Origin: Antedon mediterranea
Lineage: Eukaryota; Echinodermata; Crinoidea; Comatulida; Antedonidae
Assembly: GCF_964355755.1 (NCBI RefSeq)
Contig: NC_092670.1
Coordinates: forward strand, 18,909,201 to 18,973,200
Direction: 5' to 3'
Length of the DNA stretch: 64,000 nucleotides
Below are positions 1-64,000 of the stretch, in pieces. Made by a program: the position numbers and the translations under genes. The notes beneath the pieces were generated by a model that saw nothing but the letters and a program-made list of their open reading frames with translations, ran no database searches and was not told where the DNA came from. Each line of letters begins with the position of its first letter. Position 1 is the stretch's first letter.

Positions 1-60
1 TTGGTCAATTCAGTTGTGTTGCGTTGCGTTACGTCCTTGTGTTGCGTCGCTAGTGGGAAC
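1..60 (-). repeat. MITE fragment, truncated at the window edge
   Basis: The block contains TTGGTCAA followed by GCGTTACGT, TGCGTCGCTAGTGGGAAC and closely matches the right half of the element at 45884-46046. A second partial end (GCGTTACGTTACGTCGCTAA, then TGGGAACCAAGCTT) lies at 213-255. Both are terminal pieces of a non-autonomous DNA transposon family whose ends read GGTTCCCACTAGCGACGCAA. Superfamily not determined, because no clean target duplication is visible. Confidence 0.6.
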
Positions 61-389
61 GCAACGCATCGACGTATTGTCATGTCGCAAAGTGCTTGAT
101 TGAATATATATTTATATATTGCTGTATTGCGTAATCACAAGTGAGACTCGACAACTGCTGCAAATATCGCGTGTTTGATTTCACGCGGGCAAACACAATT
201 ATTTCCTAACGTTGCGCATATTGCGTTACGTTACGTCGCTAATGGGAACCAAGCTTGACATTGAGACCCTTCTTCTTTCTCAGTGCTTCAATAATCTTAT
301 ATACGGTACAGTAAATGAAAATATTCACAATACCGTGTACAATTTATTTACAGTAATAATTAATATTGTTCCACCTTTCTTACACATAG

Positions 390-1603
390 GTGTGGATGTT
401 TCCGCCAAACACGCTCTGGATACTGAAGATATCGCAGAAGGTACTTTCAATGACAAAGAGACATGGCAGCTTGAGTATACAGACGGTAAATGGGCAGTGC
501 GTACCGCAGAAGATAAATACTGGGAGCTGAAGGCTACTGGTGGTATCCAAGCTGATGCCAGCAGCAAGTACGTTTGTCATTTAAGTATAACTTCTTATAA
601 ATAAGTATAACTTGTTAAATAATAGTTGAACTTTCGGTTTAACTTGAACTTGACTTGATATCATCTGAAAAATATTCTTAACAACCATCATCTTATTTTT
701 TGGTACGAAAAGAAGTGCATAAAAGAACGCATACAAAATAACCATGATTTTGGCAACCTTTTACTTAACGAATTGAAGTTTTCTTTGTAATAAATAATAG
801 TAGACATAATGTGTAACTATCTACTATCTCATTGCAGATCAAACAATGGCTGCAAGTTCGAATTGTCACATCATGAAAACAAGGTAGCTTTGAAGGGTAG
901 TAATGGAAAGTTTGTCAGGCCGAAAGAAAGTGGTCATCTTTACGCCAATTCGGACAGCTCAGAACCTGCAGAGAAGGACCTCTTTATCTTCCAGATGGTC
1001 AACCGACCTCAGTTGGTTTTGAAAGGAGTACAAGGATTTGTCGGACATGGTTCTAGATCAAAGGTGGAATGCTCCAAACCACGATATGACGTCTACAAAG
1101 TTACCTGCAAAGACGGTTATTACAGCTTCCAGGGTAAATATTGATATTGATTGCTTCTATATGTGTAGGCCTAGGTCTACTGCGCTGAATCTGTACATTA
1201 TTTGCGTTCATATTATCTCTTAATTCTCATAGAAACAGTTAAATTGAATAGGCCTCACGTAGTGCGCGATTCCGGCGAGATACTTGTCGATGTAGTACCG
1301 ATATTTTTCTGAACTCGCCCCATTAAATTTTAAATAGTTACCAGCATTTTGCAAAACCAATATTCTAACCATTATCCTTATTGCTTCCTTTCAACAGCTG
1401 AGAACGGAAAATATTGGGTAGTAGAAGACGACCAGTCGGTTAGCCTTGGAAGCACACCTGATAAGTTCATCTTCGAGTATATATCTATGTCAAGATTAGC
1501 TATCCGAGGAGGGCGTAACTTCAACTATCTGAAGGGAGAACAGAACGGTGACTTTAAGTGCGCAGGAACCGAGATCGAAGCAAAAACAACATGGGAAGTC
1601 TAG
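390..1603 (+). CDS. FSCN1: Fascin, C-terminal exons (partial gene)
   Basis: Actin-bundling protein of filopodia and other parallel actin bundles. Three exons splice in frame: 390-567, 838-1133, 1398-1603 (stop TAG), with GT/AG sites (donors GTACGT and GTAAAT). The first exon is entered through an acceptor at 388-389, so the start codon and the N-terminal half lie upstream of the window. The roughly 226 residues match the end of the third and all of the fourth fascin beta-trefoil: ELKATGGIQADASSK, SNGKFV, NRPQLVLKG..GFVG, YDVYKV..DGYYSF, GKYWVV, LAIRGG, and the C-terminal TTWEV (vertebrate fascin ends in LWEY). Homology to fascin is clear. The vertebrate paralogue number is not resolvable, so the symbol only means 'fascin'. 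An AATAAA at 1636-1641, 33 bp after the stop, is a plausible poly(A) signal. Confidence 0.88.
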
Positions 1604-2668
1604 AAAAGATTACATTTATAACAAAACATTGACTTAATAAACTGCTTATAAAAGATCAACACACTAACATAATTTCGTTGTATAATTTTGTTTATTAATA
1701 CTAGCAATATGATATACAAAAGCGCAGAATTAAAAACTAAAGTACTGAGACTGAATAATCCTAAGACCTTATCATCTTAGCTTATTATTATTATTGACCC
1801 CCCTCCCCCCACCCCACACCCCACACAAACAGGGTTGTTAATTCATTGTAGAAGAATAATTAAGTTAAGAAAATTTCTTGTATATTTTTGTACCAATTCA
1901 AAAAAGCTGCTTATATTATTATTAGGCTTATTATTATACTTGCGCTCCGTAATTCTTTCGGGGATAATAAGGTTTTCTTTATTACTGCTTTTTTAAACAA
2001 TGTATTCTTTCAAACTACGTGCATTAATTAAAACCTAGACATCTAATACCAATTTAATAAATAAGAAATAAATTGTAATGGTAATGAAACCAGACAATAG
2101 TAAAGACAACCGTATAGGCCAACTTAACGGCTTCTTATAAGGGTGGGGAAGTGCTGGACTTATTGTTTACTTAAAGATTCTGAAAACGTGATGCTAAAAT
2201 GATATATTTAAAAGATATAGAGAAATAAGAGAGATCGTTTTGAATTGAATTCTATTTTATGATTTTACTTATAAACTTGAATGGGCATCTTCTATGCAAC
2301 TATGATTTTGCTTAATAATGATTGTGATTCGGGCAGTGATGATGTCTTCGTATTTAATCTAAGTTTTGACACTTAAAAATAAAGACAAAAACAGATTGTC
2401 AAAAATTGTGAACCGTGATTATTATAACCAACATATAATTTACTTTCGTTAAACATAGTTTATTTAATACGTTTATCGTAATTTTTTAAAGATTATTTTG
2501 TTTACTTATATATAAAATGTTATGGCCAAAATTATTTAAAGTAGGCTCCTATTTTGAAGGCAAAATTAGAATACTAAAAAGATGGCTCTGTTCTATGAGT
2601 ATACGTATACTTCTGCTTATTTTTTGACATATACCGAAACTTTATAGTGTTTATTTCACACTGTGTGA
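1604..2668. other. Fascin 3' UTR and intergenic DNA
   Basis: A poly(A) signal AATAAA lies at 1636-1641. A C-rich homopurine/homopyrimidine run sits at about 1797-1826. No coding exon or recognisable element was seen in the remainder, which is AT-rich. Confidence 0.5.
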
Positions 2669-2818
2669 TGACATCCAAGGTATGACCCATGACATCCAAG
2701 GTATGACCCATGACATCCATGGTATGACCCATGATATTCGAAATATGACCCATGACATCCAAGGTATGACCTATGATTTTCGATGTATGACTCCATGGTA
2801 TTTGATGGATGACAACAT
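2669..2818. repeat. 21-bp minisatellite, about 6-7 copies
   Basis: Units of the form GACATCCAAGGTATGACCCAT are repeated head to tail, becoming degenerate towards 2818. Because 21 is a multiple of three, a minus-strand reading frame with the repeat MGHTLDV stays open through it. That frame has no other coding support. Confidence 0.85.
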
Positions 2819-2870
2819 GTAAACCGTATAGTCGAATTTCTGGGGAAGATAAAAGGAACAGAGCCTTCAT

Positions 2871-3383
2871 AATGTAGCTTTATGATTCGTGCTGGTTTAC
2901 CTAATTACGATCTTGTTTTCTAACACACGTAGCTTTGAAATAAAAACATTCGAAAAAACAAGGTGTTCTGTGGTTGTTTGTGTGGTATATTTTCTAAATA
3001 CATTTATACATTTAATTAAACGATAACATTCAGAACAACGTGATGAACTTGTTACTTGATTTTTTGGACCAAAAGAGATTTGTGGATAAGGAGAACTTTA
3101 CCAAGAAGCTGGTCAATTTGTAAAGTTTTATCTGGTGAGCGTGAGGTGATGGTTTCGTGCATAAAATTAAATAGGAAGTGTATTCACCTACATTACAATA
3201 TTATATTTCTGAGCACCAACAACCTGCTTATACACAATACAATACACAATTGTTTTGAAATGAAGTCTTCAGACTTGCAGACGGAAATTACGGTGTTAGT
3301 TTCGTACAGAAAATAGTGAAGATTTTTAAATTTTTCAAGTTTTCAGCAACCATAATTAATAGGCCTCTATAAACTTTAATTTA
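2871..3383. other. Intergenic, nothing recognised
   Basis: AT-rich sequence between the minisatellite and the left arm of the inverted-repeat transposon. A weak resemblance to sequence outside the right arm (CTTCAGAC..GACGGAA near 3265) may mean that the element extends slightly further than annotated. Confidence 0.3.
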
Positions 3384-3745
3384 ATTTTCTGTCATATTGA
3401 AGGGTATTTCAATCAAAACGCGCCAATATTGTGCTATGTTATGAACATTCTAGTTATAAGAACTTTCCTTTAAAATAATATTAGGAACCACTGAAAAAAA
3501 GTATATAAAACATATACTGTATCAAACTTAGCTCAATAACCACTGGACTATTAGTAAACCGACAAAAGACCATTTGACTGACAATTATGGCGTTAGCATC
3601 CATAACAATACATGGAGGTGATTATCAACTTTACTTTTATGAAATTATTTATCTGGAAACAAACACTTATAATGGTACAGAGTTGCTAGATGACGAACAA
3701 GTTCCACGGCATGGGTAAGACCAGTGCACTGCTGAACGGTATCCA
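3384..3745. repeat. Left long inverted-repeat arm of transposon
   Basis: Reverse-complements 5515-5947 with interruptions. Shared landmarks include TTTTCTGTCATATTGAAG, AATCAAAACGCGCCAATATT, GGCGTTAGCATCCATAACA, ACATGGAGGTGATTATCAAC and CAGAGTTGCTAGATGACGAA. The right arm carries an extra segment of roughly 60 bp (about 5815-5875) that is absent here. The inner end of the arm runs into the 3' end of the transposon gene, so the cysteine-rich C-terminal coding sequence is itself part of the repeat. Confidence 0.8.
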
Positions 3746-5586
3746 TGTACTGCCGGTTTTAGTCCAACCAAAGTCTTCTGGTTATGGAGCATTCTGCTGT
3801 GGCTGTAGACTGGTGGTCCAAATGCTTGCTTGGTATATGGATCTGTTGGAATGCTGTAAAAGTGCATCCTGCAATAAACAATTTAAAGATTGTTGTCCAT
3901 TGTCCGTGCCTTTCTTGAAAAAAGATCTTGTCTTAGCTCAGTAACACTTCTTAAAGTACTTGTCGTATAGATGACATGTAAACTCCTCTAGCAACTGGAA
4001 TTGAGATGAGTTGACTCCTAGAGATTTGAAAGGGTGATGTGCCATGAAAAGAAAGGCTTCTGTGACTGCTGGAAATGAGTTCCACGTCTCCCATGCGGAG
4101 TGTTTTGCTTTTCCGAAGAACTGGGATGTAGTATCGGACCCAGTAAATGCATGAAAAACTGGCAACCCTCTTGACTTATCCTCTCCTAGGTTATGGCAGA
4201 TGGTATTTATATTAAAATATTGGAAGTGCTTACCCATGCCAAATGCGACCCAGATACACGTACCAGGATAACAGGCTATTAGATTGCAGAAAATACCAAC
4301 CAGGATAACAATGACATCAGTATCAACATTACGCACCAAAATAACCCTGCTACCTTTCTTTAAGGCATCATCAATGTGAATGCACATCCTGGAGTCGGCC
4401 TCTTCATGGTCGCAGATTGACATAGGTTGAGTAGATGTCAACATACAACAGACTCGCCTACAGGACATATATCAAGAATTACTTACTAATTTAATATGCC
4501 TTTTTAATTAATTATTGGTATGAAACTGTATAAGTAAATTAATCGTTTGGTTACAAACAAAATAAATTAGTAGGTATCATAATAAAACTTACCTGATGTA
4601 ATGTAAACTTCTTTGCAGTCAGAGTAATCATGGGTAGACTTTGTAGTTAAAAAGTTAAATAACTCCTCTTTATTTACTGGATCTTTCAGAAAGTCTGGAA
4701 AATTCCCTGGAATCTTTGTTTGTCCCCCAACTTTCCTCTTGACCCCTTTTCGTCTTTTTTCTCCTGTAGACTGCTTAAGACTATCTGTTCTGTAAGTGTC
4801 CCACACTATATCAATTCTGTTACTATTCTGCAGCTGCTGTCTGGTCCACGGTAGAAAGACCTGTCATACAAATGATACAAGAATAACGATCCGCATATAG
4901 AAGTGACCAATTATGTGGTGGTTAAACAATAGATACAATCCTGAATGCAAAGAATTAATGTACTCACCTTATCACCGTAGTCATCAAATGCATGGTTGCT
5001 GGAAATAGCATGGACAATAGCAGCTCCGTCAAACACCTTTACGTCAAAATATGTAGGAGGTTCAGGCTGGCCTTCAGTCTCCAAATGCTGTAGCAACTCA
5101 GACTTCTTAGTTGGTAGTCGAAGCTTTCCATTTACTGCCAAAGAGGGTGGCCATGGCTGGTTTTCATGCATGAAGAAGTCTTCCAAATCTCCATCACGAG
5201 ATTGACTTGCAATATACAGTCGACTGAATAGGCTGCAGTCACTTTTTAAACTCTTAACTTGTTGCTTTGTTTTGGACACTGATTTTGACCATGGTGTGTT
5301 GAACAACGGCAGCTTATTCTGTTTGATGGCTTGTTGAATTGCAACACTTCTGTCGAGAATAACTTCCTTGAAATATTTTTTGCTACTGGGTAGTACATAC
5401 ATCCTGAATTGTACGAACTGTCACTACTGCACTTTCATTGCCACAATCTCGAGCATCCAAGACCAGAAGTTCTGAACAATTATCGAGGAATGGGTTGCCT
5501 GCATTGCTCAGGGAACTGCAAGTGCCGTTCAGCAGGTCTTTCTTGCACTGGTCTTTGTTACCCATGCCGTGAAACTTGTTCGTCAT
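3700..5586 (-). pseudogene. Transposon gene of the HEEADTR/TDTDV/FTGCDT family, broken
   Basis: A family I recognise as widely repeated in invertebrate genomes, usually annotated 'uncharacterized protein'; no biochemical function is known to me. Pieces in minus-strand order: about 5485-5408 (NPFLDNCSELLVLDARD), a frame change near 5400, 5387-4970 (KNKLPLF-like, SRDGDLEDFFMHENQPWPPS, VFDGAAIVH), an intron with donor GTGAGT, about 4840-4593 (VWDTYRTDSLK, GQTKIPGNF), an intron, 4452-3938 (HEEADSRMCIH, NVDTDVIVI, WVAFGMGKHF, VFHAFTGSDTTS). A TGA (3940-3938) ends the frame, but homology continues in the same frame (FFKKGTDNG, ALLQHSNRSIYQASIW) to a second stop at 3784-3782, followed by PEDFGW. The Cys-rich tail survives better on the opposite strand of the right arm. 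The two premature stops and the frameshift indicate a dead copy. Confidence 0.78.
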
Positions 5587-5947
5587 CTAGCAACTCTGTA
5601 CCATTATAAGTGTTTGTTTCCAGATAAATAATTTCATAAAACTAAAGTTGATAATCACCTCCATGTATTGTTATGGATGCTAACGCCATAATTGTCAGTC
5701 AAATGGTCTTTTGTCTGTTTACTTAGTCCAGTGATTATTGAGCGAAGTTTGATACAGTATATGTTTTATATACTTTTTTTCAGTGGTTCCTAATATTATT
5801 ATAAGGAAAGTAACTGATACAGGATAAATATATATTAGTAGTTCTATTACAAAAATGAATGTTGTTTTTCTTATAACTACAATGTTCATAACATAGCCCA
5901 ATATTGGCGCGTTTTGATTGAAATCCCCTTCAATATGACAGAAAATG
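5515..5947. repeat. Right long inverted-repeat arm of transposon
   Basis: Inverted partner of 3384-3745. On the plus strand, 5496-5609 reads as a cysteine-rich tail (CSGNCKCRSAGLSCTGLC, then YPCRETC). This is a fuller version of the family's C-terminal domain than the deleted copy in the left arm. The minus strand of the inner part overlaps the N-terminal coding region of the transposon gene, so both ends of the gene are stacked on opposite strands here. Confidence 0.8.
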
Positions 5948-6886
5948 GCATTATTTGACCTATATATTCCGTCTGAAGAGAAATCATATATTTTATATGT
6001 GTATTGCAATGTACATGTCATGAGCTTTAGTTTGATACCAAACTTGGTATGTATATACGAAGATTTAAGTTTTCACCTAATTACGTAATACTAAAAAAAG
6101 GGCGTGGTCCAAATGACGTCGTTAAATTGTTCCAATTTTTGGGCACCCCTTCTAGGATTGTTAGATATACCCTAAAGAAGGTTTGTGCCAAATTTGGTGC
6201 TTTTTTCACAAAATGCGGGCAAAATGCACAATCTTCATAAAAAAAATGGAAGTTAGCAACCCTGCTATTCCCTCTGCTTCACAGTGGGCTCTCATTCTAT
6301 TCTAGTGGAACTCCTATTTACAAGGGATGGGTCGAAGGAAAGTGACCATTAAAAATAGACCGGCTCGGCTCTTCACACAAATGACGTTAGGCCTATATCA
6401 TATTTATTTAAAGGGCCATCTCAAAACGATCAATTTTATTGAACATTATTATCCCTATTATTACAAACAATTTTAAACCGAAAATCAAAATTGTTTTATA
6501 AATTATTAAATTTTACGATATAGAACATAGAGATATTAATACTAATAGGCAGGATGTATAGTATAACGACTAAATATTTGCTAACTTACACCCGCATTGG
6601 TTAAATACATTTAAGTACAGACTATTCTAGTATAACAAAAATATTGTATTTATTTAATTAATAAATATTATAATTTAGTTTTTAGTACGTCAACAACTTT
6701 GCCTACGTACAGTAGGTGTGTTTACAACACGACGTTTACATTTTAAATTGGGCTTCGATACGCATGACTAAATCGCGTAACCAAAACAACAATTTATTGG
6801 TGGTGGTTGATTGAGTAAAATGATAATTTCTTTTTGAATTAATAATTATGTTTTTACAAATAAAGTAACTTTTAAAATATATCTCA
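5948..6886 (+). promoter_or_regulatory. Intergenic and presumed promoter/5' UTR of the VWA3A-like gene
   Basis: No coding exon seen. The last 200 bp before the ATG at 6887 should contain the promoter or 5' UTR of the downstream gene. CCAAT-type ATTGG occurs near 6796. No TATA box in a convincing position. Confidence 0.3.
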
Positions 6887-9800
6887 ATGGATCAACGAGG
6901 ATTTAGGTTTGTATTTATTTATATCTCATTATATAATTGTATGTAATTCTTTCTTAAAACACAATCTAGCCTAGCTAGACCTAGCTAGGCTACTCTATCT
7001 AGCTTAGTAGCCTCCTTAGCTAGCGTACGCACAGCAGCAGGAGGCGGGTCAGGCTTTTATTAGTAGGCGTACTCAACTCAACTTGCTGTGGTCCGTGGCC
7101 TATATATTAGAGGCCTAGGATAGGCTATCTATAATTGTTATTCCTGTTTCGTCATTTGATTAATTGCAGCAGTACAGACTCCTACTAGCTAGGCCTAGGG
7201 GGCCTAGGCTAGTTAGGGCCAAGAAAGAAGATTTCTTGCATTTTTTTTTCCATTTTATTTTATAATAATTTGTACAATATTCATACTCATCTTTTTTACT
7301 ACAGACCCAGTAGTGCACGACCTCAGTACCGCAATGCATACTCAAACTATGGAAATCATGATAATAAAGAAGAAGAAAATGAATTAATTAGACGTCTTGC
7401 GTTATTGGGGGATAGGGAATATGGAGTTGAAGAAGAAGAAGAAGAAGAAGTGGAGGAGGAAGAAGAAGATGAAGAGAATGAACAAAGAGAAAGTTCTGAC
7501 AATAATTCTAAAACCAATGGAAGCAGGTAGGATAGATTAGTAAACGAGATAATCATAATTATTAATATAAAATAATATTTTTATTGTTGTTTGTTATTTG
7601 AAGACAAGTAGTAATGTACTTAAGAAGCACTGACAATTTTCACTAAACATGTAAATCCATATGATGATAATGCATATAATAGCATAATTATTACATAAGA
7701 TACTGAAGTTTGTTGAAAAGGAAATATTGTAAAGAATATACTGTACCCCAGCAGCTTAGAATGGATTTGAACCTTTGAACCCAAAAACCCAGTATTAGAT
7801 CTATCTTACTACAAAATTATTAATATCTATACCAAGGCACTCCAACCATGTTTTACTGGTAATCTAAATCGTTTATTGTATCTTACAGAGTATTCCTAAC
7901 TCAATCAAAAGATGAACTGTCAAGTCGTCGAAAACCTCTCCAGCGAAACCCCCAATTGGCACGAATACGAACACGAAAACTTGACCGTGAATCCAGGCCA
8001 GGCTGGTCAGATGTGTCCACACGGGATGTAGCCCCTACACCGGATATGTACGTCACAGATGTGAACCAAACTCATGATGCAATCGTAAGTCAACATAGAT
8101 TTTGATTCAGATTATACTATGGTAAAATACAGTTACTGAGCTACACTATGGCTGTCATTTAACTTGTTGTAAATTTCACAATGCATTGGGAATGAGAATA
8201 GAAGAAGAAAAAAAGCAGGACGACGTTTGTATTCACTGATTGTATCATGATTTAAGTTTATGGGTGAATTCAGGCTTAGTAACTTACCCAGATAACTTGT
8301 ATCTGCCAATAAGTTTCCATTTCCATTTATCTCTTATAATAAATCTTTCTTAAAACTGTAAATTAGGATAGTGTTAGATAAATTGTTATTTTTAAACTTT
8401 TATATTTTTATACCATTTATTTTAAGGATTCTTTTGATGTAATTTCTATGTTCTTTATCAGTTCCTTGTTTTTAGGACCCAAGTGGAAATAAGTTTTTAA
8501 CTTTTCTTGGCATTCCTTGTAATCAAGGCTTGTGTTTCTGTGCAATTGTTTTTTCTACTTTTTATGCATTGTATTTTATTGTGTTTTAACCTTGATTACT
8601 AAATAAAGAAATTCAAAATTCAAAATTCAAAATCCATGAAGTCAACTTAGTGAGTAAATTAACCTGAACCCACATTTCCTAGTATTCTCAACACACCAAA
8701 TTCAAAAACAATTTTTAACATACACACATTATAGAGAATATATATATAGACATACAGTATTTACATTTGTTGCTATTCAAACAATTCACTGGACTGTGGT
8801 TGTTTGAAGAATACAAAAGTAACTAGTAACCAATACCTGAAGCTGTAAAAAAAAACTGAAATTAATGATCTAGCTTAAGCTCTGTCTACACTATCAAACT
8901 TTATGTTTGTGCCCATATATGATGATGTCCTATCACTAGTATGTTTGGGCATATCACTACCACATTTGGGCCCATCACACTTTTTTTGTCAAACTAGTTT
9001 GATAGTATAGACAGAGCTTTACCATGCATTTTTTTTTGTTAACAGAGAGCAAGAGACATGCGTGCTGCATTTAATGAAGGACAGAGCTCGGCTGATTGGC
9101 TAAATACTCACAGTGTGGACACATTCAAGTTAACTCTCAAAGATTTACTTGCTAAAGGAGTTATAAGAAAGTAAGTTTATAGGCACTTGTTGTTTGTGTA
9201 TAGATATTGTCACACAGAAAAGAGCATGATTCGATCTTCGATGATTGACCACTTGACCACTATTCTTTTTTTAAATATTTCTTTCTAGTTTACAATTTTT
9301 ATGCATTATATGGATTTAAATTTGTAATGGTTAATTCATTTTTATAGTCCTACCAATGCTGTTGTGTCTAAAGGTCAACACCTTCAGTTTGAAGCCAGTC
9401 TTGTGAATGAGTTTGAGTACAAGTTATATGAGTAAGTTCAACAGCTAAATAATAATGACAGCAATGTGTTGAATGACACTATTTTAGTTAATTAATTTGC
9501 ATACATATATAGTAGTGCTGCCAGGAATTTGTTATATCATATTTAGCATACCTGAATAAACCAGCATAGGCCTATGGTCTAGAGGAGAACAAAACTGAAA
9601 AAGTAACGACAACTTGGAACACCCCTCCAAAGACAAATTAAACCATAAATAAATATTAACGTTTGATTGTTATGAGATTTTGTTTGCTTTTCAGAGCTAT
9701 AGAAATGTATCACAATCGAATAAAATGGCTTCTACAAGGCAGCAGAAAGGTAAAATATAAAACTAAATTAATTGTTATAGAAAATGATATGAAAAGAAAA

Positions 9801-12800
9801 ATAAATAATATGTCCATGCACACTTTGACCAATAGTTGCTCTGATTGGAGACGTCTTGCTAAGGTCACTATGTCGCAAGACATTCAAAATTAGTGATGGT
9901 GATGATGACTTGTTATTTTTATAATGATTCTTAATTGAAAAACCTTCAGATTGGTAAGATTATTTGGTCTGTTTTGTAATTGATAAATCCGTATTGCCAC
10001 AGGTATTTGGTATGGTAAAAGGAAACAAAGTAGCAGTAATGGTTGACACCTCTGATGCTAATTGTGGATTTGGACGATTGGACCATTTCCGACGATGTTT
10101 AACTGTGAGTGTCAAATTATTTCCATTTCAACAGATTGCTGGTCATTAGCCAGTCTGATGCTGAACACAGTAGACGACCCTGATCAATTTTAGAATATTA
10201 GGTAATGCGAGAGGAAGGTCAGACCAAAATTTTAAATAATGATAAAATGAAATGCTGAAAACCTCACGTGGATCCACATTCAGTTGTGGTAATGCCTGAG
10301 GCCCATGGTTTAGGGACCCTAAGTGACCTTCCAACCTGCGTGACATATTTTAATGCCTGTTTTTTTCTTATGGGCCTTATGGGTTTAGCCAATGATCGCT
10401 CGACATTATTATTTTCCATCATAATGAGATCCCATATAAATACATTTTTCTTATTGTTTACAGGAACTAATAGACGATCAGCTTCACTCAAAGGAGATGC
10501 TTTACTTTCAGTCATTTGCAACGAATGTCACATCATCATGGGATTCTCCCAGGTTTACTAACATCAGAGTGTAAGTCCACAATGATTTCAATTGTCATAT
10601 ATTTAAGCAAGGTTTTTGTTAAAAATCATCTGCATAAAAAAAAAGTGGCCATTTGGAGCGCACAATTTAAGAAAGCCTCTAGAATCGAACAAATAGATGA
10701 GACCGAAACCGAACTAGTAGCAAAGAAGTCTCGGTCTTAACAAAACCACTGATTTTGAGTAAGTTTTCAGTTTACAATTCTCAATTGTTGTCACTGTCTT
10801 TAGGTTGAATGAAGCAAGAGGTTGGGTGAACAGCTTAGTTGGAGGTGGAGGGTGTAACCTTATGTTGGCTCTCAAGGCCATAGCAAGAGTACCTGATGTT
10901 GATTCAATTGTACTTGTCTTAGGAAGCTGGTATGTAATCTTCTATTCATTGTATCCCTGGTTTTGTCATAATTATATACAGCAGTGCTGCTATTAATAGG
11001 AAAACCTTTTGTACTCAACAAAGGGCCCGTTTATAGAACACGCTAAATCAACACGGTTCTACGTTGGCGTGTTGTATAGATAGAAATGGATTCCGTGTAA
11101 TTACAAAACCACCTGGAAAGGCTACTTGAGGACCTGCCAAATTTGCCGGTTGGTGAGTTGAAGTAGCCTTAGTGTATAGCCATAATGTCGCCATAAAGGG
11201 GTTAACCATGTATTAAAACATATTTCCCCATAGTCATTTCACTGAAAAGTTGCCTAAACCTTTATAAATAATTAGTTACCAAAGGTTTGTGAAGATTTGG
11301 TTTTATTTTTGTATTTCAGTCCAGACCAAAGCTCGGAGGTAATGATAGATTATGTACAACAGCTGCTAGTCGGTAAAAACGTCTCTATCAATACAGTGGC
11401 TTATGATTGCAATAACCACCTCACAAATGTAAGAAATCATTATTATTGATATTAAATGTTATTGGCTATGGTTGAGTGGATATTCCTACAATACATTCTG
11501 GATCGAACAGATTTGTTGAACTGTGTCTTTCTAACATCGATGAGACAACCCATAAGTGGATGTTTATATTCACTTTTAGGATTATAATAATTTTTTTTAT
11601 TTATATTGAAATATTTAAAACATTTTTGCATTACAAGAAAATAAGTTAGTAAAAAGTAAATTTTTAATATTTTATCAAATTAAAATGATATATATATATA
11701 TTATTTTGACAATTAAGTATCAGTGAATATTAATGATTTTTAGTTGTCAAAGTTATTTATTATTCATAAAGATTGTTAAATAGTGTATAAAAATAGTAAA
11801 TAATATGAATGTATGAAATTTAAAAAAAAACACCTTTTTTTTAAAGTGACAATAGTTTAATAATTAATTATTCTCTTCACACATAGATGACATTGAGGCG
11901 TCTTGCGGAGGTAACAGGAGGTCGTTACCATGTGTACGCTTCAAGTTCAGTTGTAAGTTAACAGCAAATGTGATATTTTAATTTTAGAATTCTATTAATA
12001 AATTCTATGAATATTGTGAATATGTGGTTTTTTAACTTGGAACAGTTTCTTTATAAAGTTCATCCAATTTCAATACTGTTGGTTACCACTAGAAAAAGAG
12101 AACAGCATATAACTAGCATCAAATAGTGATTCTAATTAACCAAAGAATTAATTAATCTAAGAAATCTGCTCCTCAAAACCTGGTTCTAAAATTGATAATG
12201 GTATATAATGTATAATGGTTTCAGGGTTAAAGGACAGTGACTTATTTAAAGCCATTAACATCTTAACATTTGGAGTCTAGCAGTACAGAGGTATTGCTTA
12301 AGAGAAAAATATGTCAATGAACTTCCAAAATCATGTGCTAATTATTATATTTATTTGATTAGGAACAAATTTACACTGGGACAGACATTACATTGCTTCT
12401 TAGAGAGATTAAAGTAGCCCAGGATGTAATCAACAAGATACAGGAGATGAGACAAGGCATGGTGGGAGATGCTCTCGTCAGCATCCTTAATGAGGTACAG
12501 TAAATAAAGAAATTATTGTAATTTATAATCTCCATCAAAATAAAAGATAAATGATGTAAAAGGAAACAAATTGCACTTATTATTCAGCAGGTTCCTAATA
12601 TTTATTACTTTATTTTTATGAACTTGTTATGAAGAACTTAAAAATGGCCGTTATTTTCATACAAACATGCAATATCTAAAAAAAAATGCAGGCCAAAACA
12701 TTTTACATAACAATAATATCAACAATTGCAGTAAGTTAAAGTCATAAAAATGTATTTTAAATTTTTCCTAAACCTAATAAAAATACCTTAATTAGCCCAT

Positions 12801-15800
12801 GGACCTAATTTATAGGTTCATGATTAGCCTCAGTCATTTGGGGTAGAAACCTCGCGTCTTCAAAGGGTTAAATAAAGGTTTATAGTACAGTAATATATCT
12901 ATATATATTTTCTTTTTAGATTTCATTAGAGGTACAGAAGCTGCCCCAGTCACGATTTCTCCCAAGACCTCCAAACCACACTGGAGCTTTGACAATTCAA
13001 GAACAACCATTCCATCCCAAAAGCTCAGAAGACTGGCTTAAACAAAATGGCTTAAAGGGTAGACTAACTAATGCATTTTCATATAAAATAAATATAAATT
13101 GTTAAAGTTTTTTAGCTCTGTTACATACAATCAAGAGTTTAAGGCAAGTGTGTATAATGCCCTACATATACTACCAATTAGAAGAAATTAACAGTATATA
13201 AGTCACTTTAGGCAATTTTCAAAATCAATTTTTTTAAAGTGTGTTTTGTTGGTGTTTTTATACTGTACAATGAATACATCTCTGATTGCTCTTACAGCTA
13301 AGAAGCTAAGCTTATACCAAATTATGGCACCAAATGCATTTGCTCCTATCGAAGAATTCATTCCAGTAATAAGAAAGTCAGTCAGGTCAACTTTACATGA
13401 GGTAAGACTATTTGAAGTAACAAACAAATCCTATTACCTTGACTTACCTTGGTAAATACCTCAAATACACTCTTTAAAGCTCTGTCTACACTATCAAACT
13501 TTATGTGATGTGCCCATATATGGACATGATGGTGTTATATCACTACCATATTTGGGGACATCAAACTTTTTTGTCAAACTTGTTTGATAGTGTAGATGAG
13601 ATTAAGCCATAAAAATGTGCCACTTTTTCTCGCAGAAAGCAATGACACAATTTGAATGGCACGATGGCTCCATCAGGAATGTCCATGTGGATCCTGCTCA
13701 ACTCTTTGATTATCAGAAACAGCTTGGAGCTATTGTCAAACTATATGAAAAGAGAGTTGATTGGCTATCCAGAGACAGTAGACGTTTATTTGGAACCATT
13801 ACTGAGAAAAGGTACAGATTTAACAGGGGTTATACCGCTAACAAATATACAATACACTAGTATTTTCTTAGAAACTTTGATTTATTATTTAATTTATATA
13901 CTGTGATGTAGTCTACTGTAATGTAGTCAGGGAAATGCTGTAAATAAGCCAGCTGATTTGTCCTAATCTGAGGTTATAATAGTCATTGCTTAGTATATTG
14001 AGAACCAAAAAGACACACAACTGCAAGATCAAAATCCTTGGAGCTAAGCTAAGATTAGCTTGACTCAAGTTATTTGTTTTCTGCAGAATTGTGATGATGG
14101 TAGATTTATCAGCCTCTAACATCAATTACTTGGTACACATTCAACATTCATTAAGAATTCTCTTGGAACAACAGCTCTCCAACAAACAGTCTTTTAACAT
14201 CATTGGGTATGTATTAAACATTATTTGATATATGTATTAATGTATTATTAATAGATTTATAAGAGTATTGGAAAACTTTGTAGAAGAGCTATTAAAACAT
14301 TGTAAACCTATTAATTCTATTGTTGTTCAGATTTGGAAGTGAAGCCCACTGCTGGAAGCCATGTCTACAAGAACCTACAGAAAAGAACCTTCAAAGTGCA
14401 TGGAAGTAGGTCATCAGAAATAATTACACATTTTTAATGTAAATAACAGTAGATTTATAATGTGTCATGTACAAGGTGGAAAAACACTGATGTAATATAG
14501 ATAACAAGAATATAAAAATGGCAAATGGGTTTATATTATTGTGTTGTATTCAGATGGATTCTCGGTCTTGAATGTGGTGGTAGTCGAAATTTCATGGCAG
14601 CCCTTCGTCTTTCGATGGAAACGGAAGAAGATCACAAGAAAATGGCAGGTAAGAAATTAAAGTGTGAAGTGAAGCATACTGTATCAGCAAACCTTCTATC
14701 ATTATCACTTCTTCATTCATCAACTGTTTTGTTATCAAAGTTAATGTGAAATCAAACAGCAATTTTATTATTAGTCCAGCAGTCAAATGCCTATCTTTTA
14801 TTTTATTATTAGTCCAGCAGTCAAATGCCTATCTTTTATTTTATTATTAGTTCAGCAGTCAAATGCCTATCTTTTATTTTATTATTAGTCCAGCAGTCAA
14901 ATGCCTATCTTTTATTTTATTATTAGTTCAGCAGTCAAATGCCTATCTTTTATTTTATTATTAGTTCAGCAGTCAAATGCCTATCTTTTATTTTATTATT
15001 AGTCCAGCAGTCAAATGCCTATCTTTTATTTTATTATTAGTCCAGCAGTCAAATGCCTATCTTTTATTTTATTATTAGTCCAGCAGTCAAATGCCTATCT
15101 TTTATTTTATTATTAGTCCAGCAGTCAAATGCCTATCTTTTATTTTATTATTAGTCCAGCAGTCAAATGCCTATCTTTTATTTTATTATTAGTTCAGCAG
15201 TCAAATGCCTATCTTTTATTTTATTATTAGTCCAGCAGTCAAATGCCTATCTTTTATTTTATTATTAGTTCAGCAGTCAAATGCCTATCTTTTATTTTAT
15301 TATTAGTCCAGCAGTCAAATGCCTATCTTTTATTTTATTATTAGTCCAGCAGTCAAATGCCTATCTTTTATTTTATTATTAGTCCAGCAGTCAAATGCCT
15401 ATCTTTTATTTTATTATTAGTCCAGCAGTCAAATGCCTATCTTTTATTTTATTATTAGTCCAGCAGTCAAATGCCTATCTTTTATTTTATTATTAGTCCA
15501 GCAGTCAAATGCCTATCTTTTATTTTATTATTAGTCCAGCAGTCAAATACCTATCTTTTATTTTATTATTAGTCCAGCAGTCAAATGCCTATCTTTTATT
15601 TTATTATTAGTCCAGCAGTCAAATGCCTATCTTTTATTTTATTATTAGTTCAGCAGTCAAATGCCTATCTTTTATTTTATTATTAGTCCAGCAGTCAAAT
15701 GCCTATCTTTTATTTTATTATTAGTCCAGCAGTCAAATGCCTATCTTTTATTTTATTATTAGTTCAGCAGTCAAATGCCTATCTTTTATTTTATTATTAG

Positions 15801-18800
15801 TTCAGCAGTCAAATGCCTATCTTTTATTTTATTATTAGTCCAGCAGTCAAATGCCTATCTTTTATTTTATTATTAGTTCAGCAGTCAAATGCCTATCTTT
15901 TATTTTATTATTAGTCCAGCAGTCAAATACCTATCTTTTATTTTATTATTAGTCCAGCAGTCAAATGCCTATCTTTTATTTTATTATTAGTTCAGCAGTC
16001 AAATGCCTATCTTTTATTTTATTATTAGTCCAGCAGTCAAATGCCTATCTTTTATTTTATTATTAGTTCAGCAGTCAAATGCCTATCTTTTATTTTATTA
16101 TTAGTCCAGCAGTCAAATGCCTATCTTTTATTTTATTATTAGTCCAGCAGTCAAATGCCTATCTTTTATTTTATTATTAGTTCAGCAGTCAAATGCCTAT
16201 CTTTTATTTTATTATTAGTTCAGCAGTCAAATGCCTATCTTTTATTTTATTATTAGTCCAGCAGTCAAATGCCTATCTTTTATTTTATTATTAGTCCAGC
16301 AGTCAAATACCTATCTTTTATTTTATTATTAGTTCAGCAGTCAAATACCTATCTTTTATTTTATTATTAGTCCAGCAGTCAAATGCCTATCTTTTATTTT
16401 ATTATTAGTCCAGCAGTCAAATGCCTATCTTTTATTTTATTATTAGTCCAGCAGTCAAATGCCTATCTTTTATTTTATTATTAGTTCAGCAGTCAAATAC
16501 CTATCTTTTATTTTATTATTAGTCCAGCAGTCAAATGCCTATCTTTTATTTTATTATTAGTCCAGCAGTCAAATGCCTATCTTTTATTTTATTATTAGTT
16601 CAGCAGTCAAATGCCTATCTTTTATTTTATTATTAGTTCAGCAGTCAAATGCCTATCTTTTATTTTATTATTAGTTCAGCAGTCAAATGCCTATCTTTTA
16701 TTTTATTATTAGTCCAGCAGTCAAATACCTATCTTTTATTTTATTATTAGTTCAGCAGTCAAATGCCTATCTTTTATTTTATTATTAGTTCAGCAGCAAA
16801 TGCCTATCTTTTATTTTATTATTAGTCCAGCAGTCAAATACCTATCTTTTATTTTATTATTAGTCCAGCAGTCAAATGCCTATCTTATTTTATTATTAGT
16901 CCAGCAGTCAAATGCCTATCTTTTATTTTATTATTAGTTCAGCAGTCAAATGCCTATCTTTTATTTTATTATTAGTTCAGCAGTCAAATGCCTATCTTTT
17001 ATTTTATTATTAGTCCAGCAGTCAAATGCCTATCTTTTATTTTATTATTAGTCCAGCAGTCAAATGCCTATCTTTTATTTTATTATTAGTCCAGCAGTCA
17101 AATACCTATCTTTTATTTTATTATTAGTCCAGCAGTCAAATGCCTATCTTTTATTTTATTATTAGTTCAGCAGTCAAATGCCTATCTTTTATTTTATTAT
17201 TAGTTCAGCAGTCAAATGCCTATCTTTTATTTTATTATTAGTCCAGCAGTCAAATGCCTATCTTTTATTTTATTATTAGTCCAGCAGTCAAATGCCTATC
17301 TTTTATTTTATTATTAGTCCAGCAGTCAAATGCCTATCTTTTATTTTATTATTAGTTCAGCAGTCAAATGCCTATCTTTTATTTTATTATTAGTTCAGCA
17401 GTCAAATGCCTATCTTTTATTTTATTATTAGTTCAGCAGTCAAATGCCTATCTTTTATTTTATTATTAGTTCAGCAGTCAAATGCCTATCTTTTATTTTA
17501 TTATTAGTTCAGCAGTCAAATGCCTATCTTTTATTTTATTATTAGTCCAGCAGTCAAATGCCTATCTTTTATTTTATTATTAGTCCAGCAGTCAAATACC
17601 TATCTTTTCTTTTATTATTAGTCCAGCAGTCAAATGCCTATCTTTTATTTTATTATTAGTCCAGCAGTCAAATGCCTATCTTTTATTTTATTATTAGTCC
17701 AGCAGTCAAATGCCTATCTTTTATTTTATTATTAGTTCAGCAGTCAAATGCCTATCTTTTATTTTATTATTAGTTCAGCAGTCAAATGCCTATCTTTTCT
17801 TTTATTATTAGTCCAGCAGTCAAATGCCTATCTTTTATTTTATTATTAGTTCAGCAGTCAAATGCCTATCTTTTATTTTATTATTAGTCCAGCAGTCAAA
17901 TGCCTATCTTTTATTTTATTATTAGTCCAGCAGTCAAATGCCTATCTTTTATTTTATTATTAGTTCAGCAGTCAAATGCCTATCTTTTATTTTATTATTA
18001 GTTCAGCAGTCAAATGCCTATCTTTTATTTTATTATTAGTTCAGCAGTCAAATGCCTATCTTTTATTTTATTATTAGTTCAGCAGTCAAATGCCTATCTT
18101 TTATTTTATTATTAGTTCAGCAGTCAAATGCCTATCTTTTATTTTATTATTAGTTCAGCAGTCAAATGCCTATCTTTTATTTTATTATTAGTCCAGCAGT
18201 CAAATGCCTATCTTTTATTTTATTATTAGTCCAGCAGTCAAATACCTATCTTTTATTTTATTATTAGTCCAGCAGTCAAATGCCTATCTTTTATTTTATT
18301 ATTAGTCCAGCAGTCAAATGCCTATCTTTTATTTTATTATTAGTTCAGCAGTCAAATGCCTATCTTTTATTTTATTATTAGTTCAGCAGTCAAATGCCTA
18401 TCTTTTATTTTATTATTAGTCCAGCAGTCAAATGCCTATCTTTTATTTTATTATTAGTTCAGCAGTCAAATGCCTATCTTTTATTTTATTATTAGTTCAG
18501 CAGTCAAATGCCTATCTTTTATTTTATTATTAGTCCAGCAGTCAAATGCCTATCTTTTATTTTATTATTAGTTCAGCAGTCAAAGGCCTATCTTTTATTT
18601 TATTATTAGTTCAGCAGTCAAATGCCTATCTTTTATTTTATTATTAGTTCAGCAGTCAAATGCCTATCTTTTATTTTATTATTAGTTCAGCAGTCAAATG
18701 CCTATCTTTTATTTTATTATTAGTCCAGCAGTCAAATGCCTATCTTTTATTTTATTATTAGTTCAGCAGTCAAATGCCTATCTTTTATTTTATTATTAGT

Positions 18801-21800
18801 CCAGCAGTCAAATGCCTATCTTTTATTTTATTATTAGTTCAGCAGTCAAATACCTATCTTTTATTTTATTATTAGTTCAGCAGTCAAATGCCTATCTTTT
18901 ATTTTATTATTAGTTCAGCAGCAAATGCCTATCTTTTATTTTATTATTAGTTCAGCAGTCAAATGCCTATCTTTTATTTTATTATTAGTCCAGCAGTCAA
19001 ATACCTATCTTTTATTTTATTATTAGTTCAGCAGTCAAATGCCTATCTTTTATTTTATTATTAGTCCAGCAGTCAAATGCCTATCTTTTATTTTATTATT
19101 AGTTCAGCAGTCAAATGCCTATCTTTTATTTTATTATTAGTCCAGCAGTCAAATGCCTATCTTTTATTTTATTATTAGTTCAGCAGTCAAATACCTATCT
19201 TTTATTTTATTATTAGTTCAGCAGTCAAATGCCTATCTTTTATTTTATTATTAGTTCAGCAGTCAAATGCCTATCTTTTATTTTATTATTAGTCCAGCAG
19301 TCAAATGCCTATCTTTTATTTTATTATTAGTTCAGCAGTCAAATGCCTATCTTTTATTTTATTATTAGTCCAGCAGTCAAATGCCTATCTTTTATTTTAT
19401 TATTAGTTCAGCAGTCAAATGCCTATCTTTTATTTTATTATTAGTCCAGCAGTCAAATGCCTATCTTTTATTTTATTATTAGTCCAGCAGTCAAATGCCT
19501 ATCTTTTATTTTATTATTAGTTCAGCAGTCAAATGCCTATCTTTTATTTTATTATTAGTCCAGCAGTCAAATGCCTATCTTTTATTTTATTATTAGTTCA
19601 GCAGTCAAATGCCTATCTTTTATTTTATTATTAGTTCAGCAGTCAAATACCTATCTTTTATTTTATTATTAGTTCAGCAGTCAAATGCCTATCTTTTATT
19701 TTATTATTAGTCCAGCAGTCAAATGCCTATCTTTTCCATAACCTGGCAATGTTTTCTATCGTTTTCATTTATGGATTTGATTCTCAAGACCATTAGAATG
19801 GAGAATTATTTTACTGAAAGGCTGTCAGAATTGAGCAATTTGCATAATTAATATAAACAAAATTGCCACTATTTTTGTACAAGCATGCTATATCTCTGGA
19901 AATACTGGACGTATTGAGTTAATTTTGGTGTCAAATTGTTCACAATGTGTATGTTTATATTAGCTGTAATAGAACATTTTTTGTAAAATTGACACACTTA
20001 TTAGAATCATCATCATCATTACATCAACATCAAAGTATTACAAATGTTTTATCCACTCCTCTTCTAGTTGTTGAAGGTATCTACCTATTTACAAGTGGTA
20101 TACCAGACCAGCTTCCAGATGTCATCTGCTCTTATGTTGAAGAAGCTTCAGTTGGCCAAGTCACAAAGATCCATACCATCCTCTTCAACGTTGATGACTA
20201 CGATTCTAACGGCGCCATCCCAGGACGCTATGCCAACATCACACAGACGGCAGAATGTCTGCGAAATCTTGCACATGTTAGTGGTGGTCGGTTTCATTGG
20301 TTCAGAGAGACTGGAATTATTGAGAGTGATGATATCAAAGCTATTTTAGCTGAGATGGATAGGGCTGTGAATTATTCTCAGAAAGTGAGTACTTCAATAA
20401 TTCTGTCATCTTTGTTTTTTTTAATTTTTTTAAATTTTTTTTGCATATTAATATCTAATAGTTTATATTTCATAATAATTAGTAATCCATAATGATATAA
20501 TATGATTAGTTTCAATACTCTTTTGGTGGTGCAACTTGTAGTATCTATTTCATTCATTTATTATTGTTTTTCCTAATTTTTCATTTTCTAAATAGAAATA
20601 AAATAAATTGTATTGTATGGTAATACAATATAAGTTTTCAATATGTATAAATTCCATGTGTTTTACAATAAATTTGTATTTTAATTATTTGTTTCAGTGT
20701 GCAATGTTATTAGATACAGTAAAGAAGAGGATGCCAAGGACGAAACAAAATGTATGTATGATTCATTTTATTTTTTTTATTAATACACACAACATAAAGC
20801 TCTGTCCACACTAGCAAATATGGTAGTGATATGACAGCATCGTGTGTGCACATCACATTTTTTGTCACATAAAGTTTGATAGTGTAAACAGAGCTTAACA
20901 CTATGTTAACAAATTTGTTTACTGGAGTTGTTTTGTTTATCCATAGGGAGATTCAAGCAGCGGAAATGAATCAAAGATGTTACCGAAGAGACCTACTTCA
21001 GGCAAGAAGGCTTTACCAGCAGCCCCTAGACATACTGAACTCAGTCGGGCTAGAATGGTAAGTACATTTCATATAGTAATAGCACTATGCATTAAATATG
21101 TATGCAAAGAATATGTCTATGGAGTTGAACAGAAATGAACAAATTAAATATAAATGGAAAAGTTATTTCATGAATAGTGTTTGCGTTTGAATACATATTT
21201 ATGAGTATAATTGTACTTGAGCTTGACATCATTGTTTGTTGTCTTTTCTTTTAGGGACAAGATAGCCAAGAACATGAAGAGACTGTCAAAGCTATTGGAT
21301 GGCGTCCTATCAGTGCCAACAAAAATCTTATTCCAACAGGTAATGTTAGTTTTCAATGGTTAGAATTTGATTTGGAAAATACTATAATCATTGACCTACT
21401 GTATGAGTAATGTGATGATAATACATCTAATTTCAGCTCCACAACCTCCTGTTATGTCAAAGAAATCAACGAAAGAAACAACTGCAAAGAAAACAACTAC
21501 ATCTGTGAAAAATAAAAGAAACAAAGAAGTATTCTACACAGAATTCAGAAATGAAGTTGGTGAGTAATGCAATCTGATTAATAATCTCGCCCACTAATTT
21601 GGGATTCTATTCTGTATTCTATCTCTATATATATATATATATATATATAAATCCAAAGGCAAATTACTGAAAAAAATGACAATGCTGTGGGTATCAGTGG
21701 CTGGATCTCAATGGAGATACAAAAATAAAAAGCGAAAAGCTAAATCAAAACGATAAAGTAAACAGCCAGAAAAGTTAGCAGAGCTTTCGGGCAAGACTAG

Positions 21801-24800
21801 CCCTTCATCAGTGCAAGTGAAGGAATTTTGCCTGATTTGTTTATATATATATATATAAACAAATCAGGCAAAGAACATTAATTCTAAACCGCCCGGTGAT
21901 ATACTGAAATTTAATTAATTAATTTGAAACGATAAAGATGAGGAAATCTGTGAGAATGAGAAAAAGTCACCCCAACCGAGACTCGAACTCGGACCGCCTG
22001 CTTGATATGCAGATGTCCTAACCATTAGACCACTGGGGCTTTCATGGTATTGTTCGAACTCGATTGGATAGCGACTCTTTAATATATATATATATATATA
22101 TATTCAAATATAGCTCTGCTAACTTTTCTGGCTGTTTTACTTTGTCGTTTTGATTTAGCCTTTCGCTTTTTTTTGTATCTCCATTGAGATACCCACAGCA
22201 TTGTCGTTTTTTCAGTATTTTGCCTTTGGATTTATATTTAAATATTATATTTATCATGAAATTGTTTGAATTTTTCAGGTGTTCTTCTCAATCCTGAACA
22301 AAAGAAGAAAAGGAAATTCAAACCCATAAACCATCCTATTATACCAGATAAAGAAGAACAAATCACAACCAAGTCTGTAAGTTTTATTAATTTAATTATT
22401 AAATAAATATTATTAAATATAATTAAATTGCATTGACTTTATGAGTCCTCTACCCTGATGTGTTTTTATGTCATTATCTCAATAAATGATTATTATCTCA
22501 ATGAATGCATACTTTTATTTGTATTTATTTCAGTGGTTGAAGAAATATGGGCTGTCTAAACTGCGTTTGGATTTGAATAAGCTTGTCACCGGGCCGGACT
22601 GCGGCCACACTCAGAAGCATATTAGTACTCTCCGGAAGAACGTGTCTGCAAAATACTGTACCATATTTCCAAGTGTTAATATTAAGGTGCATAATCTTTC
22701 CAATGTTTATATTTTTGTTACCATTATCTGCATCTCACCTTCCACCAATGTGTATTTATATTGGGTATACCTGATTATATTATAAAATTAATTACTTCAT
22801 TTTTCCATAACCATAAACATATATTTTCATATATCTTAAAGCATCACAATAATTGTTAAACTTTTTAATGCAGGGTACTGTGAAACATCTCCAGTTAAGG
22901 GCACATGAATTAAAAGAGTATGAAGATCAGGTGGCGGTTGTACTACGCAGGTACGTTATGCGTATGCAATGGTTGCTAGGCAGCAGCAGGAGGGTATTTG
23001 GATCAGTTATTGAAAAAAAGGTAAGAAATAAGTATAAATAACACCCTTATAGATAAAACCTTTTTTTAGTGTATATGGTTAGATTAAATGCGAGTGTATA
23101 CAGTAGATAGACAAAAAGTAGACAAAATGGTGTATATTTTTTCTCATTTTCTGTTTTCTTCTGGTTTATATGATACTATAATTCCATATTACAATGTTTT
23201 CTATTGTTGTCTTTGTTTTTTAAAGGTTGTGATACTTGTTGACACATCTGGGTCCATGGTGTACCACATGGATGAGCTTAAAAGAGAGCTGATTGCTTTG
23301 ATATGGGAACAACTCAAGAAAGAAAATATAAGGTATGCCTATACCTTCTTTAATTCAATTCAATTCAAATCAACATTTATTTCTTCCACAATAAAATAAC
23401 AAATATCCAATATATTGTAAAGTGAATGGTTTACAGCCAATGGCTTACAGTAAATCTTATAAGAAAGTTTAGTTTAAAGGCCTACTTCTGCACACACACT
23501 TACAGTTTAACTGCCTTCTCTCACAATTTTTAATCAAGGTTACTCAAGAAATTAAAAGTATTATGCCCACATTTATCTAATGTTGCCTTCTTTTTGGGTG
23601 CATGCTAATGTTGCCAATGACTTATCCCATACCAAAGCTTTATTAAGGGCTACTTTAGCACAAAACGCAGTTACCACTAATCTTCTTCTTCTTCTAATTA
23701 GTTTCAACATCATCCGTTTCTCTGCTGATGTGGAACCATGGCGTCCGCGAGTAGTTGAACCAACCAATGAGAATTGTCACGATGCTGTTCGATGGCTATC
23801 CACATTTGTAGCAGGCGGTAATACTTGTACATTGGAAGCACTATCAGTAAGTAATTGTACCAATAGGTCTTGAGTGGATTAAAATAATAAAGACCTCAGA
23901 TTGGGATAAATTTGTATTTTCACATCTATAATCTTTTCTATAAAATAGAAAGTCAGTGTTTATTTTAACAATAGACCTCTTAAAAGTTGAAACAAATTCT
24001 CGATAGGCTTCCCATGAGTATTGAATTGTGGTATTGAATACAAATGCTACTCTCTGGCACTTTCAGCTATTAACCATTTGATTGATTGAAGTCTATGTTT
24101 ATATATAATGTTCAATAAAAAAGTAAACAATTTCATATATTTTTTTATAGTACGCTTTTGAGGATCCTCATATGACTGCGGTGTACATGTTGACTGATGG
24201 CAAACCAGACTGTAGCACGTCACGTGTGCTACAGTCAGTAGCAAGCTTGAATACGGAGCGTCAAGTGAAAATAAATTCAATCTCTTTCAATTGTGAAGAT
24301 GAGTAAGTTATATTGGTGGTGTGTGGCTATGAGCGCTCACTGGCTAAACCCTGAGCTTATGGGCCCCTGAGCAGTGCCCACAGGAAAATACAGGCATTAA
24401 AATATGTCAAAAAAAGGCTAAAAACGCTGAGGTCTCCAGCGTTGGAGGGCCACTTAGGGTTGCCAAACCAGGGGCCTCAGGGATCTACGTTACGCCACTA
24501 ATTATATTATAATAATACTGCCTTTTCTAACCATAGTAGAATATCTTTTGTCACTTCCTTCTTTTGTCCTTCAGGTCACTCTTAATTCCTCTATGCAAAC
24601 ACACTTCTTTTGTCCTGAACCTAAAATTGTATTCTCTCTATGGAATAAAATAGGCACAGATTAGAAGAATTGTTTAGTTTGTTCAGTGTTTTTAAAATAG
24701 CCTCTAAGCTTAGGATTTTTCTCATGGCTAAAAACATTGTTACTACCTAAACTTACAATAAGAAAGCATTAGTTGGATTGTCATCTTGTATTATACGTAA

Positions 24801-27800
24801 GTTATCTTTACCTGCAGAATCTGCGCTGAAATAACTAAGTCAGGATTATTTTTCAGAATTGTATTTTGTTAGCTTTAGAATGTTACTTATATTTAAATAC
24901 ATGCATTGGTTTTGATGTCACAAAATAACATAAATAAACTAAAGAAAAATGATCTTCAACCGCAGATAACTTGGACTTATGTTGTTAAAATAGCATAAAC
25001 ATACTGTTATAAAGTTCAATATTTTCTTTTAATCCTTTCTAATCAACGAGATTATCTTGAAATCTCATAAACAGTACATTCTGATTTATCTTAATCTTGT
25101 TGCTTGTCATCATTCGTCTTTTGACGGTCACATGACGAGAAGCGAATCCATTAACAGTGTTCTTATTTAATTCTCGTTGATGTTTTTGACCAATTCGGTC
25201 TAATCCCCTGTGATAGCTTAATCTTCAAACAGCATAGTTAACATTTAGGTGTATTGCCCCTTTTAAAGTTAGTATAGGAAAAAAACATTCATTTATTGAG
25301 AAGACCATCATAGATTGGTTTACTTTAGAATAGTAAACAAAGTTTTTCTTTTCAGAAAAAAATATATTTATTGTACTAGTACTTTTGTCTGTAAGCTATC
25401 ACAAATTACTAAAGATGCAAGACATTCTTTATCATAGATTGTTTTACTTTATATAAACAAATCTGTCTATGTTACAACTTTGATTTTTATAGTTAGTATC
25501 AATATATCTTATTATTAGCAGAGTATTAGTCAAAAAGAGTGTACAAAATATGTAATGTGTTCTATTATTAAATTAGATTTAAATTTTTATTTCAGTACAG
25601 CAAATGTATTTCTTAAGCAACTAGCTGCTATGTCTAGGGGGCGCTATCACCGATGCTACGGACAGATGGATGGTGATATGTTTACCCACAAGCTTCTATC
25701 AGAAGGCTCTCAAGATGCCCAGGTAATAGCAAATGGGAATATTAGGTTGAAGAATATTCTGTTGTGGTAAAATTTCTCTCACTAAATCAAACCTCTTTGA
25801 CTAGCAGTGGATGGAATGAGATTCTGATCTATTCCATTAATTTTGTATGCAACAACATTTTATGTAATAGCCTCTTTCTCTTTGTAAATGAGACCCGCTA
25901 TTTCTATCTTCGTTTTTCTCTCTTTCGTGTAAGCAACCCACTTTTATTTCATTCAAACTTTTATCATTACATAAAGTCAGCATTTTAAAAAGGATATCAA
26001 TAAAATCAATAAGAAATCTGTTTTTTTATATGGACAGCACATTAAGGCTGTAGCATAAAATGCACATTATTGTTTTATCCTTATTTTCCGTGTTAAGGTC
26101 AGAGAAATGAAGACATGTTGAAAAAACAACTATGCTGCTTATCATAATGTGAATTAATATTAATATTACAATCATTTTCTATCAACTTGTTTTAACATGT
26201 TCAGTATGTGCTCTTAATTAATTCGTCACTTGAGGATGGTACAACAATAATTAATTAAAAGTGCTCTATGCATTATTAGTAATACATTAACACACAGTTG
26301 ATTTTCATTTTACATAATAAGCAAGTGTATCTAGCAATACATCTGCATTATTTAGAATTTTAGCGCTTTTAACCGGATTGTTCCAGTATTTGAAATAATT
26401 GCCGTGAAGGTTAAACATTCTTGTTCATTCAAGTCATTAGAAGTCGTTTTTCTCTTGTGGCATACTACTACCACATTTATTCATTCATCAATTCATATAC
26501 AAATATTGCAACATTGAACACATTTATCAATACTTCATAAGCATAGGCAATCCAATGACATTTGTACAAAAAAGAACTATTATTATTATTTTATAAGAAT
26601 CAAATATTGGTAATAATTAGAATTGGGGTACTACTATCTTGTAAGCTGGGCTACTATACCAATATTAATATTTTATTTATTTATTTCATTTTAACCTCCT
26701 TCTGCTCCTTCAATCAATGTTTTATTACAGTAGTATTCTATTTTCTAGTTTCCCCAGTTACCATGCTTTGAAGGGGATGATTTACGACTTCTTGGAGCAG
26801 AGATTAATCTGGCACGTCAGTTTTTGTCCCAATCCAGAACATTCCGGGATCTCTTTGCCACTACACCAAGCCCTCATGAGAACGGTAAGAACTAATATAA
26901 TTGTTTTATGAACTGAAACAAATTGATTGGGGTATGCGATCATTGTGGGGCATTTAGGGTATGCCATCATTTTGAGGCATGAAGGGTATGCGATCAATGT
27001 GAGGCATGCAGGGTATGCGATCAATGTGAGGCATGCAGGGTATGCGATCATTGTGAGGCGCGTGGGATATGCCACTATTGTAAGGCGCTTGGGGTATGCC
27101 ACTATTGTAAGGCGCTTGGGGTATGCCACTATTGTAAGGCGCTTGGGGTATGCGATCATTGTGAGGCACATGGGGTATGCGATCATTGTGAGGCACATGG
27201 GGTATGCGATCATTGTTATGCATGTGGGGTATGCGATCATTGTTATGCATGTGGGGTATGCGATCATTGTTATGCATGTGGGGTATACCATCATTGTAAG
27301 GCATGCGGTGTATGCCATCATTGTGAGGCATGCGGTGTATATGCCATCATTGTGAGGCATGCGATGTATGCGATCATTGTTATGCATGTGGGGTATACCG
27401 TCATTGTAAGGCATGCGGTGTATGCCATCATTGTGAGGCATGCGGTGTATGCGATCATTGTTATGCATGTGGGGTATACCGTCATTGTAAGGCATGCGGT
27501 GTATGCGATCATTGTTATGCATGTGGTGTATGCCATCATTGTGAGGCATGCGGTGTATGCGATCATTGTTATGCATGTGGGGTATACCGTCATTGTAAGG
27601 AATGCGGTGTATGCCATCATTGTGAGGCATGCGGTGTATGCGATCATTGTTATGCATGTGGGGTATACCGTCATTGTAAGGCATGCGGTGTATGAGATCA
27701 TTGTTATGCATGTGGGGTATACCGTCATTGTGAGGCACATGGGGTATGCGATCATTGTTATGCATGTGGGGTATGCGATCATTGTTATGCATGTGGGGTA

Positions 27801-28724
27801 TGCGATCATTGTTATGCATGTGGGTATACCGTCATTGTGAGGCATGCGGTGTATGCCATCATTGTTATGCGCGCAGGGTATACCATCATTGTGACACATG
27901 CTGGGTATACAATCATTGTGAGGTGCGTGGTTTCCCAAAACTCCTTCCCTTTAAACTTTCATGACAACTAATCTTTGGCTGGCAATAAAGAAAAGAATAC
28001 TATTCTAAAGAATTATTTTTTAACTTACATGAATGATTTACATGTTTGTTTTCATAATGCTATCAGAAACAAGTGAAGTTGACAAAACCGATTTCAAAGG
28101 TGACTTGATTTTTCTTCAAACCCCTTTGGGCATAGTTTGACTATCGCTTTGCTATAGAGCTTAAATTATTAAGATTTATGAGAATTGAGAGTTGTTATGT
28201 ACGCATTTAAAACATCTAAACTACGTAATGTTGGTCTTTTTATCTGATGCTATATATCATACTGTAAAGTGTTGATCCTTTACTCCATGATATTAGTAAT
28301 GTAAACACTCTACATATTCCTTTGTAATATATCATTGTTAGTGTCAAGATTATTATTGCATATTTTATGTGCTTCTTGTGTATCTGTTTCTGCTGCGTTT
28401 TTTTCGAAACGAGAAATCTGTTGTTAATTAACGTAAATGATGAAAGATTCACTGCTGGTGCTTATTTGATGGTGGAGCCTTTTATTTTACTGTCGTCATT
28501 TAATAACAGTTTATTTTAGTACAAATAACTTCTCTTTATCTTTTATTTTCTGTGATGCCGCTTATTATACTGTACTCTTGCAATTGACATGTTGTGTGTG
28601 AAAAGGATATTGTTTGGTTTTGCAGTATTGAATTTAAAGTTGATAAGAATTTTATTAAATTACAGGTAAAAAACTGGAATCATCTTTGAGTAAATTACAA
28701 CCTGTCAGCAGTGCCAGCAGTTGA
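6887..28724 (+). CDS. VWA3A: von Willebrand factor A domain-containing protein 3A-like, 32 exons
   Basis: Complete 1288-residue model; coding exons total 3867 nt and every junction keeps frame. Exons: 6887-6906, 7305-7526, 7889-8084, 9046-9170, 9348-9431, 9695-9749, 10003-10104, 10464-10570, 10804-10929, 11320-11428, 11887-11952, 12363-12494, 12920-13058, 13298-13401, 13636-13811, 14087-14206, 14331-14405, 14554-14648, 20068-20384, 20698-20751, 20947-21057, 21255-21339, 21437-21559, 22279-22376, 22534-22686, 22874-23020, 23226-23332, 23702-23846, 24151-24302, 25596-25722, 26749-26884, 28666-28724. An acidic run spans residues 49-66. Three vWA folds start near residue 243 (VAVMVDTSDAN), 589 (RIVMMVDLSASN) and 1048 (VVILVDTSGSM, an intact MIDAS, with MLTDGKPD later). 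Each is preceded by a Y..R..WL..SR.(V/L)FG helix. A Lys-rich linker lies at about 791-947. The repeated W-L-x-x-(H/N/Y)-G-L-x-x-x-K-L modules are typical of VWA3A/VWA3B. The DUF4537-type tail of VWA3B is absent, hence VWA3A. Vertebrate VWA3A is known as a ciliated-cell transcript; function unknown. No signal peptide. Confidence 0.87.
6955..7215. repeat. CTAG/AGGCCTA-rich tract in intron 1 of the VWA3A-like gene
   Basis: Dense CTAGCCTAGCTAG, GGCCTAGG and TAGCTAGC words at 6965-7025 and 7105-7215, starting about 50 bp after the first coding exon. The same kind of tract follows or flanks the putative start at 29.6 kb and the survivin start at 62.9 kb. Confidence 0.6.
8390..8635 (+). repeat. LINE 3' end with short tandem tail (intron 3)
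   Basis: The sequence TTTTAACCTTGATTACTAAA followed by TAAAGAA and three copies of ATTCAAA is typical of the 3' end of L2/CR1-like non-LTR retrotransposons, which end in short tandem repeats rather than poly(A). No coding sequence remains. Confidence 0.55.
8878..9018. mobile_element. PIF/Harbinger-type MITE, copy 1 (intron 3)
   Basis: 141 bp with terminal inverted repeats AGCTCTGTCTACACTATCAA and the complementary TTTGATAGTATAGACAGAGC end, flanked by a 3-bp target duplication TTA (8875-8877 and 9019-9021). A TWA duplication with short TIRs is the PIF/Harbinger (Tourist) signature. No coding capacity. Confidence 0.8.
10270..10405. repeat. Interspersed repeat R1, copy 1 (intron 7)
   Basis: Shares an ordered set of words with the reverse complement of 24320-24505: CTGAGGCCC, GGTTT..GG.ACCCTAAGTG, CCTTCCAAC, GACATATTTTAATGCCTGT, GGGTTTAGCCA. 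The 24.5-kb copy ends in a GTGGCGTAACGTAG-like terminus, a common DNA-transposon end. Class not established. Confidence 0.65.
13478..13602. mobile_element. PIF/Harbinger-type MITE, copy 2 (intron 14)
   Basis: 125 bp. The left end is identical to copy 1 (AGCTCTGTCTACACTATCAA); the right end is mutated (GTGTAGATGAGAT). Target duplication TAA at 13475-13477 and 13603-13605. Confidence 0.8.
14764..19735. repeat. 38-bp intronic satellite, about 131 copies (intron 18)
   Basis: A head-to-tail array of nearly 5 kb fills most of the 5.4-kb intron between exons 18 and 19. Each unit is a T-rich 17-mer, TTTTATTTTATTATTAG, followed by TYCAGCAGTCAAATRCC and TATC. Two positions account for most variation: C or T in TYCAG, and G or A in AATRCC. 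Rare variants recur, such as loss of GT in CAGCAGCAAATG (16793 and 18919) and ATCTTTTCTTTTATT (about 17608 and 17797), which shows that multi-unit blocks were copied. The period of 38 is not a multiple of three, so it is not coding. Confidence 0.98.
20798..20895. mobile_element. PIF/Harbinger-type MITE, copy 3 (intron 20)
   Basis: 98 bp, ends AGCTCTGTCCACACTA and TAGTGTAAACAGAGCT, target duplication TAA at 20795-20797 and 20896-20898. The interior is shortened relative to copies 1 and 2. Confidence 0.8.
21625..22240. mobile_element. Long-TIR non-autonomous element with nested SINE (intron 23)
   Basis: Arms of about 140 bp (21648-21790 and about 22100-22235) are inverted copies: AAATCCAAAGGCAAA, GACAATGCTGTGGGTATC, TCTCAATGGAGATACAAA, ACAGCCAGAAAAGTTAGCAG. 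TA-dinucleotide runs lie at or next to both outer ends and inside. A tRNA-derived SINE occupies the middle (21857-22060). Confidence 0.75.
21857..22060 (-). repeat. tRNA-derived SINE, family A, copy 1
   Basis: The minus-strand head is a tRNA-like fold: AGCCCCAGTGGTCTAATGG (A box), anticodon arm CTGC-ATATCAA-GCAG, T arm GAGTTCGAGTCTCGG (B box). The tail runs through GATGAGGAAATCTG..TTTGAAACGAT to TTAATTAATTAAATTTCAG. The same head plus tail recurs at 54563-54772, and tail alone at 40555-40630. The anticodon would read ATC, unusual for a working tRNA. It is therefore called a SINE rather than a tRNA gene. Confidence 0.85.
23340..23480 (-). repeat. LINE 3' end remnant (intron 27)
   Basis: Begins with repeated AATTC units (TTCAATTCAATTCAAATC) followed by AACATTTATTTCTTCCACA, the reverse complement of a typical L2/CR1-like 3' end with a short tandem tail. 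No coding sequence. Confidence 0.45.
24320..24505. repeat. Interspersed repeat R1, copy 2 (intron 29)
   Basis: Inverted relative to the copy at 10270-10405. It contains GAGCGCTCACTGGCTAAACC, TACAGGCATTAAAATATGTC, CACTTAGGGTTGCC and GGGGCCTCAGGGATC, ending in ACGTTACGCCACTA. Confidence 0.65.
26927..27925. repeat. 27-bp minisatellite, about 37 copies, with 81-bp higher-order units (intron 31)
   Basis: Starts 42 bp after the exon-31 donor. Units alternate words such as GGGGTATGCGATCATTG plus TTATGCATGT, and GCGGTGTATGCCATCATTG plus TGAGGCAT. Between about 27380 and 27720 three variants cycle in fixed order (TACCGTCATTGTAAGG, TGCCATCATTGTGAGG, TGCGATCATTGTTATG), a higher-order unit of 81 bp. The length is nine codons, so open frames of up to about 345 codons exist on both strands (e.g. 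MHNNDRIPH repeats). These are by-products, not genes. Confidence 0.97.
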
Positions 28725-29480
28725 GATCCTGCATATAGTTCTAAAACTATAAATCACTCAATAACACCATTTCTAAATATCTTATTTTAAATTGTATTCA
28801 ATTATACTATTATTAGAAAATGGTCAGAGTATGTTGTGAAAAAAAAACAAACATGTTGACATAAAACACAAGATTTATTAGATGTTAACTGTTAACTGTC
28901 TTAGTGAGTGCAATAGTTGAGTCAAAGTTGAGCCATTTAAACAGATGAACACATGTCTGTAGATTTGAGATTTTGATGTGGCCTAGAGGCAGTGTCAAGC
29001 GTAACATGTAAAGATAAAGATGAGCGTAATCGTTTTATTATATATTATTAAAAATAATCATGCAATGTTTAAATAATTTTTAAAGTTGTCTTAAAATAGT
29101 AAGCCTAAATTAAATTTATTTGATATTTTAAAAAATCATGATAAGCTTTGTACACTTGCTTTGATTTAAAGTGTAGATATTTTCTCTATTATTAAACTGA
29201 GGTATGCAGTAATTTATCACCTCATCATTGACAGGAAATGTGATGCTGGATCCCCGGCTGGATCATTTATTAGGAATATAATTATGTCTAGAACTTCTTA
29301 ACTTGTTAAAATAAAAGTATTGTCAAATTATTGCAGGAACATTGTAGGGTAGTCATTGTTCATGAATTATTCTGTCTTTATAATACATCATATATTACTA
29401 ATTATACAGCATACAATTTCCCCATTGTTTAATATTTAATAAGTGCAATGTTACATGGCAGACAGGTGGTAAATTTGTTT
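28725..29480 (+). other. 3' UTR of the VWA3A-like gene and spacer
   Basis: Follows the TGA at 28722-28724. An AATAAA within TTAAAATAAAAGTATTG near 29312 could serve as poly(A) signal. No other feature seen. Confidence 0.4.
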
Positions 29481-29489
29481 ATTACCCAT

Positions 29490-29681
29490 AATCCACCATC
29501 TCACCAAAGCTCGCGCCATTTTGCAAAATCTGAAAATGCGCATACTCAGCGCGATTATTCAAAAATCGTTTCTTGCACGTTGGTTGTGTGTGTGCGGCGC
29601 CGGATCGGATAGCGTATTTAAACGCAAATTTTGTTAAATTAATGGATTTGATCAACAACAAATAAATCATTGAAACAACGT
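29490..29681 (+). promoter_or_regulatory. Probable transcription start and non-coding first exon
   Basis: A locally CpG-richer block containing CTCGCGCCATTTTG (YY1-like CGCCATTTT), GCGCATACTCAGCGCG and GGCGCCGGATCGG is followed by a strong donor, CAAC|GTAAGTATT, at 29681/29682. AGGCCTA-rich tracts follow at 29755-29830 and 30000-30080, as after other first exons in this window. I could not find a second exon on this strand. It may be a non-coding RNA, or a gene whose next exons I missed. Confidence 0.4.
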
Positions 29682-29754
29682 AAGTATTGAGAACTATTGT
29701 GAATAACAAAGGTGATGACAAGGCTAAAGAGGGTAGAAACTAGTGACCCTGGCC

Positions 29755-30080
29755 TAACTAGGCATAGCCTAGCCTAGTAGGCCTAGTTAGGCATAGGCCT
29801 AGTTAGGCATAGGCCTAGTTAGGCCCAAGGTCAAGCATGAGTTGAGAAGTTGTTGTATAAAAGAGTAGCTGGGCCAACTAGCCTAGCTAACTAAGACAGT
29901 CTCTTTGCTTAGCTTAAGTGCTAGTTCTGCGGCAAGACATATTTTTATTTAATTCAATTGGTAGTCATGTGATTGTATAAAATTCGTATTCTTAGGCCTA
30001 CTATCCTAGGTCGTCTTTTTATGGGATAATATTTCAGCCTAGCCTAGCTGGCTCTAGTCTATGATATTTTTAGTAGGCCT
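29755..30080. repeat. AGGCCTA/CTAGCCTAG-rich tract
   Basis: Repeated TAGCCTAG, TAGGCCTAGTTAGGCATA and similar words at 29755-29830, with more at 29995-30075. No longer unit is conserved. Confidence 0.6.
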
Positions 30081-31369
30081 AATGGGAACTCTGGGTAAGC
30101 CCAATAAAGTTGCTTCTTTGTGTCACGCGTAGTATACTAAGAAAGAAGAGTAGGAGAAAAGTAAACTAAAAAAGCATGAGTAAACTGAATATTGATATTT
30201 TGACATAAAATGAAATAAATATGAATATGTGCTTTTCAGATTATGATTGTATCAAGATAAATTATTGTTTAAACACAAAATAATTTAATTAAAAGCAAAA
30301 ATTATGTAAACGCCTCGTAAATCTGAATTGAGAATAAGATGCTTTTCTTGGATTATGATATGCCATCTTGATAATTCGTGGGTGCGATTTATATACGGTT
30401 CTTTGACTGTTTCACCCTGATCAGGTTTTAATCAGCAACTGAAATAATGCGACGTGTCGTTTTGTCAATAGCGAAGCTTCGTTTATAAGTATATTTATTG
30501 TTAAAAAACGTGGTGTAATTGTTATCAAGAGACTGATTAACCAGTAATTGAGTTAGTCAATTTAATCATGAAAATTAGTCTACTACGCAGGCATAGCTAC
30601 GTCAAACACATTTTCTATCTTTCCCATGATTCTTTTGTTATTTCACTTCTTCCCGAGTGACCATCATACATATGTCATTTTCAAAAGACGAACCCTTTTA
30701 TTATGTAATCGACATAAAACGCGGATGTTTACCTACTAAAAGCATGAACTAATAAGTGTCATTACATTTTATGGTTTCGTAAGAAAACTCAACAAATATA
30801 TTAGAAGTGTTGTTGTTTATTTTACTGGAAGTGTTCCGTTTAGTGTTTTATTTTCGTCGCATAATAAATCAAATACAATACACAATAAGCAACATTTTTT
30901 TATTGATTGACCGAACGATTGAATGAACGAGAGAAAGAATAATGATGGCACAATTGATGCTCATTTCTACAGATTTATTTGCATCAGGCTAGACGTACAT
31001 TTACAATGGAAAAGACACAAGTTTACAAAAATAACACTATGAGTTTATGGAAAGGAAGGAGTTAGGAAAGTAGAGTTAATCATAAAAATATATCACTGTA
31101 TGAACAAATGTATTGTTACAAATAGCTCTTAGCACCTGACATACTACTTTATTTAACATTAATACATCACTGGTACATCTTTCGGGATAGATAGTAAGTA
31201 CTGTGCTTTGTCTCTGAGTGAATTATTTTAAATTTTCACAGTCATTTCTTGTATTAGACTGCCTCATAAGCCGTTTCTTATCAAGTACTGGACGAAAGTT
31301 GTTTCCATAAACTTCGTAGTGAAATGTCATTAAAGTTCTTAGTTGGTATACTGTAAAAAACGTTAGAAC
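30081..31369. other. Spacer, no gene recognised
   Basis: AT-rich sequence between the putative first exon and the 3' flank of the C16orf89-like gene. The words TGCTTTTC and GATTATGAT(T/A)TG recur at about 30230 and 30340, suggesting an old duplication. Nothing coding seen. Confidence 0.3.
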
Positions 31370-31745
31370 AGTTATAGAATTGGAACGCTTTTTAGAAGGA
31401 TTGAACCGTGTTGTCAACAACTTTCTAAATAAAAGAAGACAACATTTTAGAATATACCAGATAGAACCAAGTCTGACACTTTTAGAAGGATTGAACCATG
31501 TTGTTTAAAACTTTCTTCAAATAAAAAGAAGACAACATTTTTTAATATTCCAGGTAGAACCAAATCTGACACTTCAGCCAATTCTGCTACTGTCAAGAGG
31601 TATCTATCTATATATACCTCTTGACAGTAGCAGAATCGGGTCGAAACTTTTAGAAGGATTGAACCATGTTTTTTGAAACTTTCTTAAAATAAAGAAGACA
31701 ACATTTTAGAATATACCAGGTAGAACCAAGTCTGATTTTAAGAAG
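31370..31745. repeat. Three ~115-bp direct repeats with an embedded perfect hairpin
   Basis: Repeats share TTTTAGAAGGATTGAACC, AAGAAGACAACATTTT and CCAGGTAGAACCAA at about 31385, 31480 and 31645. Between copies two and three, 31581-31603 and 31614-31636 are perfect inverted copies (ATTCTGCTACTGTCAAGAGG..) around a 10-nt loop. The block lies just beyond the stop of the minus-strand gene, possibly in its 3' UTR. Confidence 0.75.
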
Positions 31746-31879
31746 AAGTGAAGCGCGTTCGCAGAGCACTGAAGCCGGACAACATATTCTTTGCGAAGAA
31801 TTGGGACGTCGTTCTTATAGAAGAACTAAGCAACATATTAAGAATTGGAACTTGCTTTTAGAATCTAGCCATGTTAAAG

Positions 31880-34800
31880 CTAATTCCATTCAATGCAAGT
31901 TTTCATAGTTGCAACTGTTTCACGCAAGTAGCCTCCAAGTGATATAACTGCAACTGCAGTACAGTGTCCAAAACAACCATATCCACCGTCTAATAAAACA
32001 TGAAATAAATGCAATTATTAGGAAGACTTGTAAATTGTATTTACGATATTGACTATGACTAACAGACGTTAATTACTAGTTTCTTCATATTAATTATGTT
32101 ATGCAGAAGGGCGTAATCAAGTGTTTTAGTTACGTCAACCTTAATAATAAATGTACGTCAATTTACTAATGTTTATTATGTGATTATACCATTATATTAA
32201 AAGCCATTATTTACATGTTCTTTATTGGATGAAACATTCTAGTGTACTTGTAATATTTACTATTTTAAAGTAAGGTCATGTAAACTACAGTTACATCGAT
32301 GCTTTAGGCCTGATGGAAAGAAAGTGCAGTTAAAGTTTATTCAATTATGCTCTAAGCTCGAAATAGGATCGAATGGCACTTAGATTCAACGCTATCATAA
32401 TTGTAGCCAATCCCTTAAAGGAATCAATTATTTAATGGTAAAGAGGGCTTCTTAAAATAAAATTAAATAATATAACATTTATTGGTGGCGAAGACCTTTA
32501 TGACGAGACGAATAAGGTCATCGAGGTCATTAGATTAGCATTAGAAACGTGATGATATTTATTTCACATTGCGTGTCAAATAATGTTCCCAGGCTTATAC
32601 GTTGATGTTTTAATGACGGGCCATTAGTGGATTAGAATGCGATCGTTGACTTTAATGGTTTGCTCTGTTGAGCACCGTGCCTCGTGATGTAGATACGTAC
32701 AGCAAAATCAACAGATAAACTCCATGATATCGTCGGCAATAAGTGTAGGCTACTTGGAATCTGCAATGCATTAGCGTTAACGCCTAATATTGTAGTCCGC
32801 TAATTATTGATTACGAATGAAAAATTATTTCGTGTGAGTATGAGGGTTTTCTGACGTCACCGATGTATTTACTTTCACTTACCAAATATACGCTTTCTCT
32901 ATCACTTATTTAATTTTTTTATTTCGTAGGTATACTCCTTATTCATAAAAATAACATTTTTCATACAATAGGCCTAATGATAGTTACCTGCTAATTTTAC
33001 GTCCATTCGTTTTCTTCGATAACCAGAATTTTCTAAAGAAATAAAACGATTTGTGTGTTATTTTTGTTTTAGTGAACACTTTAATAGAAATTGTTATCGA
33101 CAATTACTGTCTACGTCATAACACGTCATAACATCATCTGAATATCAATTGTTTTATGCGCTGTTCTATCACACAGTTCAATGAGGTGGTACAGTTTTGA
33201 ATTAATTATGCTTCCCACTCGTTTTCGCAATATTTAAACTTACCAGATAATTTTGAATTAATGACTGAGAAACACCCACTATCTAATTGCCAACTTAGGA
33301 TATAATTCAGCCAATCAGAACGTAGAAATTCCTTATAACCTAATAAGCCGCCACAAAATGCAACTGAAAATTAAATTAATATATAGGCGTTATCGACAAG
33401 TTCATTAAAATGTATACAGTAATATTAATTCTAGTTTGTGAAAGAAATTCAGCTTTTCATATGTTTCAAAAACATGCCTATATGAAAATAAACTTTTTAT
33501 AGAATCTTAATTTAGGCTTCTAAAAGATAAAACTTTAAGCTAACGTGTAGCGTGTTACAATACATGATTGGGCAAAAAAAAAAAGAATGTTAAGAAGTAA
33601 TTAGGGCCTGTATTAATGTTAATTCAGAAAACAAAAATACTAAATGAATGCCAATGTTTACTATTGGTATGATAATAAAGGTTAAAATTATGATATTAGC
33701 CTAATAAGGAAAAAACAGAAAATAATGAAAAAGGTAGAAAATGTTTAGAAGTTATGTAATAAAACATTGAATGAATAAAGGTGGTGGTCCACAAAAGATT
33801 AAAAAAAAATACATGATTGCGCATTATCGTATTATAGGAAAAAAAGAACTGAACGAAGTGAATTTACGTACTTTGTTCCATAAATAGATCATGGTCGATT
33901 CTACCATTAAACTCCGTTTTAGAAAGATCACTGGCTTGCTGAAATATATTTGAACACAAACCCTTGATGACATAATCATTTCGTTGATGACGTATGCGAT
34001 CATAGCTAAAACACCGAAGCTAAAATTATGTAAAAGAAAAGAGAGTTATTTCAGGTTTTGATAAAGGCAATAATAATATTTTTTTGTTTCAAATAGTCAT
34101 CATTTTGATAACGACAGTGGGAGAAACTAGCAAGAATCACAAGAAGGCCGAACGTTTTGAAGGTTATCCAAAACTCAAACTATTTTCTTTTCTTCGTTAT
34201 GATTTATATTTAGTGAAAGTTACTTAGATGTTTTCCATTACATTAGGTAATTTATTCCATTGATGTTTTTTCATTTTGAGAAGAGTTGCTAAATTTGTTC
34301 TGGAATAAGTTATATGAAATCACGTAATAATTTATTTTACTTACGCGGTCTATTAGTATAAAGTAGAGAAGTTGGTGAGTGACCTCATAACCCTTATATC
34401 CATCCGCCTCCATTATAGCTAGGCATTCACTTGCAATTGTACATTTCTTTTTTGATGGTCTAAAAGAGAACAATAATTTCTAACATATTAATAAATTATG
34501 TTTTACATGTAAAAAGTACAACAACTTGTGCGCTTAATTTCTTATCAGACAAATATCGTGACACCCTAATTACTTTATTGAAAACTTTCAAGTATCATTA
34601 AAGTTTTTGTAAACAAAAGTACAGAATTTATCACTATCATTTTACAATTATTGTTGAAAGTATGTGAATGGTACCGATAATGTCCTATTTATTATAACAA
34701 CGTACTTTGATATTAATTATGCGTCCAATTTACTAATGTAAATGTGTTTTCCTATGCACTGACTTAATTTGATGCCAAATGTTACCGTATCGTGTAGGCC

Positions 34801-37800
34801 TATATAAAAAAGAGCTGTTTAAGATTCGTTTCTAAACGCTCGCGTGCGCTGTTGATTGACAGACAATGAGTAGACGAAACGTGATGAATCTTATAGTTGC
34901 GCGCGCATGTGGATTAACTTTTAAAATGGTACATATACAATATGCACGGTTGGTGTTAAAATTCTTCTGCTTAAAATGTTACATAGAAACACATTGACTT
35001 TTTTCAATAACCGAATGAAAATATCTCTTATGATCTCTTCAATATGCCGCGTATGAAAGTATATCTTAAATATTTATAAAAGAATTTTTTTTCGCAATAA
35101 AAACTGTACTGAACATTCTGCTTATCCCTCAAAATGCGACCGGATGAAAACGTTACTTAACAGCTTAAATACAAGAGCTATATCCTACAAACCTTTACCG
35201 GATAAAAAAATCTACTTAATGTTAGTATATATCGGCATTTCTTGCAAAAATCAATCTCAAAGAACTATTTCAAAGATTAAATATACCGTGGATGTCTCAT
35301 GACGTCAACATATCTTACAAAATAAAAAGTGCAATTTACGTCGACCCATTAATAGGTATAGGCCTAAAAGGTCTTGCATTGCGTAATGAGTTCAAGTTAT
35401 AAGTATACTGTATTAGATTGAATTGGTTTTGTCAAAAATACAGTATGCATTGGTGAAATTATCATGTTTTTGTAAAAGAAAATAAGTCAAGGAAGGATAC
35501 TGCTTTTGTTTTGGGCTCAGTTCGGTTTGGGTTTTCATAGTTGGCTGACTTACCCGGTACCGAGTAGTTCTGTCAAGCACCTATCGCTAGCCGCTTCTGT
35601 TATCTTCTCTACCTGGTTGTTGCCAAATGAAAATGGCGTATTCAATAACACATGATCTTTATTCCAACTACTTACGGCCCAGAATTCTTTTTTAAGAAGT
35701 TCTGAAAAATCTAAAGCATAGTAAAGAAGCATGTAGTTAGATTGACAATTTCTATCTTCGTATGTTTAAGTAACCATTTTAAAAGAAGTTCTGACAAATT
35801 TAAAACGTAAGTAAAAAAGCATGTTTGATTGACAATGTTCTTTCTTTTCGTATGCTTTATAGCAGGCCCTAACTCTTTTAAAAGAAGTTCTGAAAAATCT
35901 AAAGCATAGTAAAGAAGAATGTAGTTTGATTGACAAAATGTTCTCTCTTTTCGTATGTTTCATAGTAACCTTTTTTTTTTAAAGTTCTGAAAAATCTAAA
36001 GCATATTAAGAAGAATGTAGTTTGATTGACAATGTTCTCTATTTTCGTATGTTTCATAGTAACCTTTTTTTAGAAGTTCTGAAATATCTAAAGCATAGTA
36101 AAGAAAAATGTTGTTTGATTGACAACATGTTCTATATTTTCGTATGTTTGATAGTAATCTTTTTTAGAAGTTCTGAAATATCTAAAGCATAGCAGTGGTG
36201 GCGCCAGCGGGGGGGCTACGGGGGCTCTAGCCCCCTCGTCGGGGAGCCTAGCCCCCCCGTCGGGGAACACGGGTACTTTTTGTCGGGGAATATAACATAC
36301 AGTAAAAAACGTTCGCGTTCACTTCATATAGCTTCAGCGCCTAGAAAACCACGACGTTCCATTGACCGTGAGAGTACGTCAGAGGGCTATTATGCACTTT
36401 TATGCATTCATTATTGCCAGAGATCTAACTACTAAACAATAGCTAGTACGCACTTGTTTGGCGGTATCCCTTTGTACAATCGTTCACCGTTGGGTCGAGA
36501 CGCGTGATATCATGTTCCATCCAGGGACCAAAATGTGTAATGTAGTTATTTTCCAGGCGAAGTTTACCGACGGTTCGGGTACTTTTTGTCGGGGAATATA
36601 ATTCGTTCGCGTTCACTTCGTAGCTTCAGCGCCTAGAAAACCTCGACGTTTCATTGACCGTGAGAGTACGTCAGAGTGATATTATGCACTTTATATGCAT
36701 TCATTATTGCCAGCGATCTAACTTACTACTAAACAATAGCTATAGGTACGCACTTGTCTGGCGGTATCCCTTTGTACGAATCGTTCAACGTTGGGTCGTG
36801 ATATCATGTTCCATCCAGGGACCAAAATGTGTACTGTAGTTATTTTCCAGGCGAAGTTTACCGACGGTTACATCGTGTACTGTGTCGACGTAGCCTACGC
36901 TACACTACAGCAAAAACGAATTATGTTAATTGTTCGTATGTTCACCAATTTTTTAATTGACAAGTAACCTTCTGTACCGTGGGGCACCTAAAATAAATAT
37001 TTCATCCATTACTAAACAAAAAAACATGCCATTTTCGCTTAGCCAACATCTTATTATAGCTAAGTTATTAAATTTTCAATGTCCTGTATGTCATGAATTT
37101 CTCACCACTCGGAAGTCCAGATGGTACGCAGGCATACACTTGGGAGGAATAAACTTATTTCCCCGACTGAAAAAGGTACGCTTGCGTTTTTTAAGCCTCT
37201 GGACCTGATGTTTCCAAAGTATAAAATGCAATTTTTCGAAGACCTGCAGCTCTAGTTTTAAACATTTTCTTAGCTCAGCCCCAACAATAAAGCTGGTCAT
37301 ATTTCGAAGTACAAGAAGTGCATTTTCCGGGACCTAACATCTCTATTTTTCAAACATTTCTTAGCTCAGTCACAACCCTGATAGGGACTTATATATTTTG
37401 TTTCATGTTTTGAAGTATAATAAGTCCAATTTCCAGGACCTCCAACTCTATTTTTCTAAATTTTCTTTGAACTTTTATTTTTTAAATTGAAAAATATGGA
37501 TTGAAACAGTCATCGCGCATCGTTTTTTTGCACGCAGTATTTTATTTATGCATTATAAAAAATGGAAAAAACGGCTACCCTAAATCTGATTAAAATGACC
37601 TCAAATGACGCTAGAACGCGTTGCTTCCGGGGGCTTCGCCCCCTGGACCCCCACCGGGGTCCTTGGCGGCCCCCTGGCCCCCAGCCTTGTGATGCTCGCA
37701 TAGCCCCCCTCGTCGGGGGAATGTAGCCCCCGCGTCGGGAAGATCCTGGCGCCACCCCTGAAGCATAGTAAAGAAGAATGTAGTTTGATTGGTGATGTTC

Positions 37801-40800
37801 TCTATTTTCGTATATTCCAACCCTTTTTAAGAAGTTCTGGAAAATCTAAAGCATAGTAAAGAAAGATGTATTTCATTGACAATATTCTTTATTTTCGTAT
37901 GTTTCATAGTAACCTTTTTTTTAAGAAGTTATGACAAATCTAAAGCATAGTAAAGACGCATGTAATTTGATTGACAATGGTCTTTATTTTCGCCTGTTTC
38001 ATGATCATTAGTAACCACGTGACTTTGTTTCGTACGCCTTCATCTTTAAAATCCAGAAAACATTATTAATCAAAACCGCAAAAGAGACATCAGTTAGACC
38101 TAATGTGTGTGATTTAATAGAAGATTAAGCAAATAGATGACTCCATGGGGAATGCGATGCATATTATTGATCTATAAGGAGCCTGATGATAAATGTTTAA
38201 GAAAATCATTACTGTAATTAATTATGAATATCTGCGTGGGTAATTTTCAATAATAATACAGATTATTATTATAAGTGTATTATTATAACTAAAATATGTT
38301 TACATATATACGTAATTCATACGGTATTAATCAAAATTGATTCGTTAATATCACTCTTCCTAGTTGTTGATGTCCATGTATAATGAGTTAATCACAAATG
38401 ACTCAAGGCAGTAACAAAAACTTCACAACCTATTGACCCCTAGCGCATCCATCCAGATCAATTTTTATATACGAAATGCCATCATATTCAATGTAGGTAT
38501 TACTAATCAACGTTAACCAGATGTAAGAAATTATGATACCTTTTAATTATAAGGCTGTGTCGTCCACGTATTGGCTTTATCGATTTGGTTGTAGAGTTTA
38601 CGGTACACCATTATGGATCAGTGACGCGAGTGTTAAGAATACGCGATTAGTAATCTGAATTCTTCGTCGAGTTAATCGGTGCGTAACAGAATTGGCGCCG
38701 ATGTATATGCACCGTAATGTTATTTATATGGCTACTCACTATGTGCCTAGCCATTATTACTAAATTTACAACCTGATTTTCTCCAGTATTACAACTGGAT
38801 TGTTTCCAGTATGGATAGGTGGGATTCGATTCTTTCAGCGTCGTCACCGATAACTTTCATTTTCCTGCTCTTATTTTTTCAACTTGAACATCATCGTCAT
38901 CTTGATGATCACATAGCTTCATTATTTTATAATACGATTATCAACACCAGCGCTTGACTTTTTTAACGTCTTATTGTTGAAACACAGATTACATTACGGT
39001 ATATGATATAATAATATACATTCTTAATTGGGTAGGCCTACAACAAAGCACTTTCCTCGCCATCCCTAAATAATCACGTTATGGTTATAGGTTGCTAGAT
39101 GTAAATAAAAGACGGATAAAGACATAAATAACACTTACTATTGTAGTACACGGGCAATGTTCTGTATACATAAGGTTTAGCAAGAGTTACTATCTCATCA
39201 ATGAAAGTGGACATTGCAGCTAGCCTGGCTTGTAAACTACCTTTTCCCGATTCAGTAGGTAGATATGGAGTTCGCACAAATGCGGCTTTGATTTCAGCTA
39301 AAATAGAAAAATGTTTTATTTTTATTTTATTTTATTAATTTTAGCAACATTAAAACAACACATAAACTTTGAGTGTCAAAGGACCACTGTCGCCATAAGG
39401 CGTGCCACACCAGCACTCAAAGCATACATTAAAACATAAAACAATGTAAATATGTAATATTAATACAATAATTATATACATTAAAGAGGCATAGTATTTT
39501 TAAAGTGGTCCATTAACAATTTTTAAATTGTACCCAACTTCCGCAAACAAAGGCGTCTTTAATATTGACCGGTAGTGTATTCCACAAACGAATAAATCTG
39601 GTTGGGATACAATTCTTTCCACTATCAGTTTTGGATGCAAGATGTTTAAAAGTTAGAACATCCAATGTAATATTAATTATATTGAAAATTGCGTTTAGTT
39701 ATGTTCGTTGAGTAGAACTGCATTATTATAATGAACTAAATCACAAACAGCACTCATTTTTGGAACATAGTTCATCAACGAATTTTCCATTTTTAAACAT
39801 CTGTTCCATTGTATATTTTAGGTTATAATTTATTGTTATGGCATTTTGAATTGATTGTCATAAATCTGAGGATAATGGAAGGAATATTATCAAATGATGA
39901 ACAGACTCTATTCCCGGACTTATTATTACAGGTAAGCATTAATTATTGTAGTGTAATTATCAGTTAATAAAAGATATCAGACCATATAAAACATAGAAAG
40001 AGCCAATACCACAATGCTTGAGTTTACAAACCTGTGTTAGATATATGTTGCGGCTCAGGTAACAACATGGGGTACTGATCTGAAGGATAATAGTTATTAT
40101 ATAACACCTATATAAATTCCTGTCATTTGATTGGACGAATGTGGGTCACATGGCGTGCAATAGTACGCACTATTCAACGATCGTTAAATAGTACTTTTTC
40201 AAATAACTAGAATTTATTTAGATGTTATATAAAACAAATAATGAATGTTTTGTATTCGTGTAATGGTACAAATAATGGCACTTGGTGAATGATGAAAGGT
40301 TATATCAACTCGGCTTTGCCTCGTTGATATAACCTTTCATCATTCACCTCGTGCCATTATTTGTACCATTACACTCATAAACATTTGTATAATATTCCCT
40401 ATTATAAGTTTGGCTAGATCAAGTGTATATTTTATAGTTTGTATTTGTTAATTTCCTTTCGAATCAGCAGCACATGAGTTAACACATCAAGAAAGTTTCG
40501 TAACTGGTAATTTAAAAAAAAAAACAGAAAAGAAGAGCAATATCTCGGTTTTACCATTCTCACAGATTTCCTCATCTTATCGTTTCAAATTAATTAATAA
40601 TTGTAATATAACCGGACGATTTAGATTGTTGCTTATGAAGGTAAAAGAACTTCTATGTGAAATTTTCTTCTGAGCACTCACGCTTAACGCGTTAGTTTTT
40701 GCGATGATTAATGCATCTTTTCTGCGACATTAGGGTTTGTTTCTCTTGTGGTTAAAAAAAATAGAATAATTAACCCAGTATAGCCGGCCGTACTTCAAGG

Positions 40801-42382
40801 AAATATACCACACTCACCGCGTGACGTGACTTTTATCACGATAGAAAGTCACGAAATTAAATATATAAATGAATAATAACGCTATACGTTACACGTAAGT
40901 GAGAAATAATGTACAACTTCAGAAATATTGGAGTACAATTGGCTAATGCTACAGCTACGTATTCAGAGAAAACAGTAGTACACGACTTCAAAACTCCATC
41001 GATATTTTCTGTGAATGTTATACGCCTTAAGATATGTTTCATCGAAATGCACTATGATCGTTAATTCAATCAATTTCTTGTTAGCAACTCCACGGATCAC
41101 AAATTAATGAAAATAGCCTTGTATATGCAGTTACTGCATGTATTCCCATTTGATTCTACAGAAATCTACAGTTGCGAATAGGCCTACTACATAGATTTAT
41201 TCATAATTAGAGACCAATTTTATAGTCAGGACTAATACAACCTAGCTCACAAAAATGGTATATCTATACTAAACGTCATTCCAAAGACTTCTAAAACGAG
41301 TGGTATTTGGAAGAATTTAGAATCCAATTCTGGAGAAATAAGTTACTCAACTTGCAGTATTTTTCCATGATCCAACTTACTTAACACCACGAAGGTAGAC
41401 AGTATTATTTGTTTTGTCTCCATGGTAAATCTAAATATTGACTTCATAATATTATTCTAAAATCAAGTAAAATATTTGTATCTCGTAAAAAATAAAAAAG
41501 CTAATTTTGCAAAATTGTTTTGTTATCCATGTACCTATGACGAATAATGGAATTTACAGGTAGTAAGCCTTTTGTATTTTACTGATCAAGATCATGGTAT
41601 TGCTGCATGTTGTGAAACAAAACAACGTAGATAATTAAGAAGATATGTTTTGTTTAATATTCGAAGCACGTTTCAATTGCAAATTGAATTTTCAACTATA
41701 CATAACGGTAGTGAAATAATCTATTAGTCTGGTTAAAAATTGTTTTTAAAGTCATGGTGTAACCCATATATTTGAGTGGTTTCTTTATTATTTGTATGTT
41801 AAGTTTTACAAAGGCTATACAATGAGTCTAGGCTTTTTAGTGGAGTTGTGGCTTGGTGGTTATGATTCTGTCTGTCCTGGGTTTAAATCCTGTCATATGT
41901 CAGGATTTTTTTAAATGACAAATTAAAACGCCACTTCCAAAGACTTTGTTTATGTAGAGCATATTGTATATGTTTACTTTTAAGAAGGATAGTGAATGAA
42001 TTCGCTTATGGTTATCCTTGGCAATTTGCCGAAATATATATATAAAAAAATACTAAAATTATGTGCAGTTGGAATAAAATATAACGGTCTTTTGGTCCTA
42101 ATTTTGGAGTACAATTTCTACACCCATGGAGAGACAACCGAACCCCAAAAGTTCTTTTGTTTAAAAGATAAGTAGTAAGTACAAACCTTGCGTCATTCGT
42201 AAACCTGAGATAACATCTAAATTCAATGAATCGTATTCTTTTCCTAAAAAGACCAGTGAGTTTTGTAGCGACGTCAAAATTGTCTCAAGTAGTTTTTCAT
42301 TCTGGACACAGTCTTGATTTAAGTCAGATGAGGATGAATGTATCAACAATAAGATGGTAAACGTAACCGTTAAGTATCCCAT
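31880..42382 (-). CDS. C16orf89: Secreted UPF0764 / C16orf89-family protein (DUF4735), 8 exons
   Basis: Complete 346-residue model. Exons in transcript order: 42382-42187, 39297-39139, 35701-35554, 34459-34345, 34019-33872, 33363-33244, 33032-32988, 31989-31880 (stop TAG); 1041 nt, all phases consistent. Residues 1-19 are a signal peptide (MGYLTVTFTILLLIH). Family landmarks follow in order: NLDVISGLRMTQ, KKEFWAVSSW, RCLTELLGTG, CTIASECLAIM..GYKGYEVTHQLL, CSNIFQQASDL..DHDLFMEQ, IAFCGG..G..EFL..DWLNYILSWQLDSGCF, then GHCTAVAVISLGGYL. These match the vertebrate C16orf89 order (LLGTG, CLSHQLLFF, FCANMMDLN, MFCGMGGF, ILSWQ, TATAVAALGGFL). Human C16orf89 is a secreted thyroid-enriched protein of unknown function. 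Conserved Cys and Trp are retained. Exon 3 begins inside a tandem array (see 35690-38005). The 45-nt exon 7 is the least certain. Confidence 0.88.
35690..38005. repeat. ~95-bp tandem array containing the exon-3 splice acceptor, eight units
   Basis: Units start near 35694, 35780, 35882, 35980, 36070, 36164, 37827 and 37922 with AAGAAGTTCTGAAAAATC, then TAAAGCATAGTAAAGAA, TTTGATTGACAATGTTC, TTTTCGTATGTTTCATAGTA. Read on the minus strand, each contains CTTTAGATTTTTCAG|AACTTCTT, i.e. the acceptor and the first bases of exon 3 of the C16orf89-like gene. Only the first unit (35701/35702) is joined to real exon sequence. A hAT element splits the sixth unit. Confidence 0.9.
36193..37760. mobile_element. 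Non-autonomous hAT element, 1.57 kb
   Basis: Ends are CAGTGGTGGCGCCAG and CTGGCGCCACCCCTG, flanked by an exact 8-bp duplication AAGCATAG (36185-36192 and 37761-37768), which defines hAT. GC-rich subterminal blocks carry repeated GTCGGGGA and AGCCCCC words. Inside are two direct copies of about 300 bp (about 36270-36565 and 36575-36868), sharing TACTTTTTGTCGGGGAATAT, AGCTTCAGCGCCTAGAAAAC and TCATGTTCCATCCAGGGACC. No transposase frame seen. Confidence 0.88.
38006..39138. other. Intron 2 of the C16orf89-like gene, upstream part
   Basis: No repeat or coding segment recognised between the tandem array and exon 2. Confidence 0.4.
39300..39680 (-). pseudogene. LINE ORF2 C-terminal remnant with TTTTA tail
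   Basis: On the minus strand the sequence reads TDSGKNCIPTRFIRLWNTLP, then VNIKDAF and, after stops, VWHALWRQWSFDTQS. R-x-x-x-L-W-N-(S/T)-L-P is the hallmark C-terminal motif of L2/CR1/jockey-like ORF2 proteins. The 3' end runs into repeated TTTTA next to exon 2 of the host gene. Several stops; dead. Confidence 0.7.
40243..40387. repeat. Foldback element: ~65-bp hairpin
   Basis: Left arm GTGTAATGGTACAAATAATG, GCAC.TGGTGAATGATGAAAG, GTTATATCAAC and right arm GTTGATATAAC, CTTTCATCATTCACC.CGTGC, CATTATTTGTACCATTACAC are near-perfect inverted copies around about 10 unpaired bases. It lies in intron 1 of the C16orf89-like gene. Confidence 0.88.
40555..40630 (+). repeat. SINE family A, tail fragment
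   Basis: CATTCTCACAGATTTCCTCA followed by TCTTATCGTTTCAAATTAAT matches the tail of the SINEs at 21857 and 54563 in inverted orientation to them. The tRNA head is missing. Confidence 0.7.
41843..42050 (+). repeat. tRNA-derived SINE, family C
   Basis: The head GTGGAGTTGTGGCTTGGTGG (A-box-like) and GGGTTTAAATCCTGTC (B-box-like) is 30-40 bp apart, as in tRNA promoters. The tail contains GGTTATCCTTGGCAATTTGC, similar to GGTAATCCTTGGCCACATTG in the family B SINE at 59.57 kb, so both families share a 3' segment. Confidence 0.6.
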
Positions 42383-42720
42383 GTTTCAGAAAAATAACTA
42401 TATCAAAAGAAAAAAAATCATAATAATAACACAATCAATAAAATGCAAACATAATTTAAAAAGATCCACTTTAATATTTAGTCCTATTGTTTCCTTGTAA
42501 ATAAAAATCGACTACCTGTAGTTATCTTGCAACAACGAAAATGTGATTAAATTGAAACTGGAGAATACTAGAGTATAAAATGTTAAATATCACGACAAAC
42601 AAATTTGATATCGGTTGTAAATTATTGTGCGCATGCGTATTATTGAAGTTTACATTTTGTCTTCAGTTCTGCCTTGCGGCTTTGAAATCTTTATACTGAT
42701 TTTGGTTGCGTTTACTTCAG
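42383..42720 (-). promoter_or_regulatory. Presumed promoter of the C16orf89-like gene
   Basis: Upstream of the ATG at 42382. TGCGCATGCGTA at 42628-42639 resembles an NRF1 site. No TATA box identified. Transcription start not determined. Confidence 0.3.
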
Positions 42721-45700
42721 TGTTATTATAACTGCATAGGTACTTAAATGGCAATATAAGCTTAGTAAATGGCAAAATGACATCGTAAAATGTGCAGGTT
42801 ATTTAGAGCAATTAGTAGGCCTATATCATGCTAGGTTTGTTACAAGAATCACTTTGGTAGAGTAGAATTCAATTTAAGTTAAATATTAGCTCTATGAAGC
42901 GAAGATTCCTTTGTTTGCTGATACTGTAAACCATAACCTTGTATCTTTAGAGAATCGCATTAAATGCATCGATATAGTGAGTCTAGTATCTCACCTGTGA
43001 CATGCAAATTTGAACATATTTGACATTGTGATTGGTTTATTTAGCTGACAAAAAATTATGGAGTTTCCTTTGAACTGTTTTTCCTGAAAATTCAGGAGAA
43101 CTGAAAAAAATGTCGTTTCCTCCTATATTGAATTGGAGAAGAAACTATTTTTAAAAACTATTTTCACCGATATTTCAGAATATGAATGAAAAACCGTCTT
43201 GTCAGCTTATGGTTCATCAATATATTACCTTGCATTAATTACTCATCTAAGGCAAATTGTACTGCAGGCATGTTGTACTGTTTCACCAATACATTACCAC
43301 TACTGTAACGACTTGTTTAAGATATTATTGGTCAACTGTTTCACAATCACTCAAATAAGATGTGTAACTTTTTCATCATTATCTCTCTTGTTAATTATTA
43401 TTTACTGTTTCACCAGTCTTTCTTCATATTCACCCATTTTAGGACATTCTCCGTCTCAAGTTATAATATCAATCATTAATATCATATTCGTATCGTATTC
43501 GTTTCCATTGAAATCACTTATAACGCGTATCGGATAGAATAATCATCAGTACACTGGAACAGATTCGGTTTTTAAAATAAAAAATCGAAGTTATTGCAAA
43601 TATTAATTGCGGCTTTACGATTTATGCAGCAACGGATTACCGTCACTTAGCGGATTGCCGCCTTATTTATTAATTAAATAGGTGTAATGCTACTTTCGTA
43701 ACCAAACAATTATCATCTTGCCTGACATTCAATTGCATTTGGTCTTTTAACTGAGCAATAATCCTTGGCCGGCTGGCAAGATCTAAATGGGCTTTTAAAC
43801 AAACAAGTGAATTCTCCTATCTATCTCCAATCGGTAACTCCCTTATTCCATATTCTTAATCTTGCTTTTCCCATTAAAGTATATACGGTAATAAACAAGT
43901 GGGTTACTTAAAATATAGGCCTATACCTAATACTACCTAATTTTAAAAAAAAAACACCTATAATAAAAAAAAATCAAAATGACCAAACAAGCCAAAGAAA
44001 CCGAATTTCACGGGTAAGTGTAGGCCTATATATATGGACAAATTAAGTAAAGAGAAGAAAGTATTTAGTAATACTAAATAAAGCCTAGCCGTTTGTTCAC
44101 TTATTAAGAAAGGAATGATGGCAAATCATTGTAGACAGATGGCATAGTGGCATATCATGGCCGCAATTTTTACTCTGTTGATACAACTTGCTCGTGTGCA
44201 CTTTAAAGAACCTAGTACATCTTTCGAGACGAGTAGGGGGTTACCCCGGTGTATTAGTACATCACAGCCACTGATCACCAACTGGGCCCTCTGGGAGATC
44301 AGTCTTTGACTGAAGAGGTCACCCAGTATAAAGATAAAAAACAAACAAAAAAATTTTGTTTTATCAAATACAAAACTCGTACAGTAGACAAAGAGCGTCT
44401 TTCAATTTCATGCGCCGGCAGCAGCGAAATTATAAACATTTTCGAAGTGGTGTTAATGAACGGTTACTGTAAAATGATAAATATTGTAAAATATAATTGA
44501 TAACTTACGTTGCTGGTTAAAGTTTTGAAAGTATTGAGTCAGTTTCTGGAAATGTTCTTTTTCAACTTCAGTGTAGTAGTTTGTTTATGCCAGCTTTGTA
44601 GAAGTGTGATTTAATGTTTGAAGATCCAAAACAGAACCATCAACAGATTCTGATTCTTAGTATTAAATGCCGTTGTTTGTGATTTCAGTTATATCGAATG
44701 GAAATGTAATAAAAACGTCATCAAATTGATTAGCAGGCAGACGATCCGTCGATGACTACACTGTCAACTATCACGTAGAATTTCTTGATAATTTATTGAC
44801 ACAACTCAATAGTAATCATTTGCTTAATAAGTCAAATCGTGATTTCGTTTCCAAGAGTGGTTTAGCCACTTGTTTTGACGGCTCTGACATCTTTACCGAT
44901 GACATCTTCACTTCTCAAACCAATTCATGGAGATAACATCCTCAACAATCAAGCGTAGAAGGCTAATAATAACATTTACGCGCGTAAACTCGACAGTACG
45001 GTATCTTATTTGTGTGTATCACTCCACAGGTTGTTTGTAGTACTGGATTGTCTTCTTGTGAACACATCTACAGTGTGATGAGTGGTGCTATCATAATAAT
45101 ACGTAGTTTACACATTAAAACATTGGTCCTCGGGGTAGCATTATCGTTTGATAGTAATTACGTATTAATAACACGATGTTTCATTGACAAACACCTCAAC
45201 ATGTATCCTATACATGTATCTTTACGATGCTCATTTTAAATAGGCATATCTTTTTATATCACACAAGGTGAAGTTTGAGCACAGATATTTATTTTAAGCT
45301 GGTGATGGTATATATTGAATTGAAAAAAAACCCGCGGTCAAGTGAGGACGAATAATGTAACCGAGCTGAATAAGAGGGGGCTATTATACTTTGCTTGCGT
45401 TTTAAGAAAATAACTTAATTGGTTTTGATTGGATCCCACCATACTATTACGTGTTATATTACTTACAACAATGTATAATAATATTTCATTAATTAATAAT
45501 AGGGCCTTAATAATAGTAGGCTTTTATTCGCACTAGGCCTTTATGAATTTGTCTATTGTTTTAAATACAAGACTATACTAATTCATCTCGTTAAATCAAA
45601 TTAATTAATTAAATCGCAGATATCCAATTAAATGAATGGCGGGCTTCGTGATATAATTAAGGTTTTTAAAAATATATAGCTTTATATATAGATATTGGCA

Positions 45701-45883
45701 AGTTTTCCCATAAAAAATCTAAAATAACTATCTAATAATAACATATCAAAAGCAAGGGCAGAAACATTATATAATAATCGTTTTATCCTTTGCCTCTGAA
45801 TTAAACTTAAATTCGTATGATACACAGTATACATTGCACTGCATTGCAATTGTATTCACGAGCAAGGAGTTGGTACGGTTGTT
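42721..45883. other. Intergenic DNA, mostly featureless
   Basis: Long AT-rich interval between two minus-strand genes. Only the SINE tail at 44140-44350 was recognised. An open frame at 43199-43537 has no protein-like composition or flanking splice structure and is not accepted. Confidence 0.4.
44140..44350 (+). repeat. SINE family B, partial copy
   Basis: Contains GTGCACTTTAAAGAACCTAG, TCTTTCGAGACGAGTAGGGG and an A-rich 3' end (AAGATAAAAAACAAACAAAA). It matches the bodies at 58160-58425 and 59261-59630. The tRNA head is degraded (CATATCATGGCCG). Confidence 0.7.
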
Positions 45884-46046
45884 AAGCGTGGTTCCCACAC
45901 TAGAGACGCAACAAAAGGACGTACGCGAAACGCAAACGAGTTGACCAATGAGAAGTCATTGTTCGAATAATCCATCGCTTATGATTGGTCAAATCACTTA
46001 TGTCGCGTTACGTTCTTGCGTTGCGTCGCTAGTGGGAACCAAGCTT
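45884..46046. mobile_element. MITE with GGTTCCCACTAGCGACGCAA ends, full copy
   Basis: About 163 bp, left end AAGCGTGGTTCCCACACTAG..GACGCAAC, right end GTTGCGTCGCTAGTGGGAAC followed by CAAGCTT. An internal inverted pair (TTGACCAATGAG and ATGATTGGTCAA) is also present. Related pieces: 1-60, 213-255 and 48522-48660. Superfamily unknown. Confidence 0.75.
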
Positions 46047-48521
46047 TATCATCGATTTCCCACGACATGATCTACGGGACTAAATATTAAATATGCATGC
46101 CAACGACCGTACACAAAAAATGTTGAAAAAGTGTACTGTTAACCAAAACAAAAAGTCTAACATTAATGACATTATATTACCAGTGATATTTATTAAACAA
46201 AATGAGCAAACATGTTACAGGTCAGGCTATATTATATTTGAATATATACGCACGATTAGCTTGGTTCAAACAAGGGCCAATTAAGCGCGTTTGAGTTGAG
46301 CGCAGTTTATATTACACTCAGCAGAAACGAACTCATTGCTCTTTGTGAACCAAACTTTTACAAAGCAATGAAAGTGAAAATAGCTACAATACTTATTAAA
46401 GAATAAGATTGGTCTCTGAACAAGCCTACTGACAAAGGTCTAACGCTTAGATATGATGCAAGTAAAAAAGTTACGGTAAACTTAAACCCTTGTTGAATCA
46501 AATTGCCCCGTATACGATTTTGTTTCTTAAGCCATTGAATTATCCCCTACCAAATGTCAATATTATTTGCGTTCACATGGGAAGTGGTCCATAATTGAAG
46601 GGATCGTCATCCCAAGCTATTGCATTCACACGTATGTTGGAAACAACGTATGTATCCGTGATATCTTCACGAAAGGGGATATTAACCAAAGCTACAGTAG
46701 GATGTTGGAATCACTTAATTACTGTAAGATAAAAAACTTATATAGCTATTTTAAATATTTTAATTATATAATTGTAAAATAATCCACCGCACTAACAGTT
46801 TACAAAACCTTTACCAATGTTTATAATAACATTTCCTACATTATATAAACAATACAAAGTGTATTACAATTTTAATTAACGGAAATAATTTGCCCACGAT
46901 ACATGAACACAACTACATTTAGGAAACACTAATATATCATAATAAAAGTACACTTATCATTTGATATCAAAATGCACATAATAATGTAATTTAATTTGTT
47001 GTTCAGATAAAATGTGTATTTTAAGGGTTACTTGAGGGTCAATGCTGCAACCAGTCCTTCCCATCTTCAGGCACATGCTTAAATACTTTAGTGCATTTTG
47101 TCATTGTTTAAAAACATATCTTTCATAACAAATGTAATATATCGTTCGTGCATGTCATGTTAAACAGGAAATATCAAATAAATCAATACCATATTTGAAA
47201 ATTGTTTAAAAAGAGTATAAAGGGTCTTTTCTGTAAAAAGGATCATGTTGTGAAAACCTAATGTTAATAATGGTTGCCTTGTGATATAGGCGTTTTTTGA
47301 CTTGAGACGACTTAGGACCTATGACGTCCAAACCTTGGATTCTGTATCACAAATATGCGCATTTCAACATTTTTTGGGCGCACATGTACTGTGAACATGG
47401 TCGACGCGAAACAAAAATTGCAATCGATTTTAGTGCTGTATATGATGTATAATTTAGGTCCTCGCTCGTCGCAAATAAAAAGCTTCCTACTATTCGGTCC
47501 TACATTCAATTGGTATCACAATACAATAGATTTAATTACAAACAAAATATGAATTTTTAAACAAAATCCTTACTGAGCTTTTGAAGCATAAAATTAAATT
47601 ATTTTACCACCTTTAAATATATAATATTTCAAAGTACAGTACATTATTTGAATTGAAGAGCTAGCCATCAATCGATCAAATCATATAATTTCATAAACCG
47701 GTACACGAAACAAATCTCATACCAACATTTACAAAATTTTGAAAAAATCTTGCAATTAAATTTAACTACCATGTTAAAATAGCTTTAAATTCTGAGCACA
47801 TTTAGATAAATATATTTCTTCATAGACATTTTGAGAAGACTTTTAATTATAATAAACTAAAATTAAATTTTCTTATTAATTAACACGGATATAATAAACA
47901 CAGGTGATTAGGATGGCTTATTAATTATAGTTAAATGATATGCAAAACAGTGGTACTTTATTTTGAATAAATTTGAATATTATACAAGAAAACAATAAGT
48001 ACACCTAAACTTCCTTAAAGAGTTTGTCGTCTTAAGAATGGATCTTAAATTAAACTTAAATCATTTTTATTAATGGTTGCATATTGAAATTGATTATGAA
48101 TACAATCCAGCCAATTAAGTAGATCATGAGGCCAGTTGAGTCTTAGCTTGAATGAAAATGTATAAGATTCGAACCAACTTCAGTCAAAAACCAGAATGCT
48201 ATCGGCTGTGCCAACTCACTAAACAAGTTAGTCTAAATTCGAAGAAGACTTGAAATTTCTCAAATCTAAATGTATTACTATTGTATGTCCAGAACAATTG
48301 ACTTGTACACAAATTAACAAAATTATAAAAATTAATCAAATATATTTGTTTAAATTTTACCTCATTTAAAATCTCTTTAATAAAGTTATCGGAATACAGT
48401 GTGCCAGCTCATATACTTATTCCTGCATTAATTAGTTATAAAAGGTTGCTATGTTTTATTGTGTTAAATTACTTTCTATTGAAATTGTGCAAGACCACCA
48501 ACAAGGCTGTGAAAACCATTT
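46047..48521. other. Intergenic DNA, nothing firmly recognised
   Basis: A possible small inverted-terminal element lies at about 47278-47518 (TTGTGATA and TATCACAA ends). Otherwise AT-rich and featureless. Confidence 0.35.
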
Positions 48522-48660
48522 AAGTTCAGTTCCCACTTTGACGTAACACAAGAACATATACCCACCACAAGTAATTTGACCAATCACAATGAAATGGGTC
48601 ATCCAACTGTCGCTTGTGATTGGTCAACTAACTAGTGTTGTGTCTACGTTACTGCATTGC
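48522..48660. mobile_element. Divergent MITE related to the 45.9-kb copy
   Basis: CAGTTCCCACTTTGACGTAA, AATTTGACCAATCACAA and GTGATTGGTCAACTAA, TCTACGTTACTGCATTGC keep the same order and inverted symmetry as 45884-46046 with many substitutions. Confidence 0.55.
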
Positions 48661-49432
48661 ATACAAATATTTAGTGATTATCATTATTTGGTATGGTAAT
48701 TTAAATGGTACATGTTAATAAACAGAATATTTCATTGTACTATAAGACCTATTCATTCTATTTTTCTAGTTGCCATGTAACTGTTGTTATCCCAGCCTTA
48801 CCACAATAATTACTGCAGCACCTGCAGTTACTGTACAATAAAAATGACATGTGATGAATTTGTAGTTGTTATGAAGTAATATTAATACTGTAGTCAAATT
48901 ATTCGACATGTGATTATTATGAAGTGCGCCCTCTAATTATCATATATACACCTCTACATCAATCCCTGATTTCTCATTTCCAGTCAATACTAATATAATA
49001 TACAACTTCTAATTTAAGTATTTTGTTACTGGTTGTACATACTTATCAATTATTGACAATGGTGCTGTTTTTACCACCACCACTAATGATGCCCAGATAT
49101 GTGACTTAATATGCAAAGACATGAAAAATCTGAAAGATATAATACAATATATACACACATTAAAAATTATAATTCATTGATAATATTTAACTAATATAAT
49201 ACAATAACAATTGACCAGGCTGCTTGTTAGCAAGCAGTCAGTTGAAAAAGAAGAATTCTAAAAATAGTTTCTCAAGTACAAAATAAGAAGTGAAATTCAA
49301 AGAATACTATGTAAAACAAAGCATTATACCAACAGGGGTTCAAGTAGGATATTGATGGGTGGAGTAATCACTTTGTCCATGACATTTCTCTCGGTGTTTA
49401 AGAAAATTAAAAGTACACTCACCTACACACTG
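48661..49432 (-). other. Epsin 3' UTR and downstream flank
   Basis: Non-coding sequence downstream of the epsin stop at 49433. The poly(A) site was not identified with confidence. Confidence 0.4.
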
Positions 49433-52400
49433 TTAAAGCAAAAATGGATTAGTTGCTTGGTTCTGTGGTGGCATCTGCATTGAATTTTGAGCCATCGGTA
49501 ATAACGGAGGTGGTAAGCCTGCTCCGGCACCCAACATCACAGGTTGTTGTCCCATACCAAAGCTACCAGGAACTGGTCCTCCAACCACAGGTTGAGCTCT
49601 CATCTGGTTTAGAGTCGGTCTTGGAGCTTGTTGTTGTTGGAAAGGGTTACTGACAGGTGCAGCTGCAGCTGAAGGAGCGGTACCAAAGACAAACGGGTTG
49701 ATTGGTTGGGACAGGCTCGACTGATCGGTTTTATTAGTGACTATTAACGAATCTAAATTCACCAGACTTGAGTTCTCTCCGAGGAAGTCCTCTGGTTTTT
49801 TCTGAGGCTTTGCTTTCTGTTGGTTCATCATCTGAGGCTGTTGTGGAATGGCATCATTTAAAAGATGCATATCAAAGGCACCGACAGGTTGTGGGTTTGA
49901 AGTAGTGTTTGATCGTAAGAGATCAAAATCCAGATCCGGATCACTCTGAGTTGGCGCATTACTGAATCCCCAATCTGGCTGGTTATTTGTAGCAGGAGCG
50001 GGTACTGGTGTGCCCAAATCCCAGGGATCATTCTTGACTGGTACTGATACTGGTACTGGTTCAGCTGTCCAGGGGTCAATATTTTGGGTATTTGGTTTAG
50101 CTGGTAATGGTGCTGGTGCAGCTACTGGTGGTGCTCCCCAGGGATCTGGCATTGGTGGTTTTGATGGTGCTGGTACTCCCCATGGATCTGCTGGTGGTTG
50201 TTGGTTAACGGGGGCAGCAGTTGAGGCCCATGGGTCAGTCAATGCTGTTGCAGTTCCACTGGATGGCATTCCCCAAGGATCTGCCTTTGCTGGAACCGGT
50301 GTTGGTTCAGCTAGGTTCAGAAGTGTTGGTTGTGGTTTGTTCTAAGATGGACAAAAAAGAACATACTACATGTTACAAGCCAACATACTGGGATCATGTT
50401 TTATCCCGGGTCTGTATACTGCACTTCTGAAATGACACTCATTTCAGAAGAAGAACCACCATTAAAAACAGTTTCAGTTTTAATTATGTTTCCTGTAATG
50501 ACAGGAATAGCATAATATTTGTAAGTATTTATAAATTACAGTAGAATATTATTACACAGTATGGGTCTTAACAGTTCAATGACAAACTAAAAATGTGAGA
50601 AAAACTTGTCTCAGAATTAAAAACAAATACAACTAATTTAAAGCCTAAAAAAATACATGTAAGCAATACAGTAAAATGTAAAACATACAGTAAGAATAAC
50701 TTACTTCCATGCTTTCATTCAATGCTATCTGGAGCCTAATATCATCACTTCGGGTCTGTTTTGTTTGTTGTTCGGCCTCCTCTCGTGACATAGCAAGGGC
50801 TAGCTGTAACTGTAAGTCCTCTTCTCCTGCAGTGGTTGGACGGGCTTGCTCAATCTCTGAATTGGCCGGCCTAGAATGATCATTATGGTCTCCTCCTGTA
50901 AAAACCAGAAAAAGGTCAGATTACCCACTGGGAGCTTACTTAACTCTGGGTAAATTGTTTGCCCAAATGTTGGTATAATCTGTTTGCCACAAATAAATTT
51001 CATAAAAAATTTCATAGTCTATCACTATCAGATCAAAAAAATGTGTCTGGAGTTGCATATAGCTCGCTTGAGGTTTAGGTTAGGGTGTGTACCTCTTGCA
51101 TCACTATCAACAGGTACAAGTAAGCCTAATCAGCTCTGATAGCATACTCAATTATAGTACAATATTGATAAATGATGATTTCATAAAAATACAGATCTTT
51201 GAAATGTGCACATTACTGTAAACTAAAGTGTCATTGTGACCTGGTTTTAGCCCTCTGGTATCTCAGCACCTCTCTCTATCTAATTTGAATCATTACTAAA
51301 TCTGTGCATACTTTATTCGTATTTATATCATAATTTGTCTACCGGTATCTCTACGTTCCTTCCTTGTTTTGGAACTTCATCAAAGGTATAAATGATTGTG
51401 CTAATGATGACTTTTTAGAAATATTATAATTATTTAATGATAATTCATTCAAACAGTGTTAACGGCACGTTATTACCTGGTCAATGGAAGAATCTTAATT
51501 CTCTGGGGGAATCTTAAGCGACATGATATGGAATCTATGTATTTACTTAGACGCTAATTGCATTTGTAAATTGGCTTGGTGATGCATCTATGGCATAAAA
51601 TAGCACGTGTAAAATTGTATTATTGTACTGTACATATGACATAGCATTTGCTATATTTGTATACTCCAAGTATCTCAAAATTAATTCTGGTAAAAAACAC
51701 CATATGAAAATACCTGGTTTTTTTTTAAAACCTCCATGCTATAAGGCTACTTCAAAAATCTTATTAAATCTTAAAATAATTCATTTGTAGGCCTAATAAA
51801 GTGAACTTATTTTCTTTTAAAACTGTATTTATTTGTAACAGCAGTTCTTAAATTCTGTGAAATATAAAGGTGCTGGGCTGTATGACAGATCAGAACAAAA
51901 CAACATTCTGGAACAACACCCCACAGACTTCTACAAGTCAACACTTGAGACAATGAAGAATCAACATAATGATGATACAGTGAATTGAAAAACTGCAATA
52001 GTAAGGTCAGTAATTACATGCATGGCTGCACAAAAGGATCAATATCGAGAATAGTAAATTAGCCTTTGATAATATCACAACCATCTTCTCGTTCCTGTGT
52101 GTTAATCAAATAGAATTGTTAAGACATACTGTAGAGTTTAAAAAAAGAAGAATGCTATATGATATACTGTTACTATCATTTGGGTTATCATCATTTAAAT
52201 GCATTTGAAATACTGACTAACAATTTGGACTTTGAGTTTTTTAAACATTTATTCTTAGAAATCATGAAGATAATGAATTTTAAATGGATTTGGCAAATAA
52301 ATTTAAACCAAAACTCTACTACCAGCATTTTATTTAGTAAATTGATCTATTAAATCAAAAATAGGCTTGATATGTTTTTTAATTGGAATGGCCAGAAACA

Positions 52401-54013
52401 AACATTAGGGTAGTAAGACAGTGGTTAGTAACATTATTTTAGAATGTCATTATCACTATTAGTACTATGCTGTACACTATACTATTTTGTAAATTGATCT
52501 ATTAAATCAAAAATAGGCTTGATATGTTTTTTAATTGGAATGGCCAGAAACAAACATTAGGGTAGTAAGACAGTGGTTAGTAACATTATTTTAGAATGTC
52601 ATTATCACTATTAGTACTATGCTGTACACTATACTATTTTGAGTAACTAAAGTGACTTTATTAATTAGTATACATGGAAGGGAACTCCCTGGAAGGTTCT
52701 GTGTGCAAATATGGACACAGATCTGTTTTAAAGCAAATAAGAGATAAAAATAGCTAACTTGACAGGGAGGTTAGGAAACTAAGTTTGTATACACCTGTAT
52801 CTGGACATAGTACCTGACTGAGGCTTGTAAGGAAGCTATACAACCCAGGCATCAATGCAACGTTAACAGGCTGAGTTTATACTAGGCTAACGACATTTAA
52901 CAACAGAGAATTTCCAATAAGCTTACTGTAATAATCACATTCAAAGATGGCAATTGGTTGGACACTGTTGGACATTTCATACTCTGAACATTAATTTAGA
53001 TTGTTACTGTCAAACCTGGTCATAAATAACATTTAATGAGGATGTCATGGGAATATTGCATTACAACATGCAGGAAGCCTTCAGTAACAAAGCTCATGAT
53101 CTTCTGTGTAGATTATCATTCATAAACATAACTGATATTACACTAAATAAAGCAGTCTACTTGGTAACATTTAGAATAATACAAAATATCTTTACTTTAA
53201 CTTTAAAAGTGAGTACTGTGCTGTCTATGATGATGACGTGTGTACTACTGTACTGTACTGTAAAAGACACCTTTAGGACCCAACAACAATTCTCTTTACT
53301 AGGGGTGTTGTGTTCTGAATAGGGATTGGCAATAGTGTTAAAACATATTCTACCTCGGTCATTGTGAGGAAAAAAGTGTCCCCTTAATAAATAGGATGTC
53401 CTCTGAATAGTGGTGTCCCAACTGTAACTGTATTAAATATTTATTCCCTAGACAACTTAATAAACTAACCTCCGTTTGAAGTTGGTGATGAGCTTGAACT
53501 TGATTCAGTCCCCGTCATATTTGGCTTTGTGTCGCTACCAATTCCTTGTGATGATTGCGCAAATCTCTCTTTTGCCTTCAGAGCACGCGTTCTTTCAGAT
53601 TTTAACCGCTCGTCATCCTTCAGTAGTGATACTAGATTCTTTGATTTCTCTCGTACATTCACTCCTTGATCTTTTCCATCTCGATCCAAAAACTGAAAAT
53701 CTTTTAATGTGTTGATTGCGAAGATGTTCTCCTTGCACTGTTGTGCGACCCGCTCGGACCCTGTCTTAATTATATATTCTAGCACCACTAAGGATTTATA
53801 AACGTGTCGCCAGTTTTTACCGTGGTCACTCAACCGTTTCCATAATAAGGTCATTATTTCTGTGAAGGCCACAACATTGTAAGTCAAATCCGCAATCTCG
53901 GACATGATAGAACTTGATGGGCCCCATGGATCGTTCGACGTGGCTTCTCGAACTTTGACCTGAGCAGGTGAATAGTTTTTAGCCACATTTTTCAATGATC
54001 TCATAGCTGACAT
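49433..54013 (-). CDS. EPN: Epsin, clathrin-associated endocytic adaptor
   Basis: 547 residues from three coding exons: 54013-53470, 50895-50705, 50341-49433 (stop). An acceptor at 54077-54078 shows that the first coding exon begins with 5' UTR at 54076. Residues 1-150 are an ENTH domain (VREATSNDPWGPSSSIMSEI, WRHVYKSLVVLEYIIKTGSE, DRDGKDQGVNVREKSK), which binds PtdIns(4,5)P2 and bends membrane. Exon 2 encodes two ubiquitin-interacting motifs (EEDLQLQLALAMSREEAE, SDDIRLQIALNES). The last exon holds six DPW AP-2-binding motifs, a clathrin-box-like LVNLD, and three NPF motifs for EH-domain partners, including the C-terminal NPFLL. Domain order and length match metazoan epsins; an invertebrate single epsin need not equal EPN1, 2 or 3. 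The intron 1 of 2.6 kb carries a perfect 152-bp tandem duplication. Confidence 0.96.
52337..52640. repeat. Perfect 152-bp direct tandem duplication (epsin intron)
   Basis: 52337-52488 and 52489-52640 read identically (both start GTAAATTGATCTATTAAATC and end CACTATACTATTTT plus G). No mismatch was seen by eye, so the duplication is recent or is an assembly artefact. Confidence 0.93.
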
Positions 54014-54562
54014 GATGACAGGATTTTCTTGTTTGGGAATGCCTTTATAAAAGTAGATATCTTGCGTTTTTCAAACCTGTAAGTAGATGTAGGCTAAATA
54101 AAGTTAGTGTGTTAACTGTTAAATACAATAAGTGAGCCAAGAATGATGAAAAACTAGGAAGGATATTGTACAGTTAGTATTGCAGTTGAGATATGAAACA
54201 GCAATTTTCAAATCCTGTTCCTTTCCTTAGAAAACCCCTTTAGCCTTTTGAACATTAAATTGTACCAATGTTTTAATTTTATTTATGAATTACTCCTTGA
54301 GGCATCCTTATAGCAATAAGAAAAAAATACTTTTGAGGGAAATCTTTTTGACACTCTAAAATAAATCATTTTTCTTCACGGCATAGTAATTAAATCTTAA
54401 CATTCTTTCTTTTAGTGCAATAGTTATACAGTATAGTACATTTCGAGAAAAACAAATGTGCCTTGTTCAGGATATGAAATTGTGATTCACTCATGTATTG
54501 GGCCTTGCCCGTGTGGGCACGGTGGACTGTGTCCATTCATTGTAGCCAGTACCTGTTATATA

Positions 54563-54772
54563 TAAACACATTAGGCAATGAACATTAATTCGAAACCGCC
54601 CGGTGATATACTGAAATTTAATTAATTAATTTGAAACGATAAAGATGAGGAAATCTGTGAGAATTAGAAAAAGTCGCCCCAACCGAGACTCGAACTCGGA
54701 CCGCCTGCTTGATATGCAGATGTCCTAACCATTAGACCACTGGGGCTTTCATGGTATTGTTCGAACTCATGA
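54563..54772 (-). repeat. tRNA-derived SINE, family A, copy 2
   Basis: Same head (AGCCCCAGTGGTCTAATGG on the minus strand, B box GAGTTCGAGTCTCGG) and same tail as 21857-22060, about 95% alike by eye. It lies upstream of the epsin coding exons, probably in a 5' UTR intron. Confidence 0.85.
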
Positions 54773-55139
54773 CTCATGAGTGTGTTTATACAATACGTAT
54801 ATAAAAAAAAACCATCAAATGTTCGGATCTAGTAACATTTAAATTGACGTATTTATGAATAAAATAATTTTAAGAAAAAGAACAAACACATGATATTTTG
54901 CATTATGATTAATGATTGATGATGATTAAATCATGGAGGTATAAAAATGGATATCAAATTCATGAATTATTAATTTGTCATGAAATTATTATATATTTAG
55001 CCTACACACTGACTGAGTGTATTTTTCTATTTACGATTGAAAATGTCAACATAAGCACATTAGTTTAATAATTTATCTGTCCTTTATCATAAATAATTAT
55101 ATTTCAGATTATTATCATTTAGTTACATAAGCCACTCAA

Positions 55140-55330
55140 AACTTAAAAAATAGGTAGCCTTCTCTCGTGTCAATCCTAGGCCTGGTTTTGTAATCGCCTT
55201 TCCATGCAAGGTTCTGAATTTCATCATACGACGCCTCCCTCGTCGATTAGCTCCCGCGACATTTTCGTAGACACTAGCTCGGTCAGAATTGGACCTAAAC
55301 TTGCCTTTTACGGCTACATTTATTTATAAT
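55140..55330 (-). promoter_or_regulatory. Putative epsin promoter / 5' UTR exon
   Basis: CpG-containing block (GACGCCTCCCTCGTCGATTA, GCTCCCGCGACATTTTCG) in otherwise AT-rich DNA, 1.1 kb upstream of the acceptor at 54077-54078. The donor was not located, so the link to epsin is inferred. Confidence 0.35.
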
Positions 55331-57932
55331 AATGCTTCAGAATAGCATGTGTGAATATTTTATTATGAAGGATCATTTTAAATACCTTAGAATTCTCGTT
55401 AGTCGTGCGGATACACCGGCATTGAGCCGCCACTTCAGCCCTCAAAAACCGGAACTTTGTTACGTTTCCTGTATTTATGATCCCACTATGCTCTCGGTGT
55501 GGTGCTTAAACAATAGAAAACGACCTTATATACCGCCCTCTAGTTACTATTGTTGAAATAGCAAAATTTATTTCTGGATTTATAAAATTATGTAACAAGC
55601 GATACCACAAAAACAATTATTTTATTATAATTCTATTATAAAATATTGTTAGTAATATTGAATCTGAAATATTGTCTCATTTATTTTAAGTTATTTGTTA
55701 TATTGTTTTTTGTATTATTTATAGAATTGAATTACTGCCAAATGTATAAAAATTACGATGAATGAATCAATTCTGATATGACGATAGTAAATAAAATAAA
55801 CTTTACTAAACTTTATGTACTGAACATATTTTATTTTACAGAATCACTGATGAAATTACAACAACTTTACTAATGAAATTACCACAATTTTACTGTATGA
55901 CATTTTATACTCATAAGCAATTTTGGTCACAAGTTATTTAGGTACTTTTGACACCAAACCAATACAATCAAGTACTGTAATACCATGATTACAATTACTG
56001 TTGTGATAGTGTCCGCAACAACCCCAATTTTAGAAAGTGACAGCTGATTTTATTAATTATGCTGTGCACTCTTTTCTGTGTAGTCTTTGGTTCAGGTTGC
56101 GGTGACCATTAGGAATACTGTAACAATAAAATGATTCACATCAAAGTAATTTCACATTACACATTAGAGCTACAACTACAGTAAAAATATTTTGGATAGG
56201 TTGTTCCACAAAGGAATAAAAATATAAAAGCATCAACAAACATTTATGAAAAGGATAAAGATACAAAAATATAATATTGCTTATTACATTTTTCTACTGC
56301 TAAACACAAACACTAAAACCAAATATCCTTCTTCGTGTTGCCATTGCCATTTGCAAAATTGGTTATTGCAGAGGATACATCAAACAGCATTTTTCCCGTT
56401 TTTCAAATTGGTCGTTTCTCTCTCCGTTTTCTAAATCAATTTTTTTCTTAGCAGTAGAAAATATTCCCTTAAGAATGAACAATATACAATGGGTGAACTG
56501 TCTTAACAATAAAAGAAATTATTTTATGTAAAATAATGATAAATGAACCACAAATCGACAACTAATGACTTTGTAGACTGATGCATACAATTACTTACTG
56601 TAAATAAAATCATTAAAAACTACATCCCCAAATAAAACAAAACCAAACGTTTACAAACTAAATCTGAGCCATCACCAACTAATTTTAATAAATATACAGT
56701 ATATAAATAATGTATCAAGCCTTTTTAACAATTATACCAGTATACAAAAGCATTTTGTTAAAATGTTTCTGGTTGATATAGATTGTTAAAAAAAACTTTC
56801 AATTATCCAGACAATTAATATTCAAATATAAACCTTTCATGATTTAGTCATGATAGATAGATAATAATACAATAGACTTGTTGATCAATGACATGAAACT
56901 TTAACCTCATTGTAGAATGCAATAATGTGCTCAACATCATAAAACATGTGACATGATGGGTAAGGTTAAAGTTCATGTTTAACTCGTTGATCAAGAAGTC
57001 CCAATGTTAGTTATCTTTAGATGTAAAATAAAATTTTAGCATTTATAACCACCTCTATAAAATGAGAACAGATTTTATGATACATAAGTGCCTATATGAA
57101 AATTCACCATAAATTTCATTCATATTATAATGATTGTATATTGACTAAAAAACAATTGCTTTACAATAGTAAGAATATGTTTACACATTATTATTCAAAC
57201 ATAGTTCTGTATATTATTATTATTAAACATTGTTTAATTATTACGGTACTGAGTATATTATAATATGCAAAATTATAAATTGAAATTAAAATATTTCTGT
57301 TTATATAGAAATTTAATGCTTAATCATTAATGTCCATGAAAAATCTAATTATTTTTAGTTATGTAAGCATTGTTCTCCTGAAAGCAGGCTTTGCCAGCAA
57401 GATTCACTAGAAAAATGGCTCAGTTATTAAAATAGGTGCAAGAAAATTATATAAAAAATGGGTCTAGTACTAGTAGTGGTAGGTTCAAGCCTAGCCATTA
57501 AAAAAACATTGAAAGTCCAATCGAGGCAATATTTTGTAAATTGGATTGATAACGTACAATAAATGAATGACAATGGTATGTCATATATTTGGTATTTTGA
57601 TTTGATAAATCGGATATAACCCAGAATTTGGTATTTGATAAATCGGATATCACCTAGTATTCAGTACTTGGCTTAATTATCCAGAATTGAGTTATATTTT
57701 GGGAGACCACAGATAAAAGGTACATACAGAGAAGACATATTTCATTTCTTTGTAAGTACACTATAATAAAAATTTAAATAGCAAGGTTGTACATTTATTA
57801 GAAAAAGAAAATGAGTGATTTAAAAATGAATATTTGAATAACATTGGAAGTTAATTCAAGCATAACATTTAAAAATGTCACTCTAGAGAAATCTTTACAT
57901 CTTTGTTGAAAGTAGGTCCATGATGTTTGTTC
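55331..57932. other. Intergenic DNA and 3' UTR of the LITAF-domain gene
   Basis: AT-rich. An imperfect two-copy repeat (GATTTGATAAATCGGATAT and variants) lies at about 57595-57655. No gene seen. Confidence 0.4.
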
Positions 57933-59856
57933 TTACATCCGATTGTAGTGAGATATTTGGTACTGACACACTGGGCAAGTGTGAGTACAGTCATGACACC
58001 CATCAATGCAGAATGGGATCAGGCAACATCCCATCCATCCCCTGCAATAAAAAAAAAAGATTTAAAATGTATAATATACGAGATTTGTATAGCGCCAACA
58101 AACATGGATCATTGCTCATGGTGCTGTGGACTCAGATGTTACACTTTTGAACTACATGCTTCTCCCCTAAGGGTCACGTCATGTCAGTGCAGCAACTTGA
58201 AGGCACTCTCATCTGTCCACGACATAGTGGCTGTGTGTGAATTAGTACATTGAGGGAACCCCCCTACTCGTCTCGAAAGATTTACTAGGTTCTTTAAAGT
58301 GCACATGAGCTAGATGTGTACACTGGACCTACAGTTTATAGTCCTTATCCGTTCAACCACCAGAACCATGGAGCGAGTGAGCCTTGAAACCTTGCCGATT
58401 ACGGTTCCACTGTCTTAACTGCCAATTCAATTTCTTTCAGAATCAAATTACTGTAACTGAAATACTGTATACTTCTAATCTTACTGTTATTAATACTTAT
58501 AACCAACATTTAATACTTTATGAGAAAGTTTTTTCAGTATACACATTTTCAGATATCTAAACAAAACACTGTAGTTTGTTGATAAGAGATGTTTTTGGTA
58601 TGAAAAAATACAACTTGAAAATGTAATCAGCATCTTGATTTAGAGGGTATGAATTTATACTTGTGCAGGCTTGTAACTGCGTTAGTACAACAAAATCTTT
58701 ACTCACCCAAAAAAGGCGATGATCAGACAGAGGAGCCAGGCAAACATGCCTGGTTCTTTTCTGACTACAGTTGTCACATTGTTACGGCAATTAGGACATG
58801 TAGTCTGCACTGGAAATTCTCTAAACACCTGGTGGACCACTGTTGTCACTGTGGTACTTGGTTGACCAACAACCACTGTGGTTTGTGGCTGCTGGTAAGG
58901 TTGTGGGTATCCTCCGGGGGCTTGTTGTGGATACCCTGCAGGGGCTTGTTGTGGGTAGCCTGCAGGGGGTGGCTGTGCATAACCTGCAGGGGGTGGCTGT
59001 GCATAACCTGCAGGGGGCGGTGTAGCTTGGTAACCAGCCGGTGGTGGTCCCTGTGGTGGATATCCAGGATTTGAAGGAGGATAAGCTGGGTCTGAAAAAT
59101 AAAATAAATTTATTCCAATAATAAAAAATAATAATATTAACACATACACTACACTCATCAATTGAAAATCATTAAAACAGTCATTTCATCAATTTCAGAC
59201 TAAAATGATTAATAATTGCAGATTACCTTAGCACATTAACAATACTATGTAATACATACAGCGAGTCATATGGCCGAGCGGTTAAGGCAGGGGCGCCGTT
59301 TACCGTACCTAAAGAGCCAATAACAACATCGGCAAGGGTTCGAGGCCGACTCGCTCCTAGTTCTGGTGGTGGAACAAGTCTTCTCGGATAAGGACTATAA
59401 ACCGTAGGTCCAGTGTACACAGTTATAACCTGTGTGTACTTTAAAGAACCCAGTTCATTATTCGAAAAAGAGTAGGGGGTAACCCTGGTGAACTGGTTCA
59501 CACAATAGCCCCTGTATCAGGGGGATTACCACCTATCTGATAGGACAGTGATTAATTCACTATTGGTAATCCTTGGCCACATTGCCTAAAGACATAAAAT
59601 AAAATAAATAAAATAAACATAAAATATGTATAAATTCTCAATGAAATTAAATTTGTTTACTCCTTTTTTGTTATGTGTTCTCTTTGTTTATGAAATGAAC
59701 AAAGAGAAATTGAATGTACTGTATTTAATTCATGTTGCTTTGTAATCAGAAGTATTACGGCAGTACAGTTGGAAGCACTGTAATGTTACCTCCTTTTGAC
59801 TCCATTCCTGGTTGACCAACTGCCTGACTATATGGTGGTGGGTGTGGTTCTGACAT
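57933..59856 (-). CDS. LITAF: LITAF-domain protein (LITAF/CDIP1-like)
   Basis: 186 residues from three exons: 59856-59790, 59091-58707, 58041-57933 (stop TAA); 561 nt, phases consistent. The N-terminus MSEPHPPPYSQ contains a PPxY motif, the NEDD4/ITCH WW-domain ligand found in LITAF. A Pro/Gly/Tyr/Gln-rich region follows, with repeats of PPPAGYAQ and APAGYPQQ. The C-terminal LITAF domain has a CPNC knuckle, the hydrophobic membrane-inserting stretch (GMFAWLLCLIIAFFG..GWMGCCLIPFCID) and a second CPVC knuckle, the zinc-binding arrangement of the family. LITAF proteins sit on the cytosolic face of late endosomes/lysosomes. An acceptor just upstream of the ATG (near 59881) implies a further 5' UTR exon, probably towards 62.6 kb. 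Paralogue identity is not resolved. Confidence 0.93.
58160..58425 (-). repeat. tRNA-derived SINE, family B, copy in LITAF intron 2
   Basis: Minus-strand head GGCAGTTAAGACAGTGGAAC and AAGGTTTCAAGGC (decayed B box), then the body GGATAAGGACTATAAAC, GTAGGTCCAGTGTACAC, CACTTTAAAGAACCTAGTAA, TCGAGACGAGTAGGGG. It matches 59261-59630 and 44140-44350. Confidence 0.8.
59261..59630 (+). repeat. tRNA-derived SINE, family B, near-complete copy (LITAF intron 1)
   Basis: The head GCGAGTCATATGGCCGAGCG, GTTAAGGCAG (A box) and GGGTTCGAGGCCGACTCGC (B box and 3' acceptor strand) resembles a class II tRNA (Ser/Leu type) with a long variable region. The body continues to GGTAATCCTTGGCCACATTG and an AAATAAAATAAATAAA tail. 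No usable anticodon loop, hence a SINE. Confidence 0.85.
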
Positions 59857-59885
59857 TTTCAAACTAGGCCTTGATTGATATCTGA

Positions 59886-59970
59886 AAACAAACGAAAAAT
59901 ATACTGCATTAAAAACAAATGAAAAATATACTGCATTAAAAACAAATGAAAAATATACTGCATTAAAATA
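59886..59970. repeat. 28-bp tandem repeat, three copies
   Basis: Three copies of AACAAATGAAAAATATACTG plus CATTAAAA, just upstream of the LITAF start-codon exon. Confidence 0.85.
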
Positions 59971-60065
59971 CTAATGTATTATGTTCATCTATAACATCCT
60001 ATTTCCTACTGTTTGATTGTCTTTGAATACTGTATGTACACTCATGGTGTCTTTAAAATAAAGAT

Positions 60066-61420
60066 AAAGCAACTGCTGCTATCTTCATTGATTTAAAAAA
60101 GGCATTTGACACTGTTGATTACAAACTCCTTATATCTAAACTTATTGATTGTGGAATTAAGTCATCTGCTCTGAACTGGTTCATCTCGTTAGTGAGACTG
60201 AGAGATCTCCAGTTGTTAAAATCAACTCAACACAATCTACTCATATGGAAGTGAACATCGGTGTGCCCCAAGGTTCTATACTAAGACCTTTATTGTTTAT
60301 TATTGTTTTTATGTATGCAGACGACACTACAATCTTATGTAACTCATCTGATCCCACTACTCTACTTCAAAATGAATTAAATTTAAATTTAAACAAAATT
60401 GCTAAATGGTTTAAGAAAAATAGACCTACATTGAATATCAAGAAGACTAAATTTATGATCTTTAAAACAAACCACCCAAAATTTCAAATATTTTTCCTAG
60501 CCTACAGTATAATGGAACTCGTATTGACAGAGTTGATTCATTTAAATATCTTGTTTGATTCTAAATTAACATGGTCAGAGCATGTTGACAATTTGACATG
60601 TAAAATCTCTAAACGAATTGGTGTTATCTGACGTGTAAAGTACTACATACCAGGAAATACTCTAAAAAATGTTAGCTAATACTTTTTAACTACTGTGACT
60701 GTGTTTGGTCAAATTGTAATGCAAAACTCTCTCCAAACTGTTAAACAGACTTGGAAGAATTTTACTTTCCGCAGATATTAAAACACCAGTTACAGATATT
60801 AAAACACCAGTTACAGATATTAAAACACCAGTTACAGATATTAAAACACCAGTTACAGATATTAAAACACCAGTTACAGATATTAAAACACCAGTTACAG
60901 ATATTAAAACACCAGTTACAGATATTAAAACACCAGTTACAGATATTAAAACACCAGTTACAGATATTAAAACACCAGTTACAGATATTAAAACACCAGT
61001 TACAGATATTAAAACACCAGTTACAGATATTAAAACACCAGTTACAGATATTAAAACACCAGTTACAGATATTAAAACACCAGTTACAGATATTAAAACA
61101 CCAGTTACTGATATTAAAACACCAGTTACAGATATTAAAACACCAGTTACAGATATTAAAACACCAGTTACAGATATTAAAACACCAGTTACAGATATTT
61201 TAAGTTCTTTGGGGTGGTGTAAACTTAGTGATAAGTGAGAAGAACAATTACTTATAATGTTATTCAAGTGTCTAAATTATCATGCTCCATGCTACTTATC
61301 AAAAAATGTATTTGTAATGATTGCCTGCACTCATATTGTACATGTAGTCAGAATAATAATATACTGTAATATATATCTTTAGGGTCTTAAGTGTCATTCA
61401 GTATAAAGACAGAATAAATA
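60066..61420 (+). pseudogene. Dead LINE reverse-transcriptase ORF with internal repeat
   Basis: Frame pieces: 60066-60240 (AAIFIDLKKAFDTVDYKLL, RT block with the first catalytic Asp), then 60245-60631 (GVPQGSILRPLLF, MYADDTTI with the catalytic YADD, LNIKKTKFMIF, LTWSEHVDNL). The stretch usually found between PLLF and YADD is shortened, implying a deletion. After more breaks, SADIKTPVT (near 60770) and ILSSLGWCKLSDKREEQL, LIMLFKCLNYHAPCYL (61197-61300) are the usual C-terminal end of L2/CR1/jockey-type ORF2. The two are separated by the 21-bp array. The 3' end is A/T-rich (AATAAATAAATAAA). At least two frameshifts and stops. Confidence 0.85.
60774..61199. repeat. 21-bp minisatellite, about 20 copies, inside LINE ORF2
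   Basis: Units GATATTAAAACACCAGTTAC plus A, nearly identical (one unit has TTACTG for TTACAG). In the LINE frame each unit encodes DIKTPVT. LINE coding homology lies immediately on both sides. Confidence 0.97.
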
Positions 61421-61679
61421 AATAAATAAACTATTCCCAATTATTGTTTATACTTATTTGACAGCTTATTCAAGGGATGAAATAGAATAGGTAGCATTTT
61501 GAAAGTTAAAATAAATACAGTTAACTCGTTTGAACTTGTCATTTCTAACTGAAAGAAACAATCTTATTGAAGAGTCGTTTTTTAAGTTTAAACACAGTTT
61601 AAAGCAACATTTTATAGATTTTTAACTTTTCATATTTTTATTAACCTTTTTTTTTTTAGATTGTACCTACCGTACTATG

Positions 61680-61838
61680 AATTTTTAACTTTTTAACTTT
61701 TATACAATCAGAATTTTTAACTTCTATACAATCAGAATTTTAAACTGTTATACAATCAGAATTTTAAACTTTTATACAATCAGAATTTTAACTTTTATAC
61801 AATCAGAATGTTTAACTGTTATACAATCAGAATGTTCA
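61680..61838. repeat. ~24-bp tandem repeat, about six copies
   Basis: Degenerate repeats of ACTTTTATACAATCAGAAT plus TTTTA between the LINE remnant and the pogo-like MITE. Confidence 0.85.
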
Positions 61839-61935
61839 GATAGTAATTGCATTTTTATAACACTTTGTTAACATTTTATTATAGCATATTTTTCTATGTA
61901 TTTTTCTAAATTTGTTAAATGTCGGTTTTATTGTA

Positions 61936-62121
61936 CAGTCAACTCTCCCAATACCGGACTCTCTGAAAACCAGAAACTCTCCCAATACCAGACTTTTTTT
62001 GAGAACCAAAAGGTCCCAAATTTATATTTACCATTAAAAACACATTCTGAATACCAGACTTTCCGGAAAACCAGACTTATTTGGCCGGCCCAACGGTGTC
62101 CGGTATTAAGAGAGTTGACTG
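61936..62121. mobile_element. Pogo/Tigger-type Tc1-mariner MITE
   Basis: 186 bp, left end CAGTCAACTCTCCCAATACC, right end GGTATTAAGAGAGTTGACTG, flanked by TA (61934-61935 and 62122-62123). Internal words (CCAGACTTT, CCGGAAAACCAGACTT) repeat the terminal CCGGACT motif. TA duplication plus a CAGTCAACTCTC-type end matches pogo/Tigger-derived MITEs. Confidence 0.8.
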
Positions 62122-62123
62122 TA

Positions 62124-62639
62124 TCGTCCTAGTTGACAGGAGCTGGTCAGTTTTATTTTATTACTTTTGCTTTTCGGCTACTCCCCTGTTATACTTTTGA
62201 TGATAGCGGTCGCGTTTGAAATTGGTCACGTTTTATTGCGATCGCGCTATTTTGTATGGAACGTGATGCATGCAAGCGGGTAATACATATGCCTAATGCC
62301 TAATCTAGTACTGTAGTAGAGCTAGGCATCATCTAGCCTAGCTAGTTGTTAGAGGAGGCACACCAGACTAGCTAACTAGGCCCCTAGCCTTCTAGCTAGG
62401 GCTAGAGGGCCAGCCTACACACTCACTACACTACCACTACACTACACGTACCTCTCCCCTAAACTAGGCCTAGTAATAAGATAGAATTAGAGTGTTAAAA
62501 AGCAATAATACCACACAGTAATGTGGCATAAAAAATCATAAAACTCTACTTCAAATAAAGTACATGTTTAATAACTAAACTACTCACAGTTGCTGAAATT
62601 ATTTAATCAATAAAAATATTTTATTTCTGTGGTTGACAC
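62124..62639. other. Spacer with AGGCCTA/CTAG-rich tract
   Basis: 62300-62475 is rich in CTAGCCTAGCTAG, AGGCCTAG and CTAGCTAGGG words. This is probably the first intron or 5' flank of the minus-strand LITAF gene. No exon recognised. Confidence 0.4.
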
Positions 62640-62932
62640 ACACTCGACTCTCACACTAAGAATCCAATCCAATGTTTTTTTTAAGCAATGACGTCATTCT
62701 TAGGAACACCGCCACCAATGACGTAGGCGATTGAATTGCGGGTGCGTTTATTGGACGTCGTCGAATGACGTCACGAATAGTTTTGAAAGCCACTTTCATA
62801 ACAAATTTCAGCCATCGAAACGGACGAGGGAGCTATACTAGTAGAGAGTAGTAGCTAGCTCGGCGTACGTCGTACTACCGGCGCCATATTCAAAAAAGAT
62901 TCACGTTAGCCTACGAACGGGACGAGCGAAAA
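62640..62932. promoter_or_regulatory. Probable bidirectional promoter (survivin + / LITAF-domain gene -)
   Basis: Two perfect palindromic CRE/ATF sites TGACGTCA at 62689-62696 and 62766-62773, a third half-type TGACGTAG near 62719, CCAAT boxes (AATCCAATCC near 62661, ACCAATGACG near 62714, TATTGGACG near 62749), and GTTTTGAAAGC near 62780 containing TTTGAA, the CHR motif of cell-cycle genes. CpG content is higher than in flanking DNA. The exact start sites are not known. Confidence 0.55.
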
Positions 62933-63872
62933 ATGGCTAGTGATAAGATGTTAGAAGATCAAAAGAAGTATCCTGAATTCTTAATGAATACATATTCAAC
63001 ACGACTTTTATCATTTTCCGATTGGCCATTTACTGAAGGTTGTGCTTGTACACCAGAAAAGGTTTGAATTTTCCTACTTTATCATTCAGGCTAGGCCTAT
63101 CATTATTTTAATTCCTAGCTTACCTAGCTAGGGCTATTCTAGAGAGGAGAGGGACCTAGGCGGCTAGTAGGAATGGCCTACTATAATTATGCCTCTCTCT
63201 AGCCTACTAGTCTTGCTTATTGGGCAGGCCTTGCTAGCCTACCTAGGAGAGATTAGTTAATCTAGTTACTAATACTAGTATAATACTATTACTAGGGCCT
63301 AAAAAAAAAATGACAATGATCAGCAGCCATGAATTATTTGTTTTTGCAGATGGCAGATGCAGGGTTCTACCACTGCCCAACAGTTCATGAACCTGATGCA
63401 GTTAAATGCTTCTTATGTTTCAAAGAACTTGATGGCTGGGAGCCTGATGACAACCCAATGTAAGAAAAATAAGTGTTATTTCCATATCATCCGATCAAGC
63501 TGGCCATGTGTATACTTACTTACTGTTGTTCTGTATGTTAATATTATGTTAGCATTTTGTTTTTATTTGCAGGTCAGAACATAAACGCCATTCTCCCAAT
63601 TGTGTGTTTATCAACTTAAAAAAAGATTATGAGGATTTGACAATGGAAGAATTCCTGAAATTGGAGTCTACGCGTCAGCAAAATAAACTGGTATGCTAAA
63701 AAAATGTAACTTTTTTAGGTTTATCCACAGTTAGATATATCAAAGGCTTACAATAAATTTCTGTTTTTTGTTCTCTTTTCAGATGAAAGTTGCAGAGACT
63801 GCCATGAAGGAATTCAAGCATCAAGCTTCTAAAACTAGAGAACAAATTGAATTGTTATCAAAGAACTTATAA
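62933..63872 (+). CDS. BIRC5: Survivin (BIRC5), single-BIR chromosomal passenger protein
   Basis: 148 residues in four exons: 62933-63061, 63350-63459, 63573-63690, 63783-63872 (stop TAA); 447 nt, phases consistent. The ATG sits at [12 protein letters not shown], in the first exon after a CpG-rich leader. The BIR domain covers roughly residues 15-90: [16 protein letters not shown], then [17 protein letters not shown], a spacer and H..HSPNC, giving the zinc ligands C-x2-C-x16-H-x6-C. The remainder is the long C-terminal helix ([15 protein letters not shown]..) with no RING. Human survivin is 142 residues with the same layout; it targets Aurora B, INCENP and borealin to centromeres and restrains apoptosis. 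It is divergent from the LITAF-domain gene. Confidence 0.96.
63095..63300. repeat. AGGCCTA/CTAGCC-rich tract in survivin intron 1
   Basis: AGGCTAGGCCTATC, CTAGCTTACCTAGCTAGGGC, CTAGGCGGCTAG and similar words fill most of the 288-bp first intron. Same type as 6955-7215 and 29755-30080. Confidence 0.6.
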
Positions 63873-63953
63873 AAAGAAGTCAATTTTAAAAATTTAATGG
63901 GGGTATAGAGGATATTTTCACACCCACTAAATTCCACCCCAGATTACTGTATC

Positions 63954-63959
63954 AATAAA
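63954..63959 (+). terminator. Survivin poly(A) signal
   Basis: AATAAA in TCAATAAAAGC, 82 bp after the stop codon; the first canonical signal downstream. Confidence 0.7.
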
Positions 63960-64000
63960 AGCATATTTTCAGGAATACTTGCACTACAGTAATACCTGCT

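Follow-up and report, generated by a model that had tools for sequence, protein, structure and literature searches.

Eight tandem copies of an intron–exon boundary in a crinoid DUF4735 gene, one of them interrupted by a hAT-type element

In the potato RdRp gene PGSC0003DMG402000361, Ma and colleagues described a tandem duplication across the intron 1/exon 2 boundary, in which the duplicated segment carries a putative branch site, a polypyrimidine tract and a 3′ splice site; the one extra copy led to the gain of a functional intron via a GTAAG donor, as confirmed by RNA reads (PMC4974935). Here, we analyzed a 64,000-nucleotide stretch of the genome of the crinoid Antedon mediterranea (the window), in which adjacent copies likewise hold the last part of an intron with its acceptor and the start of the exon that follows. 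The potato duplication represents the same initial event with a single additional copy, whereas the crinoid locus holds eight copies, has no good donor and gives no indication that an intron has arisen. The general process common to these loci is small tandem duplication inside genes, which can take in splice sites; what it produced here is a longer intron, not a demonstrably new one. The human IFI6 minisatellite, which Turri et al. reportedly found in 1995 to supply multiple splice donor sites, can be read as the mirror case: it too is a tandem array at an exon–intron junction with a splice site in each unit, but its units are short and hold donor sites, whereas the crinoid units are 94 bp long and hold acceptor sites. 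Neither an eight-copy acceptor array nor a direct acceptor precedent was found in a literature search of incomplete coverage. The crinoid array records a real event, ordinary in its mechanism and uncommon in its copy number.

The array lies in a minus-strand gene whose exons match Pfam PF15882 (DUF4735, C16orf89 family) in profile searches. A hand-built model of seven exons, all in frame, scored 174.4 bits over the whole protein (E 5e-51, profile positions 1–253) against a curated cut-off of 31.2, placing the product in this family. Exon 1 (42187–42382) provides the start codon and a signal-peptide-like N-terminus, and exon 2 (39139–39297) ends at the phase 1 donor TACAATA/GTAAGTGT, the slash marking the exon boundary here and below. 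Exon 3 (35554–35710), which matches PF15882, is bounded by the acceptor TTTAG/ATTTTTCAG and the donor GGTACCGG/GTAAGT; exons 4 (34345–34459) and 5 (33872–34019) follow in the hand model, and exon 6 (33244–33363) corresponds to about Pfam positions 203–234. A divergent DUF4735 paralogue with a different exon pattern is present on another contig (C10, L016:4582-6141). There, a single open frame (L016:5001-5405) matches profile positions 5–82 with a score of 13.6 bits, whereas the window gene has intron 2 in this region; this would suggest that the paralogue lacks an intron here, but the match is too weak to be relied on for the ancestral intron position. At 31390–31690, downstream in or near the DUF4735 gene, a two-copy 93-bp repeat lies beside a near-perfect inverted repeat (CTGCTACTGTCAAGAGGTAT and ATACCTCTTGACAGTAGCAG).

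The 3′ end of intron 2 is occupied by eight direct tandem repeats of ~94 bp each, at 35687–36192 and 37761–38018, with the minus-strand consensus GGTTACTATGAAACATACGAAAATAGAGAACATTGTCAATCAAACTACATTCTTCTTTACTATGCTTTAGATTTTTCAGAACTTCTTAAAAA. This agrees with the initial annotation, which had described eight tandem units of ~95 bp on this strand and at this place, only one of them attached to real exon sequence. That one is unit 1 (35687–35775), the predicted working copy, which joins the last ~65 nt of intron 2 to 24 nt at the start of exon 3. Counting away from the exon, it is followed on the same strand by the nearest decoy, unit 2 (35776–35870), and then by units 3 (35871–35975), 4 (35976–36067) and 5 (36068–36160), by unit 6 in an exon-proximal part (36161–36192) and a distal part (37761–37823), by unit 7 (37824–37917), and by the most distal unit 8 (37918–38018), which carries GGTTACTA at the array end and adjoins unique intron sequence. 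Each unit has two AGs spaced 9 nt apart, one in TTTAG and one in CAG, with two mutational exceptions: unit 2 has TTTAA in place of TTTAG but keeps its CAG, and unit 8 has CAT in place of CAG but keeps its TTTAG. Both AGs are intact in units 3, 4 and 7 (TTTTCCAG in the last), and units 5 and 6 have TTTAGATATTTCAG in common. Units 2 and 8 are also the most diverged, with unit 2 differing by 18.5% from the consensus. It had further been claimed that every unit carries the acceptor motif followed by the first bases of exon 3. With up to two mismatches, the 14-base motif is indeed present in all eight units, which account for 8 of its 14 matches in the window (2.4 expected from shuffles), but the exact TTTAGATTTTTCAG occurs in only three (units 1, 3 and 4) and is followed by AACTTCTT in only two (units 1 and 3), unit 4 having AACTTTAA in its place.

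The initial annotation had given the interval 35690–38005 for the array. The units do not run through it unbroken: two thirds of the interval is a 1,568-bp insert within unit 6 (36193–37760), with ends CAGTGGTGGCGCCAG and CTGGCGCCACCCCTG and with units on either side of the insert. The insert is flanked by an 8-bp target duplication, AAGCATAG, one copy of which ends the exon-proximal part of unit 6 (36185–36192) while the other starts the distal part. At the four other genomic copies that were resolved, a separate target duplication of 8 bp was found in every case. Non-autonomous elements of the hAT superfamily are characterized by target duplications of 8 bp and by short terminal inverted repeats of the CAG type, and the insert agrees with this in the five copies tested. 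Judging from the target-site length and the matching terminal repeats, it would be a non-autonomous hAT-type DNA transposon; no transposase gene was seen in the window's 1,568-bp copy. More than 30 further copies of the element are present in the genome, mostly 92–97% identical among the matches listed. The insertion is younger than the array and landed in a pre-existing unit 6, because the insert is 95–97% identical to its closest copies among the matches listed, whereas the array units differ by 5–32%, and because the target duplication consists of unit sequence. The insert also contains an internal 294-bp tandem duplication (36310–36869). In many of its genomic copies, the match falls into two pieces that overlap and are shifted by a few hundred bases, and the internal copy number of the 294-bp repeat therefore seems to vary between copies.

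The initial annotation had named dispersal of the units as a transposon as a finding that would refute its reading. Dispersal applies to the 1,568-bp insert but not to the units: a search with the array across the whole genome (354 Mb, 18 contigs) found no units beyond the array locus, and 27- and 30-base unit patterns, allowing three mismatches, matched at this locus only. We therefore rejected the units as a dispersed transposon, the insert alone being dispersed. The copies thus derive from the local gene, and since they are adjacent, in the same orientation and composed of exonic and intronic parts, they represent a tandem duplication spanning the intron–exon boundary. An assembly artefact is unlikely, as is a young array, because pairwise distances between units range from 0.045 to 0.32. 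Both ends of the array are complete units, one bordering on unique exon sequence (AATTCTGGGCC) and the other on unique intron sequence (AACAAAGTCACGT). Since a duplicated segment normally has the same limits as the tandem array that it forms, the segment here held the 3′ end of intron 2 (~65 nt) and ~24 nt of exon 3. A tree of the eight units, proposed earlier as a way to trace the duplications, was built with iqtree2; it gave moderate support only for the pairs of units 2 and 3 (77) and units 5 and 6 (72), and the order of copying was not recovered.

Family homology supports exon 3, as had been claimed, with the PF15882 match spanning the exon 2–exon 3 junction. The further claim that its functional acceptor is known, namely the CAG giving a start at 35701, was not borne out, as homology favors the AG 9 nt upstream (35710). 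Both starts are in frame. Starting after TTTAG adds three residues (...YYNNFSELLKKEFW... versus ...YYNKLLKKEFW...) and gives a Pfam score of 85.2 bits (TTTAG form, NFSE), compared with 76.4 bits for the CAG form (K). Seven arbitrary four-residue replacements for K reached 80.2–82.3 bits, which suggests that about half of the gain comes from the correct length and about half from the identity of the residues. When the search was limited to the exon 2–3 part, leaving off exon 4 as well as the conserved end of exon 3, the TTTAG form was recovered with an E value of 1.3e-4, whereas the CAG form was not found. TTTAG is also the ending of four of the gene's five other internal acceptors in the model. 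Exon 3 thus likely starts after TTTAG (35710) rather than after CAG (35701). A generic acceptor matrix modelled on vertebrate sites scores CAG above TTTAG (8.4 versus 6.3), and since both forms are in frame, both acceptors may be used. That splicing takes place at unit 1 at all is suggested by its position, because this unit alone has a strong donor at the distance of a normal exon (157 nt).

In its exonic part, unit 1 agrees with the DUF4735 family, which argues that the exon preceded the copies and that the acceptor spread upstream from it. Together with the whole units at both ends and the single locus, this supports the earlier proposal of an acceptor spreading into the intron by tandem duplication. 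The reverse history, in which an intronic tandem repeat came first and its edge gave exon 3 a new acceptor and its first codons, would also place the first 24 nt of the exon inside unit 1. We consider it very unlikely, given that these codons fit the family, that NFSE outscores all seven arbitrary replacements in a match that crosses the junction, and that no second source locus for the array was found in the genome.

A local duplication, followed by a hAT-type insertion and leaving seven neutral decoy copies that splicing skips, is likely the explanation of the locus. A segment of ~90 bp over the intron 2/exon 3 boundary (GGTTACTA...TTTAG/ATTTTTCAGAACTTCTTAAAAAAG) was duplicated in tandem, lengthening intron 2 from within, and more rounds of unequal exchange or slippage would have led to eight copies, after which a non-autonomous hAT-type element inserted into copy 6. 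Splicing of exon 3 would still use the exon's own copy, with TTTAG (35710) as the most likely site and CAG (35701) as a possible second one, and the seven upstream copies would be non-functional debris drifting neutrally, with a premature stop added whenever a decoy was occasionally used. Which acceptor is spliced, and how old the array is, we infer from the genome of one individual.

The state of the decoys bears on whether they have a function. The initial annotation had suggested that they could tune splicing, and decoy acceptors in use could sequester splicing factors or give stop-containing transcripts, thereby tuning expression. Several decoys score at the level of the real site (8.4–8.5 with the generic acceptor matrix), and reading from decoy acceptors through to the exon 3 donor gave a premature stop in 12/12 tested, as would be expected of a switch that damps expression. 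The AG was kept in 6/7 decoys at TTTAG and in 6/7 at CAG, but this retention equals the neutral expectation (5.8 at an overall divergence of 9%). The acceptor stretch is likewise not among the best-conserved windows: the decoy acceptor 14-mer has 7 mismatches, where 14-mer windows average 8.9, and 38% of decoy windows are as conserved or more so. In unit 1, changes number 0/39 in the 3′ part and 10/53 in the 5′ part (Fisher p 0.004), the ten being substitutions plus gap columns. The corresponding counts in the decoys are 17/267 and 40/363 (p 0.049), and this slightly lower 3′ rate could hint at weak constraint. However, the array offers no good donor partner, and unit 2, which as the nearest decoy would be the strongest competitor under exon definition, is without TTTAG. 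Conservation of the decoy acceptors does not clearly exceed that of the remainder of the unit, which gives no positive evidence of tuning, and we regard use of the decoys as very unlikely. A more specific form of the idea is highly improbable: in it, splicing at any of the seven upstream acceptors would run into a stop codon, and the set would act as a graded brake on productive exon 3 splicing whose strength would follow copy number in the population.

Skipped, neutral copies also fit the donor scores better than does an intron gain in progress. In the latter case, the unit junctions (AAAAG/GTTACTAT) would serve as donors and micro-exons would lie between small new introns; every duplication does set exonic sequence and a potential G/GT beside an acceptor, and the potato RdRp duplication, with a like layout, gained an intron (PMC4974935). 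Yet no strong donor was found within the array, where the best junction scores 4.4 compared with 7.1 for the exon 2 donor and 10.4 for the exon 3 donor, so that the duplicated acceptors are not accompanied by a usable new donor. The putative micro-exons would be only about 25 nt long and the unit length is not a multiple of three, making intron gain extremely improbable.

With about fourteen candidate AGs that are nearly identical, the array lets the choice made by the spliceosome be studied in a natural setting, and it illustrates how an intron grew by duplicating its own 3′ end and then by receiving a transposon. It also carries a warning for gene predictors, since repeat units can hold convincing acceptors and the AG that stands out most may lie 9 nt from the right one.

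Other tandem repeats were observed in the window. A large satellite-like array at 14762–19735 consists of 131 copies of a 38-bp unit (97% match) and has a strong strand skew, and a 27-bp unit (TGGGGTATGCGATCATTGTGAGGCATG) is repeated in 37 copies at 26928–27923 (82% match). At 52331–52641, a 152-bp direct repeat in two copies with a 99% match represents a recent tandem duplication, and the array at 60772–61199, in which a 21-bp unit occurs 20 times, also with a 99% match, is apparently recent.
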